From contig NZ_VUKE01000002.1 in assembly GCF_009193175.1 (NCBI RefSeq), forward strand, positions 1 to 64,000: a stretch of 64,000 nucleotides of DNA. Reading direction: 5' to 3'. This DNA is from Georgenia ruanii. GTDB lineage: Bacteria > Actinomycetota > Actinomycetes > Actinomycetales > Actinomycetaceae. The translations under genes and the position numbers were made by a program. The notes under the pieces were generated by a model. It ran no database searches and had not been told where the DNA came from. It saw only the letters and a list, made by a program, of their open reading frames with translations. This document shows positions 1 to 64,000 of the stretch, one piece after another (position 1 is the stretch's first letter; the number at the start of each line of letters is the position of its first letter).

Positions 1-219
1 CGGCCCTCCCGGCCATGACCGCCCTGCCAGGACCGCCCTCACCGCCTCGAGCACTCACGATGTTCGCGAACCGACCCAATGACCGCGGTCAGCGCGTCGC
101 CATGCCCTTACCGACCCACGCTCCTAGGGGCCGCCGTCCCCCGGGCGGGGGAACGCCGATCGGCCCGTTCACCCACCCAGGTGATCCCCGGGCGGCGCCG
201 GCCCGGCAGCGTGGCGGGC

Positions 220-1347
220 ATGGACACCAGACCTCATCACTCGCCCCGCCCGGTCCTCGGCCAACCGGCCTCCGAGCGGCCGCCGCGCCTGCCCAGTCCC
301 ACCCGTCACGCCCCGACGCGGCGCCGCCCCTGGGCGCCGGGCGCCGCCGCCGGGTACTGGGCCACCGTCGCCCTCGCCGGTCTCCTCCTGCTCGCCACGG
401 GCACGGAGGTCGCCGTCGGCGCCGCCGAGCCCGCCGGCTTCCCCGCACTCGTCAACCACGTCCCGGCCCGGGTGCTCCTCGCCGCGGTGACCGCGCTCGC
501 CGTCGTGCTTGCCGCCGCCGGGACCTGGATGCGCCGCGCGCTCACCCTGGCCACCACCGGACGGCTCACCGCCGCAAGGGCGGGCCGCGCCGTCGTCCTG
601 GCCCTCGCCTGGGGGCTGCCCGCGCTCGCGGCGCTCACGCTGCTGGACGCCGAGCTCCTCGCGCTCGTCGGCTACCTGCCGCTGCTGGCGGTCACCGCGC
701 CGTTCAACGCCGAGATGCGCGCGAGCCTGGAGGCCGCGCTCACCGCCGGGCTGCTGCTCGAGCTCGTCGTCGCCGTCGGCCTGGGCCTGTGGGCGGGCGC
801 CGTGCTCGCCTACCAGCGGGCCACCGCGATACCGGGGCGCCCGGCGGGCTGGACCACCCCCGCCGCCGCGGCCCGCTGGGGACGCGTCGCGGCCTACGTG
901 GCGGCCACCGTCCCGGCCGTGTACGCGCTGACCCGGTTCGTGTGGATGGTCTACCCGCTCGGCATCGACCGGGAGCTGTGGGAGGCCGGCCGCAGCGACC
1001 TCCTCGCCGGGGTGTGGCTCGGCGCCTTCGGCCTGGTCGGCGCCTGGCTGACGATCGGGCTGACCCGCCCCTGGAGTCGGCGGTTCCCCCGGTGGATCCC
1101 GGGCCTCGGTCGGCGCCGGGTGCCCGTCGCCGCCGCGGTGGTGCCGGCCTGCGCCGTCGCGCTCCTCGTGCTGCCGGCGGGGACGAGCATGCTTCTGAGC
1201 GTCCTGGACAAGCCGGCCGGGGAGCTCGCGAAGAGCTGGGCGGCCGTCGGGCCCACGCTGCTCTGGCCGCTGTGGGGCGTGGCGCTGGCCGCCGCGGCGC
1301 TGGGCTACGCGCTGGCCCGGCGCGGCGAGCCGGTGAAGACCAGGTAG
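220..1347 (+). CDS. Multi-pass membrane protein of unknown function
   Basis: This gene encodes a 375-residue integral membrane protein with about eight hydrophobic segments spread over the whole length, the first near residues 45-65 and the last at the C-terminus. I recognise no catalytic motif. A segment reading RFVWMVYPLGI in the middle is the most distinctive stretch and looks conserved in type, but I cannot name the family. The ATG at 220 was chosen because the upstream in-frame residues are Arg/Pro-rich and unlike a membrane protein; GTG at 211 is an alternative. Its 3' end overlaps the convergent GtrA gene by 43 bases, so the two transcripts would be antisense there. Confidence 0.7.
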   Translation: MDTRPHHSPRPVLGQPASERPPRLPSPTRHAPTRRRPWAPGAAAGYWATVALAGLLLLATGTEVAVGAAEPAGFPALVNHVPARVLLAAVTALAVVLAAAGTWMRRALTLATTGRLTAARAGRAVVLALAWGLPALAALTLLDAELLALVGYLPLLAVTAPFNAEMRASLEAALTAGLLLELVVAVGLGLWAGAVLAYQRATAIPGRPAGWTTPAAAARWGRVAAYVAATVPAVYALTRFVWMVYPLGIDRELWEAGRSDLLAGVWLGAFGLVGAWLTIGLTRPWSRRFPRWIPGLGRRRVPVAAAVVPACAVALLVLPAGTSMLLSVLDKPAGELAKSWAAVGPTLLWPLWGVALAAAALGYALARRGEPVKTR

Positions 1348-1910
1348 CGGTAGCAGACGTACCGGAAGGCGGTGCCGAGCACCAGGCCGACCCCGTTGGC
1401 GGCGATGTTGTCCGCCAGCGGCGAGGTCAGGCCCAGCACGTAGTGGCTCACCGCCAGGCAGGCGACGGCGATGGCCATGCCGCCGAGGTTGACGGCGACG
1501 AACATCACCAGCTCCCGGGCCCGGGAGGATCGCTTGCCGCCGGCGAACGCCCAGTACCGGTTGCCCAGCCAGGCCACGAGCACCGAGACCGCGACGGAGA
1601 TCACCTTCGCGGTCAGCGGCTTGTCGCCGAGCACCTCACCGGGGCCGAAGCGCAGCAGGTTGAACAGTCCGACGTCGACGACGAACGCCACGCCGCCGAC
1701 CGCCCCGAACCGGACGAGCTCGAGCAGCCAGGCGCCCAGGCTCTGTCCGCGCGTCAGCCGGCGCACGAGGCCGGGCCGGGCGGCGGGCGCCGTGGTGGTG
1801 GCGGGCGCGGCGGGCGCGTGGTTCTCGGAGGGCGCCGCCGCGGCGGGGTCGCGGGTCTCCGGGGCCGCCGCCGGGCGGCTCGCGGCGTCGGCTGGGCGGG
1901 ACGCGGTCAC
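1305..1910 (-). CDS. GtrA family membrane protein
   Basis: This is a GtrA-like protein of about 201 residues. The N-terminal third is an Ala/Pro-rich cytoplasmic tail; four hydrophobic segments follow, beginning FGAVGGVAFVVDVGLF and ending FRYVCYRYLVF, the usual GtrA pattern. GtrA proteins are thought to move or present polyprenyl-linked sugars for cell-surface glycosylation, which fits the cell-envelope glycosyl genes elsewhere in the window. The start is uncertain: GTG at 1910 is the first plausible codon that does not run into purK, and a GGAG sits directly in front of it. It is divergent from purK with about 28 bases between start codons, so the promoters must overlap. Confidence 0.8.
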   Translation of the reverse strand: MTASRPADAASRPAAAPETRDPAAAAPSENHAPAAPATTTAPAARPGLVRRLTRGQSLGAWLLELVRFGAVGGVAFVVDVGLFNLLRFGPGEVLGDKPLTAKVISVAVSVLVAWLGNRYWAFAGGKRSSRARELVMFVAVNLGGMAIAVACLAVSHYVLGLTSPLADNIAANGVGLVLGTAFRYVCYRYLVFTGSPRRASA

Positions 1911-1930
1911 CTCCGCAGCGTAGACGCCGC

Positions 1931-1936
1931 TACGCT
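1931..1936 (+). promoter_or_regulatory. Putative -10 element for purK
   Basis: TACGCT matches the actinobacterial TANNNT -10 pattern. It lies 2 bases before the purK ATG at 1939 but 8 bases before an in-frame GTG at 1945. If this is the real promoter, the transcript would be leaderless and begin at or near GTG 1945, which would shorten PurK by two residues. No clear -35 is visible. Confidence 0.4.
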
Positions 1937-1938
1937 CG

Positions 1939-3165
1939 ATGACCGTGGGAGCACCGGTAGTCGCAGTCGTGGGCGGGGGCCAGCTGGCCCGGATGATGCA
2001 GCAGCAGGCCATCGCGCTGGGGGTGCACCTGCGGGTGCTCGTCGAGTCGCCGACCGTCTCCACCGCGCAGGTCGTCCCGGACGCCCCGGTCGGCGCGGCC
2101 GACGACGCCGCCGCGATCCGGCAACTGGTCGACGGGGCCGCGGTGCTCACCTTCGAGCACGAGCACGTGCCCAACGACCTGCTGCGCGAGCTGGAGGCCG
2201 AGGGCGTGCCGGTGCGCCCCGGCCCCGCCGCCCTGGTGCACGCCCAGGACAAGATCGTCATGCGCCGCCGGCTCAGCGAGGTCGGCGCCCCCTGCCCCGC
2301 CTGGGCCGCGGTGACCAGCGACGCGGAGCTGGCCGCGTTCGGCGACGCCACCGGTTGGCCCGTCGTCGTCAAGACCGCCCGTGGCGGCTACGACGGCAAG
2401 GGCGTGCGCGTCGTTTCCTCCGCGGCCGAGGCCGCCGACTGGCTCGCCGCCCTCGCGCCCGGCGACGCGCTGCTGGCCGAGGAGAAGGTGCCCTTCACCC
2501 GGGAGCTGGCCGTGCTGGTCGCGCGCCGGCCCTCCGGGGGCGCCGACGGCGACGGCGAGGTCCGCGCCTGGCCGGTGGTGGAGACCATCCAGGAGCGCGG
2601 CGTGTGCAGCGAGGTGCTCGCCCCCGCGCCGGGCCTGTCGGCGGAGACCGCGGCCCGGGCGCAGGAGGTCGGCGAGCGGATCGCCACCGGGCTCGGCGTC
2701 ACCGGCGTGCTGGCGGTGGAGATGTTCGAGGTCCACCACGACGACGGCACCTCCCGCCTCGTGGTCAACGAGCTCGCCATGCGCCCGCACAACTCCGGCC
2801 ACTGGACCATCGACGGCGCCGTGACGAGCCAGTTCGAGCAGCACCTGCGCGCCGTGCTCGACCTGCCGCTGGGGGAGACGGCGGCCACCGCCGAGCACAC
2901 GGTCATGGTCAACCTCCTCGGCTCCGAGCTGGAGGACCCCCGCGCCGCCTACCCCGCCCTCATGGCCCGCTATCCGGAGGCCAAGGTGCACCTGTACGGC
3001 AAGGAGGTGCGCCCCGGGCGGAAGCTCGGCCACGTGACGGTGACGGGCCCGGACCTGGCGCAGGCGGTCGCCACCGCCCGTGCTGCGGTCGCGCTGCTGC
3101 GCGGGGACGAGCACGTCGAGGGCGGGGAACTGGGCGCCGGGGACCTGGACACGGTCGACCGCTGA
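1939..3165 (+). CDS. purK: 5-(carboxyamino)imidazole ribonucleotide synthase PurK
   Basis: PurK carries out the ATP- and bicarbonate-dependent carboxylation of aminoimidazole ribonucleotide to N5-CAIR in purine synthesis, in the cytosol. The 408-residue protein shows the ATP-grasp layout: an N-terminal GGGQLARM motif (residues 12-19), TFEHEHV near residue 71, the glycine-rich KTARGGYDGKG loop near residues 145-155, and the late NELAMRPHNSGHWT metal and nucleotide-binding block. Length is normal for the family. No Shine-Dalgarno is present; an in-frame GTG at 1945 may be the real leaderless start. The partner enzyme PurE lies 0.8 kb downstream on the same strand, separated by an oppositely oriented membrane gene. 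Confidence 0.96.
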   Translation: MTVGAPVVAVVGGGQLARMMQQQAIALGVHLRVLVESPTVSTAQVVPDAPVGAADDAAAIRQLVDGAAVLTFEHEHVPNDLLRELEAEGVPVRPGPAALVHAQDKIVMRRRLSEVGAPCPAWAAVTSDAELAAFGDATGWPVVVKTARGGYDGKGVRVVSSAAEAADWLAALAPGDALLAEEKVPFTRELAVLVARRPSGGADGDGEVRAWPVVETIQERGVCSEVLAPAPGLSAETAARAQEVGERIATGLGVTGVLAVEMFEVHHDDGTSRLVVNELAMRPHNSGHWTIDGAVTSQFEQHLRAVLDLPLGETAATAEHTVMVNLLGSELEDPRAAYPALMARYPEAKVHLYGKEVRPGRKLGHVTVTGPDLAQAVATARAAVALLRGDEHVEGGELGAGDLDTVDR

Positions 3166-3249
3166 CCGCCCCTCGGCGAAGCACGCGCGAGGGTTGCCGC
3201 ACGCGGGATCATCGGGGAGCCGGTGCCCCGGAACGAGGTGAGGTCGCCC

Positions 3250-3729
3250 CTAGAGTCGGCGCGCCTCCTGGTCCGGGGTGGCGGGCGCGGCGGCGGCTCC
3301 CGACCAGCCGCCCGCCGAGGGCAGGTGCTTGCCGGCCGCCGCGCGCGCCGAGAGCACGCCCGCGGTGAGGAGCGCGCTCGAGGTCAGCACGTTGAGGCCC
3401 ACGGCGACGGCCGCGGCGAACGAGCGCGGCCGCCATGTGGACGGCTGGACGAGCGTGTCGAGGAACGCGGCGCCACCCATGACGGCGCAGACCCGGCCGG
3501 GCAGCGGGCTCTCCGCGTCCCCGAGCAGCGCTTGCCACAGCGCCGCGGCCGCGAGCGGCCACGGCACGGAGAGTCCGGTGCCGAGCCCCACGCCCTGCTG
3601 CACGGCGGCCGAGCCAGGCACCTTCCGACCGAAGGGCCGGCGGGGCGTCTCGGTGGAGACGGCGACGACGCCGCCGAACGCCGTGGCGCCGGCGAAGGCG
3701 CTGGCCGCCGTCGCGAGGGGAACGTCCAT
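3250..3729 (-). CDS. Small membrane protein of unknown function between purK and purE
   Basis: This gene encodes a 159-residue protein with about four hydrophobic segments (approximately residues 2-24, 45-70, 80-100 and 105-125) and a polar, Ala/Pro-rich C-terminus. Start chosen at ATG 3729, which has GGAG seven bases upstream; a longer in-frame extension is Arg-rich and lacks a ribosome site. I recognise no family. It lies in opposite orientation between purK and purE, so it interrupts what is often a purEK operon and is probably transcribed alone. Confidence 0.65.
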   Translation of the reverse strand: MDVPLATAASAFAGATAFGGVVAVSTETPRRPFGRKVPGSAAVQQGVGLGTGLSVPWPLAAAALWQALLGDAESPLPGRVCAVMGGAAFLDTLVQPSTWRPRSFAAAVAVGLNVLTSSALLTAGVLSARAAAGKHLPSAGGWSGAAAAPATPDQEARRL

Positions 3730-3890
3730 GGCGATGCTCCTTCGTCGGAGGGCCGGTGCGTGCCGGATCCAGCGTGCCAGCCCACGGGCGGCGCGGCGCG
3801 CTCTGCTGAAGATGAGCGGCGCGCGCTGCGCCGAGGATGAGCGGCTGCGCCGAGGACGCGCGCCGCGCGGTGCGCCGAGAATGAACGGCC

Positions 3891-3914
3891 CCACCGCCCG
3901 TCGGTGGGCGGTGG
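3891..3914 (+). promoter_or_regulatory. Hairpin upstream of purE
   Basis: A perfect 9-bp inverted repeat (CCACCGCCC, loop GTCGGT, GGGCGGTGG) lies about 55 bases before the purE start and is followed by TTGACT. It could be a leader hairpin in the purE transcript, an operator, or a terminator. The role is not decided by the sequence. Confidence 0.35.
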
Positions 3915-3968
3915 TTGACTGACGCCAGGAGCCGGCGGGCCTCGCCGGCCAGAGCAGCGGGAGGCAAC

Positions 3969-4496
3969 GTGGGCGCCGTCGTCGGGATCGTCATGGGCTC
4001 GGACTCGGACTGGCCGGTGATGGAGGAGGCCGCCGACGTGCTGGCCGACTTCGGCGTCGAGACCGAGGTCGACGTCGTCTCGGCGCACCGGATGCCCGCC
4101 GAGATGCTCGAGTACGGCCGCAGCGCCGCCGAGCGGGGGCTGCGGGTGATCATCGCCGGCGCCGGCGGCGCGGCGCACCTGCCCGGCATGCTCGCCGCCG
4201 TCACCCCGCTGCCGGTCATCGGGGTGCCGGTGCCGCTGCAGCACCTCGACGGGATGGACTCGCTGCTGTCCATCGTGCAGATGCCCGGCGGGGTGCCGGT
4301 CGCCACGGTCTCGGTCGGCGGGGCGAAGAACGCCGGGCTGCTCGCCGCGCGCATCCTCGGCTCCGGCAGCGACGACGACGCCGCCCGGGTCCGCGAGCAG
4401 ATGGTCACCTACCAGGAGGGGCTGCGGCAGGTCGCGCAGGAGAAGGGCGCCCGTCTGCGCGCCCAGCGCGGGCACAAGATCGGGTTCGGCGCCTGA
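3969..4496 (+). CDS. purE: N5-CAIR mutase PurE
   Basis: PurE (175 residues) converts N5-carboxyaminoimidazole ribonucleotide to CAIR, the step after PurK. The class I bacterial signature is complete: GSDSDWP near residues 10-16, SAHR at 38-41, the [11 protein letters not shown] loop starting near residue 64, and [14 protein letters not shown] further on. GTG 3969 was chosen because it follows GGGAGG with a four-base spacer and starts where the family usually starts; an ATG at 3915 would add 18 unrelated residues. Downstream the gene is convergent with the Tad pilus operon, with about 60 bases between stops. Confidence 0.96.
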
Positions 4497-4557
4497 GCGG
4501 GAGCGGTCGCCGTGTGTGCGGCCGCCGCCACCGGCTCAGACGTCGATCCGCAGGCCG

Positions 4558-5463
4558 TCAGCCGCTGAACGCCTCCATGATGTCCATCGCCGCCGGGCCC
4601 ATGAGCACGATGAACAGCACCGGCAGGATGCACAGGATGAGCGGGAAGATCACCTTGACCGGGATCTGCATGGCCTTCTCCTCCGCGCGCTGACGGCGCT
4701 TGAGCCGCATCTCGTTCGCCTGGGTGCGCAGCACGTCGCCGATGGCGATGCCGTAGGTGTCGGCCTGGACGACGGCGCGGACGAACCGGCGCAGGTCGGC
4801 GACGTCGGTGCGGGCGGCCAGCGCCTCGTAGGCCTGCCGGCGCGACTGGCCCACCTGGATGTCCTGCAGGGTGCGGACGAGCTCCTCCGCCAGCGGGCCC
4901 TTGCCGTTCTTCCCCGCCCGGGCCATGGCGGAGTCGAACCCCAGCCCGGCCTCGACGGCGATGGTCATCTGGTCCAGGGTGTCGGCCAGCTCGAGCTGGA
5001 TCTGCTCCCCGCGTTCCTGGGCGCGGCTGTGCAGGAGCAGCTCGGGCAGGAAGTAGGCGACCGCCACCACGACGAAGCCGATCACCAGCGTGAGCGCGCC
5101 CGGCTTCGCCGAGGCGTAGAGCACCACGAGCACCGCGGCGGCCAGGCCGAGGAGCAGCTTGCCGGCCAGCAGCCGCTCCAGGGGCCAGCCCGCGGGCCGG
5201 CCGGCGCGGGCGAGGAGCCGGTCGAGCAGGCGGATCGACCCGCCCGGGGTGAGCCGGCGCGCGAAGGCGGACAGCCCGCCGGCGTCGGGCGCGAGCCCCG
5301 CCGCGGCGAGCTCGGCGGCGGCCGGGTCGCTCCGCTCGAACCCGCGCTGCAGGTTTGCCACGGTGCGCCGTCGGCTGGTGTCCGGCCCGGCGAGCAGCAG
5401 CCAGACGAGCGCGGCGATCGCCGCGCTCAGCGCGGCGGCGGCGGCAAGGACCAGGGCGGGCAC
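4558..5463 (-). CDS. tadC: Tad pilus inner-membrane platform protein TadC
   Basis: This is a 301-residue type II secretion system F-domain protein, the last gene of the pilus operon. An N-terminal membrane helix (residues 3-25) is followed by a cytoplasmic region, two helices near 103-145, the F domain with LELADTLDQMTIAVEAGLGFDSAM, and a C-terminal pair of helices (IFPLILCILPVLFIVLMGP). TadB and TadC form the membrane platform through which the CpaF ATPase drives Flp pilin assembly. The start is 11 bases after the tadB stop, consistent with co-transcription. Confidence 0.92.
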   Translation of the reverse strand: MPALVLAAAAALSAAIAALVWLLLAGPDTSRRRTVANLQRGFERSDPAAAELAAAGLAPDAGGLSAFARRLTPGGSIRLLDRLLARAGRPAGWPLERLLAGKLLLGLAAAVLVVLYASAKPGALTLVIGFVVVAVAYFLPELLLHSRAQERGEQIQLELADTLDQMTIAVEAGLGFDSAMARAGKNGKGPLAEELVRTLQDIQVGQSRRQAYEALAARTDVADLRRFVRAVVQADTYGIAIGDVLRTQANEMRLKRRQRAEEKAMQIPVKVIFPLILCILPVLFIVLMGPAAMDIMEAFSG

Positions 5464-5473
5464 GGGCGTCCTC

Positions 5474-6406
5474 TCAGAACTTGATCTTGACGGTCTTGCT
5501 CAGCCACACCCCGCCCACGACGAGCAGGACGACGGCGAGCCCGATGAGCCCGTAGCCGAGCAGGCTCTGGGTGAACTTGGCGAGGTAGCTGGGGTTGGCC
5601 ACCAGCAGGAACGCGACGATGCCGAACGGCAGCGCCATGAGCACGATCGCGGAGAGCTTGCCCTCGGCGCTCAACGCCTTGACCTGGCGGCGGATCTGGT
5701 TGCGCTCGCGGATGGTGCGGCCCACGCCGTCGAGCACCTCGGCGAGGTTGCCGCCCACCTCCCGGTTGATGGCGATGGCCTGGGTGACCCAGTCGAAGTC
5801 CTCGCTGCCCATCCGGGCGGCGGTCTCGGCCAGCGCCTCGCCGAGCTCGCGGCCCACCCGGGCCTCGTTGATGACCCGGGCGAACTCCTCGGAGGTGGGT
5901 TGCTCGGACTCCCGCGCCACCGAGGCCAACGCCTGCGGGAGGCTGTGCCCCGCCCGCAGGCTCGACGCCATGAGCTGCAGCGAGTCGTCGAGCTGGTCGG
6001 CGAAGGCGGCCTGCCGCTTGCCGACGAGCATCCCCACCCGCACCCGCGCCCCGACGGGCACCAGGGCCGCGAGCACCAGCCCGAGCAGCGGGCCGCCGAG
6101 GACGGTGCCGACCGCGGCGGCCACCACAATGCCCACCACGAGCAACACGAGCAGGTCCTGCGGGCGGGTCTTGATCCCGGCGCGCTCGAGCGCCGCCACG
6201 ACGCCGCCGGCGCGGCGGCGTCGCAGCGCCCGGGCGGCCGCCTCGGTGGTCAGCGCGGCGGCCCCGGCGAGCAGGCCCGGGTTCGGGGCGGCGCCGAGCC
6301 GGCGGCGGTCCAGCGGCAGCCGCGCGGGACGCGGACCGAGGAGCAGGTAGACGGCGACGCCGAGTCCGAGCACGAGGGTGGCGAGGCCCAGCTGGAGCTC
6401 GATCAT
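5474..6406 (-). CDS. tadB: Tad pilus inner-membrane platform protein TadB
   Basis: This is a 310-residue type II secretion F-domain protein. It has an N-terminal helix (LGLATLVLGLGVAVYLLL), a helix pair near the middle, the F domain with LDDSLQLMASSLRAGHSLPQAL and EVGGNLAEVLDGVGRTIRER, and C-terminal membrane helices. ATG 6406 was selected because its first four bases form ATGA with the stop of cpaF (stop 6403-6405), a classical translational coupling. An upstream ATG four codons earlier lies inside cpaF and is less likely. Together with TadC it anchors the pilus assembly motor. Confidence 0.93.
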   Translation of the reverse strand: MIELQLGLATLVLGLGVAVYLLLGPRPARLPLDRRRLGAAPNPGLLAGAAALTTEAAARALRRRRAGGVVAALERAGIKTRPQDLLVLLVVGIVVAAAVGTVLGGPLLGLVLAALVPVGARVRVGMLVGKRQAAFADQLDDSLQLMASSLRAGHSLPQALASVARESEQPTSEEFARVINEARVGRELGEALAETAARMGSEDFDWVTQAIAINREVGGNLAEVLDGVGRTIRERNQIRRQVKALSAEGKLSAIVLMALPFGIVAFLLVANPSYLAKFTQSLLGYGLIGLAVVLLVVGGVWLSKTVKIKF

Positions 6407-8055
6407 CGCAGCGTCCATTCCTCCGGCACGCCGAACACCCGCGGGGAGACGGCGATGCCGAGCTCGGCGAAGCGGTCGGTGAACCGGGGCCGCACGCCGG
6501 TGGGCCGGGTGGTGCCGAGGAAGCGCCCGTCGGGGGCGACGCCCGCGGAGTAGTCGAAGAGGAAGGCGTCCTGGAGGGTGACCGTCTGGCCCTCCATGCC
6601 CTGTACCTCGGTGACGGCGGTGACCCGGCGGGTGCCGTCGCGCAGTCTGGTGAGCTGGACGATGACGTCGACGGCGGAGGCGATCTGCTCGCGGATGGCG
6701 CGCAGCGGCAGGTCCATGCCGGCCATGAGGACGAGGGTCTCCAGGCGGGCGATGGCGTCGCGCGGGGAGTTGGCGTGCACCGTGGACAGCGAGCCGTCGT
6801 GGCCGGTGTTCATCGCCTGGAGCATGTCGAGGGACTCCCCGCCGCGGACCTCGCCGACGACGATGCGGTCGGGCCGCATGCGCAGCGAGTTGCGCACGAG
6901 GTCGCGGATAGTGATCTCGCCCTTGCCCTCGGTGTTGGCCGGCCGGGCCTCCAGGCGCACGACGTGCTCCTGCTGGAGCTGCAGCTCGACGGCGTCCTCG
7001 ATGGTGACGATCCGCTCGCCGTCGGGGATGAACGAGGACAGCACGTTGAGCAGGGTGGTCTTCCCTGTGCCGGTGCCGCCGGAGACGATGATGTTCAGCC
7101 GGGCCTCCACGCAGGCATGGAGCAGCTCGGCCATCTCCGGGCTCATGGTGCCGAAGCGGATCAGGTCGTGGACCTGGAACGGGTCGCGCGCGAACTTCCG
7201 GATGGTCAGCGACGAGCCGTTGAACGCCAGCGGTGGGATGACCGCGTTGACGCGGGAGCCGTCGGCGAGGCGGGCGTCGACGAGCGGGGAAGACTCGTCG
7301 ATGCGCCGGCCGACCTTGGAGACGATGCGCTCGATGATCCGGCGCAGGTGCTCCTCCGAGGCGAACCGCACGGGGCTGCGGGAGAGCTTGCCGTGCTGCT
7401 CGACGTAGACCATCTCCGGGCCGTTGACCATGATCTCGGTGACCGCGTCGTCGTCGAGGAGACGCTGGAGCGGGCCGAGGCCCAGGGCGTCGTCCTGCAC
7501 GTCGCGGATGAGGCGCTTGCGCTCCTCCCCGGTCAGCGGGACCTTCTCCTCCTCGACCACCTGGTTGAGCTCGGCCCGCACCAGCGCGTGCAGCTGCTCC
7601 TCGCTCAGCGAGGGGTCGGTCAGGCGCGCGCCCATGCGCTCGAACAGCGCCGTGGCCGCCCGGTCCTTGAGCCGGCCCAGGGCGTCGCTGGGCGCCGCGG
7701 CGGGCGCGGAGGCCGTGGCGCTCCCGGCGCGGCGACCGGAGAGCGTGGTGCGCTCGGGGGCTGGGGCGGCGACGCCGGCGGGCACGGTCGCACCGCCGGC
7801 CGCGGGCAGACCGGCGGGAGCGGCCGGGGCGACGGGTGGCATCGCGCCGACGGGCACCTCCATCCCGGAGGGCGCGGCAAACGGGCTGCCCGGGCCGGTC
7901 AGCGGGTCCGGGGTGCCGGCCGCCCGCCCACCGGCGCGGTGCGCCGTCGCGCCGTCGTCGGGCGTCGCGAGGGATGAGCCCGCCGGGGCGGCGGCGGACG
8001 GTGTCGGCTCCGCCCCGTGGGTGCCGGCGGCCCGCAGGCGCTGGGCGAGGTTCAT
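6403..8055 (-). CDS. cpaF: Tad pilus assembly ATPase CpaF/TadA
   Basis: This is the secretion ATPase (550 residues) that powers Flp pilus extension. The first 140 or so residues are a low-complexity Ala/Pro/Gly linker, longer than needed for the core. The family core follows: an N-terminal helical domain (LIRDVQDDALGLGPLQRLL), Walker A SGGTGTGKTT near residues 320-330, IVTIEDAVELQL, Walker B MRPDRIVVGEVRGGE near 390-405, and the His-box GHDGSLSTVHANSP. The start overlaps the cpaE stop as TGATG (bases 8053-8057 on the minus strand), so the two are translationally coupled. It is confidently a CpaF-type enzyme and not a conjugation VirB11, given its neighbours. Confidence 0.95.
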   Translation of the reverse strand: MNLAQRLRAAGTHGAEPTPSAAAPAGSSLATPDDGATAHRAGGRAAGTPDPLTGPGSPFAAPSGMEVPVGAMPPVAPAAPAGLPAAGGATVPAGVAAPAPERTTLSGRRAGSATASAPAAAPSDALGRLKDRAATALFERMGARLTDPSLSEEQLHALVRAELNQVVEEEKVPLTGEERKRLIRDVQDDALGLGPLQRLLDDDAVTEIMVNGPEMVYVEQHGKLSRSPVRFASEEHLRRIIERIVSKVGRRIDESSPLVDARLADGSRVNAVIPPLAFNGSSLTIRKFARDPFQVHDLIRFGTMSPEMAELLHACVEARLNIIVSGGTGTGKTTLLNVLSSFIPDGERIVTIEDAVELQLQQEHVVRLEARPANTEGKGEITIRDLVRNSLRMRPDRIVVGEVRGGESLDMLQAMNTGHDGSLSTVHANSPRDAIARLETLVLMAGMDLPLRAIREQIASAVDVIVQLTRLRDGTRRVTAVTEVQGMEGQTVTLQDAFLFDYSAGVAPDGRFLGTTRPTGVRPRFTDRFAELGIAVSPRVFGVPEEWTLR

Positions 8056-9254
8056 CAGGCGCCCACCTTGACGCCGCGGTGGCGGCCGCGCCGCCGGCCC
8101 GGCCGGGCCACGAGGGTCGGCACGCCGGCGAAGCGCTCCACGAGCCGGCCGAGCTGGCGGGTCATCGGGTTCTTCTTGCCGCCCAGCTGCAGCAGGGGGA
8201 TGCCCTGGTTGACCGACGCGGGGACGGCCGGGCAGCGGGGCAGCGTCAGGTCGACGTCGCGGGCGATGGTGGCCTCGACGTCGGCGATGGACAGCCCGCC
8301 CGCCGGGTCCTCGAAGTTGAGCAGCACGAAGCGGCCCTCGGGGAACATGCCGAGGTCGGTGAGGGTGTCGAGCTCCTTGCGCAGCCCGCGCACGCCGGGC
8401 ACGTCCATGCTCGTCAGCAGCACCGGGTCGGTGGTCTGGTCGAGCGCGGCGAGGGTGTGCTCGTTGAGGCCCGGGGCGGTGTCGACCACGACGTACTGGA
8501 ACTGCGAGGCGAGGGCCTGCAGCAGCCGGCCGACGTCGTCGCCGGAGATGCCGTCCGCCGCCGCGGGCGACTCCGGGGCGCACAGCACGTACAGCCCGGT
8601 CTCGTGCAGCGTGAGGAACGTCTTGAGCACCATCGTGTCGCGCCGGGCCGGGTTGTGGACGGCGTCCGCCAGGGAGTACTCGGGGTCCAGGTTGAGGGCG
8701 CTGGCGACGTCGCCGAACTGCAGGTCGAGGTCGACCAGCACGGTCGAGTGCGGCACGGTCCGCGTGAGGCCGACGGCGAGGTTGGTCGCCACGGTGGTCT
8801 TGCCGACGCCGCCCTTGGGCGAGACGACGGTGATGACCTTCCCGGCGGGGCCGGCGTCCGGTGTCAGCGGCAGTCCGGTGGTGGGCGTCTGCGGACGGGC
8901 GAGCTGGGCGGCGCGGGTGAGCGCGTCGCGCATCTCGGCGGCGTCGGCGGCCGGCGTGAGGATGTCGCGCACGCCGGCCCGCATCGCCGCCAGGCCCACC
9001 TCGGCCGGGCAGTCGCTGACGAGCACGACGCCGATGCCGGGGGAGATGGCGGTGAGGCCGGCGGCGACGTCGAGCACCTGGTCGGGAGCGGTGCGCGCGT
9101 CGAGGACGACGACCTCCGGCAGCCCGCCGGCGACGGCGAGCACCTCCCCAGGGGTGGCGGGCAGCTGGGGCAGGGCGACGTACGCGCCCGCGGTCGCCGC
9201 CGCGACGGTGGCGGTGAGCTCGGGGGAGGCGGTGGCCAGCACGACGTGGCTCAT
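8055..9254 (-). CDS. cpaE: Tad pilus localisation ATPase CpaE/TadZ
   Basis: This 399-residue protein joins a receiver-like N-terminal domain (residues 1-110, with PEVVVLDARTAP and GIGVVLVSDCP resembling a response-regulator fold) to a MinD/ParA-like ATPase. The deviant Walker A is SPKGGVGKTT near residues 143-152, followed by VLVDLDLQFGD and VVVDTAPGLNE. In characterised Tad systems this protein places the pilus machine at the pole. A Lys/Arg-rich C-terminal tail could contact membrane or DNA. The start overlaps the cpaB stop by four bases (ATGA). Confidence 0.92.
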   Translation of the reverse strand: MSHVVLATASPELTATVAAATAGAYVALPQLPATPGEVLAVAGGLPEVVVLDARTAPDQVLDVAAGLTAISPGIGVVLVSDCPAEVGLAAMRAGVRDILTPAADAAEMRDALTRAAQLARPQTPTTGLPLTPDAGPAGKVITVVSPKGGVGKTTVATNLAVGLTRTVPHSTVLVDLDLQFGDVASALNLDPEYSLADAVHNPARRDTMVLKTFLTLHETGLYVLCAPESPAAADGISGDDVGRLLQALASQFQYVVVDTAPGLNEHTLAALDQTTDPVLLTSMDVPGVRGLRKELDTLTDLGMFPEGRFVLLNFEDPAGGLSIADVEATIARDVDLTLPRCPAVPASVNQGIPLLQLGGKKNPMTRQLGRLVERFAGVPTLVARPGRRRGRHRGVKVGA

Positions 9255-9997
9255 GGGTACACGTTCTCCTCGGTGACGATGCGGGTGCCGTCGGTGGTGG
9301 CGTCCTCGGACTCCAGGGAGAGCCAGACGGTGCCGTGCTCGGCGCCGAACACGAGGCGTTCGGCGTCCGGCGGGTTGACGGCCAGGGTGACCATGACGGC
9401 CCCGGTGGGGGCGACGTCGGGCCCGGCGGCCGCGTCGCCGTCGGCGACGGCGGCCGTCCCACCCTCGGCCTCTGGCGGGGGCGCCACGCCGCCCTGCACG
9501 GCGGTGACGAGCACCTTGTCCAGCGTCAGGCGGGTGCGGGCCGGGTCGGTGAGCGAGACGAACACGCCCACGATGTCGCCGGGCCGGACCCGCCCGCCGA
9601 CGACCCGGCTGGGGTCCAGGAGCACCGAGACCTGGTGCATGCCGGTCGGCATCTCGACCGCGCCCGTGTCGACCATGGCCGGGTCGGCGAACCGGGCGGC
9701 GAGGAGCTGTTCGCCGACCTGCAGGTCGGTGGTCGCGACCTGCCCGGCGAGGTCGTCCAGCGTGCTCAGCGCGCCGCCGGCCACGGCCGTGGCGGGGAGT
9801 TCCTTGACGGCGACGGCGTCGCCGAGCTGGTCCGCGGGGGTGCCCTGGGGGACGGGCCGGGTGATCACGAGGACGCGGACGGGCTCCATGCCGGCCATGG
9901 CGCGCTGGTCGGCGCCGGCTACGTAGGCGAGCACGAGGGCGCCGCCGAGGACGGCAAGGACGATCGCCGCGAGGGCGGCGAGGACACGACGTTTCAC
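9251..9997 (-). CDS. cpaB: Flp pilus assembly protein CpaB/RcpC
   Basis: This is a 248-residue CpaB/RcpC protein: one N-terminal membrane anchor (LAALAAIVLAVLGGALVLAYV), then an SAF domain beginning VRVLVITRPVPQG and containing LQVGEQLLAARF, then an RcpC-type region with GRVRPGDIVGVFVSL. It acts outside the membrane in pilus biogenesis. In diderms it partners with the RcpA secretin; no secretin gene is present here, as expected for a monoderm. It starts with GTG 9997, ten bases after the tadG-like stop, and its stop overlaps cpaE. Confidence 0.9.
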   Translation of the reverse strand: MKRRVLAALAAIVLAVLGGALVLAYVAGADQRAMAGMEPVRVLVITRPVPQGTPADQLGDAVAVKELPATAVAGGALSTLDDLAGQVATTDLQVGEQLLAARFADPAMVDTGAVEMPTGMHQVSVLLDPSRVVGGRVRPGDIVGVFVSLTDPARTRLTLDKVLVTAVQGGVAPPPEAEGGTAAVADGDAAAGPDVAPTGAVMVTLAVNPPDAERLVFGAEHGTVWLSLESEDATTDGTRIVTEENVYP

Positions 9998-10007
9998 GAT
10001 GTCTCGT

Positions 10008-10997
10008 TCACTCGGTGAGGGCGACGACGGACGCGCCCAGGTTGGGGGCGGTCGCGCCGTAGCGGAAGGCGTCGGAGAGGTCGACGAACTCGACGAACTG
10101 GCCGCTGATGCAGGTGTTGACGGTTTTAGGGCACTTGACGCCCCACGAGCCGCTGCCGTGTCCGACGAATTCGTAGCCGCGGAGGTTGAAGGCGGCGTAG
10201 CCGATGATGTCGAACCAGGCGTTGTTGCCGGTGCCGCCGTAGTCGTTGTAGATCGGTAGCAGCACCGTGGCGTTCTGCAGCGCCTGGATGTCGGTCGACC
10301 CGCACTCGGACGGCAGGGAGTTTCCGGGGTCGGAACCTTCCACGTTGGTGCCGATGGCGCTGGTGGTCTGGCACGTGCCCGGTTTGGTCTTGAGCCAGCC
10401 GAAGCCGCCGGGGACGGGGTTGCCGGAGTTCGTTCGCTTGCAGGGCCAGTCGGCCGGGAGTCCCGTCTTTTCGAGGTCCTTCGAGCGCAGGATCGTCAGG
10501 ACGACCGGGCTCGAGGACGTCAGGCTGCCGCCCTGACGCTTGATCTGGGCCTCCAGCTCGCACTTGTGCAGGGCCAGGGGCAGGACCGCCGTCCCGCCGG
10601 TGGGCCGGCCCCAGGAGGCGGTGGCGCGCGCGCCGAGGGGGGTGCTGTCCGCGCCGATCACCGGCGCGAACCAGTGCTGACGGACACCGGAGGTCTGGAC
10701 GGTCACGCGGCCCGAGGCCGGGGTGAGGCCCGGGGTCACGACCTGGCCCCGAACGTCTTCGTCCTCGACGTTAGCCTCGGCCATGCGCTGGGCGGTGAGG
10801 GCTGGTGTGCCGCAGTTGCCGTGGGCGCAGTCCTGGGCGATGGCCAGTGCCGCCGCGTCGGCCCCGGTCTGGAGCTGCTGGCGCTCGGCCCACATGGCGG
10901 CCACGTCGATCGAGATGGCCGCGAAGCCGATGAGCGGGATGGCGAGCAGCGCCACGATGACGTTGACCGCCCCGCGCTCGTTCCTCAGCCGTGGCAT
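10008..10997 (-). CDS. tadG: TadG-like pseudopilin/pilus tip protein
   Basis: This 329-residue protein has a TadE/TadG N-terminus: RNERGAVNVIVALLAIPL followed by the rest of one transmembrane helix, then the typical ADAAALAIAQDCA continuation. The remaining 270 residues are extracellular and contain about nine cysteines, suggesting disulphide bonds. The C-terminal region is not one I can assign to a named domain. Start ATG 10997 lies within the last codons of tadE (13-base overlap) with AAGGGG upstream. It is probably a minor pilin or surface-exposed pilus component. Confidence 0.85.
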   Translation of the reverse strand: MPRLRNERGAVNVIVALLAIPLIGFAAISIDVAAMWAERQQLQTGADAAALAIAQDCAHGNCGTPALTAQRMAEANVEDEDVRGQVVTPGLTPASGRVTVQTSGVRQHWFAPVIGADSTPLGARATASWGRPTGGTAVLPLALHKCELEAQIKRQGGSLTSSSPVVLTILRSKDLEKTGLPADWPCKRTNSGNPVPGGFGWLKTKPGTCQTTSAIGTNVEGSDPGNSLPSECGSTDIQALQNATVLLPIYNDYGGTGNNAWFDIIGYAAFNLRGYEFVGHGSGSWGVKCPKTVNTCISGQFVEFVDLSDAFRYGATAPNLGASVVALTE

Positions 10998-11374
10998 CGC
11001 ATGGTCCCCTTCCCGGTGAGCGTGAGGTCGGCACCGAACAGGCCGGTGAGGAAGCGTATGGGGTAGGTGACGGTGACCGTGGCGGTCGCCGTCGGCGCGG
11101 ACGACGTGGTGACGCAGGTGGTGGGCGTGACCCGAATCTGGCTGTCCTTCAGGGAGAGCTCCGGGGCATAGGCCCGGACGGTCTCGCGGGTGCTCGTCAC
11201 GCTGTTGTGCAGGGCCATCACGCGCACCCCTTCCCGGGCGGCGCCCGAGAGGGTGGTCTGGAGGTGGTAGGCCCGGCCGAACTCGGCGATGCCGACAACG
11301 AGGAGGAGTAGCAGGGGGAGGACCAGGGCGAACTCGACGGCGGCCGAGCCGCGGTCGCGCTGCTTGCGGCTCAC
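10985..11374 (-). CDS. tadE: TadE-like minor pilin
   Basis: This is a 129-residue TadE-family protein. After a short basic leader comes RGSAAVEFALVLPLLLLL, with the conserved Glu-Phe pair expected after a prepilin-type Gly/Ser-Ala cleavage point, then about 80 extracellular residues with two cysteines. GTG 11374 was chosen because GAGGGAG lies five bases upstream; a longer in-frame version to 11476 has no ribosome site and adds non-pilin residues. Processing would need a TadV-type prepilin peptidase, which is not encoded in this window. Confidence 0.87.
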   Translation of the reverse strand: MSRKQRDRGSAAVEFALVLPLLLLLVVGIAEFGRAYHLQTTLSGAAREGVRVMALHNSVTSTRETVRAYAPELSLKDSQIRVTPTTCVTTSSAPTATATVTVTYPIRFLTGLFGADLTLTGKGTMRCHG

Positions 11375-11477
11375 CGTGTCTCCCTCAAACCGATTTCCGG
11401 TGACCTCCCATGCGCCTACGAGCGGCGACCCGGTGCGCGGTCGAGCAGAACCGACGCACCGGATCGCCCTAGGCATG

Positions 11478-11693
11478 TCAGGCCGCCTTGGCCTTGGTCA
11501 GTTCGGTCGAGACGTTGTTGAAGAGCTCCTTGAGCTGGCCGCCGAGAGCCGTCACGGCAACGATGATTGCGACGGCGATGAGGCCGACCATGAGGCCGTA
11601 CTCGACGGCGGTGGCGCCCCGGTCGTTCCGGCCCTCGAAGCGGCCCTGGACGACGTGGAACATGGAGAGCAGGAAAGCGGCTGCACGGTTCAT
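11478..11693 (-). CDS. flp: Flp family type IVb major pilin
   Basis: This is a 71-residue Flp pilin, the likely structural subunit of the pilus. It has the hallmark sequence RGATAVEYGLMVGLIAVAI: cleavage after Gly would leave Glu at +5 and Tyr at +6, both typical of Flp pilins. The mature part is one hydrophobic helix and a short tail (KELFNNVSTELTKAKAA). The leader is long, at about 30 residues. Start ATG 11693 is preceded by AGGAAG at a normal distance. As the first gene of the operon it is separated from tadE by about 100 bases, which may allow extra pilin expression. Confidence 0.94.
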   Translation of the reverse strand: MNRAAAFLLSMFHVVQGRFEGRNDRGATAVEYGLMVGLIAVAIIVAVTALGGQLKELFNNVSTELTKAKAA

Positions 11694-12086
11694 GTTGATC
11701 TTCCTTGGCTTGGCGCTCCGGATGCCCGGACCGCGGACTGCGCCAGATCGGTCGATCCGGCGGCTGCGACCAAGGTGGCAGACGTTTGCGCGTTCGGCAA
11801 GAGTTCCGGCTAGGTTGAGTTGCATAGCCCGCAAAAACGCTTCGGTAGCGGTTCGCGCATCGTTGCTGGACGTCAACGGCCGTCGAACATGGCTAAGTGG
11901 CGCCCGAAATGTCATGGCCCTATCGCCAGGTGTGGGGCTCGAGAGCGTTGCGGCTCTGGTGCGGATGTGGCTCGGAGAGGGGTCGCGGACGCTAGGCTGT
12001 GGCCACCATCACATCCTGAATGCCTCATGTGCCGACCTTGAAGCGAAAACCTGCGTTGTCGGCAAGCTCGCGGATTAGGCATGCCC
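11694..12086. other. Intergenic region between flp and tetR
   Basis: About 390 bases separate the divergent flp and tetR genes. Base composition is visibly less GC-rich than the flanking genes. I looked on both strands for a further gene, a c-di-GMP-type riboswitch core and sigma-70 elements and found nothing convincing apart from the tetR -10 and a small near-palindrome (bases 12076-12088) in front of tetR. The flp promoter must lie here. An unusually long flp leader RNA is possible. Confidence 0.6.
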
Positions 12087-12092
12087 TAGGGT
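12076..12092 (+). promoter_or_regulatory. Leaderless promoter and near-palindrome of tetR gene
   Basis: TAGGGT at 12087-12092 fits TANNNT, and exactly seven bases separate it from ATG 12100, the geometry of a leaderless transcript. Just upstream, TAGG-CATG-CCCTA forms an imperfect palindrome overlapping the -10, a natural place for the TetR protein to repress its own gene. Confidence 0.5.
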
Positions 12093-12099
12093 GTGGCGC

Positions 12100-12738
12100 A
12101 TGACGGCGACGGAGACGACGGTGAACGAAGCCCCGGAGATGGGTCTGCGCGAGCTCAAGAAGCAGATGACCCGGGAGGCTCTCGCGGACGCCGCGCTCCG
12201 GCTCACCGGGGAGAAGGGTCTCGACAACGTCACCATCGAGGAGATCGCCCGCGCCGCCATCGTCTCCCCGCGCACCTTCTCGAACTACTTCTCCTGCAAG
12301 GAGGAGGCGGTCGTGACCGCCGGCGCGGCCGACCCCGCCGTGATCGTCGCAGCCTTCCTCGCCGTCGCCGACTCCGAGCCCCCGCTCAAGGCGCTGTGCC
12401 AGGTGCTCTCCGACCACGCCAGCTCCAAGACCGCCGACCAGCTCCGCGTCATGGTCGAGAAGATGGAGCTCGTGCAGCGCTACCCCTCGCTCCTGCCGTT
12501 CCAGTCGGCCCAGTACGACCGGCTGGAAGAGGGGCTGCGCGGCGCCGTGGCCGAAAGGACCGGCACGCAGCCGGACACCGACGTCTATCCCTGGCTCGTG
12601 GCGGGTGCCGCGGTGTCCTGCCTCCGATCGGCCCTGCAGCTGTGGGCGCACGCCGGCGACGACGCCGGGCGCCTCGCGCCGTTCATCCAGGACGCCTTCA
12701 ACCAGGTCAGCGCCGGCCTGCCGGTCCCGCAGCGCTGA
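12100..12738 (+). CDS. TetR family transcriptional regulator
   Basis: This is a 212-residue TetR repressor. The DNA-binding domain spans about residues 20-68 with the helix-turn-helix VTIEEIARAAIVSPRTFSNYF. The remainder is the helical ligand and dimerisation domain, with no ligand recognisable. ATG 12100 was chosen because there is no Shine-Dalgarno but a TANNNT -10 sits seven bases upstream (leaderless). It is divergent from the Tad operon and 200 bases upstream of the LanC-like gene on the same strand, so either could be its target. A hairpin follows the stop, favouring a separate transcript for the LanC-like gene. Confidence 0.88.
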   Translation: MTATETTVNEAPEMGLRELKKQMTREALADAALRLTGEKGLDNVTIEEIARAAIVSPRTFSNYFSCKEEAVVTAGAADPAVIVAAFLAVADSEPPLKALCQVLSDHASSKTADQLRVMVEKMELVQRYPSLLPFQSAQYDRLEEGLRGAVAERTGTQPDTDVYPWLVAGAAVSCLRSALQLWAHAGDDAGRLAPFIQDAFNQVSAGLPVPQR

Positions 12739-12751
12739 CGCTGCCGGCCGA

Positions 12752-12781
12752 ACGGCGACACGGGACCGCGCGGGTCGCCGT
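12752..12781 (+). terminator. Hairpin after tetR
   Basis: An 8-bp stem (ACGGCGAC with GTCGCCGT) and a 14-base loop begins 14 bases after the tetR stop. No T-run follows, but GC-rich actinobacterial terminators often lack one. It would separate tetR from the LanC-like gene. Confidence 0.5.
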
Positions 12782-12939
12782 CTGGCACGTTCCGGCCATG
12801 GCAGCACCCTGTCACCTCTGAACGGCTCCACCCCCCACCGCGTGGGGCAGCATGTCGTCATCACATTCGTCGGCCGAGGCCGGTGAACACGAACCCGGCT
12901 GCTGGGGCGGAGCACCGGGCATGGCGAAGGAAGTCACCC

Positions 12940-14193
12940 ATGTCTGTCCCGTCCGTCCGCGTGCCGGTCGCCGACCTGCCCGCCACGACGCTCCGAGGTG
13001 TGCGACCGGCCGAGGTCACGCCCCTCACCCGGCGCTCGGCCGTTCGGGTCACGTGCGACCGTGGCGAGCGCGACGCCGTCGGCGGGCTGCTGCCGTGGGC
13101 TCGCAGCGCCCGGGAACGGCGCGACCCGGTCATCAACCTCGCCGACGTCGAACGGCGCCACCAGCTCGTGGCCGGCTTCGCCGGCGGCATCGCGGTCGCC
13201 GCCCAGGCGGACGCCGAGCTGCTCGCGGGCGACCTGTGCACGGCGCAGTCCCTCGGTTTCGCCGGAGGCATGGCGGGGGTGCTCTGGGCGCTCGCCGAGG
13301 TGGGCGGACACGTCCCCGACGCGCTCGCGGCCTCGCTCGCCGCGGCCGCCGACCGCATGCCGCTCGACGCCGGGCTGGCGCACGGGCGCAGCGGTGTGGC
13401 GCTCGCGCTCGACGCCCTGGGACACCACGACGCCGCCGCCCGCCAGTGGGCCGCCGTCGAGCGGACGGATCCCGAGGCGCTCGGGCTCACGCTCGCCGAC
13501 GGCCTGCCCGGCGTCGGCCTCGCCCTGCTCGAGCGTGCCCCCATCCGCGACGGCGAGGCGCTCCTTGCGCGCGTGGAGATGCTGGCCCGCACGCTCGCGG
13601 ACCAGCTGCGCGAGGAGCCGCGGATGGACCGGCTCGGCCTCATGCGCGGCGGCGCGGGGGCGGCGCTGTTCCTGCTGCACGTCTACGACCTGACCGAGGA
13701 CGAGTCCCTGCTGGCGGCCATCGAGCGGTGCCTGCGCCACGACCTCGCCATCCTCGGCTGGGGCTCGTTCGGCCGGCACGCCGCGCTGCCGCTGTGGTCG
13801 CGGCCCGGCTCGCTGAGCGAGGGCAGCATCGGGGTCGGCGTGGTGCTCCACCAGGCGATGCAGCACCTGGACGCCCCCTGGGTGGCCCGGGCCGCCGCGG
13901 ACATCACCGAGGCCGCCGAGCGGTGGCTGCTCGAGCGGCCCGGCCTCTCGAACGGGCGGGCCGGCGCGATCCTCGCGCTGCAGTACCTGCGCTCCCACCC
14001 GTGGGAGACGGCGGAAGAACGGTTCGCGCGCATGCGGCCCTTCCTGGAGCCGCTGACCGTGCACGGGTCTGCCCTCGGCAGCGAGCCGTCCGCCCCGGTG
14101 TCCCTGAGCCTCGACGGCGGCGCGGCGGGGATCCTGCTGGCGCTCGGCCACCTCGGGATGGCGGGGGACCGACGGCTGCCGTTCTTCTGGTGA
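12940..14193 (+). CDS. Stand-alone LanC-like (class III cyclase-type) protein, paralogue 1
   Basis: This 417-residue protein folds, by pattern, as a LanC-type alpha/alpha barrel: seven Gly-rich repeats occur near residues 108, 150, 188, 237, 294, 338 and 393 (for example GFAGGMAGV, LADGLPGVG, LSNGRAGAI, SLDGGAAGI). The Cys-Cys-His zinc ligands of ordinary LanC enzymes are absent; the only cysteines are at 39, 100 and 264. This resembles the zinc-less cyclase domain of class III LanKC synthetases, but no lyase or kinase domain is attached or nearby. The extreme C-terminus is Phe-Phe-Trp. ATG 12940 has AAGGAAG six bases upstream. It is clearly paralogous to the gene at 34112-35272. Function is unknown. 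Confidence 0.8.
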   Translation: MSVPSVRVPVADLPATTLRGVRPAEVTPLTRRSAVRVTCDRGERDAVGGLLPWARSARERRDPVINLADVERRHQLVAGFAGGIAVAAQADAELLAGDLCTAQSLGFAGGMAGVLWALAEVGGHVPDALAASLAAAADRMPLDAGLAHGRSGVALALDALGHHDAAARQWAAVERTDPEALGLTLADGLPGVGLALLERAPIRDGEALLARVEMLARTLADQLREEPRMDRLGLMRGGAGAALFLLHVYDLTEDESLLAAIERCLRHDLAILGWGSFGRHAALPLWSRPGSLSEGSIGVGVVLHQAMQHLDAPWVARAAADITEAAERWLLERPGLSNGRAGAILALQYLRSHPWETAEERFARMRPFLEPLTVHGSALGSEPSAPVSLSLDGGAAGILLALGHLGMAGDRRLPFFW

Positions 14194-14196
14194 GCC

Positions 14197-14221
14197 GGTG
14201 GTGAGCGGGCACCTCACCGCC
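14197..14221. terminator. Convergent terminator hairpin
   Basis: GGTGGTGAG pairs with CTCACCGCC (9 bp, one G-U, seven-base loop) in the short gap between the LanC-like gene and the convergent M23 peptidase gene. It may serve both strands. Confidence 0.45.
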
Positions 14222-14235
14222 GCGCTCCGCGCTAC

Positions 14236-15753
14236 TCAGCCCAGCGGCGCCCCACGGCCGGCCATGAACGGCTCGGGGTCGACGTGCCGGCCGTTCTCGT
14301 ACACCCCGAAGTGCAGGTGGCACCCGGTGGAGTTGCCCGAGTCGCCCACCAGCGCGATGACCTGGCCGGCGGCGACGTGGTCGCCGGAGCGGACGAGCAC
14401 CCCGCCGGCGTCCATGTGGTTGTAGGACGTCTCCACGCCGCCGCCGTGGTCGACGAACACGACCCGCCCGGTCAGGCCACGGAACGGCCCGCCCGCGTAG
14501 GTCACCACGCCCTCGGCGGCGGCGTAGATGGGCGTGCCGCAGGCGGCGGCGAGGTCCGTGCCGGCGTGGAAGTGCGCGCCCTCCCCGCTGCCGCCCTCGC
14601 CGCCGGCGAGCACCCGGGGCCCGTAGCGCGAGCTCACCGGGGCGTCGAGCGGGGCGAGCCACTGGCCGGTGCCGAACGCCGCCGGCCGCACGCTGCTCGC
14701 CATCAGGCAGGTCAGCGCCCCGGCGCCCGGGCCGGGGGCGGCCGAGAGGTTGATGTGCGGGTGGTCCATGTGGTTCGCCGTCGGGCCGCCGCGGTCGTCC
14801 ATGGGACGCCAGCCGTCCTGCGGCGAGGCGGCGAACCAGATGCGCTGGCGCCAGATGATGTAGTCCACTCCCAGCCGCTGAGCGTTGGCGATCGCATAGT
14901 CGACGATCGCGTCCCCCTTGGCGGCGTCGTCGCCCACCATGAAGTCCAGCGCCAGCCCGGCCGGGTGGCCGCCGCTGTCGACGGCGTTCTCCCGGTACCC
15001 GCCGATCTCGGCGACGGCGAAGCGCTGCCCGATCTCCGCGGCCACCGCGGCGGTGTGCGGGGCGACCGGGCCGAGGTTGTATCCGCCAGCGGGCACGGCC
15101 GGGGTGGCGCCCGCACCCGACGGCTGGGCGGCGGGCGGCGGCCCGGCCGGGGGCGCCGTCTGGCCGCCCGGCACCCCGGCGAGCGCGGCCACCACGGCCA
15201 CGGCGTCGGCCCAGAACTTGGCGTAGTGGCCCGGGTCGGCGTTGCGCTGCACCCGGTTGGCCGCCAGGGTCGGCTCGAGCCCGCGCCAGCCCTCCACCCG
15301 GTCGAGCGCCCGGAAGAACAGCCGGGCCGAGCGTTCCGGCGTCATCCGGTCGGCGTAGCTGCCCCAGTTGTCCTGCTGCTGGAACAGCCCGACCGAGGTG
15401 GTCGGCCGCCCGTCCGGGTTGGTCACCCCGCGCACGGCGTCGCCGAAGGGCAGGTTGCGCAGCGACGACTCGCCCATCGCCGTCATCACCGCGATGGTCT
15501 GCCCCCACGGATCGAACCCGAGCTCCTTGCCCACCCGCAGGATGGTGGCCGCGTTCTGCAGCTGCTCCCCGGCGTACCCGGCCACCTCGCCGTCGGGCAC
15601 CCCCGCGACGTCGACGCCGGACCCGCCCGGCTGGCACCACGCCTGCGGCCGGTTGCTCAACCCGGCCCCGACGAACAGCACCAGCGCCATCCCCGCGCCG
15701 CCCAGCAGCGCCAGGGCGACGACGGCGGCGAGCAGCTTGCGCACCTCACCCAC
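14236..15753 (-). CDS. Bifunctional lysozyme-like/M23 cell-wall hydrolase of the T4SS-like locus
   Basis: This is a 505-residue exported hydrolase with three parts. After an N-terminal membrane anchor (residues 6-30) comes a region resembling a lysozyme-like transglycosylase (AVMTAMGESSLRN, TTSVGLFQQQDNWG). A middle domain with LALDFMVGD and HMDHPHINLS matches the ARB_07466-like type. The C-terminus is an M23 metallopeptidase with the zinc motifs HFHAGTDLA and HLHFG. In actinobacterial conjugation systems such a protein opens peptidoglycan for the channel. GTG 15753 overlaps the lipoprotein stop by eight bases; GTG 15744 is an alternative start. Confidence 0.85.
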   Translation of the reverse strand: MGEVRKLLAAVVALALLGGAGMALVLFVGAGLSNRPQAWCQPGGSGVDVAGVPDGEVAGYAGEQLQNAATILRVGKELGFDPWGQTIAVMTAMGESSLRNLPFGDAVRGVTNPDGRPTTSVGLFQQQDNWGSYADRMTPERSARLFFRALDRVEGWRGLEPTLAANRVQRNADPGHYAKFWADAVAVVAALAGVPGGQTAPPAGPPPAAQPSGAGATPAVPAGGYNLGPVAPHTAAVAAEIGQRFAVAEIGGYRENAVDSGGHPAGLALDFMVGDDAAKGDAIVDYAIANAQRLGVDYIIWRQRIWFAASPQDGWRPMDDRGGPTANHMDHPHINLSAAPGPGAGALTCLMASSVRPAAFGTGQWLAPLDAPVSSRYGPRVLAGGEGGSGEGAHFHAGTDLAAACGTPIYAAAEGVVTYAGGPFRGLTGRVVFVDHGGGVETSYNHMDAGGVLVRSGDHVAAGQVIALVGDSGNSTGCHLHFGVYENGRHVDPEPFMAGRGAPLG

Positions 15754-16384
15754 CCGCCGGCTCGGCGTGCTGCACCAGCCAGGGCGCGCCGGCGGCGGTG
15801 CGGGTGAGGGTGACGACGTAGTCGCCCGCGTCGGTGCCGACGACGACGGTCGCCACGTACGCCGACGGCCCGTCCTGCGCGGCGGCGGTGCCCGTCACCG
15901 CGGAGGCCGGCACGTTCCGCGGGTCGACGGCGGCGTAGTAGTCGCGCGCCTCGGGCGCCATGAACGGCTGGATGCCGGCGAGCCAGTCGCGGGCGGGCAG
16001 GTCCGGCCGGGCGAAGGCGCGCATGAACGCCACCGCCTGGCTCTCGGCGTCGCGCTTGGCCGCCTCGTCCCAGACCGGGGGCGTGTGGTTGGCCTGGTCC
16101 TGGCCGGACAGGTCCTCCATCGGCGCGCCGGCGGTGGGGGAGGCGGACGGCGAGGAGGTGACGGTCGCCGTCGCCGGCGGGCTCGGTGGTGGCGGCTCCG
16201 GGGACGACGCGCACCCGCTGAGCAGGGCGGCGCCGAGCGCGAGGGCGACGGTGCCGGCGCGCAGGACCGGCTCGCGGGGCCCGCTTCCGATCGCCCCGCG
16301 GGTCTCTCTCGCGCCGGCCGCGGGGCCCGGCGCGAGGTCCGCCGCGGCGCCAACCGCGCCGTCGGCCCTACCTGCGCCCGCCAC
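15746..16384 (-). CDS. Putative lipoprotein of the T4SS-like locus
   Basis: This protein of up to 212 residues has a signal region and lipobox (ALLSGC, Cys near residue 56), a Pro/Ser/Thr-rich linker, and a compact C-terminal domain (residues about 95-212) with a predicted alpha+beta pattern similar in size to NTF2-like or VirB8-like folds. That similarity is a guess from context. The N-terminus before the signal is unusually long (about 35 residues); no better ATG or GTG exists closer to the lipobox, so ATG 16384, overlapping the ATPase stop by 17 bases, was kept. It is probably a periplasmic-side partner of the secretion channel. Confidence 0.65.
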   Translation of the reverse strand: MAGAGRADGAVGAAADLAPGPAAGARETRGAIGSGPREPVLRAGTVALALGAALLSGCASSPEPPPPSPPATATVTSSPSASPTAGAPMEDLSGQDQANHTPPVWDEAAKRDAESQAVAFMRAFARPDLPARDWLAGIQPFMAPEARDYYAAVDPRNVPASAVTGTAAAQDGPSAYVATVVVGTDAGDYVVTLTRTAAGAPWLVQHAEPAGG

Positions 16385-18014
16385 GGGTCATGGCCTCGTC
16401 GGTGTTGGTCAGGCCCGTCTCGAAGGCCGAGCGGATGTGCTCGACCATGACCTCCGGGTCCCGGCCCCGCTTGAAGAGGTGGAAGCCGTCGCCGAGCGCG
16501 GGCAGCGTCGCGGCCAGGCCGGGCTCGAAGCCGAAGTCGTGCACCACCCGGTCGATGTCGTCGGCGCGGGACTGGCGGTAGCAGTGCACGGTCTGGGCCT
16601 CCTGCAGCACCGTGAGGGCGGGGGAGTCGACCGGGATGTCGGCGATCTTGTGGATGGCGACGACCAGGGCCAGGCCGAGGCCGCGGGCGAGCTTGGTGTT
16701 GGCCCGCATGAGCTGGGCGTTGGGCCCGCCGACCAGGTGCCAGCCCTCCTCGGCGATGAGGTTGGTGAACCGGCCGCGCTCGCGGCGCAGCGTGCCGAGC
16801 AGCCACATGTTCGCGATCGCCATGACGGTCGGCACCGCGGGGCCGTCCTCGGGCAGCTGGGAGACGTCGAAGCTGGTGAGCTTCTCGCCCAGGGACACCC
16901 ACGGCGAGGTGGGCCCGTCGAAGATGCCCGAGTACTCCTCGAGCAGCCCGTCGAGCAGGAAGCGCACGCCCAGGCCGGCCTCGTGCAGCCGCTCCAGGGC
17001 CCCCGGGGTGAGATCGGCATAGGCGGGGTCCTCGGCGGCGTGGCCGGCCTGGGAAAGGACGTCGGGCAGGACCGGGATGCGCTCGTCGGCCTCGGCGGCG
17101 CGCATGGCCAGGCGGTAGGCGCTGCGCAGCGCCTCGCGCTCCCACGGGTCCAGCGGGGCCCCGCCCTGGGCGAGCTCGGCGGCCACCTGGAGCAGGTGCG
17201 CCTGGTTCTTCGCGCCGGTTCCGCCGGTGATGATCGGATCGAGCAGGTTGAGCACGGTGCCGCCGGGCTCGAGGGAGAAGCGCATCGGCGCGGCGCCGTA
17301 GCGCTCGACCAGCGCGCAGTACTCGCCCTCGCCGCCGCGGTCCTTCTTGTCGAAGATCACCGACCGGCGTCCGGCCAGGGTGAGCGGGCGCAGCACGTAG
17401 ACGGTCTTGAGCAGGCTCGACTTCCCGGCGCCGATGTCGCCCAGGACGAGGACGTTGGGGGAGGAGACCAGCCCCTTGGCGTAGGCGGTGAACGGGTCGT
17501 GCGCCACGACGGCGTTGGACAGGCAGTCCCGCCCGATCGCCACCCCCTCGGCGTCGGTGGGGGCGGCGACCACGGCGGTGTTGAGCACCTCCGCCTGCCG
17601 GGTGGTGGTCGGGGCGCCGCGGTGCAGCGGGGCGTAGTAGCCCCGGCGGGCGCGGCGCAGCCTGGGCCGGGCGGGCCAGCCGCGGGCCTCCCACGGCGGT
17701 CGGCCCTCGCCCTCGCCGGGGGCGGACACCGGGGCGCGGAAGATGTTGCGGCGCTTCTTCGCCGGCGCGATCGGGGCCGACGGCTCCGCCGGCGCGCCTG
17801 CGTTCGCCGGCGCGGTCGCTGCGCCATTGCTCGACGCCGGCGAGGCGAGCGGCGGCGCAGCTGAAGTCGCCGGGGCCGTGTCCTCGGACCCTCGAGCTTT
17901 CGACGGGGCCTTGAGGTCGGTGCCGGCCTCCGCCGGAGCCGCATCCGGCGAGGCGGCGGACGTTGTTGCGCTATCCCCGGCGTCAAGGCGCGGGCTGCGG
18001 CGGAACCGGCTCAC
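16368..18014 (-). CDS. VirB4/TraC-like secretion ATPase
   Basis: This is a 548-residue ATPase of the VirB4/TraG-like HerA superfamily. The first 110 residues are low complexity (Ala/Pro/Ser). The ATPase domain carries Walker A GDIGAGKSSL near residues 190-200, SVIFDKKDRGGEGEYC after it, and Walker B FTNLIAEEGWHLVGG near 415. The family is the central motor of type IV secretion systems. Here it is shorter than full VirB4 and lacks an N-terminal partner domain; that portion may be supplied by the adjacent SCO6880-family protein. GTG 18014 and the previous stop share GTGA, showing translational coupling. Confidence 0.85.
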   Translation of the reverse strand: MSRFRRSPRLDAGDSATTSAASPDAAPAEAGTDLKAPSKARGSEDTAPATSAAPPLASPASSNGAATAPANAGAPAEPSAPIAPAKKRRNIFRAPVSAPGEGEGRPPWEARGWPARPRLRRARRGYYAPLHRGAPTTTRQAEVLNTAVVAAPTDAEGVAIGRDCLSNAVVAHDPFTAYAKGLVSSPNVLVLGDIGAGKSSLLKTVYVLRPLTLAGRRSVIFDKKDRGGEGEYCALVERYGAAPMRFSLEPGGTVLNLLDPIITGGTGAKNQAHLLQVAAELAQGGAPLDPWEREALRSAYRLAMRAAEADERIPVLPDVLSQAGHAAEDPAYADLTPGALERLHEAGLGVRFLLDGLLEEYSGIFDGPTSPWVSLGEKLTSFDVSQLPEDGPAVPTVMAIANMWLLGTLRRERGRFTNLIAEEGWHLVGGPNAQLMRANTKLARGLGLALVVAIHKIADIPVDSPALTVLQEAQTVHCYRQSRADDIDRVVHDFGFEPGLAATLPALGDGFHLFKRGRDPEVMVEHIRSAFETGLTNTDEAMTRGGRR

Positions 18015-19621
18015 AGCGCCTCCCTCGCCCCGTGCCCGCTGAGCGAGCGCATCATCCGCTGCGCCGTGGTGGGCGCCGGCGGGCGCATGCCGCGGACGAT
18101 CGGCCACGTGCACCCCGACGCCGCCGCCTGGTAGGTGTCCAGCCACTCCAGCCGCTCGATGCCCAGCCCCCGCTCCGCCGTCGCCGTGACCAGGCGCACC
18201 GCCTGGGCGAGCTCCTCGCGGGAGGGCGCGGAGACGGTGAGGTGCCCGAGCCACTCCGCGCCGTGGTGCTGGGTGCCGGGGCGCAGGTCCTCCAGGCGGC
18301 GTTGGGCGGCGGAGAGGGACGCCTCGCTCTCGTCGTCGAGCAGCCGGCCCGCCTCGCGCCGCCGCAGGATCTCGGAGTGGTCGCTGGTGGCGTCGAGGCG
18401 GGCGGTGGCCTTGGCCTCGCGGGCCGGCACCATCCAGGTCTGCAGCGACAGGGTGCGCACGATCCGCTCGGGCATCCCCGACAGCAGCGGCGTCACCCAC
18501 AGGCTGTTGCGTTCGCCGGTGGCCATCGCCTTGGCGGTGACCAGCGCGGTGCGGTGCCACCACCGCACGGGTTCGCCGGTGGAGGGGTCGACGTCATCGA
18601 CCACGTGCGCGGAGTAGGCGTCGGTGCCCGCCAGGCCGAGGGCGTCGGGGTCGACGTCGTGCGTCTGGTCGACGGGCCGCGAGGGGTTTTGCATGTGGGC
18701 GATGACCGCGGCCGCCTCGTGCGCGGTCAGCGCCCGCACGCGCCCCATCCGCGCCCGCCGCAGGCCGCGGGTGATCGCGTCGACCTCGTGGTCCATGAGG
18801 CGGCGCCAGCCGTCGCGGCCGGGCCCGTAGCGCGCGGCGGCGCGGGAGAAGGCGCCGGTGAGCGGCCAGCGCACCGCGACGTAGTGGCGCTGGGCCATCT
18901 CGCGCCGGCCCATCCGGTGCAGCAGGTCGTCGTAGGAGCGCAGCAGCTCCTCCGGGGCGTCCGGGTCCACCTGCGAGACCACCCAGGCCTCGTGCCCGGC
19001 GGAGTCCGGCGGGAGCACCCGGCTGAGGCTCTGGACCGCGCGGGCCAGGGAGTCCTCGCTGCCGAGGGAGGCGAGGAACGCCCCCCACGCGACCTGGGAC
19101 TGCTCGACGGCGTGCTCGGACTCGATCCCGCGGACCTGCCCGGAGACCTCGAAGGCCACCGACAGGTACGGCTCCTCGCCCGTGGGCGCGTGCCAGGCGA
19201 TGCCGGGCCGGCCGGGCCGCTTGTCCAGCCAGCCCAGGCCCTCGGCGCCGTCGGGGCGCTCGCGCAGCGCGGCCGCCTCCCGCGCGGCGGCGCGCCGGTG
19301 ACGTCGCCGGGCGCCGAGCTCGTGCCAGCGGGCGTCGTCGAAGGGCGCGTAGGCCACCGTGCCGGTGCGGGTGCGCTCCTTCCACCGCCGCCGCGCCACC
19401 CACCGCTCGGCCAGCGAGCCGTGCACGGTCGGGGACGTGACCAGCCAGGTGACGATGACCAGCGCGGCGCCGACGGCGAAGCCCGGCGTCCCGAGGGTGA
19501 TGGTCAGCACCATGCCGGCGACGGCCGCGGCCAGCAGCGCGAACAGCCGGCTGTGCGGGACCGAGCCGCCGAGGAAGCTCCGGTGGCCGCTCTCCCCGCC
19601 GAGGATCGACGTGCGGGTCAT
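18011..19621 (-). CDS. SCO6880-family T4SS component
   Basis: This 536-residue protein of the SCO6880 type, named after the Streptomyces coelicolor gene, sits next to VirB4-like ATPases in actinobacterial type IV secretion loci. Two N-terminal membrane helices (residues about 27-62, ALLAAAVAGMVLTITLG and VGAALVIVTWLV) resemble the PrgI/VirB3 component. The long cytoplasmic remainder resembles the N-terminal half of VirB4, so this and the following ATPase gene together may make one complete VirB3-VirB4 unit. The start overlaps the previous stop as ATGA. No catalytic motif is visible in this half. Confidence 0.8.
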   Translation of the reverse strand: MTRTSILGGESGHRSFLGGSVPHSRLFALLAAAVAGMVLTITLGTPGFAVGAALVIVTWLVTSPTVHGSLAERWVARRRWKERTRTGTVAYAPFDDARWHELGARRRHRRAAAREAAALRERPDGAEGLGWLDKRPGRPGIAWHAPTGEEPYLSVAFEVSGQVRGIESEHAVEQSQVAWGAFLASLGSEDSLARAVQSLSRVLPPDSAGHEAWVVSQVDPDAPEELLRSYDDLLHRMGRREMAQRHYVAVRWPLTGAFSRAAARYGPGRDGWRRLMDHEVDAITRGLRRARMGRVRALTAHEAAAVIAHMQNPSRPVDQTHDVDPDALGLAGTDAYSAHVVDDVDPSTGEPVRWWHRTALVTAKAMATGERNSLWVTPLLSGMPERIVRTLSLQTWMVPAREAKATARLDATSDHSEILRRREAGRLLDDESEASLSAAQRRLEDLRPGTQHHGAEWLGHLTVSAPSREELAQAVRLVTATAERGLGIERLEWLDTYQAAASGCTWPIVRGMRPPAPTTAQRMMRSLSGHGAREAL

Positions 19622-20979
19622 CGGGCGGCTCCCGGCTTGCGGTGGCGATGGTGCGCGACGGCGGAGGTGGCGCCGGGTGCGGCGCCATCCGGGCCGCCGG
19701 GCGCGGCGCCGTCGGGTGGTGCGGCCGTGGCGCCTGCAGAGCCCGGCTCGGCGCCGACCGCCGGGCTGCCCGCAGGCGCAGCACCGGCGGTCGTGGTGCC
19801 CGTGGCCCCGTCAGGGGTGGTGCCGGTCCCGCCGCCGGGGCCGCTGGGCGTCGCGGGGTCGTCCGGGCCCTCCTCGCGGGACTGCTGGGCCATGGCGGCG
19901 CGCTGCACCGGGCCCGGCTCGGGCGGCGCGGGGCGCCCGTGGACGGTGTTGGACAACAGGGGGAGGAGCGTCGCCGTGCCGTCGAAGGTCGCCGATCCGC
20001 CCAGGGACAGCGGCCGGTTCGCCTGCAGCCGGGCCACCCGGGCGATGGAGGACTCCCCGGTGGGCCCGGGTCCGGTGCGTGCCGCGGCCGTCGTCCCGCC
20101 GGTGCCGGGCAGGTCCGGGGCGGGCGCCGGGCGCAGGCTGAGCAGGGCGACCGGGGCGAGGGCGGCGAGGATCATCGCCACGGCGGCGGCGGTGAGGTTG
20201 GCGAGCTGCTCGATGCGCGGGTCGGTGGACAGCCAGCGGGTCTGGGCGGCGGTCATCCGCAGCGTCAGGCCGACGAGGAAGAACAGCAGCGGCTTTGCGG
20301 CCAGGATCGTCACCCACGCCAGCACCATCCGGGTGCCGGTGCGCCGGTGTGCCGGGTCCACCAGCCACACCAGGGCCAGCGGCACCAGCGCGCCGGTGAA
20401 GTACAGCGTCACCATGGCCACGACCAGCACCAGCGCCACGAGCAGCAGCCCGAGCAGCATGAGGCTCATGGCGAGCAGGGCGACGACGCCGCCGCCGACC
20501 ACCCCGCTCGGCTCGGTGGCGTCGATCATCGCGGTGAGGTTCGCGACGGCGCCGGTGACCGACCCGCCGGCGGCCCAGTCGATGAGCGACTGGCTCAGCG
20601 CGCCGAAGAAGCGCACCACCACCCATCCGGCCGCGGGCCCGTAGATCGCCCCGCCGAGGAAGAGGACGGAGTAGGTGGTGAAGGACTCGAGCAGCTCGTG
20701 TCCGGTGATGAGGCGCCGGGCGGCGCGCACGACGTTCCACAGCAGCAGCACCGCCCACAGGAAGATGGCGGCGGCGAAGGAGATCCGGTAGGCCTCGAGG
20801 AACCAGTTGGCGCTGAGGTCCGGCTGGGTGGCGTTGAGCAGCCAGGGCAGCAGGTCGCTGGCCAGGCCGTGCGCCGCCTCCTTGATGTTGGCGAACAGGA
20901 ACCCGAGCGGGTCGACGTCGAAGGAGACCACCGGCGCCGGGGGCGGGGGGACGGTGGCTCCCAGGACGCCGGCCGTCAC
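19618..20979 (-). CDS. VirB6/TrbL-like polytopic membrane protein
   Basis: This 453-residue protein has about six to seven membrane helices between residues 60 and 290 and a long Gly/Pro/Thr-rich hydrophilic C-terminal tail (about 300-453). Size, topology and position next to VirB4-type ATPases match VirB6/TrbL channel proteins of type IV secretion systems. GTG 20979 has GGAG seven bases upstream. The stop overlaps the next gene as ATGA. The tail has no recognised domain. Confidence 0.75.
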   Translation of the reverse strand: MTAGVLGATVPPPPAPVVSFDVDPLGFLFANIKEAAHGLASDLLPWLLNATQPDLSANWFLEAYRISFAAAIFLWAVLLLWNVVRAARRLITGHELLESFTTYSVLFLGGAIYGPAAGWVVVRFFGALSQSLIDWAAGGSVTGAVANLTAMIDATEPSGVVGGGVVALLAMSLMLLGLLLVALVLVVAMVTLYFTGALVPLALVWLVDPAHRRTGTRMVLAWVTILAAKPLLFFLVGLTLRMTAAQTRWLSTDPRIEQLANLTAAAVAMILAALAPVALLSLRPAPAPDLPGTGGTTAAARTGPGPTGESSIARVARLQANRPLSLGGSATFDGTATLLPLLSNTVHGRPAPPEPGPVQRAAMAQQSREEGPDDPATPSGPGGGTGTTPDGATGTTTAGAAPAGSPAVGAEPGSAGATAAPPDGAAPGGPDGAAPGATSAVAHHRHRKPGAAR

Positions 20980-21012
20980 GTCGGGACTCCGGTGCTCATC
21001 CGCGCGCTCCCG

Positions 21013-21333
21013 TCAGCCCGCGACCTGGAGGATCGCGCCGACGATGACGCCGAACGCGGCCACGCACACCAGCGAGATGGCGGCAGTCACGGCGCGCGAC
21101 CGCCCCCGGGTGTGGTCGTGGGGGTTGTCCCCGGCGGTGGCCATGACGACGATCCCCTGCAGCAGGAAGACGATCGTCACCAGCAGCGCGAGCGCCCACA
21201 GCGCGGCGAAGACCTTCTGCCACCACTGGGTGAACTCGGCGCCGAAGATGGTGAAGTCCGGCAGGATCCCGTCGATCGGGTTCTTGATGGATCCCTGAGC
21301 CGCGAGCACCTGTGCTCCGAGCCGGTCAAGCAT
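21013..21333 (-). CDS. Small membrane protein, first gene of the T4SS-like operon
   Basis: This 106-residue protein has two hydrophobic segments (about residues 42-65 and 85-104) separated by a short charged loop (DNPHDHTRGRSR). Two helices and this size are consistent with a VirB2-type pilin or small channel component, but there is no decisive motif. ATG 21333 was chosen because GGGGGAGG lies six bases upstream; GTG 21339 would sit directly on the ribosome site. It precedes the VirB6-like gene by 33 bases. Confidence 0.7.
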   Translation of the reverse strand: MLDRLGAQVLAAQGSIKNPIDGILPDFTIFGAEFTQWWQKVFAALWALALLVTIVFLLQGIVVMATAGDNPHDHTRGRSRAVTAAISLVCVAAFGVIVGAILQVAG

Positions 21334-21668
21334 CGACACCCTCCCCCTGCCGTGCAGTCATGGCGGCGGCATCCCCGCCGTTCCGTGACGACATCTCCAC
21401 CCCCTCGTGCAGCGCAACGGCCGACCGTTGCACCGGACGCAGCCCGTCGGAGTTTGCCAGGCCGCGTTGCGCGGCGCGCTCCGAACGCCATCTCGATTCT
21501 GCCTCCGGGGGCAGGGTCTGCCCACCCTTTCGGTGGGGGAGTTCTCTTGGCGTGCGGGACGTCGCGGCGGGTGGTTGTTCGCGGCGACACGCCCGGCAAA
21601 ACGGCCCTCGGTTTTCCGATATGAGGGTGTAGCCGTGTAACTTCCAGCCCAGACGAGGAGGTTGGAGC

Positions 21669-21716
21669 ATGAACGAGGCGGACGAGCGCTGGTTCGACGA
21701 CTGCGACGTCGAGTAG
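21669..21716 (+). CDS. Possible 15-residue acidic microprotein
   Basis: ATG 21669 follows GAGGAGGTTGGAGC, one of the best ribosome sites in the window, and opens a reading frame of only 15 codons: MNEADERWFDDCDVE then TAG. It is strongly acidic with one Trp and one Cys. It could be a real microprotein, a leader peptide of an RNA switch, or a chance match. Nothing downstream on the same strand is positioned to be regulated by it. The function is unknown. Confidence 0.3.
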   Translation: MNEADERWFDDCDVE

Positions 21717-21726
21717 AGATCTGGAT

Positions 21727-21825
21727 CTGGAAAACGCGCCACAAAGTACCTGCGGGAGACCTCAGAACCGGCGTGGCGGGACCGTTTCGACGGCTCGGAG
21801 TCGCACATTGTGGCGCGATTTCCAG
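21727..21825. repeat. Long spaced inverted repeat
   Basis: Bases 21727-21747 (CTGGAAAACGCGCCACAAAG and the next T) are repeated in inverted orientation at 21805-21825 with two mismatches, separated by 57 bases. The 99-base unit could be a miniature element with terminal repeats, paired operator half-sites, or a long stem in RNA. No target duplication is obvious. Confidence 0.6.
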
Positions 21826-21852
21826 GACAGGTGACCCGCCGTGTCGCAGGCC

Positions 21853-22719
21853 CTAGCGTCGGTGCGAGACACGGAGCCGTTTCAGCGCACGTAAGACCTC
21901 GGTGACGACAAAGGCGGGGTCGTTGGTGACGTCCCGCCAGGTGAACCGCAGGACGACGTACCCGCGGGCGACAAGTTCGCGGTCCCGCCGCCGGTCCTCC
22001 TGGAACGCGCGCCGGTCGGCGTGGTAGCCGTAGCCATCGCACTCGACGACCACACACTGCTCGACCAAGAGATCCACCTCGCCCACCCCGTGAACGACCT
22101 CACCGGCCCGCACGTTCAGTCCGGCATCGACGAGGGCGAGCCTCGCGAGCGTCTCGATGGCTGACCGGCTGCGCTCGTTGCACCGCCGCAGGGTGGCGAA
22201 AGCCAGCGGGCTGCCGGGTCCGAGGAGACCGCGTTCGAGCTCCTCGACGGTGATGAGGTTCTTGTTCAGCGCCGAATCCACCATCACGATGGACTGCTCG
22301 GCTTGCTGACAGCGCAGCGCACGAGTGAGTACCTCGGCGATCGGGGCGACAGGCCAGCGTGCCTCGGCGGGGCGCGTCCAGCCCGTCTCGCGGTGGACCA
22401 CCGTGTCGGCCGTCGGACGAGACGACCGCGGGCGCGCGCCACGGGTACGCGGGACCGCCAGGTGGATCGCGGGGACGGTGTCGAGCGTGGCGAGGCCGTA
22501 GAACCCGGCCGCGCTGACACAGGTGATGGTCGCGTTGAGCCGCCGCGCCTTCACGATCGCCGGATGGGCTGTGGCCAGGGCGACCCATCCGGCGCCGAGG
22601 TCGACGATCGTGCCCTCGTCCAGGGCCTCGGCCAGCTCCCGCCGCTGTGCGGGAGTGTGAACCAGGTGGGCACGTCGGGCCACGCCGCCCAGGCCGTGCA
22701 GCACGTCCCAGAGGTCCAT
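21853..22719 (-). CDS. DUF559 (Vsr-like) endonuclease-fold protein
   Basis: This 288-residue protein starts with a short helical region resembling the wing of AbiEi-type antitoxins (VARRAHLVHTPAQRRELAEAL), has a middle domain, and ends in a DUF559 domain of the PD-(D/E)xK type: GEVDLLVEQCVVVECDGYGYH, then RRDRELVARGYVVLRFTW, which give the Asp, the Glu-x-Asp and the following basic residues of the fold. Such proteins are common in Actinobacteria, and their biological role is not established. ATG 22719 has no ribosome site. It is divergent from galE, and no toxin partner is adjacent. Confidence 0.78.
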   Translation of the reverse strand: MDLWDVLHGLGGVARRAHLVHTPAQRRELAEALDEGTIVDLGAGWVALATAHPAIVKARRLNATITCVSAAGFYGLATLDTVPAIHLAVPRTRGARPRSSRPTADTVVHRETGWTRPAEARWPVAPIAEVLTRALRCQQAEQSIVMVDSALNKNLITVEELERGLLGPGSPLAFATLRRCNERSRSAIETLARLALVDAGLNVRAGEVVHGVGEVDLLVEQCVVVECDGYGYHADRRAFQEDRRRDRELVARGYVVLRFTWRDVTNDPAFVVTEVLRALKRLRVSHRR

Positions 22720-22866
22720 GCGGGCAGATTCGCAAAGACAGGGCGCGTGGCGGTGGCGGGGTGTGAATTGCTGAGGCGATGGGTTGCGGCTGAGGCGGCG
22801 GGCTGTGGATCGCTGAGAGGTGCTCGGCGCCGGCCCAAGGACGGCCGGGTCCTCCGGCGCTGTCGA

Positions 22867-22872
22867 TACGCT
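22867..22872 (+). promoter_or_regulatory. Leaderless promoter element of galE
   Basis: TACGCT matches TANNNT and is followed by six bases and the GTG start of galE. No Shine-Dalgarno precedes the gene. This is the same geometry seen at several other genes in the window. Confidence 0.5.
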
Positions 22873-22878
22873 GACCCG

Positions 22879-23862
22879 GTGAGCACCCTGGTGATTGGCG
22901 GCGCCGGCTACATCGGCGCCCATGTGGTCCGTCTGCTGCTCGACCGCGGGGAGGAGGTCGTCGTCGTCGACGACCTGTCCACCGGTGCCGGGGAGCGGGT
23001 GGGGCAGGCCACACTGGCCGAGCTCGACGTCGCCGCCCCGGGGGCGCAGGAGAGCCTCGAGAAGCTCATGGCGGAGCGCGGGGTCACCGCCGTCATCCAC
23101 TTCGCGGCGAAGAAGCAGGTGGGGGAGTCGGTCGCGAAGCCGGCCTGGTACTACCAGCAGAACATCGGCGGGATGGCGAACATCCTCGCGGCCATGGAGA
23201 ACGCCGGCGTGCGGAACATGATCTTCTCCTCCTCCGCCGCCGTGTACGGCATGCCGGACGTCGAGCTCGTGCGCGAGGACATCCACGGCCGCCCCATCAA
23301 CCCCTACGGCGAGACCAAGCTCGTCGGGGAGTGGATGCTCGCCGACTGCGAGCGCGCCTGGGGGCTGCGCTGGGCCGCGCTGCGCTACTTCAACGTCGCC
23401 GGGGCGGGCTGGCCCGAGCTGGGTGACCCCGCGATCCTCAACCTCGTGCCCATGGTGCTCGACCGCCTCGCCCGCGGGGACCGGCCCAAGATCTTCGGCG
23501 ACGACTACCCGACGCCGGACGGCACCTGCGTCCGCGACTACATCCACGTCCTCGACCTCGCCCACGCCCACCTCGCCGCGATGGACTACCTCGAGGGGGA
23601 CGCCCCGCTGGCCGAGCACGTCTTCAACGTGGGCACGGGGGAGGGGGCCTCGGTGCGGCAGGTGATCGACACCCTCGGCGAGATCTCCGGGCTGGACACG
23701 ACGGCGGACGTCGAGCCGCGCCGCCCGGGTGACCCGCCCCGGCTGGTCGGCGACCCCGCGCGCATCAAGGACGTCCTCGGCTGGAAGGCCGAGCACCGCC
23801 TCGAGGACATCATCCGCAGCGCCTGGGAGGCCTGGCAGGCGGGTCCGCGCCGGATCGGCTGA
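22879..23862 (+). CDS. galE: UDP-glucose 4-epimerase GalE
   Basis: GalE (327 residues) interconverts UDP-glucose and UDP-galactose in the cytosol using bound NAD. It is a short-chain dehydrogenase-type epimerase with the Rossmann motif GGAGYIGAH near residues 7-15, the catalytic Ser in SSSAAVYG (about 119) and the Tyr143-x3-Lys147 pair in NPYGETK. RDYIHVLDLAHAH and NVGTGEGASV are conserved GalE blocks. The product could feed galactofuranose synthesis and so connect to the GlfT2-like transferase at 59.4 kb, though no UDP-galactopyranose mutase is visible here. GTG 22879 is the start that fits both the Rossmann fold and the leaderless promoter. Confidence 0.95.
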   Translation: MSTLVIGGAGYIGAHVVRLLLDRGEEVVVVDDLSTGAGERVGQATLAELDVAAPGAQESLEKLMAERGVTAVIHFAAKKQVGESVAKPAWYYQQNIGGMANILAAMENAGVRNMIFSSSAAVYGMPDVELVREDIHGRPINPYGETKLVGEWMLADCERAWGLRWAALRYFNVAGAGWPELGDPAILNLVPMVLDRLARGDRPKIFGDDYPTPDGTCVRDYIHVLDLAHAHLAAMDYLEGDAPLAEHVFNVGTGEGASVRQVIDTLGEISGLDTTADVEPRRPGDPPRLVGDPARIKDVLGWKAEHRLEDIIRSAWEAWQAGPRRIG

Positions 23863-24004
23863 GGGCTCGCGCGGACGACGGCGACGACCAGCGCCCTTCG
23901 CACGTCCCCCGTTCGGGCCGCGGACCCTACATGTTCACGGACGGGTCATGTCCGCTTCCTACCGTGCGGGTGACTAGTCATCCAGTACGAACAGGGGCAG
24001 GGGC

Positions 24005-25822
24005 ATGACATCGGCAATCACACGACGCGGCGTCCTCACGGCGGGAGCGGCACTGGGGATCGGGGCGGCGGTCGGCCCGCTGCCCGCCGTCGCGGCCCCC
24101 GCCCGTGCCGCGGGCAATCGCGGCACCCGCGCCATCAGCATGGCGATGCACATCCACTCCTCCTTCAGCGAGGGCGTGGGGAGCATGGAGGCCCACCTCC
24201 AGCAGGCCACCGAGCACGGCGTCGACGTCATCTGGTGGACCGACCACGACTTCCGGCTGCAGGCCCACGGCTACCGTCAGGCGGTGCGCTTCGAGGGCCT
24301 CAACGAGCCCGAGAACGGGCGCTCCTGGACGTGGAAGCAGCTCCTCGAGGGCAGCAGGCTCGACCTCGCCACCGCAAGCTTCGTCGCCGAGCCGCACACC
24401 CCGGACGAGCCGGGCAAGGCCATGCGCCTGCGCGCCCAAGGCCCCAAGGCTGCCTGGGGCGAGCTGCTCTACGAGGGCATCGCGTGGAACAGCACGTACA
24501 CCACCAGCGTGGCCGGCACCGTGCTCGAGCTCGACGTGCTCGCCGAGCAGCTGGGCGCCGACGCCGAGCTCGTCGTGCGGGTGATGTCCTCCTACCGCCC
24601 CGCCCTCGCCGGACGCCCCAAGGGCCGCTACACGCTGGAGTACCGCATCGGCGAGCGCACCGGTCACTGGACGGAGAACAACGGACTGCTCGGCGTCGTC
24701 GGCATCGCCGCCGTCCCCGGGCAGTGGCAGCGGCTCGCCCTCGATCTCGAGGCCGACGTCGCGGCGTTGTGGCCGGACCTCCTGGCCGCCGACTCCGGCC
24801 TGCACCGGCTGCGCGTCGGTGCCCGCTCCCGCAACGGCGCGCTGGCCTCGGGCCTGTTCGACCGGTTGCGGTTCGTGCGCACGGGCCGCGAGGGCGACGC
24901 CACGGTCGCCATCCAGGGCGCCATGATGCGCGAGTACGCCCGCCGCTACCCGGCCGTGCGCCAGTTCCACGGCTCCGAGCTCTCCCTCGTGCGCCACCTC
25001 AACTCCTACGGCGGGAACTTCACCCTCCCCGACTACGGCGACGCGCCGCCCACGAAGGTCAAGGCGGTCCAGGCGGCGGTGGACATGGTCGACTTCGTCC
25101 ACGCCCACGACGGCCTCGTGACCTTCAACCACCCGCTCGAGGAGGCGCCGTCGGGCCCGGAGCTCGCCCGGCTGCTCATCGAGACCAACTCGCTGGGCGC
25201 CGACATGGTCGAGGTCGGCAGCAAGGAGGACTTCGGCGAGTCGGTCTACGGCTACGACGCCGCCGCCCGCAACGCCGTCTTCGTCACCGCGACCGGGGTG
25301 AGCGACGACCACGGCGGCCAGGACTGGATCGGGCAGAACCAGCGGTGGATCACCTCGGTGTGGGCCGACTCCACCGAGGAGGCCGACCTGTTCGCCGCCC
25401 TGCGCGGCGGCCGCGCCTGGTTCTACGACCCGCAGCACTGGCGCGGGGAGCTCGACATCGTCGTGCAGGGCGCCGTGCCGATGGGCGGCGTCGCCGTCAC
25501 GCCGGCCGCCCAGGTCCCGGTGGAGGTCACCGCCACCGACCTGCCCGACGGCGCCACCGTGCGGCTCGTCGTCGGCGAGGTGGACTTCGCCGGGCTGGCC
25601 GACCCCACGCCCGCCATCACCACGCAGGAGCTCACGATGAAGCGCGGGCGCGGGCACCTCGTGCTGCCGGTGCCCTCCGACCGGTACGTGCGCATCGAGG
25701 TGCGCAGCGCGGACGACGCCGTCATCGGCTTCTCCAACCCGGTCTGGATCCTCGACCGCGAGCCGGCCGGCGGGGTGCCCGCCGAACGGCGCGGCAACTA
25801 CGGGTGGGCGCTGCGCCGATAG
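24005..25822 (+). CDS. Tat-exported PHP-domain metal-dependent phosphoesterase-like protein
   Basis: This 605-residue protein begins with a twin-arginine signal (ITRRGVLTAGAALG, Arg7-Arg8) and an Ala-Pro cleavage region near residue 35. A PHP-type metal site follows: MHIHSSFSEG (His49, His51, Glu56) and WWTDHDFR (Asp80-His81), with later histidines in FHGSEL, FNHPLEE and SDDHGGQ completing the set. An inserted domain of about 150 residues and a C-terminal beta-rich domain surround the core. Export through Tat suggests folding with metal in the cytoplasm. The substrate is unknown; a phosphoester or polysaccharide-associated target outside the cell is inference. ATG 24005 follows a GGGG-rich ribosome site. 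Confidence 0.82.
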   Translation: MTSAITRRGVLTAGAALGIGAAVGPLPAVAAPARAAGNRGTRAISMAMHIHSSFSEGVGSMEAHLQQATEHGVDVIWWTDHDFRLQAHGYRQAVRFEGLNEPENGRSWTWKQLLEGSRLDLATASFVAEPHTPDEPGKAMRLRAQGPKAAWGELLYEGIAWNSTYTTSVAGTVLELDVLAEQLGADAELVVRVMSSYRPALAGRPKGRYTLEYRIGERTGHWTENNGLLGVVGIAAVPGQWQRLALDLEADVAALWPDLLAADSGLHRLRVGARSRNGALASGLFDRLRFVRTGREGDATVAIQGAMMREYARRYPAVRQFHGSELSLVRHLNSYGGNFTLPDYGDAPPTKVKAVQAAVDMVDFVHAHDGLVTFNHPLEEAPSGPELARLLIETNSLGADMVEVGSKEDFGESVYGYDAAARNAVFVTATGVSDDHGGQDWIGQNQRWITSVWADSTEEADLFAALRGGRAWFYDPQHWRGELDIVVQGAVPMGGVAVTPAAQVPVEVTATDLPDGATVRLVVGEVDFAGLADPTPAITTQELTMKRGRGHLVLPVPSDRYVRIEVRSADDAVIGFSNPVWILDREPAGGVPAERRGNYGWALRR

Positions 25823-25829
25823 GGCACGG

Positions 25830-25870
25830 GCGGGCGGCGGTGCGCACGAGGGTGGCGCGCCGCCGCCCGC
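25830..25870 (+). terminator. Terminator of the PHP-domain gene
   Basis: A 16-bp stem (left arm 25830-25845, right arm 25855-25870, one G-U pair, nine-base loop) begins eight bases after the stop codon. It is extremely GC-rich, without a T-run. Confidence 0.7.
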
Positions 25871-25955
25871 TGCTGGGCGACGACGTCCTGTCACTCGCAC
25901 ACTGCTGTTCTCGGCCCGGCTGCCGCCAGGTCACCGGCTGGTCACCCGGCCGCCC

Positions 25956-25961
25956 TAACCT
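25956..25961 (+). promoter_or_regulatory. Possible -10 element upstream of the small basic ORF
   Basis: TAACCT fits TANNNT and lies 69 bases before the ATG at 26030, in the gap after the PHP-gene terminator. No convincing -35 is seen. Confidence 0.3.
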
Positions 25962-26029
25962 CCGAGGTGCAGTCCCACTGGCGCAGTTGCAGCAGCGCCC
26001 GGGGCGGGGGCGCACGGAGGAAGTCACGT

Positions 26030-26200
26030 ATGTCCGTCACCCCGCTGAAGTTCAGCCCTACCACCGGCCGCAGGCGGCCAGTCCCCGTCACGCGACGGCG
26101 CCCGTCCCGCAATCCGGTCGCCGCGCCAACCGCCGCCACGGCGACGCCGACCCGGGCGGTCCGGGGCCGGGACGGTCGGCGGCCAGGGCACGGCGCTTGA
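26030..26200 (+). CDS. Small Arg/Pro/Thr-rich ORF, possible basic peptide
   Basis: The ORF has 56 codons, with GGAGGAAG six bases before ATG. The predicted peptide starts MSVTPLKFSPTTG and is then dominated by Arg, Pro, Thr and Ala with no cysteine. It is very basic and probably disordered. Third positions are about 90 percent G or C, as in real genes here. The start context (GGAAGTCAC, two bases, ATGTC) closely resembles that of the LanC-like gene at 12940. It sits alone between a terminator and the HAD gene. It could be a peptide substrate, a nucleic-acid-binding peptide or a chance ORF; I do not assign a function. Confidence 0.45.
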   Translation: MSVTPLKFSPTTGRRRPVPVTRRRPSRNPVAAPTAATATPTRAVRGRDGRRPGHGA

Positions 26201-26271
26201 GCCGCCCCGCTGAGAATCACGCCGGCATTTCGCCAATCCGTCTCCGTCTGACAGGCTGACGGAAGGTCGCT

Positions 26272-27276
26272 GTGCGGATCGGAGATGGTGTGGAGCTGGC
26301 GAGGCGTCGCGTGACCGGCGAGTCGGAACCGGGTCAGGTCGGGGCGTCCTCGTCCCCGAGCCGGGCAAGCCTCGGGTCCGTCGACCCCACGCGCACCGCT
26401 CGGCCGCCGCGGCTCGTGGCCACGGACATCGACGGCACGATCCTGCCCCACGGCGGAGCCGTCTCCGCCCGCACCCGCGCCGCCCTCCAGAACTCCGTCC
26501 GTCAGGGAGTGCCCGTGCTCCTCGTCACCGGCCGGCCGCCGCGCTGGCTGCCGCCGGTGCTCGAGGCCACCGGTCACCGCGGGCCGGTCATCTGCGCCAA
26601 CGGCGCGGTGGTGCTCGACGGCGACAGCCGGGTCGTGACCGCCCACGCCATCGCGCCCGAGCAGGTGCGCGAGGTGGCCGGCCGGCTCCGGGCCCGGGTG
26701 CCGGACGTGCTGTTCGCCGTCGAGACCACCGAGGACCTGCGGGTGGAGAGCGGCTATCTCGAGCTCCGGGGCCGACGGCGGGCGGAGGGCCTGGTGCCCA
26801 CGCTCCCGCCGCGCACCAGGCACGCCAGGCAGGTGGAGGACCTGCTCGACGGCGCCCCGATCGTCAAGGCCGTCGCCCTGAGCCCCGCCTCGCGCCCGGA
26901 CGCGCTCCTGGCCCTCGGCCGCACCCATCTGGCCGACCTCGTCGCCCCCACGCACTCCAGCACCGGGATGGCCCTGCTCGAGCTCGGCCCGCTGGGCGTG
27001 TCCAAGGCTTCCACGCTGGCCGACGTCGCCGGGTCCCTCGGCGTCGCGCGGGCGGACGTGGTGGCGTTCGGCGACATGCCCAACGACGTGGAGATGCTGC
27101 GGTGGGCGGGCCGGGGCTACGCGATGAGCGGCGGGCATCCCGACGCGGTCGCCGCGGCCGCGCACGTCGCGCGGCCGGCCGCCGAGGACGGCGTCGCGCG
27201 GGTGCTCGAGCAGCTCCTCGACCTGCCGCGGAACCCGGCGTCCGAGGAGCCGGTGCCGGTGGCGGGCGGTCGCTGA
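26272..27276 (+). CDS. HAD superfamily (Cof-type) phosphatase
   Basis: This 334-residue Cof/YbiV-like HAD hydrolase shows motif I DIDGTI, motif II LLVTGRPP, the motif III lysine in LGVSKAST and motif IV FGDMPNDVEML, with a Cof-type cap in between. Such enzymes dephosphorylate sugar phosphates, FMN or similar small molecules; the substrate is not predictable. The first 45 residues are not part of the fold. GTG 26272 was kept because GGAAGG lies five bases upstream; in-frame GTGs at 26290 and 26311 are alternatives. It is convergent with the PucR gene. Confidence 0.87.
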   Translation: MRIGDGVELARRRVTGESEPGQVGASSSPSRASLGSVDPTRTARPPRLVATDIDGTILPHGGAVSARTRAALQNSVRQGVPVLLVTGRPPRWLPPVLEATGHRGPVICANGAVVLDGDSRVVTAHAIAPEQVREVAGRLRARVPDVLFAVETTEDLRVESGYLELRGRRRAEGLVPTLPPRTRHARQVEDLLDGAPIVKAVALSPASRPDALLALGRTHLADLVAPTHSSTGMALLELGPLGVSKASTLADVAGSLGVARADVVAFGDMPNDVEMLRWAGRGYAMSGGHPDAVAAAAHVARPAAEDGVARVLEQLLDLPRNPASEEPVPVAGGR

Positions 27277-27316
27277 GCCCGCCCAGCGCCCGGGCCCACG
27301 CCCGGCGGTCGAGGGG

Positions 27317-28948
27317 TCAGCCCGCGCCGACGTCCTTCGCCAGCAGCGCCACGTGGAGCCCGGTGCGCGTCTCGGCGTCGCTGAGGTGGGCGCCCAGCAC
27401 CCGCTCGATGCTGCGCAGCCGGGCGTACAGGGCCTGCCGGCTCAGGTGGGAGGTGCGCGCCAGCGCGGCGATGTTGCCGCCGGCCTCGAGGTACTGGCGC
27501 AGGACCTCCACCAGCCCGGTGCCGTGCTTGGCGTCGTGGACGAGCAGCGGCTGCAGCTCGCGCTCGGCGAAGGCGGTGACCCGCGCGTCGTCCCCGAGCA
27601 GCATGAGGAGGCCGCGGATGCCGATGTCGGTGATGCGGTAGTAGGCGGGGCGCCGGCCGCCGGGCATGAGCGCCGCCGCGCGGGCGACGTAGGTCGCCTC
27701 CGCGAGGTCGGACCCGGCCAGGACGAGACCATCGCGCTCGCGGACCGCCGCGCGCACGTGGCGCAACGGTGAGCCGTCCAGCGCGCGTGCCAGCCGGTCC
27801 AGGGCCGTGGCCTCGGTGAGCTTGCCGGTGAGGGCCAGGACGGCGCCCACGACGCCGTCCTCGACCGGCGCCACGAGCGCGGACAGCTTGGCGGTCGCGG
27901 CGGCGGCCGCGACGGTCTCGGCCAGGTCCTGGTCGGGGTGCGGGCCGGCGAGGAAGCCGGTCGACGTCGCGGTGGCCCGGTCGGGTGCGACGGCCGGTTG
28001 AACCGGCGCGACGCACACGGCGAGATAGCGCGACGCCGGCGCCAGGCCGAGTGCCCCCGCCGCGGCCCGCAGGTCCTCCTCGTCCGCGCCGCGCGCGTGG
28101 AGCAGCTCACCGAGCAGGCGCGCGTGGGCCCGCGCGCGCACGGAGGCGACGTCCCGCTCCAGAAGGCGCGCGACGGCGAGCGCCTGCGCGGCGCGCTCGA
28201 GGAGCATCCGGGCGGCCGGCTCCGGCACGGCGGCGGAGCCGGCGAGCACCAGCCGGCCCCACACCCCCTGCCGCGGGCCGACGTCAGCGAGCAGCCAGCC
28301 TTGCTCGGTGTCCGCCCGCGTGCCCGCGCCCTCCGGCACCAGGCGCGAGCGGGCGGACCAGTCGTGCAGCACCTCGCTCGCGGACGCTCCGGCGAGCGCG
28401 TGCGCCACCACCTCGTGCCCGAGGTCTTCGAGGACGACGGCGGTGCCCGCCATGGCGGCGGTGCGGTCCACGATCTCCTGGGCGTTCGCGCCCTCGACGC
28501 CGAACTCGGTGAACGCCTCGTGCACCCGCCGCGAGAAGGTCAGGAGGTCGTGCTGCTCGTCGACGATCTGGGCGTGCACCGCCTCGGTGATCCTCACGAA
28601 CTTGACCACCTTGTGCAGCGCTATGACCGGAAGCTCGGCGGTGGCCGCCTCGGCGACCATGACATCGGGAACCTTGGCGAAGCGCCGGCCCAGCTCGACC
28701 ACCAGCGCCACCGCCCCGGCGTCGGCCAGCGCCCGGACGTAGGCGCGCTGCTCGCCGGGATCGTCGGGCAGCGCGATGAGCGTGGTGAGCAGCAGCTCGC
28801 CGCCGGAGAGCAGGTTCGCGGGGTCGGCGCCCTCGAAGACGTGCACCCAGCGCACCGAGCGGTCCAGCCGGTCGGGCGCGCACAGGAGCTCGGGGTGCCC
28901 GGCCTGGACGGCCGGAGCGGCCAGCACCTGGCCGACGGTCACAGGCAT
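27317..28948 (-). CDS. PucR family transcriptional regulator
   Basis: This is a 543-residue PucR-type regulator. The N-terminal PucR sensor domain (TVGQVLAAPAVQAG through the GGELLLTT block) is followed by a GGDEF-like connector and a C-terminal helix-turn-helix (YLEAGGNIAALARTSHLSRQALYARL, broken here by positions about 490-515). The founding member activates purine catabolism; relatives control catabolism of purines, pyrimidines and amino acids. It lies downstream of the NCS1 permease on the same strand and next to beta-alanine-type catabolic genes, its probable targets. ATG 28948 is preceded by TACACT and exactly seven bases, so it is probably leaderless. Confidence 0.9.
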   Translation of the reverse strand: MPVTVGQVLAAPAVQAGHPELLCAPDRLDRSVRWVHVFEGADPANLLSGGELLLTTLIALPDDPGEQRAYVRALADAGAVALVVELGRRFAKVPDVMVAEAATAELPVIALHKVVKFVRITEAVHAQIVDEQHDLLTFSRRVHEAFTEFGVEGANAQEIVDRTAAMAGTAVVLEDLGHEVVAHALAGASASEVLHDWSARSRLVPEGAGTRADTEQGWLLADVGPRQGVWGRLVLAGSAAVPEPAARMLLERAAQALAVARLLERDVASVRARAHARLLGELLHARGADEEDLRAAAGALGLAPASRYLAVCVAPVQPAVAPDRATATSTGFLAGPHPDQDLAETVAAAAATAKLSALVAPVEDGVVGAVLALTGKLTEATALDRLARALDGSPLRHVRAAVRERDGLVLAGSDLAEATYVARAAALMPGGRRPAYYRITDIGIRGLLMLLGDDARVTAFAERELQPLLVHDAKHGTGLVEVLRQYLEAGGNIAALARTSHLSRQALYARLRSIERVLGAHLSDAETRTGLHVALLAKDVGAG

Positions 28949-28955
28949 GGGCCAG

Positions 28956-28961
28956 AGTGTA
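28956..28961 (-). promoter_or_regulatory. Leaderless promoter element of the PucR gene
   Basis: On the minus strand TACACT is followed by seven bases and then ATG 28948, the ideal spacing for transcription to begin at the start codon. No ribosome site is present. Confidence 0.55.
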
Positions 28962-29016
28962 TGAGCCCGCCGCCGTCTGGTGGACACATTGGCGCCCGCC
29001 ACGTGGGCCCCAGGAA

Positions 29017-29089
29017 CCCGCGGCTCGTCGCCGAGCGGTGCCTACGACCCGCGTTGTCTCGACGAGCCGCGCCGTCGACGAGCCGCGGG
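29017..29089 (-). terminator. Hairpin with two alternative arms downstream of the NCS1 permease gene
   Basis: The 14-base arm CCCGCGGCTCGTCG (29017-29030) can pair perfectly with 29076-29089, or over 12 bases with a second copy at 29060-29071. The two pairings exclude each other. It sits 10 bases after the permease stop on the minus strand and may end that transcript. Confidence 0.5.
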
Positions 29090-29098
29090 CCTCCCGAC

Positions 29099-30595
29099 CT
29101 ACGGCAGGACCTCGGGCGGCTCGGCTCCCGCCAGCTGGCCGGGCGTCTCCCGCTCGAGGCTGATGGCGGCCCGGACCGACGCGGCGATCGTCTCGTCGTT
29201 GTGGGCGATGGCGTAGTGGATCGCTGCCGCCAGGCCTGCGCCGATGAACCACGAGAAGGGCGCCAGGACGGCGAACACCGGTACCAGGGCCACGATCACG
29301 GTGGGGACGGCCGCGACGAGGAACGACACGACCGCCTTGGCGTTCCAGCCGCGCGTGTAGGTGTAGTAGCCGTCCTCGTGGAAGAGGTCCGCCACCACCA
29401 CCTTCTGCCGGCGGAGGATGTAGTAGTCGGTGGCGATGATGCCGAAGAGCGGACCGAGCACGGCGCCGAGGCCGCCGAGGAACAGGTTGACCGCCTGCGG
29501 GTTATTGTACAGGTTCCACGGGGTGATCACGAGGGCGACAAGGGCCGCGATGAGCCCGCCCTTGCGGAAGTCGATCTTGGAGGGCCAGGTGTTCGCGAGG
29601 TCGTAGGCGGGAGAGACGAAGTTGGCGACGACGTTGATGCCGAGCGTGGCGACCGCGAACGTCACGGCCCCCAGCAGCAGGGCGACCATGTTGTCCATGC
29701 GGCCGACGAGCTCGACCGGGTCGTAGATGTACTGCCCGTAGACCTGGAAGGAGCCGGCGGTGACGACGACGGACACGATCGAGAACGCGATGAAGTTGAC
29801 CGGCAGGCCCCACAGGTTCGCCTTGGTGACGGCCCTGCGGCTCGGGGCGAAGCGCGAGAAGTCGCAGAAGTTGAGAAGCAGGGTGGAGAAGTAGGCCACC
29901 GTCAACGCGATCGCCGCGAAGAAGGCCTGCGCCACGCCCCACTTGGCGACGCCGCCGGGAAGCGAGAACGAGACGTGCCAGCCGGCGGCGTTGAGGACGT
30001 AGAGCGTCAGCAGGAGCATGACGACCCACACCGCCGGCCCGGCCCAGTCCTGGAACCTGCGGATCGTCTCCATGCCGTTGCGCAGCAGGAGCAGCTGCAG
30101 CGCCCACATGATGAGGAAGGCGATCCAGCCGAGCGTCGACTCCCCGAGCAGGTTGTTGTGAGTGAGGCCCGCGAGATCAGGCCAGATCCGCAGGGCGATG
30201 ACGATGACCGCGCGGGAGGCGAGCCAGGTCTGGATGCCGTACCAGGCGACGGCGACGAGGCCGCGGGTCAGCGCGGGCAGGTTCGCGCCGAAGGTGCCGA
30301 AGGAGATGCGCGCCAGGACGGGGTAGGGCAGGCCCGTCTTCTGACCGGCCCAGCCGCTGAGGTTCATCAGCAGGAAGACCAGGATGATGCCGAGCACGAG
30401 GGCTCCGAAGACCTGGAACCCACCCAGCCCCAGGGCGAACAGCCCGGCGGCGAAGGTGTACCCGCCGATGGAGTGGATGTCGGACATCCACATGGCGAAG
30501 AGGGAGTAGAAGCCCCACTTGCGGTGCTCGGCCGGCGCGAGGTCCTCGTTCCACAGCCGTGGGCTGAAGCCCGCCGGCACCTTGCTCGTTGACAT
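29099..30595 (-). CDS. NCS1 family nucleobase/hydantoin-type cation symporter
   Basis: This 498-residue permease has about twelve membrane helices. The NCS1 signature is seen in NEDLAPAEHRKWGFYSLFAMWMSD at the N-terminus (shown in pieces: LWNEDLAP, RKWGFYSLF) and in GLVAVAWYGIQTWLASRA and NFCDFSRFA. The family imports uracil, allantoin, hydantoins, cytosine or thiamine with a cation. The neighbouring aminotransferase and semialdehyde dehydrogenase favour a pyrimidine or a beta-amino-acid precursor; this is inference. ATG 30595 follows GAGG at normal distance. It is divergent from mmsA across a 357-base control region. Confidence 0.9.
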   Translation of the reverse strand: MSTSKVPAGFSPRLWNEDLAPAEHRKWGFYSLFAMWMSDIHSIGGYTFAAGLFALGLGGFQVFGALVLGIILVFLLMNLSGWAGQKTGLPYPVLARISFGTFGANLPALTRGLVAVAWYGIQTWLASRAVIVIALRIWPDLAGLTHNNLLGESTLGWIAFLIMWALQLLLLRNGMETIRRFQDWAGPAVWVVMLLLTLYVLNAAGWHVSFSLPGGVAKWGVAQAFFAAIALTVAYFSTLLLNFCDFSRFAPSRRAVTKANLWGLPVNFIAFSIVSVVVTAGSFQVYGQYIYDPVELVGRMDNMVALLLGAVTFAVATLGINVVANFVSPAYDLANTWPSKIDFRKGGLIAALVALVITPWNLYNNPQAVNLFLGGLGAVLGPLFGIIATDYYILRRQKVVVADLFHEDGYYTYTRGWNAKAVVSFLVAAVPTVIVALVPVFAVLAPFSWFIGAGLAAAIHYAIAHNDETIAASVRAAISLERETPGQLAGAEPPEVLP

Positions 30596-30952
30596 GCGGG
30601 TCACCTCGTCGTCGAGATGCGGGGCCACGTGCGGCCCTGGCCCCTGGGGAGTGTGGCGTTGTGGAGGTCGTGCTCCGCGACCGTGGGCGGAGCTGCGGCG
30701 GCGCTGCCCCTTCGGCGAACCCAGAGAGCTGAGTTGGCCTGTCCTGCGATCGCCAGCGTATTCCGTGCGGTCGGTGCTGTCATCGGCCGGTCCTGCCGCC
30801 TAGCGGGCCGGCGGCAACGGTGCCACGTCGGCGCGGCACCCAGAGGCCGCCACAGTGTGCGAATCTCGGCTGGTCACAAGACACTGTGCCGCTTCCCTGC
30901 GCGGCCAGCGGGAACCACACTCGGGGCATCACCTGCGCCCGAAGGAGCCGCC
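30596..30952. other. Divergent control region between the NCS1 permease and mmsA genes
   Basis: A 357-base region with no gene. It contains a spaced inverted repeat CACAGTGT (30851-30858) and ACACTGTG (30881-30888), suitable as a regulator-binding site for the mmsA side, and GAAGGAG just before the mmsA start. No clear -35/-10 pair was found for either direction. Confidence 0.55.
30851..30888. promoter_or_regulatory. Possible regulator-binding inverted repeat upstream of mmsA
   Basis: Perfect 8-bp half-sites CACAGTGT and ACACTGTG are separated by 22 bases, 65 bases upstream of the mmsA start. A centre-to-centre spacing of about 30 bases is near three helical turns. The adjacent PucR protein is the obvious candidate. 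Confidence 0.4.
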
Positions 30953-32479
30953 ATGACCAGCACGCAGACCACGACCTCCGGCACCGCGACGGTGCCCGCC
31001 TCGCACTGGCTCGACGGCAAGCCCTTCGCGGGCAGCGCCGCCCGCACCGGCGAGGTGTACAATCCCGCGACCGGGGAGGTGACCTCCCTCGTCGCCTTCG
31101 CCGACGGGGCCGACGTCGCCGCCGCCGTCGCCTCCGCCAAGGCCGCCTTCCCCGCCTGGCGCGACACCTCCCTGGCCCGGCGCACCCAGGTGCTCTTCGC
31201 CTTCCGCGAGCTGCTCAACGCGCGCAAGAACGAGCTCGCCGAGATCATCACCGCCGAGCACGGCAAGGTGCTCTCCGACGCCCTGGGCGAGATCGCCCGC
31301 GGCCTGGAGGTCGTCGAGGTCGCCTGCGGCATCGCCCACCTGGTCAAGGGCGAGATGACCGAGAACGCCTCCACCGACGTCGACGTCTACTCCATCCGCC
31401 AGCCGCTCGGGCCCGTCGCGATCATCTCCCCGTTCAACTTCCCGGCGATGGTGCCGATGTGGTTCTTCCCGATCGCCATCGCCGCCGGCAACACCGTGGT
31501 GCTCAAGCCCTCCGAGAAGGACCCCTCGGCCTCGCTGTGGCTGGCCGAGCTCTGGGCCGAGGCCGGCCTGCCCGCCGGGGTGTTCAACGTCGTCCAGGGC
31601 GACAAGATCGCCGTCGACGCCCTGCTCACCCACCCGGACATCAAGGCCGTCTCCTTCGTCGGCTCCACCCCGATCGCGAAGTACGTCTACGAGACCGCCA
31701 CCGCCCACGGCAAGCGCGTCCAGGCCCTCGGCGGCGCGAAGAACCACATGGTCGTCCTGCCCGACGCCGACCTCGACCTCGCCGCCGACTCCGCCGTCAA
31801 CGCCGGCTTCGGCTCCGCGGGGGAGCGGTGCATGGCCATCTCCGCCCTTGTCGCGGTCGGTCCGGTGGCCGACGAGCTCGTCGCCAAGATCGCCGAGCGC
31901 GCCCAGGGCATCAAGACCGGCGACGGGCTCCGCAGCTGCGACATGGGTCCGCTGGTGACCAAGCCGCACCGGGACAAGGTCGCCGGCTACATCGAAGCGG
32001 GCGAGAGCGCCGGCGCCGCCGTCGTCGTCGACGGCCGCACCGTGCAGCCCGACGGCGCCGCGGGCGGGTTCTGGCTCGGCCCCACCCTGCTCGACCACGT
32101 CACCCCGGAGATGAGCGTCTACACCGACGAGATCTTCGGCCCCGTCCTGTCGGTGGTGCGGGTGGAGACCTACGAGGAGGCACTGGCGCTGATCAACGCC
32201 AACCCCTACGGCAACGGCACCGCGATCTTCACCAACGACGGCGGCGCCGCCCGGAAGTTCCAGAACGAGGTCGAGGTCGGCATGGTCGGCATCAACGTGC
32301 CCATCCCCGTGCCGGTGGGCTACTACTCCTTCGGCGGCTGGAAGAACTCCCTCTTCGGGGACACCCACGCCTACGGCGCCGACGGCGTGCGATTCTTCAC
32401 CCGCACCAAGGCGGTCACCGAGCGCTGGCTGGACCCCAGCCACGGCGGCATCAACCTCGGCTTCCCGCAGAACCACTGA
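30953..32479 (+). CDS. mmsA: CoA-acylating methylmalonate/malonate-semialdehyde dehydrogenase
   Basis: This is a 508-residue aldehyde dehydrogenase of the MmsA/IolA type, which oxidises malonate semialdehyde to acetyl-CoA or methylmalonate semialdehyde to propionyl-CoA with NAD and CoA. Catalytic Cys293 lies in GSAGERCMAISAL, the family-typical version with Arg before Cys. FPAMVPMWFFPIAIAAGN and GGAKNHMVVLPDADLD are strongly MmsA-like. ATG 30953 has GAAGGAG five bases upstream. It is followed by the aminotransferase after 23 bases. The pair fits conversion of beta-alanine (or beta-aminoisobutyrate) to acetyl- or propionyl-CoA. Confidence 0.95.
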   Translation: MTSTQTTTSGTATVPASHWLDGKPFAGSAARTGEVYNPATGEVTSLVAFADGADVAAAVASAKAAFPAWRDTSLARRTQVLFAFRELLNARKNELAEIITAEHGKVLSDALGEIARGLEVVEVACGIAHLVKGEMTENASTDVDVYSIRQPLGPVAIISPFNFPAMVPMWFFPIAIAAGNTVVLKPSEKDPSASLWLAELWAEAGLPAGVFNVVQGDKIAVDALLTHPDIKAVSFVGSTPIAKYVYETATAHGKRVQALGGAKNHMVVLPDADLDLAADSAVNAGFGSAGERCMAISALVAVGPVADELVAKIAERAQGIKTGDGLRSCDMGPLVTKPHRDKVAGYIEAGESAGAAVVVDGRTVQPDGAAGGFWLGPTLLDHVTPEMSVYTDEIFGPVLSVVRVETYEEALALINANPYGNGTAIFTNDGGAARKFQNEVEVGMVGINVPIPVPVGYYSFGGWKNSLFGDTHAYGADGVRFFTRTKAVTERWLDPSHGGINLGFPQNH

Positions 32480-32502
32480 CGACGGCGACAAGGAGACTCC
32501 CC

Positions 32503-33870
32503 GTGCCCGCACCCACCGACCCCGCCGCGAGACGCGCCTACGAGCTCGACCGCGCCCACGTCTTCCACTCCTGGTCCGCCCAGGGCGCCCTCGACCCCAT
32601 GGTCGTCACCCGCGCCGAGGGCTCCTACGTCTGGGACGGCGACGGGCGGAGGTACCTCGACTTCTCCTCCCAGCTCGTCAACACCAACATCGGCCACCAG
32701 CACCCCAAGGTCGTCGCCGCCATCAAGGCCCAGGCCGACGTCCTGTGCACCATCGGGCCCCCGTATGCCAACACCGCCCGCTCCGAGGCGGCCCGGCTCA
32801 TCGCCGAGCGCGCCCCGGAGGGGCTGAACAAGGTGTTCTTCACCAACGCCGGCGCCGAGGCGGTGGAGAACGCCGTGCGCATGGCCCGCCTGCACACCGG
32901 CCGGCAGAAGGTGCTGTCCACCTACCGCAGCTACCACGGCGCCACGACGACGGCGATCAACCTCACCGGGGACCCGCGGCGGTGGCCCAACGAGTTCGGC
33001 AACGCCGGCTTCGTGCACTTCTTCGGCCCGTTCCTGTACCGCTCGCCCTTCCACGCCACCACCGAGGCGGAGGAGTGCGCGCGGGCGCTGGAGCACCTCG
33101 AGCAGGTCATCACCTTCGAGGGGCCGGGCACCATCGCGGCGATCATCCTCGAGACCGTGCCCGGCACCGCCGGCATCATGCCCCCGCCGCCCGGCTACCT
33201 CGCCGGGGTGCGCGAGCTGTGCGACCGGCACGGCATCGTCTACATCGCCGACGAGGTCATGGCCGGCTTCGGCCGGACGGGCACGTGGTTCGCCGTCGAC
33301 CACTACGACGTGACGCCGGACCTCATCACCTTCGCCAAGGGCGTGAACTCCGGGTACGTGCCGCTGGGCGGGGTGATCATCTCCGACGCCATCGCCGCCA
33401 CGTTCGACGAGCGGGTCTTCCCCGGCGGGCTGACCTACTCCGGGCACCCGCTGGCTTGCGCCGCCGCGGTCGCCACCATCGAGGCGATGACGGAGGAGCG
33501 GATCGTCGAGCACGCCGCCGAGCTGGGGGAGCGGGTCATCGGGCCGCGGCTGCGAGAGATGGCCGAGCGGCACCCCGTGATCGGCGACGTCCGCGGCCTG
33601 GGCGTGTTCTGGGCGCTGGACCTGGTCGTGGACCGGGAGACCAAGGAGCCGCTGGCACCCTACGGCGGGTCCTCGCCCGCCATCGCCGAGCTCATGGGCG
33701 CGGCGAAGAAGGCCGGGCTGCTGCTGTTCAACAACTACCACCGCATCCACGTGGTCCCGCCGTGCACGATCAGCGAGGCCGAGCTGGAGGAGGGGCTGGC
33801 GATCCTCGACGAGGTGCTGTCGCTCGCGGACGCGCACACCACCGTGGGAGCGGTGGTCACGGCGCGGTAG
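32503..33870 (+). CDS. Class III omega-aminotransferase (beta-alanine:pyruvate type)
   Basis: This is a 455-residue fold-type I PLP aminotransferase of class III. Visible features are NTNIGHQHPKV near the start, TNAGAEAVENAVRMAR for phosphate binding, YRSYHGAT, the Asp of IADEVMAGFGRTG, and the PLP lysine, Lys279, in TFAKGVNSGYVPLGG. Next to mmsA it most likely transaminates beta-alanine or a similar beta-amino acid to the semialdehyde that MmsA consumes. Substrate choice cannot be settled by sequence. GTG 32503 has AAGGAG seven bases upstream. The following 240 bases hold short repeats and a strong hairpin. Confidence 0.93.
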   Translation: MPAPTDPAARRAYELDRAHVFHSWSAQGALDPMVVTRAEGSYVWDGDGRRYLDFSSQLVNTNIGHQHPKVVAAIKAQADVLCTIGPPYANTARSEAARLIAERAPEGLNKVFFTNAGAEAVENAVRMARLHTGRQKVLSTYRSYHGATTTAINLTGDPRRWPNEFGNAGFVHFFGPFLYRSPFHATTEAEECARALEHLEQVITFEGPGTIAAIILETVPGTAGIMPPPPGYLAGVRELCDRHGIVYIADEVMAGFGRTGTWFAVDHYDVTPDLITFAKGVNSGYVPLGGVIISDAIAATFDERVFPGGLTYSGHPLACAAAVATIEAMTEERIVEHAAELGERVIGPRLREMAERHPVIGDVRGLGVFWALDLVVDRETKEPLAPYGGSSPAIAELMGAAKKAGLLLFNNYHRIHVVPPCTISEAELEEGLAILDEVLSLADAHTTVGAVVTAR

Positions 33871-33954
33871 CGGCGGCGCCGTCGTCGTGCGGACGTTGTC
33901 GTCGGCGCGCAGGCGTTACGTGCAGGAATGACGCGCAGGCGTTACGGCGCAGGC

Positions 33955-34005
33955 GTTAGTGGTGTGCTTTCGGCAGGCATTGCCTGCTGAAAGCACACCA
34001 CTAAC
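33955..34005. repeat. 51-base near-perfect palindrome between convergent genes
   Basis: A 24-bp stem with a single G-T pair closes on a three-base loop (33979-33981); the outer arms read GTTAGTGGTGTGCTTTC and its complement. It lies between the aminotransferase and LanC-like genes, which converge, so it could be a bidirectional terminator. No T-run follows. It is flanked on the left by three copies of GCGCAGGCGTTA. Confidence 0.75.
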
Positions 34006-34040
34006 CGCCGGCCCCGCCCGGCCCCGTGCGGCCCGCCCGA

Positions 34041-34120
34041 CCCCGTGCGCGTCACCAGAAGCCCGTGCGCGTCGCCAGGACCCCGTGCGCGTCACCAGAG
34101 GCCCGGGTGCCTCACCAGAA
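34041..34120. repeat. Four 20-bp tandem repeats covering the end of LanC-like gene 2
   Basis: Units 34041-34060, 34061-34080, 34081-34100 and 34101-34120 share the pattern CCCCGTGCGCGTCACCAGAA with one to six differences. The last unit contains the final codons and stop of the LanC-like gene on the minus strand, so the gene end has been copied outward. Confidence 0.75.
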
Positions 34121-35272
34121 GAAGGCCATCCGCGGCTCTTGCTCGGCGTGCAGATAGTGCGCGGTGTGCAGGACCGGGGCGGCGAGGGACACCGCGATGT
34201 GCTGGGGCGTCCGGATCCGCGGCCGGGCCTCCCGGGGGTGTCGCAGCCGAGCGGCGCCCGCCCGGAGGTGTCTGAGCCGGGCCTCCACCGGCCGGGGGTG
34301 CCTCGGCCGAGGGGTAACCGCCCGCGGGACCTCCGTCGGCGTCTCGGGCCTGGCGGGGTCCGGCCGCCCCTGTGCGGTGCGGCGCACGTACTCGACGGCG
34401 AGGACCGTCCCGACCCCGCGGCGCGTCAGCGGGTGGGCGGCATGGTCCTGGCAGGTGGCAAGGAGGTCGTCACGGGCCGCGGCGATCCAGGACGCGTCGA
34501 GGTGGCGCGCGGCCTCGTGCAGGACCATCGCGATGCCGGGCAGGCCCGTGGCGACGCCGCCGGTCGGTGCGTGACGCAGCGGGCGGCCGGCGCCGGGCGA
34601 CCAGCCGAGGAGGTCGAGATCGTGGCGCAGGCAGTGCTCGACGGCGCGCAGGAGGGACGCGTCCCCGGTCAGGCCGTAGGCGTGGAGCAGGTACAGCGCC
34701 GGGCCCGAGTACCCGAACAGGATCCCAGGTCGGATCAGACGGTGACCGGAGACGAGCTGCGCGACCAGCGCTTCGGCGATGGTGTCGAGCCGGGCGAAGA
34801 GCTCCTCCGCGTCGCGGACGGGCGCCCGCTCGAGCAGCGCGAGGCCCACGCCCGCGAGACCGTCGGCCACCGTGACGCCGAGCCGGTCGAGCGGGAAGAC
34901 CTCGGCGTCGTGCCAGAACTGGTCGGCCTCGTCGTGGTGGCCCACGCCGTCCAGTGCCAGGGCCACGCCGCTGTAGCCGGCGGCGAGGCCCGGGCCGGCC
35001 ATCGAGGCGGCGCTCGCGCGCTGCACGAGTCGGTCCGCGCCGAGAGCCGGCACCTCGGCCCCGACATAGGCCAGGGACCAGAAGAGCCCGGCGGCGCCGT
35101 CGGCGAACCGCACCCTGGCGTCCAGCGTCCCGCCGTCGACGAGCGCGGCCACCTGAGAAGCGATCGAGGTGGTGAGGCGAGCTGCCGCGAAGGTGGCAGA
35201 GACGTCGATCGTGAGGTGCGGCTCGGCTCGACCGGAGGACGGTGCACCCGGGATGAGTGCCGTCGAGGTCAT
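34112..35272 (-). CDS. Stand-alone LanC-like protein, paralogue 2, with Arg/Pro repeat insert
   Basis: This 386-residue protein is clearly homologous to the one at 12940-14193: both share GVALALD, GHHD, VADGLAGVGLALLERAP (with small changes) and CLRHDL followed by LGW. Gly-rich barrel repeats occur near residues 58, 98, 138, 186, 243 and 285. No Cys-Cys-His zinc set is present. Residues about 306-356 are an Arg/Pro-rich tandem-repeat insert before the last barrel segment, and the protein ends AFFW, like its paralogue. ATG 35272 has GGAG ten bases upstream; GTG 35281 would overlap the upstream stop as GTGA. It is probably co-translated with the CheX-like gene. Function is unknown. Confidence 0.78.
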   Translation of the reverse strand: MTSTALIPGAPSSGRAEPHLTIDVSATFAAARLTTSIASQVAALVDGGTLDARVRFADGAAGLFWSLAYVGAEVPALGADRLVQRASAASMAGPGLAAGYSGVALALDGVGHHDEADQFWHDAEVFPLDRLGVTVADGLAGVGLALLERAPVRDAEELFARLDTIAEALVAQLVSGHRLIRPGILFGYSGPALYLLHAYGLTGDASLLRAVEHCLRHDLDLLGWSPGAGRPLRHAPTGGVATGLPGIAMVLHEAARHLDASWIAAARDDLLATCQDHAAHPLTRRGVGTVLAVEYVRRTAQGRPDPARPETPTEVPRAVTPRPRHPRPVEARLRHLRAGAARLRHPREARPRIRTPQHIAVSLAAPVLHTAHYLHAEQEPRMAFFW

Positions 35273-35277
35273 GATGT

Positions 35278-35853
35278 TCACGCTCCACTCACGATGACCG
35301 CCATCGTTCCGCTGCCGTAGCCCCTGACCGTGACGTCGACGTCGATCCGGGGCAGGTGGCTTCGCAACACGGCGACGACGTCCGAGGGTGGAAAGGTCTG
35401 CAAGGTGTCGTACACGGTGGCCCGCCGCACGTGCGGCGCGCCGTCCGCGTTGAGCAGGGTCGCGAGGACGTTGAAGACCTCGGAGATGTCCTCGAACTGC
35501 TCGGCCCACAGGGTGCCGCCCGCGATCCGCTCGTCGATGCGTCGGGGCGCGACCAGGGCGAGCGCGCCCGCGATGCGAGCGGCCAGGGGCGTCTCCATGG
35601 CGATGAGGGCGACGGTTCGCCACTCGTCGTCCGCGTAGAGCGCGATGACGGTGGATCCGGCCGTCTGCAGCGGATGCGCGGCCTGCTCCAGCTCCACCTC
35701 CCGGCCCAGGGTGTCGACGAGGACGTCACGCACCTGGGCCAGAGCGGGCAGCGGGGTTCCTCGCGTGATCCGGGGAGGGCGCCGCCGGGAGCGGCCGGGA
35801 GAAGGGGGCGCACCGCGGGGGCGATGGGGCGCGGAGGCGGTCGTCGGTGCCAC
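35278..35853 (-). CDS. CheC/CheX-like protein (tentative)
   Basis: This is a 191-residue protein. After an Arg/Pro/Ser-rich leader of about 35 residues there is a compact domain whose layout resembles CheC/CheX phosphatases of chemotaxis: a beta-rich start, AARIAGALAL, then DISEVFNVLATLLN, which contains the Glu-x2-Asn arrangement typical of their active sites, and a C-terminal GYGSGTMAV strand. No chemotaxis or flagellar gene is in the window, so the role is open. GTG 35853 has GAGGGGAG five bases upstream. The stop lies within 10 bases of the LanC-like start, implying a two-gene operon. Confidence 0.55.
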   Translation of the reverse strand: MAPTTASAPHRPRGAPPSPGRSRRRPPRITRGTPLPALAQVRDVLVDTLGREVELEQAAHPLQTAGSTVIALYADDEWRTVALIAMETPLAARIAGALALVAPRRIDERIAGGTLWAEQFEDISEVFNVLATLLNADGAPHVRRATVYDTLQTFPPSDVVAVLRSHLPRIDVDVTVRGYGSGTMAVIVSGA

Positions 35854-36207
35854 GCCAACTCCCCTCAATATAGGACGGCTGTCTCTGCTATGTGTTATAG
35901 CGCACCAGGGGCGGAATTAGTAGTACTTGTCCGCGAACGGTTCGCTCGAGTGACATGGGCAACATGCTCGACCCTGTCGGTGCCCGTCCCGGCGGTGCAG
36001 GCCGTCCGAACGGTTCATTAACGATTCAATTAGCCGGCCGGGATGTCTCCGTCGGCCGGTGATGGTCTCCGGAGGCGGCGGTGCGCGGCGCTCGGCGGGC
36101 GCGTGCGCCGCGCGGGGCGCGTGCGCCGCGCGGGGCGCGGTCACCGTGGACGGCGGTGACCGCGCCCCGTCCCAGACCGGCGAGGCGTCGCACCTCGCCG
36201 GTCCGGA
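35854..36207. other. Intergenic region between CheX-like gene and tctA
   Basis: About 350 bases. The left part (35860-36040) is unusually AT-rich for this genome, with TATATT at 35867-35872 on the minus strand close to the CheX-like start, and two direct copies of CGAACGGTTC (35934-35943 and 36007-36016). The right part has two copies of an 18-base GC-rich repeat near 36101-36136 and a strong terminator. No gene is recognised. Confidence 0.55.
36131..36169 (-). terminator. Terminator of the tct operon
   Basis: A perfect 16-bp stem (36131-36146 with 36154-36169) and seven-base loop lies about 40 bases after the tctA stop on the minus strand. Confidence 0.7.
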
Positions 36208-37713
36208 TCAGACCGAGACGGTGTCCCGCTCCGCCGCGACGCTCTCCCCGCTGCGCTTGTTGCGGCGCAGCAGCGTGCCCAGCAGCACCACGGCGGTGAG
36301 GCCGAGCAGGGCGATCGAGATGGGGCTGGCGACGAGGCTCTCCGGGCCGCCGATGACCAGCGCGCGGCGCAGGTTGCTCTCCGCGAGCGGGCCGAGCAGC
36401 AGGCCGAGCACCACCGGGCCGGCGGGGATCTCCGCCCGCTTGAGGGCCAGGCCGATGAACCCGAACACCAGCATGGTGCCGACGGTGAAGAGGTTGTTCG
36501 TCGTGGCGTAGGTGCCCACCATGCAGAAGATCAGGATGGTCGCCCACAGGTACTGCGGCTTGAGGTCGAGCAGCTTGACCATGCCCCTGGTCCGCAGCAG
36601 GCTCAGCCCGCCGGTGACGAGGGTCGCGATGATCATGATCGCCGCGATGAGCACCACCATGTCGGGGTGCTGGGTGAACATCGACGGGCCGGGCTGGATC
36701 CCCCAGATGATCATCGAGCCGATCATGACGGCCATGACGGAGTCGCCCGGGATGCCCAGCGCCATCGTGGTGGTCAGGGCGCCGCCGAGGGTGGCGCTGG
36801 AGGCGCTGTCCGAGGCCGCGAGGCCGCCGATGTACCCGGTGCCGAACTTCTTCCGGTGCTTGGAGACGGCGCGCGCCCGGTCCCAGCCGACCAGGCCGGC
36901 GATGTCGCCACCCGCGGCGGGGACGATGCCGACGCCGAGCCCGACGCCGGTGCCGACGGCGGCGGGCTGGACGATCTCCCTGAGCTCCTTCTTCGTCGGC
37001 CACCAGCGGCCCAGGCTGGAGATGGGCCGCACCGCGCTGGCGCGGTGGGTGAGCATCTGGTCGAGCACCTCGGCGATGCCGAAGAGGCCGATGATCACGG
37101 CGATGAACTCCAGGCCCGAGCTGAGGTCGTTGGAGCCGAACGTGAACCGGGCGCTGCCGGTGATCGGGTCGCGGCCGATCACCGCGATGGCCAGGCCGAA
37201 GAGCCCGGCGAGCAGGCCCTTGAGGATCGACTTCGACGCGATGCTGATCATGATCGTCAGCCCGAAGAGGACCAGGGCGAACATCTCGGCCGGCCCGAAC
37301 TTCAGGGCGAACGTGGCCACCGGCCGCGCCACCAGGATGAACAGCAGCATGCTGGCGAGCAGCGCCGCGGTGGTGACCAGGGCCGAGACCACCAGCGCCA
37401 GCCCGGCCTGGCCGTTCTTGGCCATCGGGTAGCCGTCGAGCGTGGTCGCGATGGACGCCGGCGTGCCCGGGGTGTTGACGAGGATGGACGGGATGCGGTC
37501 CCCGAACTGGCCGGCCACGTAGATGGTCAGCATGACCGCCAGGCCCTGCGCCGGCTCCAGGGAGAGGGTGAAGCCGCTGGCCAGCGCCACCGCCATGGTC
37601 ATGGTGACCCCGGGGAAGAACCCGACGAGCAGGCCCAGGACGATGCCGACGGCCATGCACAGCAGGAACGTGGGGTCGGTGAAGGAGCTGAGCCCCTCGA
37701 GGAGTGTGCTCAT
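36208..37713 (-). CDS. tctA: Tripartite tricarboxylate transporter large membrane protein TctA
   Basis: This is a 501-residue TctA-family permease with about eleven to twelve helices. Family motifs include VGFFPGVTMTMAVAL near the start, the NTPGTPASIATTLDGYPM loop, IVPAAGGDIAGLVGW and GIPGDSVMAVMIG. With TctB and the TctC binding protein it imports a carboxylated compound using an ion gradient. ATG 37713 shares ATGA with the tctB stop. A hairpin follows the stop. The transported acid is unknown; the DapA-family enzyme in the same operon suggests a sugar acid or keto-acid. Confidence 0.94.
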   Translation of the reverse strand: MSTLLEGLSSFTDPTFLLCMAVGIVLGLLVGFFPGVTMTMAVALASGFTLSLEPAQGLAVMLTIYVAGQFGDRIPSILVNTPGTPASIATTLDGYPMAKNGQAGLALVVSALVTTAALLASMLLFILVARPVATFALKFGPAEMFALVLFGLTIMISIASKSILKGLLAGLFGLAIAVIGRDPITGSARFTFGSNDLSSGLEFIAVIIGLFGIAEVLDQMLTHRASAVRPISSLGRWWPTKKELREIVQPAAVGTGVGLGVGIVPAAGGDIAGLVGWDRARAVSKHRKKFGTGYIGGLAASDSASSATLGGALTTTMALGIPGDSVMAVMIGSMIIWGIQPGPSMFTQHPDMVVLIAAIMIIATLVTGGLSLLRTRGMVKLLDLKPQYLWATILIFCMVGTYATTNNLFTVGTMLVFGFIGLALKRAEIPAGPVVLGLLLGPLAESNLRRALVIGGPESLVASPISIALLGLTAVVLLGTLLRRNKRSGESVAAERDTVSV

Positions 37714-38213
37714 AGCGGAACCCTCAGGATCAGGTCGAAGAGGACGTAGATCAGGGCCGTGACGGCCACCGGGAAGATGACCAGCCCGCGGCTGCGCAGC
37801 CCGTACGTGGCCAGCAGCGCCGCCAGGTAGATCGGGCAGGCGACGACGAAGCCGACCAGGCCCCACGCCGCCAGGAACAGCACCGTCAGCGCCGAGCTGA
37901 CGAGCACCCGGAACCAGCCCTCGCGGGTGCCGGACTGGAGGTCCTCACGCGCCGGCGGGCGGCGGACGAGCGCGAGGACAAGCAGCGCCACGGAGATGGC
38001 CAGCGCGGCACCGGAGACGACGGTCGGCCACCAGCTCGGAGCGAGGCCGCCGGCGTCCACCTTCGACTCGATGCCCCGGCTGAGCACCAGCACGACGGCG
38101 GCGAGGACCACTGCGAGGACGGCGATGAGCAGCTCGAGGCGACGCGAGGCCGGGGCGGGGTGCCCCTCCGCCTCCACCGGCGCGGCCTCGGGCGGCGCGG
38201 TCACTGGTTCCAT
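37710..38213 (-). CDS. tctB: Tripartite tricarboxylate transporter small membrane protein TctB
   Basis: This 167-residue protein has four hydrophobic helices (about residues 27-47, 60-82, 103-125 and 145-163) after an acidic/Pro-rich N-terminus, the normal size and topology for TctB. SWWPTVVSGAAL is the family-like segment between helices one and two. The start overlaps the DapA-family gene by 13 bases and the stop overlaps tctA by four, so the three genes are tightly coupled. Confidence 0.88.
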   Translation of the reverse strand: MEPVTAPPEAAPVEAEGHPAPASRRLELLIAVLAVVLAAVVLVLSRGIESKVDAGGLAPSWWPTVVSGAALAISVALLVLALVRRPPAREDLQSGTREGWFRVLVSSALTVLFLAAWGLVGFVVACPIYLAALLATYGLRSRGLVIFPVAVTALIYVLFDLILRVPL

Positions 38214-39121
38214 CGCTCGAGCTCCCCGGCGATGGCGGCACGGTCCTCGTCCGGGATCGTCTCGACGGCGGCCCGCACCGGGCCGGCCGGCAGGCCCTGG
38301 AGCTCCAGGCCGGCCTTGAGGTGGGTGAGGCTGCCGGCGCGCACGAGCCCGACGGCCCGGGCGACGTCCGCCGTCGCGACGCTGACGGCGTCGTCGTCGC
38401 CGGCGCGCAGGGCGGCGCGCAGGTTGAGGAAGGGCTGCGGGAAGACCGAGGAGACACCGGAGATGATGCCCTGGCCGCCGGCCCGGACCAGCTCCCCGTA
38501 GGCGATGTCGTTGCCGGAGAGCACCTCGAACCCCGCCGGGGCGTTGGCCAGGTAGGTCGCGACGGACTCGTCGCTCTCGCCGCTGATCTTCACGCCCGCG
38601 ACGCCGACCTCGGCGAGGGCGGCGAGCGCGTCGTGCGGCACGGCGGTCCAGGTGCGGGCGGTGAACAGGTAGGCGTAGACCGCGGCGTCGTCGGCGGCGT
38701 CGACGACCTGGCGGAAGTACTCGACGACGGCGTCCAGCGGCGCGGGGAAGTAGTACGGGGTGATCGCGGCGAGCTTGCGGCCGCCCATGGCCACTGCCGC
38801 CCGCGTCAGCTTGACGGCGTGACGGACGTGCGCGGCGCCGACGTGCAGGTACGCCCGCTCGGCGCCGAAGGCCTCGAGCCCGGCGTCGAGGACGGCGAGC
38901 CGCTCGTCGTCGTCCAGGGTGGTGAACTCGCCGGTCGTGCCGGCGACGAAGGCGCCGTCGACGTCCCGGGCGGCCAGTGCCGCGAACAGGCGCTTGGTGC
39001 CCGGCACGTCGAGGGCGCCGTCCGCGAGGAAGGGGGTGGGGACCGCGGTGATGAGGTCGCTGCGCGGGGCGGCCGACGCCGTCGGGTCGGTCAGCGCGGC
39101 AAGGTTCTCGGGCGAGGGCAC
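38201..39121 (-). CDS. DapA-family aldolase/dehydratase
   Basis: This is a 306-residue TIM-barrel class I aldolase of the dihydrodipicolinate synthase family. The Schiff-base lysine is Lys178 in GVAGVKISGESDE, the catalytic Tyr is about Tyr123 in ITPYYF, and GTTGEFTTL is the substrate carboxylate loop. It is not a housekeeping DapA by context: it lies between tctC and tctB, so it more likely splits or dehydrates a keto-sugar acid or related keto-acid brought in by the transporter. GTG 39121 follows CAGGAG by seven bases. Confidence 0.85.
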   Translation of the reverse strand: MPSPENLAALTDPTASAAPRSDLITAVPTPFLADGALDVPGTKRLFAALAARDVDGAFVAGTTGEFTTLDDDERLAVLDAGLEAFGAERAYLHVGAAHVRHAVKLTRAAVAMGGRKLAAITPYYFPAPLDAVVEYFRQVVDAADDAAVYAYLFTARTWTAVPHDALAALAEVGVAGVKISGESDESVATYLANAPAGFEVLSGNDIAYGELVRAGGQGIISGVSSVFPQPFLNLRAALRAGDDDAVSVATADVARAVGLVRAGSLTHLKAGLELQGLPAGPVRAAVETIPDEDRAAIAGELERWNQ

Positions 39122-39275
39122 GGAAGGGCTCCTGGGGTGTCGATGGGGGCCGGCGCCCGGTGGGCCGGACGCCGGCGGTGGGAGAGCGGGGGTGGGCCGC
39201 CGGCAGCGGGTGGCTGCCGGCGCCCGCCCGTAGGGATGGGCCGGGGCGCCGCGGGCGGTGGGCCCGGGATGGCGC

Positions 39276-39303
39276 GGGGGCGCCGCCGGGCGGCGGCGCC
39301 CCC
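39276..39303 (-). terminator. Intra-operon hairpin after tctC
   Basis: A perfect 12-bp stem (39276-39287 with 39292-39303) and four-base loop lies 15 bases after the tctC stop. Placed between the binding-protein gene and the rest of the operon, it probably protects the tctC message or lowers downstream transcription. Confidence 0.6.
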
Positions 39304-39318
39304 GGGCGGTCGGGTGGC

Positions 39319-40290
39319 TCAGCCGGCGAGGATCGCGGCGAACCGGGCGGCCTCGTCGGAGACGAAGGCCTGGGTGTCGGCCGCGGACTTCCAGCTCGGG
39401 ATGTTGCCGGCCTTGGTGATGACGTCGGTGTAGCTGTCGGAGGCGACGGCGGCCTCGACGGCGCCGTCGAGCACCTCGACGACCTCCTCGGGCAGCCCGG
39501 TGGGCGCGCCGAGCAGGCCCCAGCCGCCGATGGAGACGTCGATGCCGAGGTCCTTGGCGGTCTTGACGTCCGGCAGCGCGTCGGCCGGCTCGTCCGCGAG
39601 GACGGCGAGCACGCGGATCTGCCCGTCCTTGTGCGCCTGGGCGGTCTCCGAGACGCCCGCGACGACGGCGTCGACCTGGCCGCCGATCGCCGCGGTCACG
39701 GCGGGCGCGCCGCCGTCGAACGGCACCGGCTTGAGGGCCGCCCCGGTCGCCTCGTTCAGCGCGGCGGTGGCGGCGTCCCAGATGGAGCCGGCGCCGGAGT
39801 TGGACACGCTGAGGGTGTCCGGGTTCTCCGTGGCGGCGTCGATGAGCTCCTGGAGGGTCTGGTACGGGCTGTCGGCCGGGACTGCGATCGTCGCGGGGAC
39901 CGCGACGATTTGGCCGAGGTAGTCGTAGTCCTCCGGGTCGGTGTCGTAGCCCCGGTGGCCCAGCATCACCGTCTCCACCGGCATGTACCCAAGGGTGTAG
40001 CCGTCCGCCTTGGCGTTGGCGAGGGAGCCGAGGCCGACCGAGCCGGCGCCGCCCGTGCGGTTCTCGACGATGACCGACACGTCGAGGCTCTTCTCCATCT
40101 CCTTGGCCAGGGTGCGCGCCGCGAGGTCGGAGGCGCCGCCGGCGTCGTAGGGGACGACGAGGGTGATGTCCTTCGACGGGTAGTCCGCCGAGGAGTCGTC
40201 GCCGCCCTTCGCCGATGAGCAGGCAGCGAGCAGGGAGGTCGCCGCGACGATCGCGACGAGCGACGAGGTGGTGCGCTTGGACAGCTTCAT
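39319..40290 (-). CDS. tctC: Tripartite tricarboxylate transporter solute-binding lipoprotein TctC
   Basis: This is a 323-residue extracytoplasmic binding protein with a lipoprotein signal (TSLLAACSS, Cys about 24). Family features include PSKDITLVVPYDAGGASDLAAR, VIVENRTGGAGSVGLG and GAGSIWDAATAALN. It captures the substrate for TctAB at the membrane surface. First gene of the operon tctC-dapA-like-tctB-tctA, 45 bases downstream of the GntR regulator gene on the same strand, so regulator and transporter could be co-transcribed or separately controlled. Confidence 0.93.
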   Translation of the reverse strand: MKLSKRTTSSLVAIVAATSLLAACSSAKGGDDSSADYPSKDITLVVPYDAGGASDLAARTLAKEMEKSLDVSVIVENRTGGAGSVGLGSLANAKADGYTLGYMPVETVMLGHRGYDTDPEDYDYLGQIVAVPATIAVPADSPYQTLQELIDAATENPDTLSVSNSGAGSIWDAATAALNEATGAALKPVPFDGGAPAVTAAIGGQVDAVVAGVSETAQAHKDGQIRVLAVLADEPADALPDVKTAKDLGIDVSIGGWGLLGAPTGLPEEVVEVLDGAVEAAVASDSYTDVITKAGNIPSWKSAADTQAFVSDEAARFAAILAG

Positions 40291-40334
40291 GGTGAAGGTC
40301 CACTCCTTCGTGGTGGTGGGAGGGGGAGGGGGAA

Positions 40335-41009
40335 TCAGCTGGCTGGCGCCGCAACCTCGGACTCGTAGAACGTCCGGACACGCAGCCGGGCGTTGTCGAG
40401 GTGCTGCGTCAGCTCGTGGAGGGCCGGGCCGGGATCGCCGGCGCGGATGAGGTCGGCGAGGGTGTAGTGGCTGCCGATCGACGGGGCGAGGTCCTTGTAG
40501 GTCTCTCGTGAAGACAGCAGGACCATCTCGATGCTGGGTCGGTACTGCGCCCAGATCGCGGTGAGCCGGCTGTGGCCGGCGGCCTGGTAAAAGCTGGAGT
40601 GAAAGCGGGAGTCCGCCTCGGCGAAGGCCTGCGCCTCGCCGCTGGCCACGGCGGCCTCCATCTCGTGCAGGGCGCCATCGAGCGAGGCCGTCAGACCCTG
40701 CGGGTTGCGCTCCATCGCCAGGGGCAGGGCGGTGCTCTCGAGCATGTGGCGCAGCGAGAACAGCTCGTCGATGTCGACGGCGGTGAGGCCGCGGATCTTC
40801 GCGCGGCGGCCGCGCGAGGTCACCAGGCCCTCCGCCACGAGGATCTTCAGGGCGTCGCGCACGGGACCGCGGCTCACGCCGAACTGGTTCGCCAGCGCCT
40901 CCTCGACCACGGGCGTGCCGTCGTCGATGCGCCGGGTGGCGATGAGGCGCCGCAGCTCGCCGGCGATCTGCTCGCCGAGCGAGTTCTGCTGGATGGGGGT
41001 GATCTCCAT
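40335..41009 (-). CDS. GntR family (FadR subgroup) regulator
   Basis: This is a 224-residue GntR/FCD-type regulator. The winged helix occupies residues about 8-72 (LGEQIAGELRRLIATRRI, VVEEALANQFGVSRGPVRDALKIL, VAEGLVTSRGRRAKI), and an all-helical FCD effector domain follows, with LRHMLESTALPLAM and the metal-binding-type His positions in SRFHSSFYQAAGH. It probably represses the tct operon until the acid substrate is present. ATG 41009 has GGAG eight bases upstream. Heptanucleotide repeats right in front of the gene are a good candidate for its binding site. Confidence 0.92.
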   Translation of the reverse strand: MEITPIQQNSLGEQIAGELRRLIATRRIDDGTPVVEEALANQFGVSRGPVRDALKILVAEGLVTSRGRRAKIRGLTAVDIDELFSLRHMLESTALPLAMERNPQGLTASLDGALHEMEAAVASGEAQAFAEADSRFHSSFYQAAGHSRLTAIWAQYRPSIEMVLLSSRETYKDLAPSIGSHYTLADLIRAGDPGPALHELTQHLDNARLRVRTFYESEVAAPAS

Positions 41010-41024
41010 GCGGCGGACTCCATT

Positions 41025-41051
41025 GTTAACCGTTAACCGTTGACCGTTTCC
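41025..41051. promoter_or_regulatory. Tandem GTTAACC repeats upstream of the GntR gene
   Basis: GTTAACC (41025-41031), GTTAACC (41032-41038), GTTGACC (41039-41045) and GTTTCC (41046-41051) follow each other without gaps, 16 bases before the GntR start. GTTAAC is itself palindromic. This looks like an operator array for autoregulation. Confidence 0.5.
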
Positions 41052-41159
41052 AAGATGGAACACTGTGGCGTCGGTAACGTCAAATCAGGTTCCGGTTGGC
41101 GGGACGACCAGGTCCTCGACCTGGGTGGGTGGCGGGCGCTAGGAGCGCGGCGGTCGCGA

Positions 41160-41250
41160 GTCTGGGCGCGCGAGTCTGGGCGCGGGCGCGGGCGCGGGCG
41201 CGCGCGGGCGCGCGCGCGTGGGCGCGGTGCGCGGTGCGCGGTCCGCGAGG
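41160..41250. repeat. Alternating GC tract
   Basis: A stretch made almost entirely of CG and GC dinucleotides plus GGGCGC units, with a purely alternating CGCGCGGGCGCGCGCGCG core at about 41197-41215. Such DNA can adopt Z-form and often stalls polymerase. It separates the GntR and DeoR regulator genes. Confidence 0.6.
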
Positions 41251-41283
41251 CGTGCGGTCGCGCCGCGGCGCGACCCCGAGGCC

Positions 41284-42036
41284 TCAGTCGCTGCTCGGTG
41301 TCACCCGGATCAGTGGCACGGGGAACCGGGCCGCCCGGATCGGGTCGAGCGTGTCGTCGGTGATCCCCGCGGTGAAGTTGTCGAACCCGAAGACCTTGAA
41401 GAGCGCCTCGCGGCCGAACTTCGTCGAGTCCGCGACGAAGAAGGCCTCCGAGGCGATGGACCGCATCTTGCGCTTGAGCTCGATGGCGTAGCTGCTGGAC
41501 GCGTAGATGCCGTCGTCCATGACGGTGCCGGCGCCGAAGACGGCCACGTTCACGCGCATGGTCTCGAGCTGCTGGATCGACGCCGGTCCCCACATCGAGG
41601 TGCTGGTCGGCAGCAGCTCGCCGCCGATGAAGGCGAGGTTGATCTGCGGCTTGCTCGCGATCTCCAGCCCGATGTGCAGGTCGTTGGTGACGACGGTCAA
41701 CCGGGCGTGGTCGAGGTGGCGGGCGACCTCGAGGCAGGTCGTGCCGCTGTCGAGCAGGACGGTCTGCCCCTCGTGGATGCGTTCGGCCATCGCCGCGCCG
41801 ATGGCCCGCTTCTCGGGCAGCTGGGGATCCCGTTCGGAGACGGGCCGGCCGTTCTCCCCGGCGCCCGTCGGCGCGGCGGCGCCACCGTGGGTGCGCACCA
41901 CGACGCCGTCGGCGGCGAGGCGGTCGAGGTCGCGGCGGATGGTGGAGCTGTCCACGGCGAACCGCTGCGCGAGGGCGGTGACGCTCTGGAAGCCGCGCTG
42001 CTCGACGAGCTCGGCGATCTGCTGGCGGCGCGACAT
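41284..42036 (-). CDS. DeoR family sugar-phosphate-responsive regulator
   Basis: This is a 250-residue DeoR-type regulator. The N-terminal helix-turn-helix is RRQQIAELVEQRGFQSVTALA with DSSTIRRDLDRLAADG, and the DeoRC sensor domain has VLLDSGTTCLEVARHL and TVVTNDLHIGLEIA, which bind phosphosugars in characterised members. ATG 42036 has GGAAGG six bases upstream. It is divergent from the sugar ABC/kinase operon, which is the obvious target; palindromic candidate operators lie in the 210-base gap. Confidence 0.93.
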   Translation of the reverse strand: MSRRQQIAELVEQRGFQSVTALAQRFAVDSSTIRRDLDRLAADGVVVRTHGGAAAPTGAGENGRPVSERDPQLPEKRAIGAAMAERIHEGQTVLLDSGTTCLEVARHLDHARLTVVTNDLHIGLEIASKPQINLAFIGGELLPTSTSMWGPASIQQLETMRVNVAVFGAGTVMDDGIYASSSYAIELKRKMRSIASEAFFVADSTKFGREALFKVFGFDNFTAGITDDTLDPIRAARFPVPLIRVTPSSD

Positions 42037-42075
42037 CGTTGACCTTCCGCTTGACCTGGGCAAAGGGTACCAACC

Positions 42076-42124
42076 TGCACGAAACCGTGCATGAAGTGCC
42101 TGGAACCGTGCTCATTCTTGCACG
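42076..42124. promoter_or_regulatory. Candidate DeoR operators
   Basis: TGCACG-AAAC-CGTGCA (42076-42091) is a perfect 6-bp inverted repeat, and a weaker copy CGTGC-N8-GCACG lies at 42107-42124. Both are between the DeoR gene and the sugar operon promoter. Confidence 0.5.
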
Positions 42125-42129
42125 ACTCA

Positions 42130-42159
42130 TTGGACTTTCAGACGGCGGCCCCCTAATGT
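42130..42159 (+). promoter_or_regulatory. Sigma-70-like promoter of the sugar operon
   Basis: TTGGAC (42130-42135) and TAATGT (42154-42159) are separated by 18 bases, the best -35/-10 pair I found in the window. Transcription would start near 42166 and give a leader of about 80 bases containing the inverted repeat GTCAG-GAAT-CTGAC. Confidence 0.5.
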
Positions 42160-42248
42160 GTGCGCCAAGTCAGGAATCTGACGCACGAAAACGGGAATAG
42201 ATGCGCGGACGTAGGCGTCCCTGCGCACCATCACGAGGGAGTGAACGG

Positions 42249-43292
42249 ATGAGGAACAAGCGCGCCGCGGGCGTTGTCGCCGCGGGACTGGCCACCCTGC
42301 TCTTGGCCGCCTGCGGCTCCGTCAACGACGGCGCCGCCGCGAGCGGCGACAAGGCTTCGAGCGGCGGGAGCGGCTCGGACCAGACGATGGTCACGGTCGT
42401 CAAGGTCAAGGGCATCGCCTGGTTCGACCGCATGGACGAGGGCGTCGTCGCCTATGGCGAGCGGACGGGCATCGACACGCGCACCGAGGGCGGTGACGAC
42501 GTCTCCCCGGAGAAGCAGATCCAGATCATCCAGGACCTCATCGCCCAGAAGCCGACCGCCATCACCGTCGTGCCCAACTCGCCCGAGGCGCTCTCCGCGG
42601 TCCTGAAGCAGGCTCAGGCCCAGGGGATCAAGGTCGTCGCGCACGAGGCGACGGGCATCGAGAACGTCGACATCGACATCGAGGCCTTCGACAACGCCGA
42701 CTACGGCATCGACATCATGGAGAACCTCGCCCAGTGCATGGGTGAGGAGGGCAAGTACGTCCAGTTCGTCGGCGGCCTCACCGCCAAGACCCACATGGAG
42801 TGGGTCGGCGCCGCCTACGACTACCAGACCGAGAACTACCCGAACATGACGCGGGTCGAGACCCCGATCGAGAGCACCGACAACGAGACGGCCGCGTACG
42901 AGAAGGCCAAGGAGATCCTCGCCAAGCACCCGGACATCAAGGGCTTCCAGGGCTCCGCCGGCAACGACGTGCCGGGCATCGCCCGCGCCATCGAGGAGGC
43001 CGGCCTCGAGGACAAGGTCTGCAACATGGGCACCTCGATCCCGTCGGCCGCCGCCAAGTACCTGGCGACCGGCTCGATCGACAAGATCTTCTTCTGGGAC
43101 CCCGCGCTCGCCGGTGAGGCCCAGCTGGAGATCGCCCGCATCCTCGCCGAGGGCGGCACGATCGAGGAGGGCACCGACCTGGGCATCGAGGGCTACAACA
43201 GCCTTCGCAAGATGGACGGGTACGACAACGTCTTCGTCGGCGACGCCGGCATCGCGGCCGACGCCGAGGCGGCCAAGCAGTACAACTTCTGA
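42249..43292 (+). CDS. LsrB/RhaS-like sugar-binding lipoprotein
   Basis: This is a 347-residue periplasmic-binding protein type 1 with a lipobox (TLLLAACGS, Cys22). The mature protein begins MVTVVKVKGIAWFDRMDEG, and ITVVPNSPEAL and VVAHEAT are typical of the AI-2/rhamnose-binding branch. The ligand is not predictable: members bind AI-2, rhamnose, autoinducer-like sugars or polyols. It is the first gene of the operon, with GAGGGAG seven bases before ATG. A strong hairpin separates it from the ATPase gene. Confidence 0.9.
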   Translation: MRNKRAAGVVAAGLATLLLAACGSVNDGAAASGDKASSGGSGSDQTMVTVVKVKGIAWFDRMDEGVVAYGERTGIDTRTEGGDDVSPEKQIQIIQDLIAQKPTAITVVPNSPEALSAVLKQAQAQGIKVVAHEATGIENVDIDIEAFDNADYGIDIMENLAQCMGEEGKYVQFVGGLTAKTHMEWVGAAYDYQTENYPNMTRVETPIESTDNETAAYEKAKEILAKHPDIKGFQGSAGNDVPGIARAIEEAGLEDKVCNMGTSIPSAAAKYLATGSIDKIFFWDPALAGEAQLEIARILAEGGTIEEGTDLGIEGYNSLRKMDGYDNVFVGDAGIAADAEAAKQYNF

Positions 43293-43302
43293 TCCGTCCC
43301 CA

Positions 43303-43336
43303 GGCGCGGGGCGGACGCAGCGGTCCGCCCCGCGCC
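43303..43336 (+). terminator. Intra-operon hairpin after the sugar-binding protein gene
   Basis: A perfect 14-bp stem (43303-43316 with 43323-43336) and six-base loop begins ten bases after the stop codon. Position and strength match hairpins that raise binding-protein expression over the membrane components. Confidence 0.65.
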
Positions 43337-43356
43337 GGTGTCGAGAGGCGCACGGC

Positions 43357-44871
43357 ATGACAACCACCGCCCGTTCGGGCACCCCAGCACCCGTCCTCGA
43401 GGTGCGCGACATCGTCAAGACCTTCGGCGGCGTGACCGCCCTGGGCGGGGTGTCGCTCGACCTGCGTCCCGGCGAGGTCCTCTGCCTCGCCGGCGAGAAC
43501 GGCTGCGGCAAGTCCACCCTGATCAAGATCATCTCCGGCGCGGAGAAGCCCGACGCGGGCGCCATCGTGGTGGACGGCGCGACCTACGCGTCGATGGACA
43601 CCACCGACGCCATCAAGAGCGGGATCCAGGTCATCTACCAGGACTTCTCGCTCTTCCCCAACCTCACGGTCGCCGAGAACATCGTCTTCACCTCGGCCAT
43701 CGGCGCCCGCCGGCGGTTCTTCAACCCGCGCGCCGCGCGCCCGGCCGCCCAACGGATCGTCGACGACCTGGGCCTGACCCTCGACCTGGACGCCGAGGTC
43801 GGCACCCTGTCGGTCGCGGACAGGCAGCTCACGGCGATCTGCCGCTCCCTCGTCGACGAGGCGCGGGTGATCATCATGGACGAGCCCACCACGGCCCTCA
43901 CCCACACCGAGGTCGCGCACCTGTTCGCGATCGTCGAGCGGCTGCGGGCCCGCGGCGTGGCCTTCATCTTCGTCTCCCACAAGCTCGACGAGGTCCTGGC
44001 GATCTCCGACCGCGTGACCGTGCTGCGCTCCGGCCGGCACGTCGTCACCGCCCCGGCGGCGGACCTCGACCCCCGCAGCATCGCCCAGCACATGACCGGG
44101 CAGGAGGTCGACGACTCCCGGCGGGTCACCGAGCTCGTCCCCGGCGCCGCGCCGGTGCTGGAGGTGGCGGGGCTCACCCTCCCGGGCGCCTTCCGCGACG
44201 TCTCCTTCACGCTGCGCCGCGGCGAGATCCTGGGCCTCACCGGCCTGCTCGGCTCCGGCCGCACCGAGATCGCCGAGTCCCTCTTCGGCGTCCACCCGTA
44301 CCAGTCCGGGACGGTGACGGTGGACGGCGTCCCGACGGCGGTGCGCCGCATCGACGACGCCATCGCGGCGGGCATCGGGTACGTCCCCGAGGACCGCCTC
44401 ACCCAGGGCCTGTTCCTCGAGAAGTCCATCGCGGACAACATCATCGCCAGCTCCGCCGAGCGGCACCGCACCCGCTGGCGCACCCTCGACAAGCGCGCGA
44501 TCCGCACCACCATCGACACCCTGTTCCGCCGGCTGCGGGTCAAGGCGCCGAACGTCCAGGCGCCCGTGCGCTCCCTCTCCGGCGGCAACGCCCAGCGGGT
44601 GGTGCTCGCCAAGTGGCTCGCGCGCCGGCCCAAGGTGCTCATGCTCAACGGGCCGACCGTCGGGGTGGACGTCGGCTCCAAGTCCGAGATCCTCGACATC
44701 CTGCGCGCGCAGGCCGCCGAGGGCATGGGCGTCATCGTCATCTCCGACGACGTCCCCGAGCTCGTCGCCTGCTGCCACCGCGTGCTGGTGGTGCGCCACG
44801 GCCGGGTCGTGGAGGAGCTCGCCGGCGAGGACGTCGACGTCGACAGCATCCGGAAGAAGGTGGCCGCATGA
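43357..44871 (+). CDS. Sugar ABC transporter ATPase (double-domain)
   Basis: This 504-residue protein has two ABC domains, as in RbsA/LsrA. Domain one has Walker A GENGCGKST, Walker B VIIMDEPTTAL and a degenerate signature LSVADRQ; domain two has a degenerate Walker A GLLGSGRTE but a good signature LSGGNAQ. This asymmetry is normal for the family. ATG 43357 follows GAGAGG at a slightly long spacing. The stop overlaps the first permease as ATGA. Confidence 0.93.
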   Translation: MTTTARSGTPAPVLEVRDIVKTFGGVTALGGVSLDLRPGEVLCLAGENGCGKSTLIKIISGAEKPDAGAIVVDGATYASMDTTDAIKSGIQVIYQDFSLFPNLTVAENIVFTSAIGARRRFFNPRAARPAAQRIVDDLGLTLDLDAEVGTLSVADRQLTAICRSLVDEARVIIMDEPTTALTHTEVAHLFAIVERLRARGVAFIFVSHKLDEVLAISDRVTVLRSGRHVVTAPAADLDPRSIAQHMTGQEVDDSRRVTELVPGAAPVLEVAGLTLPGAFRDVSFTLRRGEILGLTGLLGSGRTEIAESLFGVHPYQSGTVTVDGVPTAVRRIDDAIAAGIGYVPEDRLTQGLFLEKSIADNIIASSAERHRTRWRTLDKRAIRTTIDTLFRRLRVKAPNVQAPVRSLSGGNAQRVVLAKWLARRPKVLMLNGPTVGVDVGSKSEILDILRAQAAEGMGVIVISDDVPELVACCHRVLVVRHGRVVEELAGEDVDVDSIRKKVAA

Positions 44872-45956
44872 GTGCGGACAGGTCCCCGGCGGCGTGGGCG
44901 CGCCGCCTGCGCGGGCGGAACAACGAGGGCGTCCTCGCAGTCGTGCTGCTCGTGCTCGTCATCGGCATGTCGATCGCCAACCCGGCGTTCTTCTCGCTGC
45001 CGACCGCGTTCGGCATCCTGCGCAGCGCGATCGTGCCGATGATCTTCGCCCTCGGCGTGCTGCTGGTCATCATCTCAGGCGGCATCGACATGTCGTTCGC
45101 GGCGATCGCGGTGTTCGCCGCCTACACGACCATCAAGCTGCAGCTGGCCGGCGGGTTCGACCTCGGCCTCGTCGGCGCCTTCGTCATGGCCCTGGTCCTC
45201 GGGGCCGGGCTCGGTGCGATCAACGGCTTCCTCATCGCGAAGTTCCGCCTGCCGACGATGATCGTCACGCTCGGCACCCGCGGCATCTTCACCGGGGCGC
45301 TGCTCACCTACGTCGGCTCCCGCTACATCGCCGACCTGCCGGCGGGCATGGCCTCGGCCTCGACCACCAACCTCGTCGCGGTGACGTCCCCGACCGGCAA
45401 CGCCTACCTGCACGTCATGGTCCTGCCGGCGATCCTCCTGGCGACCCTCATCGCCTGGGTGCTGCGCCGGACGATGTTCGGCCGCAGCATCTACGCCATC
45501 GGCGGCGACACCGAGGCCGCCCGCCGCGCCGGGATCCGCGTGGTCCGCACGCAGGTGTGGATGTACGTGCTCGTCGGGATGATGGCCGCCGTCGGCGGCA
45601 TGGTCTACATGATCATGGGCCGCAGCGGCACCCCGCAGGAGCTGGTCGGCGGCGAGCTGGACATCATCGCCGCCGTCGTCCTCGGCGGGGCGTCGATCTT
45701 CGGCGGCCGCGGCTCCGTGACCGGCACCGTGCTCGGCGTCCTGCTCATCCAGGTCATCAACAACAGCCTCATCCTCGCCGGGGTGCCCAGCGCCTGGCAG
45801 CGCACCGCGGTCGGCCTGCTGCTCGTCGTCGGCGTCGGCATCCAGGCGATCGCCGCCCGTCGCTCCGCCCGCAGGATCCGGACCACCGACGCGGCCGACG
45901 ACGGCGAGGCCGGCCCGGCCCCGGCCCCCGCCCAGCACGAGAAGGTGACGGCATGA
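44868..45956 (+). CDS. Sugar ABC transporter permease 1
   Basis: This is a 362-residue BPD_transp_2-type permease with about nine to ten helices. ISGGIDMSFAAIAVFAAY is the conserved early helix-loop of RbsC-like proteins, and GGDTEAARRAGI is the ATPase-contact loop. The C-terminus is a polar tail. It starts within the ATPase stop (ATGA) and ends overlapping the second permease (ATGA), so translation of all three is coupled. It pairs with permease 2 as a heterodimer, as in LsrCD. Confidence 0.92.
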   Translation: MSADRSPAAWARRLRGRNNEGVLAVVLLVLVIGMSIANPAFFSLPTAFGILRSAIVPMIFALGVLLVIISGGIDMSFAAIAVFAAYTTIKLQLAGGFDLGLVGAFVMALVLGAGLGAINGFLIAKFRLPTMIVTLGTRGIFTGALLTYVGSRYIADLPAGMASASTTNLVAVTSPTGNAYLHVMVLPAILLATLIAWVLRRTMFGRSIYAIGGDTEAARRAGIRVVRTQVWMYVLVGMMAAVGGMVYMIMGRSGTPQELVGGELDIIAAVVLGGASIFGGRGSVTGTVLGVLLIQVINNSLILAGVPSAWQRTAVGLLLVVGVGIQAIAARRSARRIRTTDAADDGEAGPAPAPAQHEKVTA

Positions 45957-47032
45957 ACGACGCCCAGCAGCCGATGCGACGGCTCAACCGGTCCGTCGAC
46001 TCCCGGTGGCAGGACCTGCTCGGCAGGGTGCACGTGGACCGCAGCGCGCGGCGGATGCTGCTGCTCGTCATCGCCGCGTTCGCGCTCTTCACCGCGCTCA
46101 ACCCCGCGGTGTTCCTCAGCCCGATCAATCTGCAGAACATCGCGCTCGCCTCGCCCGAGGTCGGCGTGCTCGCCCTGGCGATGATGCTCGCGATGCTCAC
46201 CGGCGGGATCGACCTCTCGCTCGTGTCCATCGCGAGCCTGACGGCGATCACCATGTCGACGCTCCACACGGCCATCGCGGCCAGCGACCCGGCCCGGGCC
46301 GACCAGCTGTTCCCGGTCATCACCGTCGTGGGCCTGCTCGTGGGCGTCGTCGGCGGGTTCCTCAACGGCGTCCTCGTCGCCTGGATCGGCATCACCCCGA
46401 TCCTCGCGACGCTGGGCACGATGCAGATCTACAACGGCATCGCGGTCGCCTGGACCGGCGGCAAGACGCTCTACGGCGCGCCGGCGGGGCTGACGGCCCT
46501 CGGGCAGTCGACCGTCGGCGGGGTCCCCACCCTGTTCGTCGTCTTCGTCGTCGTCGCCCTGGCGATCGGGCTGCTCGTCAACCGCACCCCGCTCGGCCTG
46601 AAGGTCACGCTGCAGGGCGCCAACCCGACCGCCGCGCGCTTCTCCGGCATCAACAGCTCCCGGGTGCTCATGAGCACCTACCTGACCACCGGCCTGCTCG
46701 GCGGCGTCGCCGGGGTGCTGTTCCTCGCCCGCAACCCCACCGCCTCGGCCGACTACGGCGCCTCGTACGTGCTGCTCGTCGTGGTCATCGCCGTCCTCGC
46801 CGGCACCAACCCCAACGGCGGCTTCGCGACGGTGCTCGGCGTCGTGCTGGCGACCTTCACCCTGCAGATCGTCCAGAGCGGCTTCACCGCCGTGCGCCTC
46901 TCCGCCTTCGAGTACGCCATGGCCCAGGGCCTCATCCTCGTGGCCGTGATGGTCCTCGACCAGGTCAAGTGGCGCCGGCGACGGCGGCCGGCACCCCCCG
47001 TCGGCGCGGCCGGCGCGACGACCACCGCGTGA
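45953..47032 (+). CDS. Sugar ABC transporter permease 2
   Basis: This 359-residue permease is of the same family as the preceding one. TGGIDLSLVSIASLTAI and GANPTAARFSGI are the matching motifs. About nine to ten helices, with short cytoplasmic ends. The presence of two different permease genes with a two-domain ATPase is the layout of AI-2 (Lsr) and rhamnose transporters. Spacing of 35 bases to the DhaK-like gene suggests one long operon. Confidence 0.92.
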   Translation: MNDAQQPMRRLNRSVDSRWQDLLGRVHVDRSARRMLLLVIAAFALFTALNPAVFLSPINLQNIALASPEVGVLALAMMLAMLTGGIDLSLVSIASLTAITMSTLHTAIAASDPARADQLFPVITVVGLLVGVVGGFLNGVLVAWIGITPILATLGTMQIYNGIAVAWTGGKTLYGAPAGLTALGQSTVGGVPTLFVVFVVVALAIGLLVNRTPLGLKVTLQGANPTAARFSGINSSRVLMSTYLTTGLLGGVAGVLFLARNPTASADYGASYVLLVVVIAVLAGTNPNGGFATVLGVVLATFTLQIVQSGFTAVRLSAFEYAMAQGLILVAVMVLDQVKWRRRRRPAPPVGAAGATTTA

Positions 47033-47067
47033 GCGTGACCCCCACCAGCCTCGACGAAAGGAACGTC

Positions 47068-48069
47068 ATGAGAAAGATCATCAACAAGCCCGAGAACTTC
47101 GTCGACGAGATGATCGAGGGCATCCTCCTCGCCCACCCGGACCAGGTGAAGACCCCGGGCGAGGACCCCCGCATCCTCGTGCGGGCGGACGCCCCCGTCG
47201 CCGGCCAGGTCGGCATCGTCACCGGCGGCGGCTCCGGCCACCTGCCGCTCTTCAAGGGCTACGTCGGCCAGGGGCTCGCCTCCGGGGTGGCGATCGGCAA
47301 CGTCTTCAGCTCGCCGAGCTCCCAGCAGGTCTTCGAGGCCACCAAGGCCGTCGACGGCGGCCGCGGCGTGCTCTACCTGTACGGCAACTATGGCGGCGAC
47401 GTCTTCAACTTCGACCTCGCCGCGGACCTGGCCGAGCTCGAGGACATCGAGACCCGCACCGTGCTCGGCCGCGACGACGTCGCCAGCCAGCCCAAGGAGC
47501 GCAAGCACGACCGCCGCGGCGTCGCCGGCATCTTCTTCGCCTACAAGGCCGCCGGCGCGGCCGCCGAGCGCGGCGACAGCCTCGAGGAGGTCGCCGCCGT
47601 CGCCGAGGACGTCGTCGAGCACACCGCCACGATGGGCATCGGCCTGTCCCCGACGATCCTCCCCACCACGGGCGAGCCGAGCTTCGACGTGCCCGCCGGC
47701 GAGATGGAGGTCGGTATCGGCATCCACGGCGAGCCCGGCATTCACCGCGGCCCGCTGGAGACGGCCGACGAGATCACCGACCGCCTCGTCTCCGCGCTCG
47801 TCGCGGACCTCGGGATCACCGCCGGCGACCGCGTGGCCGTGCTCGTCAACGGGCTCGGCGCCACGCCGCTGGAGGAGCTGTACGTGATGTACCGCCGCGT
47901 GCACCAGCTGCTCGCCGACCGCGGCGTCACCATCGAGCGCCGGTACGTCGGCGAGTACGCCACGAGCCTGGAGATGGCCGGGGCGTCCATCTCGCTGCTC
48001 ACGCTCGACGACGCCCGCCTCGCCCTGCTCGACGCGCCCGCCGCGTCCCCGTTCTTCCAGGAGGTCTGA
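47068..48069 (+). CDS. dhaK: DhaK-like sugar kinase substrate-binding subunit
   Basis: This 333-residue protein is the DhaK half of a dihydroxyacetone-type kinase. GGGSGHLPLFKGYVG near residues 52-66 binds substrate, and GIGIHGEPGIH carries the covalent-hemiaminal His (His220). It is a full-length family member. In DhaKLM systems phosphate comes from the PTS via DhaM; no DhaM, EI or HPr gene is here, so either an ATP-dependent split enzyme or a distant DhaM must serve. The sugar-transporter context suggests a four- or five-carbon ketose rather than dihydroxyacetone; this is inference. GAAAGG precedes ATG 47068. Confidence 0.9.
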   Translation: MRKIINKPENFVDEMIEGILLAHPDQVKTPGEDPRILVRADAPVAGQVGIVTGGGSGHLPLFKGYVGQGLASGVAIGNVFSSPSSQQVFEATKAVDGGRGVLYLYGNYGGDVFNFDLAADLAELEDIETRTVLGRDDVASQPKERKHDRRGVAGIFFAYKAAGAAAERGDSLEEVAAVAEDVVEHTATMGIGLSPTILPTTGEPSFDVPAGEMEVGIGIHGEPGIHRGPLETADEITDRLVSALVADLGITAGDRVAVLVNGLGATPLEELYVMYRRVHQLLADRGVTIERRYVGEYATSLEMAGASISLLTLDDARLALLDAPAASPFFQEV

Positions 48070-48074
48070 TCATC

Positions 48075-48701
48075 ATGCAGTCCACAGAGCTCGTCGGCGC
48101 CATCCAGCGCAGCCTCGCCGAGCTGGTCACGTACGCCGACGAGCTGCGCGACCTCGACCAGGCGCTGGGCGACGGCGACCTCGGCATCACCGTCTCGCTC
48201 GGCGCCAACGCCGTCATCGAGGCGCTCGGCGCCATCCCGGAGGACGCCCGCCCGTCCGAGATCGCCCGCGCCGCCGCCAAGGCCTTCGCCAACGCCAACC
48301 CCTCCACGATGGCGGCGCTGGTCGCCGGCGGCCTGCTCGCCGGGTCCAAGGCGTGGGCCGACGTCGAGGACGTCGACGTCGCGGCCGCCGCGGCCTTCGT
48401 CCGGGCGGCCGGGGACAACATCGCCCAGCGCGGCAAGACGCAGCTGGGGGACAAGACGATCCTCGACGCCATCCTGCCCGCGGCCGACGCGCTCGCCGCC
48501 GCGGCGGACGGCGCGGCCGGCCTCGAGGACGCCATCGCGGCGGCCGAGCGGGCCGTCGTCGAGACCCGCGACCTGCAGTCGCGCCGCGGCCGGGCGTCCT
48601 GGCTGCAGGAGCGCAGCATCGGCCTGCAGGACCCCGGCGCCACGGCGATGCTGCGGTTCCTGCAGTCCTGGCAGAAGGCCGCGGCGGTGGTGGCACGATG
48701 A
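48075..48701 (+). CDS. dhaL: DhaL-like nucleotide-binding subunit
   Basis: This is a 208-residue DhaL-type domain. The Mg-nucleotide aspartates are Asp28, Asp33 and Asp35 in LDQALGDGDLG; QLGDKTILDA and GRASWLQERSIGLQDPGA are the conserved later blocks. The segment usually reading GGSSG is replaced by ANPSTMAALVAGG, a visible deviation around the phosphate loop. With the upstream DhaK-like protein it would form a two-subunit kinase. It starts six bases after the previous stop and overlaps the dehydrogenase gene by four bases. Confidence 0.88.
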   Translation: MQSTELVGAIQRSLAELVTYADELRDLDQALGDGDLGITVSLGANAVIEALGAIPEDARPSEIARAAAKAFANANPSTMAALVAGGLLAGSKAWADVEDVDVAAAAAFVRAAGDNIAQRGKTQLGDKTILDAILPAADALAAAADGAAGLEDAIAAAERAVVETRDLQSRRGRASWLQERSIGLQDPGATAMLRFLQSWQKAAAVVAR

Positions 48702-49582
48702 GCGCCGTCGCCGTCCTCGGCCTGGGCACCATGGGCCGCGGCATGGCCACCAACCTGGTGGCCGCCGGGCACGAGGTCACGGTGTGGAACCGCACGCCCG
48801 GGGCGCGCCCCGAGGTGGCCGGCGCCCGCGCGGCGGCGTCGATCGCCGAGGCCGTGCGCGGCCAGGACGTGGTGCTGTACTGCCTGTCCGACGACGCCGC
48901 GGTGCGCGCCGTCGCCCTGGGGGAGGACGGGGTGCTCGCTCACGTCGTCGCCCCGACCGTCGTTGTCGACATGTCGACGATCTCCGCGGCGCTCAGCGAC
49001 GAGGAGCACGCGGCCTACGCCGAGCGGGGCATCGCCATGCTCGACGCGCCGGTGTTCGGGTCGAAGGGCGAGGCCGAGGCGGGCGGGCTGTGGGTCGTGG
49101 TCGGCGGGGACGCCGACACATTCGCCCGCGTGCGCCCGGTGCTCGAGGCCGTGAGCGAGTCGGTGCACCACATGGGCCCGGCCGGCTCGGGCGCGCGCAT
49201 GAAGCTCGTCGGCAACCTGCTCGTCGCGGCCCAGCTGCAGTCGCTCGGCGAAGGGCTCACCCTGGCCCGGGCGGCCGGGCTCGACCTGGCCAAGGTGCTC
49301 GAGGTCGTCGCCGTGACGGACTTCCGCACGCCGATCTACGACGGCGTCGGCGCGGCCGTGCTCGCGGACGACTACTCCCCGAGCTTCGCGCTGCGCCTCA
49401 TGCGCAAGGACGTGCGGCTGATCGGCGAGCTCGCCGCGCAGGTCGGCGCGCCGGTGCCCGGGGCGATGGTGGCGGCCGAGACGCTCGACGCCGCGATGAC
49501 CGCCGGGCTCGGGGACCTCAACGCCTCGGCCCTCATCAAGGTGCTGGCCGGCTGGGCGGAGGTCGACCTCGCGCAGCGCTGA
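48698..49582 (+). CDS. NAD(P)-dependent 3-hydroxyisobutyrate-dehydrogenase-like oxidoreductase
   Basis: This is a 294-residue beta-hydroxyacid dehydrogenase. Rossmann motif GLGTMGRGMA (residues 8-17), substrate loop DAPVFGSKGEAEAGG (116-130) and catalytic Lys169 in GSGARMKLVGN define the family, which includes threonate, tartronate-semialdehyde and 3-hydroxyisobutyrate enzymes. In this operon it probably oxidises a sugar acid or polyol-derived hydroxyacid. ATG 48698 shares ATGA with dhaL. A textbook terminator follows the stop. Confidence 0.9.
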   Translation: MSAVAVLGLGTMGRGMATNLVAAGHEVTVWNRTPGARPEVAGARAAASIAEAVRGQDVVLYCLSDDAAVRAVALGEDGVLAHVVAPTVVVDMSTISAALSDEEHAAYAERGIAMLDAPVFGSKGEAEAGGLWVVVGGDADTFARVRPVLEAVSESVHHMGPAGSGARMKLVGNLLVAAQLQSLGEGLTLARAAGLDLAKVLEVVAVTDFRTPIYDGVGAAVLADDYSPSFALRLMRKDVRLIGELAAQVGAPVPGAMVAAETLDAAMTAGLGDLNASALIKVLAGWAEVDLAQR

Positions 49583-49598
49583 GCCTCGCGCGGGTGAC

Positions 49599-49640
49599 GG
49601 TGCGGCGGGTGGCGTGGCCACCCGCCGCACCTTTCTGTAT
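49599..49640 (+). terminator. Rho-independent terminator of the sugar operon
   Basis: A 15-bp perfect stem (49599-49613 with 49617-49631), three-base loop, then TTTCTGTATG. This is one of the few terminators here with a T-rich tail. Confidence 0.8.
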
Positions 49641-49654
49641 GTGGTGCGGCGGGT

Positions 49655-49716
49655 GGATCCGCGCTAGGCGGTGCGGTGCTGGATCCGCGCTAGGCGGTGC
49701 GGTGCTGGATCCGCGC
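49655..49716. repeat. 26-bp tandem repeat spanning the FGGY kinase stop codon
   Basis: Copies at 49655-49680 and 49681-49706 are identical, with ten bases of a third at 49707-49716. The kinase stop codon (49690-49692, minus strand) is inside the second copy. Confidence 0.85.
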
Positions 49717-51165
49717 AAGCGCGTGCGTGATCTCGCGGGTGGCGGGGTAGAGGTCGAGGTAGAGGTTGTACCGCTCGTCGTACAGGGCGGTGGTTTCCGG
49801 GTCGGGCACGCGGGTGTCGGCGGGCGGGTTCCAGTCGGCGATCGAGACGTCGTCGGCGAGGAGGCGGGCGGCGAGGAACGCGGCGCCGTAGCTGGCGCCG
49901 ATGGTGCGGCTGGGGATGACCTGCTCGAGCCCGGTGACGTCGGAGACGATCTGCGTCCACAGGTTGCCCTGGGTGCCGCCGCCAACGGCGACGACCCGGT
50001 CGATGCGCGCGCCGGCCGCGCGGAGGGCCTCGACGTTGTGCCGGACGCCGAACGCGGTGGCCTCCAGGACGGCCCGGTAGAGGTCGCCGCGGGTGTGGGA
50101 GACCGTCAGCCCGGCGATGACGCCGCGGGCCTCGGGGTCGAAGATGGGGGTGCGCTCGCCGGCGAAGTAGGGCAGGGCGAGCAGGCCGCGGGCGCCGGGC
50201 CCGGACGCCTCGGCCTCGGCGAGCAGGGTGGGGTAGTCCACGCCGCCGGCGATCTCCCGGAGCCAGCCGGTGAGCGCCCCGGAGGTGGCCATCCCGCCGG
50301 CGAGGTTGCGGGTGCCCTGGTAGGCCCCGACGGTGCCCCACATGAGCTCGCTGGTGAGCCGGTCGGGCACGGTGGCGATCAGGAACATGGTGGTGCCGTA
50401 CATGAGCATGAGGTCGCCGGGGTTCTGCGCGTCGACGCTGACCGCCTCGGACCAGGCGTCGATCGTGCCGGTGATGACCGGCACCCCGGCCGGGATGCCG
50501 GCGACCGCCCGCCGGGTGAGGCCGGCCTGCTCGCCGGGCCAGCGCAGCGGCGGCAGCTCGAGCCCGGGGGCGATGCGCTCGGCCCAGGGCGCGTACCAGG
50601 TGAGGTTGCGGGTGTCGAACAACGGGGTGCACTGGCTGGCGGAGTGGACGTCGAGCACGTACTGCCCGGTGAGCTGGTAGGCCAGCCACGAGGCGGGCAT
50701 GAACAGCCTGCGGGCCCGGGCGTAGACGTCCGGCTCGTGCTGGCGCACCCAGGCCAGCTTCGGGCCGACGGCCTGGCTGGACAGCGCCGAGCCGGCCCGC
50801 TCGAGGATCGCCGCGGCGCCCAGCTCGGCGTCGAGGGCGGCGATCTGCTCGGTGGCGCGGGTGTCGACGCCGTAGAGGATGGCCGGCCGCAGCGGGGTGC
50901 CGGCGTCGTCGGTGAGCAGGACGCACGGGCCCATGCCGCTGACCCCGACCGCGGCGACGTCGACGTCCCCCGGGGCGGTCAGCTCCCCGGCGATGTCGAC
51001 GAACTCGCGCCACCAGATCTCCGCGTCCATCTCGACCTGGCCCGGCGCGGGCCGGTCGACCGTGTGCTCGCGCGCCGCGGTGCGCAGGATCGCCCCGTCG
51101 GGCAGGACGAGCACGCCCTTGCTGCTCGAGGTGCCGATGTCGACCCCGAGGATCGCCCGTTGCAT
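49690..51165 (-). CDS. FGGY family carbohydrate kinase
   Basis: This 491-residue FGGY kinase begins with the ATP phosphate motif GVDIGTSSSKG; VGVSGMG, the catalytic-Asp region TGTIDAWSEA, GERTPIFDPEARG and VGGGTQGNLWTQIVSDVTG follow. The length is normal. The branch resembles xylulokinase/AI-2 kinase-like enzymes, but the substrate cannot be assigned. ATG 51165 has AAAGG seven bases upstream. It is convergent with the DhaK-DhaL sugar operon and may phosphorylate the same or a related import. Its last codons and stop lie in a 26-bp tandem repeat. Confidence 0.93.
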   Translation of the reverse strand: MQRAILGVDIGTSSSKGVLVLPDGAILRTAAREHTVDRPAPGQVEMDAEIWWREFVDIAGELTAPGDVDVAAVGVSGMGPCVLLTDDAGTPLRPAILYGVDTRATEQIAALDAELGAAAILERAGSALSSQAVGPKLAWVRQHEPDVYARARRLFMPASWLAYQLTGQYVLDVHSASQCTPLFDTRNLTWYAPWAERIAPGLELPPLRWPGEQAGLTRRAVAGIPAGVPVITGTIDAWSEAVSVDAQNPGDLMLMYGTTMFLIATVPDRLTSELMWGTVGAYQGTRNLAGGMATSGALTGWLREIAGGVDYPTLLAEAEASGPGARGLLALPYFAGERTPIFDPEARGVIAGLTVSHTRGDLYRAVLEATAFGVRHNVEALRAAGARIDRVVAVGGGTQGNLWTQIVSDVTGLEQVIPSRTIGASYGAAFLAARLLADDVSIADWNPPADTRVPDPETTALYDERYNLYLDLYPATREITHALARIQHRTA

Positions 51166-51499
51166 GTCGCCGCCTTTCATGTGCCGGCCGTCGCGACGCC
51201 GCGAGCGACCTGGTCCTATTGTCCCGCGCTTTCGGATCGCTCCCGACCCAAAACCTCGGCGACCACCATGCCCATCTGGTCGCAGCCACATGGGCATTCC
51301 GGCTGCGGGGCCGGCGGGAGGGCCGGCGAGGTCCACGCCCGCGTGAGCGCCGACACGTGAGACGCCCGCGCCCATTTTTCGGAGGGTCCACTACAGTCTG
51401 CCCCCACAGCGGGGCCGTCAGGCCCCAGCGCTGGTCACCCCCTCCGACCGGCGTCCGAACGATGGGCCACAGCCGGCCCGCCTGTCCGGAAGGATCCCC
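51166..51499. other. Intergenic region upstream of the ABC_sub_bind transporter
   Basis: A 334-base divergent region. TACAGT at 51392-51397 is a reasonable -10 for the transporter operon; downstream of it GGGGCC-GTCA-GGCCCC forms a 6-bp hairpin in the predicted 100-base leader. No gene is recognised. I looked for a T-box or known riboswitch core and saw none. Confidence 0.5.
51392..51397 (+). promoter_or_regulatory. Possible -10 of the ABC_sub_bind operon
   Basis: TACAGT fits TANNNT. It lies 103 bases before the start codon, so the transcript would have a leader with a small hairpin. Confidence 0.4.
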
Positions 51500-52510
51500 A
51501 TGAAGCGCTCGACGACGAGCATTCTCACCGCGGCGCTCGCGGCCACCGCCCTCACCCTGTCCGCCTGCAGCTCCGACTCCAAGGCCGCCGGCGCCGACGC
51601 CGCCGCCGAAAAGCAGGACGCCGTCGAGATCGGCATCACCCAGATCGTCTCGCACACCTCCCTCGACGCCGCCCGCGAGGGCTTCAAGAAGGCGCTGGCC
51701 GAGAACGGCTACGTCGAGGGCGAGAACGTCACCTACGACGAGCAGAACGCCCAGGGCGACCAGGCCACCGCCACCTCCATCGCCAACAAGTTCGCCTCGG
51801 ACGGCAAGGACCTCGTCCTCGCCATCGCCACGCCGACGGCGCAGGCCGCCGCGCAGGCCATCACGGACATCCCGATCCTCATCACCGCCGTCACCGAGCC
51901 CGCCGAGGCCGGCCTGGTCGACAGCTGGGAGGCCCCCGGCGGCAACATCACCGGCACCTCCGACCTCAACGCGGTCGAGGAGCAGCTGAGCCTGGTCAAG
52001 GAGCTCGCCCCGGACGCGAAGACCGTCGGCGTCGTCTACTCCTCCGGCGAGGTCAACTCCCAGGTGCAGGTGGACCTGGCCGAGGCGGCCGCCAAGAAGC
52101 TCGGCCTGACCCTGAAGCTGACCACCATCACCGCCTCCGGCGAGGTGCAGCAGGCCGCGAACTCCCTCGACGTCGACGCCTTCTACGTCCCCACCGACAA
52201 CAACGTCGTCTCCGCGCTCGACGCCCTCGTCCAGGTGGCCGAGGCCAAGCAGGTGCCGGTCATCGTCGGCGAGGGCGACTCGGTGGCCAACGGCGGCGTC
52301 GCCACCTACGGCTTCGACTACGAGCAGCTGGGCTACCAGACCGGCCTCATGGCGGTGAAGATCCTCAAGGACGGCGCCGACCCGGCCGAGATGGCCATCG
52401 AGAAGCCGACCGACCTGCAGCTGTACCTCAACCCGGCGGCCGCCGAGCGCATGGGCGTGACCATCCCGCAGAAGCTGCTCGACAGCGCCGACGTCGTCGT
52501 CAAGGAGTAG
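51500..52510 (+). CDS. ABC transporter substrate-binding lipoprotein (ABC_sub_bind/TrpX type)
   Basis: This is a 336-residue lipoprotein with signal and lipobox (ALTLSACSS, Cys23). The mature domain begins VEIGITQIVSHTSLDAAREGF, and GENVTYDEQNAQGD, LIVTAVTEPAEAG-like (ITAVTEPAEAG) and FYVPTDNNVVSA are typical of the ABC_sub_bind family, whose members include tryptophan/tyrosine-type binding proteins. The ligand here is unknown. GGAAGG lies six bases before ATG. It is followed after seven bases by the permease gene. Confidence 0.93.
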   Translation: MKRSTTSILTAALAATALTLSACSSDSKAAGADAAAEKQDAVEIGITQIVSHTSLDAAREGFKKALAENGYVEGENVTYDEQNAQGDQATATSIANKFASDGKDLVLAIATPTAQAAAQAITDIPILITAVTEPAEAGLVDSWEAPGGNITGTSDLNAVEEQLSLVKELAPDAKTVGVVYSSGEVNSQVQVDLAEAAAKKLGLTLKLTTITASGEVQQAANSLDVDAFYVPTDNNVVSALDALVQVAEAKQVPVIVGEGDSVANGGVATYGFDYEQLGYQTGLMAVKILKDGADPAEMAIEKPTDLQLYLNPAAAERMGVTIPQKLLDSADVVVKE

Positions 52511-52517
52511 ACCCCGC

Positions 52518-53438
52518 ATGATCGGCGCCCTCGAGCTGGGACTGATCTACGGGCTCATGGCCCTGGGGGTCTACCTGACGTTCCGGATCCTCGACTTCCC
52601 GGACCTCACGGTCGACGGCAGCTTCACCACCGGCGCCGCCGTCGCCGCCATCCTCGTCGTGGGCGGCACGAACCCCCTGCTCGCCACGCTCGCGGCCATC
52701 GCCGCGGGCCTGGCGGCAGGGGCGATCACGGGCATCTTGCACACCAAGGGCAAGATCAACCCATTGCTCGCCGGCATCCTCACCCAGGTCGGCCTGTACT
52801 CGATCAACCTGCGGATCATGGACAACAAGGCGAACCTCTCGCTGCTGCGCGAGGACACGCTGCTCACCCCGCTGCGCGAGGGCGGGCTCATGGGCACCGC
52901 GGTGGCGGTGGCGATCTTCGCCGGCGTGGCCCTGGTCTTCAAGGTGCTCCTGGACTGGTTCCTGCACACCGACCTCGGGCTCGCTGTGCAGGCCACCGGC
53001 GACAACGCGGAGATGATCCGCAGCTTCGGGGTGAGCACGGACCGGATGAAGGTGCTCGGGCTGGCGCTGTCGAACGGCCTGGTCGCGCTGTGCGGGGCGC
53101 TGATCGCGCAGTACCAGGGCTACGCCGACATCGGCATGGGCATCGGCCTCATCGTGGCCGGCCTGGCGTCGGTGATCATCGGCCAGGCGATCTTCGGCGC
53201 CCGGACCATCGTCATCGCCACGCTCGCGGTGGTGCTCGGCTCGGTGGTCTACCGGGTGGTCATCCAGCTGGCGCTGGTCATCAACCTCAGGCCCAACGAC
53301 ATGAAGCTCATCTCCGCGGTCCTGGTGGTCCTCGCGCTGGTCCTGCCCCAGTGGGGCGGGGCCCGGCGGCTCGGCTCCCGGCTCGGCCTGCGCCCGTCCC
53401 GGGCCGTCGCCGGCGCGAAGGTGGAGGTGGACGCCTGA
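52518..53438 (+). CDS. ABC transporter permease (TrpY-like)
   Basis: This is a 306-residue BPD_transp_2 family permease with about eight to nine helices. MALGVYLTFRILDFPDLTVDGSFTTG-type start (in pieces LTFRILDFPDLTVDG, SFTTGAA) is very characteristic of permeases paired with ABC_sub_bind proteins, and ATGDNAEMIRSFGV is the ATPase-contact loop. The stop overlaps the ATPase start as TGATG. Together the three genes form a complete importer for a small organic molecule, possibly an aromatic amino acid; that substrate is inference. Confidence 0.92.
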   Translation: MIGALELGLIYGLMALGVYLTFRILDFPDLTVDGSFTTGAAVAAILVVGGTNPLLATLAAIAAGLAAGAITGILHTKGKINPLLAGILTQVGLYSINLRIMDNKANLSLLREDTLLTPLREGGLMGTAVAVAIFAGVALVFKVLLDWFLHTDLGLAVQATGDNAEMIRSFGVSTDRMKVLGLALSNGLVALCGALIAQYQGYADIGMGIGLIVAGLASVIIGQAIFGARTIVIATLAVVLGSVVYRVVIQLALVINLRPNDMKLISAVLVVLALVLPQWGGARRLGSRLGLRPSRAVAGAKVEVDA

Positions 53439-54229
53439 TGCTGCGCCTGGACGACATCACCCAGACCTTCTTCGCCGGCACCGCCAACGAGCGGGTCGCC
53501 CTGCGCGGCGTCACCCTCGCGCTTGAGCCGGGCGAGTTCGTCACCGTCATCGGCTCCAACGGCGCCGGCAAGTCCACGCTGCTCAACGTCGCCGCCGGCA
53601 AGCTGCGCCCGGGCACCGGCACCGTGACCGTGGCCGGCGCGGACGTCACCGCGCTGGCCGACCACCAGCGCGCCCGCGACGTCGCCCGGGTGTTCCAGGA
53701 CCCCATGGCCGGCACCGCCCCGCACATGAACATCGAGGAGAACCTCGCCCTGGCCTACGAGCGGGGACGGCGGCGCGGGCTGCGCCGCGGCGTCACCGCC
53801 GCCAAGCGGGAGCTCTTCGCCCGCGAGCTCGCGACCCTCGAGCTCGGCCTGGAGCCGCGGCTCAAGGCCAAGGTCGGGATGCTCTCCGGCGGGCAGCGCC
53901 AGGCGCTGTCGCTGCTCATGGCCACCTTCAGCCACCCGAAGATCCTGCTGCTCGACGAGCACACCGCCGCCCTGGACCCCCAGCGCGCCGAGCTGGTGGC
54001 CCGGCTGACGGCGGAGGCCGTGGAGCGCCACCACCTCACCACGCTCATGGTCACCCACAACATGGAGCAGGCCCTGCGCCTGGGCACCCGGCTGGTGATG
54101 ATGCACGAGGGCCGCATCATCCTCGACCTCGACGCCGCCACCAAGGCGACCACCACCGTGGCGGACCTGCTGGGGGAGTTCGAGAAGATCAAGGGCGCCC
54201 GGCTCGACGACCGGACGATGCTGCAGTAG
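53438..54229 (+). CDS. ABC transporter ATPase (TrpZ-like)
   Basis: This is a 263-residue ABC ATPase with Walker A GSNGAGKSTLLN, Q-loop FQDPMAGTAPHM, signature LSGGQRQALSLL, Walker B ILLLDEHTAALDP and the switch His in MVTHNM. The substitution of His for the usual Pro after DE is common in this subfamily. It belongs with the upstream permease and binding protein. Its stop codon is the first of three in-frame TAG codons created by a 24-bp tandem repeat. Confidence 0.94.
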   Translation: MLRLDDITQTFFAGTANERVALRGVTLALEPGEFVTVIGSNGAGKSTLLNVAAGKLRPGTGTVTVAGADVTALADHQRARDVARVFQDPMAGTAPHMNIEENLALAYERGRRRGLRRGVTAAKRELFARELATLELGLEPRLKAKVGMLSGGQRQALSLLMATFSHPKILLLDEHTAALDPQRAELVARLTAEAVERHHLTTLMVTHNMEQALRLGTRLVMMHEGRIILDLDAATKATTTVADLLGEFEKIKGARLDDRTMLQ

Positions 54230-54295
54230 GTCACCGGGCCGGGCGATCAGTAGGTCGCCGGGCCGGGCGATCAGTAGCTCGCCGGGCCGGGCGAC
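54224..54295. repeat. Three 24-bp tandem repeats covering an ATPase stop codon
   Basis: Units at 54224-54247, 54248-54271 and 54272-54295 differ by one to three bases. Each carries CAGTAG, so TAG recurs in frame at 54227, 54251 and 54275. The block ends five bases before the convergent CAP-domain gene. Confidence 0.85.
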
Positions 54296-54299
54296 CGCG

Positions 54300-55754
54300 T
54301 CAGCTGCAGGTCCCGGCGAAGCGCTGCGTGTTGCGCACGTCCTTGCCGTCCACGACGGTGCCCGTGGCCACGTAGCGGTACCCGGGGTTGAGGATGTTCG
54401 CCCGATGGCCCGGCGAGTTCATGTACCCGGTTATGGCGATGGCGGGGTCGGCGGGGTGGCCCCAGGACGTGTAGATGTTCTCGCCCCACGAGGATCCGCA
54501 CCCGGCCGCGAAGACGTCGGCGCGCAGGTTGTCGGCGGTGGCGTGCTGGAAGAGCCGGCTGTCGAGCATCCACCTCGAGTGCGCCGCGGCACCCGTGCGC
54601 AGCGGCGCCCAGGACGTCAGCGCGGGCACGCCCGCCTTGGCGCGCTCGGCGTTGATCAGCTCGACCATGCGCCGGTCGTACTCGGTCACGGCGGGGGCAG
54701 GCGCCGGGGCGGGGGCCGGCGGGGGCGCCGGCGGCTGCGCCGGCAGCTCCCCGGAGGCGAGTCGGGCGGCGTCGCGGCCGGTCGCGTCGGGCACGACGGC
54801 GCTCCCACCGAGGACGACGACGCGGCCGGGGCGCAGCTCGGCGAGCCGCTCGCGCACGGCAGCCGGGATGCCCGCCCCGGGCACGAGCAGCACCGGGGAA
54901 CCGGAGGCCCCGGCGGCGGCCGCGCCCGCGAGGGCGTCGGGGAACCCGCGGCCGCTGGCGAGGTAGACGGTCGGCACGCGGGGGCCGAAGAGGGCGGCGG
55001 CGACGCTGGCCGAGGTGGCGTAGCGGTCCTCACCGGAGAGCCGGACGACGCCGCCCCGCGTGAAGGACCCCAGCTGCTGCTCCACCCCGGCGCTGACGGA
55101 CGCCTCGCCGCCCAGGACGACGATGCGTGCCGGCCGCAGCCGGGCGAGCTCGGCCCTGACCGGCTCGGTGATGTCCGGGCCGGGCACGAGGAGCACGGGC
55201 GAGCCGGTCGCCCCGGCGGCCGCCGCACCGGCCAGGGCGTCGGGGAACCCGCGGCCGCTGGCGACGTAGGCGACGTCCGCCCCGGGGTCGAACGTCGCCT
55301 CGGAGACCGCGGCGGAGGTGGCGTAGCGGTCCGCGCCGTGCAGCCGGGTGACGGGGCCGCTGGTGTACCGGTCGAGGTCGTCGACGACGGCGGAGCTGAC
55401 CGCCGACTCCCCGCCCAGCACGGCGATGCTGCGCGGGTCGAGCCGGTCCAGCTCGGCGCGCACGCCGGGGGTGATGCCGGGCCCGGGCACCAGCAGCACC
55501 GGGGCGTCAGAGGCCCCGGCGGCCGCGGCGCCGGCGAGGGCGTCGGGGAAGTCCCGGCCGCTGGCGACGTAGGCGACCTCGGCTCCCGGGGCGAAGGTCT
55601 GCTCGGACACGATCGCCGAGGTGGCATACCGGTCGGCGCCGGCCTGTCGGGTGTAGGCGTCGCTGGCGATCGCGGGGGCCGACGACACCGCGACGGCGGC
55701 CAGCGCGGTCGCTGCTATCAGGGCGCCGGCGAGGGCGCGTCGGGCTGGTCTCAT
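54300..55754 (-). CDS. Surface protein with three cell-wall-binding repeats and a CAP domain
   Basis: This 484-residue exported protein has a signal peptide (residues 1-31, ending APAIASD) and three tandem CW_binding_2 repeats of about 95 residues each (about 35-325), recognisable by GADRYATSA, VAYVASGR.FPDALAGAAAAG and VLGGE motifs recurring in order. A Pro/Ala linker (about 340-360) leads to a C-terminal CAP/SCP domain with AHSRWML, SWGENIY and MNSPGHRANIL. The repeats anchor proteins to secondary wall polymers in Clostridia and Bacilli; the CAP domain's activity is unknown. ATG 55754 has AAAGG seven bases upstream. Confidence 0.92.
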   Translation of the reverse strand: MRPARRALAGALIAATALAAVAVSSAPAIASDAYTRQAGADRYATSAIVSEQTFAPGAEVAYVASGRDFPDALAGAAAAGASDAPVLLVPGPGITPGVRAELDRLDPRSIAVLGGESAVSSAVVDDLDRYTSGPVTRLHGADRYATSAAVSEATFDPGADVAYVASGRGFPDALAGAAAAGATGSPVLLVPGPDITEPVRAELARLRPARIVVLGGEASVSAGVEQQLGSFTRGGVVRLSGEDRYATSASVAAALFGPRVPTVYLASGRGFPDALAGAAAAGASGSPVLLVPGAGIPAAVRERLAELRPGRVVVLGGSAVVPDATGRDAARLASGELPAQPPAPPPAPAPAPAPAVTEYDRRMVELINAERAKAGVPALTSWAPLRTGAAAHSRWMLDSRLFQHATADNLRADVFAAGCGSSWGENIYTSWGHPADPAIAITGYMNSPGHRANILNPGYRYVATGTVVDGKDVRNTQRFAGTCS

Positions 55755-56206
55755 GCGGGTCCCTTTCGTTGGCATGCGGCCGCAAGGAACTGGAGGCTAT
55801 GCGGCCGTAGCCGTCGCGGGCAGGCTAGCGGCGTCCGCTCGGCGCGTCTCGTCATTCGTGGGGTCGAGCCCCTCGCGCCGGCGTCGACTCGGCGTGGACT
55901 GCGGCGCCCGGCACTGCGGCGCACGGCACCCGGCGGCACCGTCCACGTGCCGGACCGCAGGGATCGCATGGTGGTCCGGGGATGAGACGTACGCGGCTCG
56001 CCAAGCCCCTGACCTGCACAGATGCCGCCACAACCGGGGACATGAGTCGCCAACACGGGAAATGACGACATAAGGTGCTTGGACGGCGGCCTCGCCCGCT
56101 CCTGGGGACCGTAAAGGGAGCGGCGCGGGGCCGCTGCCATGCCAGCGGCACCGCGGCGCCGTGATCGAACCGTGACCTTCCGGATGCGGAACGCCGAGGT
56201 CCGACT
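55755..56206. other. Divergent intergenic region between CAP-domain and acyltransferase genes
   Basis: About 450 bases with no recognisable gene. Two direct copies of ATGCGGCCG (55774-55782 and 55799-55807) lie just upstream of the CAP-domain gene and could be regulatory. The rest is GC-rich without a clear -35/-10 pair until the acyltransferase -10 at its right edge. Confidence 0.5.
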
Positions 56207-56212
56207 TAGCGT
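56207..56212 (+). promoter_or_regulatory. Leaderless promoter element of the acyltransferase gene
   Basis: TAGCGT fits TANNNT and is separated by exactly seven bases from ATG 56220. No ribosome site precedes the gene. Confidence 0.5.
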
Positions 56213-56219
56213 GGCCGGG

Positions 56220-57383
56220 ATGGTGACCGTCCTGAGCCCCGCCGTAGAAGAGCCGGTGGCCGCGCCGCCGGCGCGTCCGCGCCCGCGCCTGTACGCCCTG
56301 GACGGCCTGCGCTTCCTCGCCGCCGCCGGGGTGGTGCTCTACCACTTCACCGCGCGGTGGTCGCAGGTCTGGGGCGACGACCCCGGCCACGTGTTCCCGG
56401 GGCTGGGCCACGTCAGCATGTACTTCTCGCTGGGCCCGGAGCTGTTCTTCGTCATCTCCGGCTTCGTCATCCTCATGACGGCGTGGGGCCGGGACGTGCC
56501 GCACGTGGTCGCCTCCCGGGTGGCGCGGCTGTACCCGGGCTACTGGATCGCCGTCATCGCGACGTCGGTGCTGCTGCTGTGGGTCTGGCCGGGCGGCAAG
56601 AACATCACCGCGGGGGAGTCGCTCGTCAACCTCACGATGCTCCAGTCCCTCGTCGGGGTCCGCCACGTCGACGGCGTGTACTGGACTCTCTGGGTCGAGC
56701 TCCGCTTCTACCTGCTGATGATCGCGCTCGTCGCCTGGGGCATCACCCGGCGCCGGCTCCTGTGGTTCTGCGCCCTGTGGCCCCTGGCGGCGCAGGTCGT
56801 GTTCGAGCTGAACGGCCCCCACCTCCTGGCCACGGTCCTGCTCGACAAGTACGCCCCGTACTTCGCCGGCGGCATGCTGCTCTACCTGCTGCACCGCGAC
56901 GGGCACGCGAAGGCGCCCTGGCTGCTCCTCTCCCTCAACGTGGCGCTGGCGCTGCGCAACAACGTCCCCTGGCAGATGCACGCGCTGACGGCGAACACCG
57001 TCTTCGCCCCCAACCCGTGGGTCCTCGGCCTGCTGACCGCGGGCTGCTTCGCCGCGGTGGGACTGGTCGCCCTCACCCGGGTGCAGCACCTGCGGTGGGC
57101 GTGGCTGGTGCCCCTGGGCGCGCTGACCTACCCGCTGTACCTCATCCACGAGTACTGGGGCTGGTGGGCCATCGCCCAGCTCGCGCCGCACGCGAACCGG
57201 TGGGTGGTGCTCGCGGCGGCGATCGCCCTCGCCGTGGCGCTGGCGTGGGGCCTGCACCAGGTCGAGAAGCGCGTGGGGCCGCCGATGCGGCGCGGCATCG
57301 AGGCGGGGCTGCGGCGGCTGCGCCGTCCGGCGCCGGCCTCACGGCCCCGCACGGCCCTCGCTGCTCAGGGCGTCCGGCTGTAG
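56220..57383 (+). CDS. Acyltransferase family 3 membrane protein (OafA/OatA-type)
   Basis: This 387-residue membrane acyltransferase has about ten helices. Family motifs are LYALDGLRFLAAAGVVLYHF near residues 23-42 (shown in pieces ALDGLRFLAA, VVLYHF) with the catalytic His, then FFVISGFVILMTAWGR and SRVARLYPGYW. Such enzymes O-acylate surface sugars, peptidoglycan or antibiotics; no SGNH domain is attached. The position next to LCP and galactofuranosyl genes suggests decoration of an envelope glycan. ATG 56220 was chosen by its leaderless promoter; ATG 56139 would add 27 residues outside the fold. Confidence 0.88.
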   Translation: MVTVLSPAVEEPVAAPPARPRPRLYALDGLRFLAAAGVVLYHFTARWSQVWGDDPGHVFPGLGHVSMYFSLGPELFFVISGFVILMTAWGRDVPHVVASRVARLYPGYWIAVIATSVLLLWVWPGGKNITAGESLVNLTMLQSLVGVRHVDGVYWTLWVELRFYLLMIALVAWGITRRRLLWFCALWPLAAQVVFELNGPHLLATVLLDKYAPYFAGGMLLYLLHRDGHAKAPWLLLSLNVALALRNNVPWQMHALTANTVFAPNPWVLGLLTAGCFAAVGLVALTRVQHLRWAWLVPLGALTYPLYLIHEYWGWWAIAQLAPHANRWVVLAAAIALAVALAWGLHQVEKRVGPPMRRGIEAGLRRLRRPAPASRPRTALAAQGVRL

Positions 57384-57414
57384 GGCGGCCAGGCTCGCGG
57401 GATGGCGCTGGGGT

Positions 57415-57846
57415 TCAGCCGAGGCCCAGGCGCGGGGCCTCGATCGCCGGGCAGGTGTCCATGACGACGGCGAGCCCGGCCGCCGTCGCCCGGGCCGCGG
57501 CCGCCTCGTCCACCACGCCGAGCTGCAGCCACACCGCGCCGGCGCCGACGGCGATGGCCTCGTCGACGATCGCGCCGGCCAGCTCGGAACGGACGAACAC
57601 GTCGACGACGTCGATCCGGCCCGGCACGTCCGCCAGCGTGGGGTAACCGGTCGCCCCGTGTACGGTCTCCGCGCGCGGATGCACCGGGACGATCTCCATC
57701 CCGAGGTCGCGCTGGACGTACCGGGCCACGCCGTAGGCGATGCGGGCGGTGTTCCGTGAGAGTCCGACGACCGCCCACCGGCCCCGGGTGGTGAGCAGCC
57801 GGCGGATGACCTCGACGTCGTTCACGTGGTGAGTGGCCTGGCTCAT
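57415..57846 (-). CDS. CoA-binding (YccU-type) protein
   Basis: This 143-residue protein has a CoA-binding Rossmann-like domain: WAVVGLSRNTARIAYGVARY near residues 24-43, then VPVHPRAETVHG, GYPTLADVP and VWLQLGVV, the standard YccU/YneT pattern. These small proteins bind CoA but their physiological role is not settled. The gene lies 77 bases downstream of the LCP gene on the same strand and is convergent with the acyltransferase gene. No ribosome site is obvious. Confidence 0.88.
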   Translation of the reverse strand: MSQATHHVNDVEVIRRLLTTRGRWAVVGLSRNTARIAYGVARYVQRDLGMEIVPVHPRAETVHGATGYPTLADVPGRIDVVDVFVRSELAGAIVDEAIAVGAGAVWLQLGVVDEAAAARATAAGLAVVMDTCPAIEAPRLGLG

Positions 57847-57923
57847 GAGGCTCAGCGAACCACGTCGGGGGCCGCCAGGCTCCCCGGAAGGCGGCGTCGG
57901 TCGGGCTGTGCTGCCCGCTCCCG

Positions 57924-59165
57924 CTACTTCCGGCACACCGGGGCAGGCGAGGCCGCGGCGCCCGGTGCCGCCGTCGCCGCTGCCCCGGCCGGCGTCGCGG
58001 AGGCGTGCGAACGGCCACCGGACGTGCCGGCCGTCGCCTGGGCCGACGCCGCCGGCGCCGTGCCCTCGGCGGTGACCGCGCCGGGGATGGGCTTGTCGGC
58101 GCGCAGCGCGGCCCACACCTCGGCGGCCGCCGGCGCCGGCCGCACCCGGGGGCCGACCGACTCGAACGGCATCGTGGTGAAGACGATGTTCTCCGGGGCG
58201 ATCCGCCGCAACGAGTTCGCCAGCCCGGCCATCGTGGAGAGCTGCCCGATCTCCGGCCCGGTGACCAGGGTCTTGGTGGTGGCGTCGAGGAAGCGGTAGA
58301 GCGCGGGCGGGTTGGTGAGCAGGTTCTTGCCCAGGGCCTCCCGCGCGATCGCCGCGACGAGGTCTTGCTGGCGCCCGATGCGCGAGATGTCGGACCCGTT
58401 GCCCACCGACTTGCGCACGCGGGCGAACCCCAGCGCGTCGTGGCCGTTGAGCACCTGGCAGCCGGCGGCGAGCTTGACGTCGGCCTCCTTGTCGTCGATG
58501 GCCTGCGGCACGTCCATCGGCACCCCGCCGAGGGCGTCGACCACGCGGGTGAACCCGGCGAAGTCCACGACGACGAAGTCGTCGACGTAGATGCCGGTGA
58601 GCTTCTCCACCGTGCGGATGGAGCAGGCGGCGGCCGCGCCCACGTCGCCCGTCTGGCCGCCGATGGAGAAGGCCGAGTTCACCATCGCGCCCCTCTCGGC
58701 CCGGGTCTGCGTGCCGCCCGGCAGCGTGCACGCCGGGATGTCGAGCAGCGTGTCGCGCGGGATCGAGACGACCTCGAGGCGCGAGCGGTCCGCCGCGACG
58801 TGCACGAGCATCGTCGTGTCCGCCCGCATGCCCGAGATCCCCGAGTTGTCGTTGTTCGCGCCGGCGCGCGAGTCCGAGCCGAGGACGAGGAAGTTCAGGG
58901 CCTGGCCCGCCTTGGGATCGATCGGGGCCGCGGCGCCCGCGGGCCGGTCCCCGCCGAGGAAGCTCGTGATGTTGTGCCGCTGGACGTTGCCCTGGATGTG
59001 GCGGTAGGCGAGGACGCCGCCGGCGGCGAGGACCAGGACGACGGCGAGGGCCACCAGGCCCAGCCGGCTCAGCAGCGGGTGGCGCCGCTCGCTGCGGGCA
59101 TGCCGACGGGGCGACCCGAGCGTCGCCGTCGCGTCGGCGGCATCGCTCGCTCGCCGTGACCTCAT
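57924..59165 (-). CDS. LytR-CpsA-Psr (LCP) family wall-polymer ligase
   Basis: This is a 413-residue LCP protein. A short cytoplasmic Arg-rich tail and one membrane helix (about residues 35-55, LGLVALAVVLVLAAGGVLAY) precede the extracellular LCP domain, with FLVLGSDSRAG, GMRADTTMLVHV, SIPRDTLLDIP and the polyprenyl-phosphate-binding Arg cluster near QAIDDKEADV to GFARVRKSV. LCP enzymes attach lipid-linked glycopolymers to peptidoglycan; arabinogalactan in mycolata, teichoic or teichuronic acids elsewhere. A Pro/Ala-rich tail follows residue 355. ATG 59165 has AAGGAG upstream. It is divergent from the GlfT2-like gene. Confidence 0.93.
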   Translation of the reverse strand: MRSRRASDAADATATLGSPRRHARSERRHPLLSRLGLVALAVVLVLAAGGVLAYRHIQGNVQRHNITSFLGGDRPAGAAAPIDPKAGQALNFLVLGSDSRAGANNDNSGISGMRADTTMLVHVAADRSRLEVVSIPRDTLLDIPACTLPGGTQTRAERGAMVNSAFSIGGQTGDVGAAAACSIRTVEKLTGIYVDDFVVVDFAGFTRVVDALGGVPMDVPQAIDDKEADVKLAAGCQVLNGHDALGFARVRKSVGNGSDISRIGRQQDLVAAIAREALGKNLLTNPPALYRFLDATTKTLVTGPEIGQLSTMAGLANSLRRIAPENIVFTTMPFESVGPRVRPAPAAAEVWAALRADKPIPGAVTAEGTAPAASAQATAGTSGGRSHASATPAGAAATAAPGAAASPAPVCRK

Positions 59166-59388
59166 CCGCCGTGACTCCTTCGCCACAGCAGAATCCTAGG
59201 GATTTCCGGCGTTTCCGCCTCCGCCGGCGTGGCCTGGCGACGTGGAGGTTCTGTGCGGATCGGGCACCGCGACGATCCCAGGGTGGCCCCGACAAGTCGG
59301 AAACAGGTGTTGCCGTTACTCTCACTTGACAGCAACGGCGCCACGTACCGCACGTCCGCATGCGTCCGTCCACGGTGGGAGTCGACGA

Positions 59389-61386
59389 ATGAGCACGACC
59401 GCGACCGACACGGTTTCCCAGGCTGCGTCGAGCAGGAGTCCTTATCGGGTGGTCCAGCGGGTGATCCTCCCGCTCGAGGCCGACTCGGACAGCGTGCCGC
59501 TCTACGTCGACGCCGGCGCCACCTTCCTCGACTCGCGCCGCGACGCCGCCGGCGCGGGGGAGGGGGGGGCCCTCGCCGGGCAGGCCGGCCGCGCCGAGGC
59601 GGTGCAGTCCTCGGACTTCCGGGGGCGCTTCTCCACCATGGTCCGGCCCAGCGCCCGCGTCTCCTTCGCGACGTACTTCAACGCCTTCCCCGCCAGCTAC
59701 TGGCGCCGGTGGACCACGGTGCGGTCGGTCCGCCTCGAGGTGTCCGTCTCCGGCGCCGGCGTCCTGGCCGTCTACCGGTCCAACGCCAAGGGCGCCCAGC
59801 AGCGGGTGGAGTCCGTCGCCTTCGACGGCGCGCTGACCCAGGCGTTCGACCTGCCGCTCGCGCCCTTCGGCGACGGCGGCTGGTACTGGTTCGACGTCGT
59901 CGGCGGCGCCGAGGGGGCACTGCTCGAGAGCGCGCACTGGGCCGTGCCCGATCCCGGCGGCAAGCGCGGCCGGGCCTCCCTGGCGATCACCACGTTCAAC
60001 CGGCCCGACTACTGCCTGCGCACCATCGAGGCGGTGTGGGCGGCCGACACGGTGCGCGACCTGCTCGACGAGCTCCTCGTCATCGACCAGGGCACCCAGC
60101 TCGTGGCCGACGAGGAGGGCTTCGCCGACGTCGCCGCCCGGATGGGGGAGCAGCTGCGGGTCGTCCGCCAGGGCAACATCGGCGGCTCCGGCGGGTTCTC
60201 CCGGGGCATGTACGAGGTGGTCCGTGCCGGGCGGAGCGACTACGTCGTCCTGCTCGACGACGACATCGTCCTCGAGCCCGAGAGCCTCACCCGGCTGGTC
60301 GCCTTCGCCGACTTCGCCCGCCGGCCCACGCTCGTCGGCGGGCACATGTTCGACATGTACAACCGCACGGTGCTGCACACGTTCGGCGAGGTCGTCGACC
60401 CCTGGCGCTTCCAGCCCCGCCCGGCCCAGGAGGACATGGAGCTCGGCCACGACTTCGCCCGGTCGAACCTGCGGACCACCGGGTGGCTGCACCGCCGGGC
60501 GGACGTGGACTACAACGGCTGGTGGATGACCCTCATCCCCACCGAGGTGATCCGCGAGATCGGGCTGTCCCTGCCGTTGTTCATCAAGTGGGACGACTCG
60601 GAGTACTCGCTGCGGGCGAGCAAGGCCGGGTATCCGACGGTCTCCCTGCCCGGGGCGGCGGTGTGGCACATCTCCTGGGTGGACAAGGACGACCTCGTCG
60701 GCTGGCAGGCCTACTTCCATGAACGCAACCGGGTGATCGCCGCGCTGCTGCACTCCCTGTACGACCGCGGCGGGCGGGTGATCCGCGAGTCGGCGTACAT
60801 GGACGTCAAGCACCTCATCTCCATGCAGTACTACTCCGAGCAGGGGCGGTTGACGGCGCTGCGCGACGTGCTCGCGGGCCCCGACCGGCTCCACGAGCTC
60901 CTGGGGGCTCGGCTGGGCGAGATCCGGGCGCTCACCGCGCAGTTCAGCGACGCCCAGCTCAAGCCCGACGTCGACGCCTTCCCGGCGCCGCGCCGGCACA
61001 AGCCGCGGCACAAGGGGCACGGCCCGCATCAGCCGGCGCGCATCGCGCTCGCCCCGTGGGCGGCGAAGACCGTGCTGCGCCAGACCCTGCGCCCGGTCGC
61101 GGAGGAGGCGCGGGAGCGCCCGCAGGCGCTGATCGCCCACCAGGACGCCCGCTGGTGGCGCCTGGCGCAGTACGACAGCGCCGTCGTCTCCAACGCCGAG
61201 GGCACCGCCGCCGCGTGGTACCGGCGCGACCCCCGCCAGGTCCGCACGATGCTGGCCGAGGGCATCGAGCTGCACCGCCGTCTCCTCACCGAGTGGCCCC
61301 GGCTGCGGCAGAGGTATCAGGACGCCGCGCCGCGGCTGGCCTCCTTCGAGGCGTGGGAGGAGACCTTCCGGCGCCACGCGGTCTGA
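59389..61386 (+). CDS. glfT2: GlfT2-like galactofuranosyltransferase
   Basis: This 665-residue protein is a GT2-family glycosyltransferase like the mycobacterial galactan polymerase GlfT2. An N-terminal beta-rich domain (about 1-170, STMVRPSARVSFATYFNAFPASYWR) precedes the GT-A core with ITTFNRPDYC, LVIDQGTQLV, GNIGGSGGFSRGM, the metal motif LLDDDIVLEPE (Asp290-292) and the acceptor-site WDDSEYSLRA (about 402), then VWHISW. GlfT2 builds wall galactan from UDP-galactofuranose. Whether this organism makes an arabinogalactan or a different galactofuranose polymer is not shown here. ATG 59389 follows GGGAG. Confidence 0.9.
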   Translation: MSTTATDTVSQAASSRSPYRVVQRVILPLEADSDSVPLYVDAGATFLDSRRDAAGAGEGGALAGQAGRAEAVQSSDFRGRFSTMVRPSARVSFATYFNAFPASYWRRWTTVRSVRLEVSVSGAGVLAVYRSNAKGAQQRVESVAFDGALTQAFDLPLAPFGDGGWYWFDVVGGAEGALLESAHWAVPDPGGKRGRASLAITTFNRPDYCLRTIEAVWAADTVRDLLDELLVIDQGTQLVADEEGFADVAARMGEQLRVVRQGNIGGSGGFSRGMYEVVRAGRSDYVVLLDDDIVLEPESLTRLVAFADFARRPTLVGGHMFDMYNRTVLHTFGEVVDPWRFQPRPAQEDMELGHDFARSNLRTTGWLHRRADVDYNGWWMTLIPTEVIREIGLSLPLFIKWDDSEYSLRASKAGYPTVSLPGAAVWHISWVDKDDLVGWQAYFHERNRVIAALLHSLYDRGGRVIRESAYMDVKHLISMQYYSEQGRLTALRDVLAGPDRLHELLGARLGEIRALTAQFSDAQLKPDVDAFPAPRRHKPRHKGHGPHQPARIALAPWAAKTVLRQTLRPVAEEARERPQALIAHQDARWWRLAQYDSAVVSNAEGTAAAWYRRDPRQVRTMLAEGIELHRRLLTEWPRLRQRYQDAAPRLASFEAWEETFRRHAV

Positions 61387-61404
61387 GCGCGATCGGGGCG
61401 TGCC

Positions 61405-63480
61405 ATGCTCGGCTGGACGGCGGGCGACCTGGCCCTCATCGCCGGGGCCACCGCGCTGCTCGTCGCCCCCGGGCTGCTCGTGCTGGTGGCGGCGCAGGGC
61501 GGCCGTCACGTGCGCGGTCCGGTCGCCCTGGCCGCCGCCCCGCTGGTCACCTCCGGCGTGGTCTACGCGGCGGGCGTCCTCGCTGGTGTGGTCGGGGTGT
61601 GCTTCAACCTCGGCGCCGTGCTCGTCCTCACCGCGCTCGTCGGCGCCCTCTGCGCCGGCGCGCGCTGGGTGCGCGGCCGGCGCGCGGGTGTCAGACGCGC
61701 AGTGGCCGCGCCCGCGCCGCTGCGCACGGCTCCGTTCGGGCCGGAGCCGACCTCGCGCGGCTCAGCGCTCGTCGGGGCGGGGGCGACGGCGGTCGCCGCG
61801 GGCGTCGCGCTGTGGACGTGGGCGACCGGGCTCGGCCGCCTCGCCGTGGTGCCGCAGGAGCACGACACCGTCACCCACACCCTCATCACCGCCTACATCG
61901 CCCGCACGGGCGAGGCGGCCCCGGGGCAGGAGTGGCCCGCGGACCTGGTCACCGGCGCGCCGGACCGGTTCTACCCCGCGGGGCTGCACAAGCTTGCGGC
62001 GCTGCTGGCCCAGCTGGGCACCGACCCGGTCACGGCGCTGAACGCCGTCACCGTCGCGATCTTCGCCGTCGCGCTGCCCGTGGGCATGCTCGCGCTAGGC
62101 TCGTTGGTGCGCTGGCGGGGCGCCGGCCCGGTCGCCGGCGGGGCCGCGGCGCTCGCGGGATCGTTCGCCTACCGGCCGGTCTACGCCATGATGCACGACG
62201 GCGGGGTGCTGAGTAACGCCGCGGCGCTCGCCCTCGTGCCCGCCGCGGTCGCGGCCCTCGTGGCCGCCGGGCGCCGGCCGGCCCGGGAGATCCCGGGCAA
62301 CCTGCTGCTCATGGCCGGGGCCTTCTCGCTCTACCCCTCCGCCGTCGTGGCGGTGGCCGGGGGCGTGCTCGCCTGGGTCGCCGGGGAGTGGCTGCTGCGC
62401 CGGCCGCCCCGGCCGGAGGTGGGCCGGTGGTTGCTGTCGGTGGGCGGGGCCGGGGCGATCGCCACCGTGCTGGCCGTGCCGGCGCTCGTCGCGGCGCGGG
62501 GGGCCGCGGACTTCACCACCCGGTTCCCGAACGACGTCCCGGCGCCGACGCTGACCGGGGCCCTCGGGCTGGCGGTGCAGATGCCGTACGGCGGGTACCT
62601 CGATCCGCACTGGAGCCGGCACCAGGTGCTCCTCGCGGTGTTCGTCGGTGTCGGGCTGGTCTGCGCGGTGGTGGTGCAGCGGGCGCTCGGGCCGGTGCTG
62701 GCGTGGGCGTGCTGGGTGGGGTTCTTCGTCGCCTTCGCCGTGGGGGCCGGCGGCCCGGTGGTCGGCGCCGTCGCCGGGCTGTTCTACAACAGCTACATCC
62801 GGCTCTCGGGCGTCTACGCGCCGTACCAGTGGCTGCTCGTCGGGCTGGCCTGCACGACGGCGGCGGTCTTCGCCGCCGACGCGCTCGGGTGGGCGGCCCG
62901 ACGGCGCGGGGTGCGCTGGGAGGCGGTGACCGTGCGCGCGGCGGCGACCGGCGCCGTCGTCGCGGCGCTGACGCTGGCCTGCCTGCCCTACGCGTCGCTC
63001 AACGCGACGAGCCTGCAGGAGCGGTACCGGTATCCCGAGTTCGTGCGCGTGGGTCCGGACGACCGGGCGGCCTTCGCCTATCTCGACAACCACGTCCACC
63101 GCGGCGAGGGGGTGATGAACAACGGCAACGACGGGTCGACGTACCTCTACGTCTACGACGGGATCCCGGTGGTGAACGTCCAGACCCTGCCCAACGGCCC
63201 GGACTCGCTGGCGCTCCTGAGCCATTTCAACCGGATCGACACCGACCCGCAGATCCGCCGGCTCGTCCGCGAGCACGACATCCGCTGGGTCTACGTCGAT
63301 GCGGACGCCCCGCTCATCGGCGCGCAGTTCTCGCCCGTCGGACGCCCGGACGGGCTCTACTCCACGGCGCCGGGGCTGACCGGGCTCGACCGCGTCCGGT
63401 CGCTGCAGGAGGTGTTCCGCTCGGGCACGGTCACCGTCTACCGCGTCAGCGACGCGGCGGTCTCAGGGGCCGGACGTTGA
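61405..63480 (+). CDS. Large DUF6541-type membrane protein
   Basis: This 691-residue integral membrane protein has about twelve to fourteen helices in the first 540 residues and an extracellular C-terminal domain of about 150 residues (starting near SLQERYRYPEF). The pattern, with HDTVTHTLITAYIA, GAPDRFYPAGLHKLAALLAQ and a YLDNHV/MNNGNDGSTYLYVYDG C-terminal block, matches the DUF6541 family. It is reminiscent of GT-C glycosyltransferases that use polyprenyl-phosphate sugars; that activity is inference. It follows the GlfT2-like gene by 18 bases, so both probably act on the same envelope glycan. Confidence 0.82.
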   Translation: MLGWTAGDLALIAGATALLVAPGLLVLVAAQGGRHVRGPVALAAAPLVTSGVVYAAGVLAGVVGVCFNLGAVLVLTALVGALCAGARWVRGRRAGVRRAVAAPAPLRTAPFGPEPTSRGSALVGAGATAVAAGVALWTWATGLGRLAVVPQEHDTVTHTLITAYIARTGEAAPGQEWPADLVTGAPDRFYPAGLHKLAALLAQLGTDPVTALNAVTVAIFAVALPVGMLALGSLVRWRGAGPVAGGAAALAGSFAYRPVYAMMHDGGVLSNAAALALVPAAVAALVAAGRRPAREIPGNLLLMAGAFSLYPSAVVAVAGGVLAWVAGEWLLRRPPRPEVGRWLLSVGGAGAIATVLAVPALVAARGAADFTTRFPNDVPAPTLTGALGLAVQMPYGGYLDPHWSRHQVLLAVFVGVGLVCAVVVQRALGPVLAWACWVGFFVAFAVGAGGPVVGAVAGLFYNSYIRLSGVYAPYQWLLVGLACTTAAVFAADALGWAARRRGVRWEAVTVRAAATGAVVAALTLACLPYASLNATSLQERYRYPEFVRVGPDDRAAFAYLDNHVHRGEGVMNNGNDGSTYLYVYDGIPVVNVQTLPNGPDSLALLSHFNRIDTDPQIRRLVREHDIRWVYVDADAPLIGAQFSPVGRPDGLYSTAPGLTGLDRVRSLQEVFRSGTVTVYRVSDAAVSGAGR

Positions 63481-63573
63481 AGCGATTCGCGCGCCACGAG
63501 CACCCGCCCGGCGCCTGCGCATCCGCACCACGTTGGCGTGCGGGCCAGGTGCCGGCAACCGCAGAGTTCTGCC

Positions 63574-63599
63574 GACCATGGGGAGAACTCCCCATGGTC
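63574..63599. terminator. 12-bp palindrome after the DUF6541-type gene
   Basis: GACCATGGGGAG-AA-CTCCCCATGGTC is a perfect 12-bp inverted repeat about 95 bases after the stop, followed by GTGTCCTCC. It could be a terminator for the GlfT2-DUF6541 transcript or an operator site. Confidence 0.5.
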
Positions 63600-63725
63600 G
63601 TGTCCTCCTGCGGGGCGATATCAAGCGATTCGACACCGCTTCACCGGGCGGGTGATCTGCGCAACATGGGTCCGCCTTGCGAACAAGGCTGCGCCCGGGC
63701 AAGGTGGGGGCACGTCACGAGCGAC

Positions 63726-63788
63726 GTAGGGGCGCACCGTGCTGGGGTGTCATTTCTGACCTCCTACCCCCAGCACGGTGCGCCCTAC
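63726..63788. repeat. 22-bp inverted repeat near the right end
   Basis: The arm at 63726-63747 (GTAGGGGCGCACCGTGCTGG and two more G) is matched by the inverse at 63767-63788 with a single one-base gap, around a 19-base spacer. It may be a terminator, the end of a mobile element, or a paired protein-binding site. Confidence 0.65.
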
Positions 63789-64000
63789 CGCTGCCGATAC
63801 TGGCACGGACTTCCCAACGGCGCACCCATTACCTCTAGGTGCCGTCCAAATCGTGACCCGACGGAGACTCTCTTCGCCCCCTGGTGGCCACGGGTCGGAC
63901 GGCGTCCCTCTCCGCTTGCGTCGTCGTTCATCCGCCCTCCACCTTGCGTTCGCCGCACCCGCGCATGCTGCGTGCGCCACACTGGCCCGGTCATCGAACG

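Follow-up and report, generated by a model that had tools for sequence, protein, structure and literature searches.

A stand-alone class III LanC-like protein of Georgenia that probably shares an operator-like site with a regulator and a small cysteine peptide

The closest described relatives of the protein discussed here are the cyclase domains of class III synthetases (LanKCs), which, according to PMC10604976, are metal-independent and contain no zinc. In the same study, Ser726, Phe770 and Asp771 of the synthetase ThurKC stand at the zinc-ligand positions; the variants F770A, D771A and D667A gave no labionin product, S726A and S608A still did, and Phe, Tyr or Met followed by Asp occupied positions 770/771 in 87.5% of eight models. 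Another point of reference is CA_C0082 of Clostridium acetobutylicum, which resembles LanM but lacks zinc and serves Agr quorum sensing as an effector (PMC10301443). Finally, PMC10036551 counts LanKC/LanJC pairs and YcaO among the secondary genes of daptide clusters.

Our analysis concerns a 64,000-nucleotide stretch of the Georgenia ruanii genome (the window), in which the gene at 12940–14193 on the forward strand encodes a stand-alone LanC-like domain of the class III (LanKC) type, 417 residues long and ending in RLPFFW, as judged from its reading frame, profiles and a structure model. The frame starts with an ATG preceded by AAGGA, and two other genomes keep the same ATG (gene calls throughout come from a home-made codon-usage caller). 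The initial annotation had described a LanC-like protein with seven Gly-rich repeats beside a TetR regulator, and had seen neither a kinase nor a lyase domain in it. All of this holds. The protein belongs to the LanC-like superfamily by its match to Pfam LANC_like (E 3e-14; 52.8 bits, cut-off 23.2), and its neighbor at 12100–12738 (forward strand) is a TetR-type regulator (TetR_N, 7e-11) with an MftR-like C-terminal domain (1.2e-15). Seven Gly-rich repeats can be recognized by eye at about residues 109–113, 149–152, 188–191, 237–240, 295–298, 339–342 and 393–397, and no kinase or lyase family of Pfam or NCBIfam matched the frame at E 1. The top NCBIfam match is class III LanKC, over positions 489–833 of 833 (E 2.3e-48); class IV LanL and class II LanM rank below it, both matching via their cyclase parts. 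With only the cyclase domain present, the protein scores 165 bits on the full LanKC profile, whose cut-off is 575.

Searched on its own against solved sequences, the protein finds just five chains up to E 1. Two, each of 871 residues, are annotated as protein kinase domain-containing proteins (E about 4e-4); the other three are class III chains of ThurKC (E 0.07–0.08 in this single-sequence search). A profile built from the 18 copies described below finds 16 chains, including ThurKC (2.5e-8), LANCL1, LanCL2, SalKC and NisC. The initial annotation had proposed structure prediction as a check, and the AlphaFold2 model (eight sequences; pTM 0.75, mean pLDDT 73) indeed gives a LanC-type barrel, mostly alpha-helical outside residues 1–62 and 414–417, where pLDDT is below 50. 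Foldseek ranks CuvL, ThurKC and SalKC first, followed by LanCL2, GCR2, LanCL1 and the nisin cyclase, with moderate TM-scores of 0.50–0.60 (class III synthetases 0.53–0.60 to the query).

The residues at the would-be active site can be read from an alignment of the family profile, in which the spacing of the ThurKC residues agrees with the published numbering. At ThurKC positions 726, 770, 771, 667 and 608 the window copy has S293, S337, N338, R236 and T184. The Cys-Cys-His ligands of class I zinc LanC enzymes are thus missing, as had been noted at the outset, with S293, S337 and N338 in their place, and the Phe/Tyr/Met and Asp of active class III cyclases are replaced by S337 and N338. An ordinary zinc LanC with misread residues, one of the two cases that had been named as fatal to the initial annotation, is ruled out by the LanKC profile match and the aligned residues together: the gene encodes a cyclase domain of LanKC type, not a zinc LanC stripped of its zinc. 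Because class III cyclases are metal-independent, the absent zinc site is by itself no mark of retirement. Moreover, two related LanKCs from two genomes of the same family (L055 and L056) have Leu-His at F770/D771. These positions thus vary even among true LanKCs, and a loss of activity in the window copy is likely rather than certain. The second copy in the window has T and R at these two positions. The window copy is most likely a non-catalytic barrel that binds a peptide or protein. The initial suggestion of a retired cyclase with a binding or signaling role is partly supported: LanKC descent, the changed residues and the operator-like site described below fit it, the lack of zinc is no argument for it on its own, and the binding role would follow by analogy.

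LanC-like copies occur in nine of nine Georgenia genomes, one to three in each and 18 in total, all open. These stand-alone copies form one clade (support 99/99), whose placement beside the LanKCs of the two same-family genomes is a weak node (61/28). The last two residues are FW in 14 of the 18 and LW in one. The G. thermotolerans orthologue is 86% identical to the window protein. The source genome holds three copies, the third on a different contig. The second, at 34112–35272 on the reverse strand, is the clear paralogue that had been noticed 20 kb from the window gene; it is 38% identical to the window protein. No more than 10 nt separate its start from the point where the upstream gene ends; its start codon is uncertain (ours was chosen among candidates, whereas the gene caller took 35152). 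Next to it lies a gene for a 151-residue protein (35278–35733, reverse strand) that matches neither Pfam nor NCBIfam families at E 0.01 and whose structure model has a pLDDT of 40. Homologues of this protein adjoin a LanC-like gene in three genomes (the window, L053 and L054). Next to this pair, at 36208–40290, are genes that by eye resemble a tripartite tricarboxylate transporter and a DapA-like enzyme. Two further contexts of LanC-like genes are found, one at L042 and one at L051 and L052.

One could also argue that the gene is a decaying remnant of a lost lanthipeptide or daptide cluster with no present function, given that partner domains and catalytic positions have been lost and that the copies diverge unevenly in the tree. 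We consider this very unlikely. Its dN/dS is 0.28 to L040 (416 codons) and 0.44 to L041 (387 codons), hence it is a maintained gene. Against decay also stand the open frames of all 18 copies and the conservation of the upstream motif and of the neighbors.

This motif was first seen as a single conserved block when the intergenic region between the TetR and LanC-like genes was compared in three genomes. It is an operator-like repeat, TGGCAnGTTnCTGCCATGGCA, found upstream of 15 of the 18 LanC-like genes, and in eight loci it is mainly this block of 20–30 nt that the upstream regions have in common. The window copy has it as TCTGGCACGTTCCGGCCATGGCAGCA at 12781–12806 (forward strand), 134 nt before the start codon, with 31.4–31.7 bits against a best background of 15.9–16.9 bits in 480 kb; no other site in the window reaches 10 bits except the overlapping reverse read. 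Within 317 kb of LanC loci, counting either strand, the strict pattern TGGCAnGTnnnnGCCA occurs 14 times and always between genes: 13 times ahead of a LanC-like gene (twice at L042) and once between TetR and flp at L041. The 480-kb background, which consists of 400 kb of one contig of genome G000 and loci L078–L082, holds one match (L134). As a matrix, the motif scores at least 22 bits upstream of these 15 of 18 LanC-like genes, which between them represent all nine genomes; the site at L042 lies about 530 nt before a called start codon that is uncertain. Upstream of the three copies with the 151-residue partner, the second window copy included, the matrix gives at most 7.1 bits and thus no site. 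At L053 a match of 18.9 bits falls within an unrelated gene; this match and the one in the background weigh slightly against the motif.

Does the TetR neighbor control the window gene? The gene could be a local effector of the surrounding Tad/Flp-type region, with the shared motif as a relic of duplication. The pair of TetR and LanC-like genes and its surroundings are conserved in three genomes (the window, L040 and L041), by eye within a Tad/Flp-type region, and at L041 (9893–9918, genome G008) the motif also stands between flp and TetR. The corresponding flp/TetR regions of the window and of L040 have no site, however (3.2 and 2.6 bits), and the motif precedes LanC-like genes in nine of nine genomes, while TetR lies beside a copy in only three. 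In addition, the motif recurs at a region that is not paralogous, that of the regulator and peptide discussed next. Control by TetR therefore seems quite unlikely to us; TetR as a common controller is not supported, and the TetR neighbor is not the general link. Separately, we note that the pair is bordered, at 4558–21309 of the window, by genes that read by eye as Tad/Flp-type and as a VirB4-like ATPase, and that its nearest genes are kept in the three genomes.

In each of the nine Georgenia genomes, a single locus (hereafter the core locus) combines a LanC-like gene with a TrmB/LuxR-type regulator and a CxxCWP-type peptide. The regulator was assigned by Pfam at L004 and L046; that of L044 has 322 residues. 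The peptide is 45–52 residues long, with a signal-like start, Sec-type by eye; in the source genome this conserved small Cys peptide lies beside the third copy. Scoring the neighbors of homologues for small frames, as had been proposed initially, thus did lead to a peptide at one LanC-like locus in all nine genomes. The initial statement that no precursor or partner lies nearby agrees with the window copy, next to which no small gene was called; the Cys peptide lies beside the third. The peptide of L004 matches no NCBIfam family, and elsewhere in the order the peptide pattern has 15 matches, of which, judged by eye, only that of G000 looks like a small signal-sequence peptide. In another genus, small signal-peptide-like frames ending in SWDWPK (L091:2836–3009 and L097:986–1126) are encoded divergently from relatives of the TrmB/LuxR-type regulator; their coding scores under the Georgenia model are low.

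To ask whether the core locus shares the motif, we used a matrix trained on 11 sites upstream of LanC-like genes only, so that the nine intergenic regions between regulator and peptide were unseen (the interval of L044 was set by hand). Six of the nine score 23.5–27.1 bits, above all 1,870 background windows, which overlap. The weak ones are L043 (16.6 bits), L048 (14.5) and L046 (11.8), which two, two and four background windows equal or exceed. The regulator is the best candidate for binding the motif, because it is present in nine of nine genomes and its own promoter region bears the motif in at least six. A single regulon accounts for this most simply: since the core locus shares the operator-like site found upstream of the window gene, that gene is probably a member of a regulon with the TrmB/LuxR-type regulator of the core locus at its center.

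The core locus also bears on an alternative, a split lanthipeptide-like pathway in which the LanC-like proteins are working, metal-independent cyclases and act together with a methyltransferase on the CxxCWP peptide, or on a different one, ahead of its export. A methyltransferase of a peptide-modifying family exceeds the daptide-type cut-off in seven of the nine genomes and always adjoins the LanC-like gene. All seven copies next to it retain His or Asp at the D771 position, as against none of the 11 others (Fisher 3e-5; L054 has a gap), but since the copies are related, the tree yields just three independent pairs, all agreeing (p 0.25). The Cys peptide lies within the same locus in all nine genomes. 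On the other hand, a profile search for the RamC_N lyase domain found it in none of the nine (one control genome gave a match), so the enzymes searched for, class V not among them, offer no known source of dehydroamino acids. The LanM and LanB dehydratases were likewise found in none, a weak negative as no control matched. The peptide begins with what looks like a Sec-type signal sequence, and the window copy lacks the equivalents of F770, D771 and D667. We regard such a pathway as unlikely.

In the source genome, no LanKC match exceeds the cut-off among 14; three of these are the LanC-like copies and most others cover kinase positions. A daptide cluster, defined by its methyltransferase and metalloprotease, is not found either, at the core locus or elsewhere in the genome, as the daptide protease stays below its cut-off in nine of nine. 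Four of its five strongest weak matches belong to a different arrangement, seen in four Georgenia genomes (L078:9152–12518, also L079, L081 and L082; L080 is a variant): two peptides of 61–68 residues with an ELLPxRETL-like motif, a protein of 865–946 residues that weakly matches the daptide-type M50 protease, and a gene for a regulator-like protein (by eye) of 254–266 residues.

Outside the genus, the order (198 genomes) yields matches in nine additional genomes, in open frames of 751–1442 codons, and the phylum (396 genomes) yields 11 matches in another nine, in frames of 873–1133. Such long frames are as expected of full synthetases. L055, the one match checked in this way, scores 866 bits on the LanKC profile (cut-off 575) and is a complete synthetase. 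Scoring was confined to the top candidates of each genome (at most nine in the order and four in the phylum), so that stand-alone copies outside the genus could have escaped. The methyltransferase family of the core locus also adjoins the full-length LanKC in the two same-family genomes. In genome G145 (L055:5739–13824), of another genus, this LanKC lies by profile with a daptide-type methyltransferase, metalloprotease and precursor and with YcaO; the genes of G075 (L056:5786–13856) were assigned by homology. These clusters suggest a source of the pair of LanC-like and methyltransferase genes.

Our preferred explanation is that the window protein is a LanKC domain that lost its partners, became a member of the regulon of the core locus, and likely acts as a binding effector; we put the probability of this whole at roughly 0.53. 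It would go back to the cyclase part of a class III enzyme, perhaps from a daptide-type peptide cluster. The lyase and kinase domains would have been lost in the ancestor of Georgenia and the remaining domain duplicated within the genus, the copies next to the methyltransferase keeping His or Asp at the proposed general base of ThurKC and the window copy losing it. Encoded on another contig, the regulator would act on the candidate site at 12781–12806 and so on transcription of the window gene. The CxxCWP peptide, presumably secreted, or its state may be the signal, read by the regulator, which would also control itself. The LanC-like proteins would be the outputs, the window protein by analogy binding a ligand rather than cyclizing it. 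The peptide may also be unconnected with the LanC-like protein. Of these elements, the fold family, the descent, the residue changes, the gene sets across the genus and the sharing of the motif are observed, while binding of the motif by this regulator, secretion of the peptide and its role as signal, and the ligand of the barrel are inferred. More tentatively, one can imagine a possible genus-wide peptide-signaling system of Actinobacteria in which the secreted peptide and its divergent regulator, through one operator, govern several scattered class III cyclase domains, retired from catalysis and acting as effectors that bind peptides.

These results bear on the role of bacterial LanC-like proteins that no longer make lanthionine. 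The question is now directly testable, since each genome offers a single operator-like motif, a single candidate regulator and a single candidate peptide for its one to three LanC-like copies, and cultured type strains of the genus exist. The literature on Georgenia lanthipeptides and on TrmB/LuxR-type regulators with secreted peptides, surveyed at listing level, yielded nothing on these proteins, and neither did that on peptide pheromones and LanKC pseudoenzymes. The operator-like motif common to the LanC-like genes and the regulator/peptide locus is new here.

How does the protein compare with known systems? Like eukaryotic LanCL1 and LanCL2, which it matches in fold, it is a stand-alone LanC-like barrel outside lanthipeptide synthesis; LanCL proteins retain the zinc site, unlike the window protein. 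With the cyclase domains of ThurKC, CuvL and SalKC it shares the LanC-type barrel, the lack of zinc ligands and the best profile and fold matches, and it differs from them in standing alone, in a genus where RamC_N was not found, and in its changed equivalents of F770, D771 and D667. The methyltransferase recalls daptide biosynthesis (the MpaM family; PMC10036551), whereas the daptide protease has no counterpart above cut-off and the L004 peptide matches no NCBIfam family. The nearest precedent is CA_C0082. It too is zinc-less, resembles a lanthipeptide synthetase and is linked to a locus of regulator and peptide, while the other parts of a lanthipeptide pathway are missing. CA_C0082 is of class II origin and belongs to Agr, whereas the Georgenia system is of class III, pairs a TrmB/LuxR-type regulator with a signal-sequence peptide, and is known from sequence alone; the shared motif hints at a similar role as a quorum-sensing effector. 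If the reading as a signaling system is true, lanthipeptide synthetases of two different classes would have been recruited for signaling independently of each other, first in CA_C0082 and now in Georgenia.
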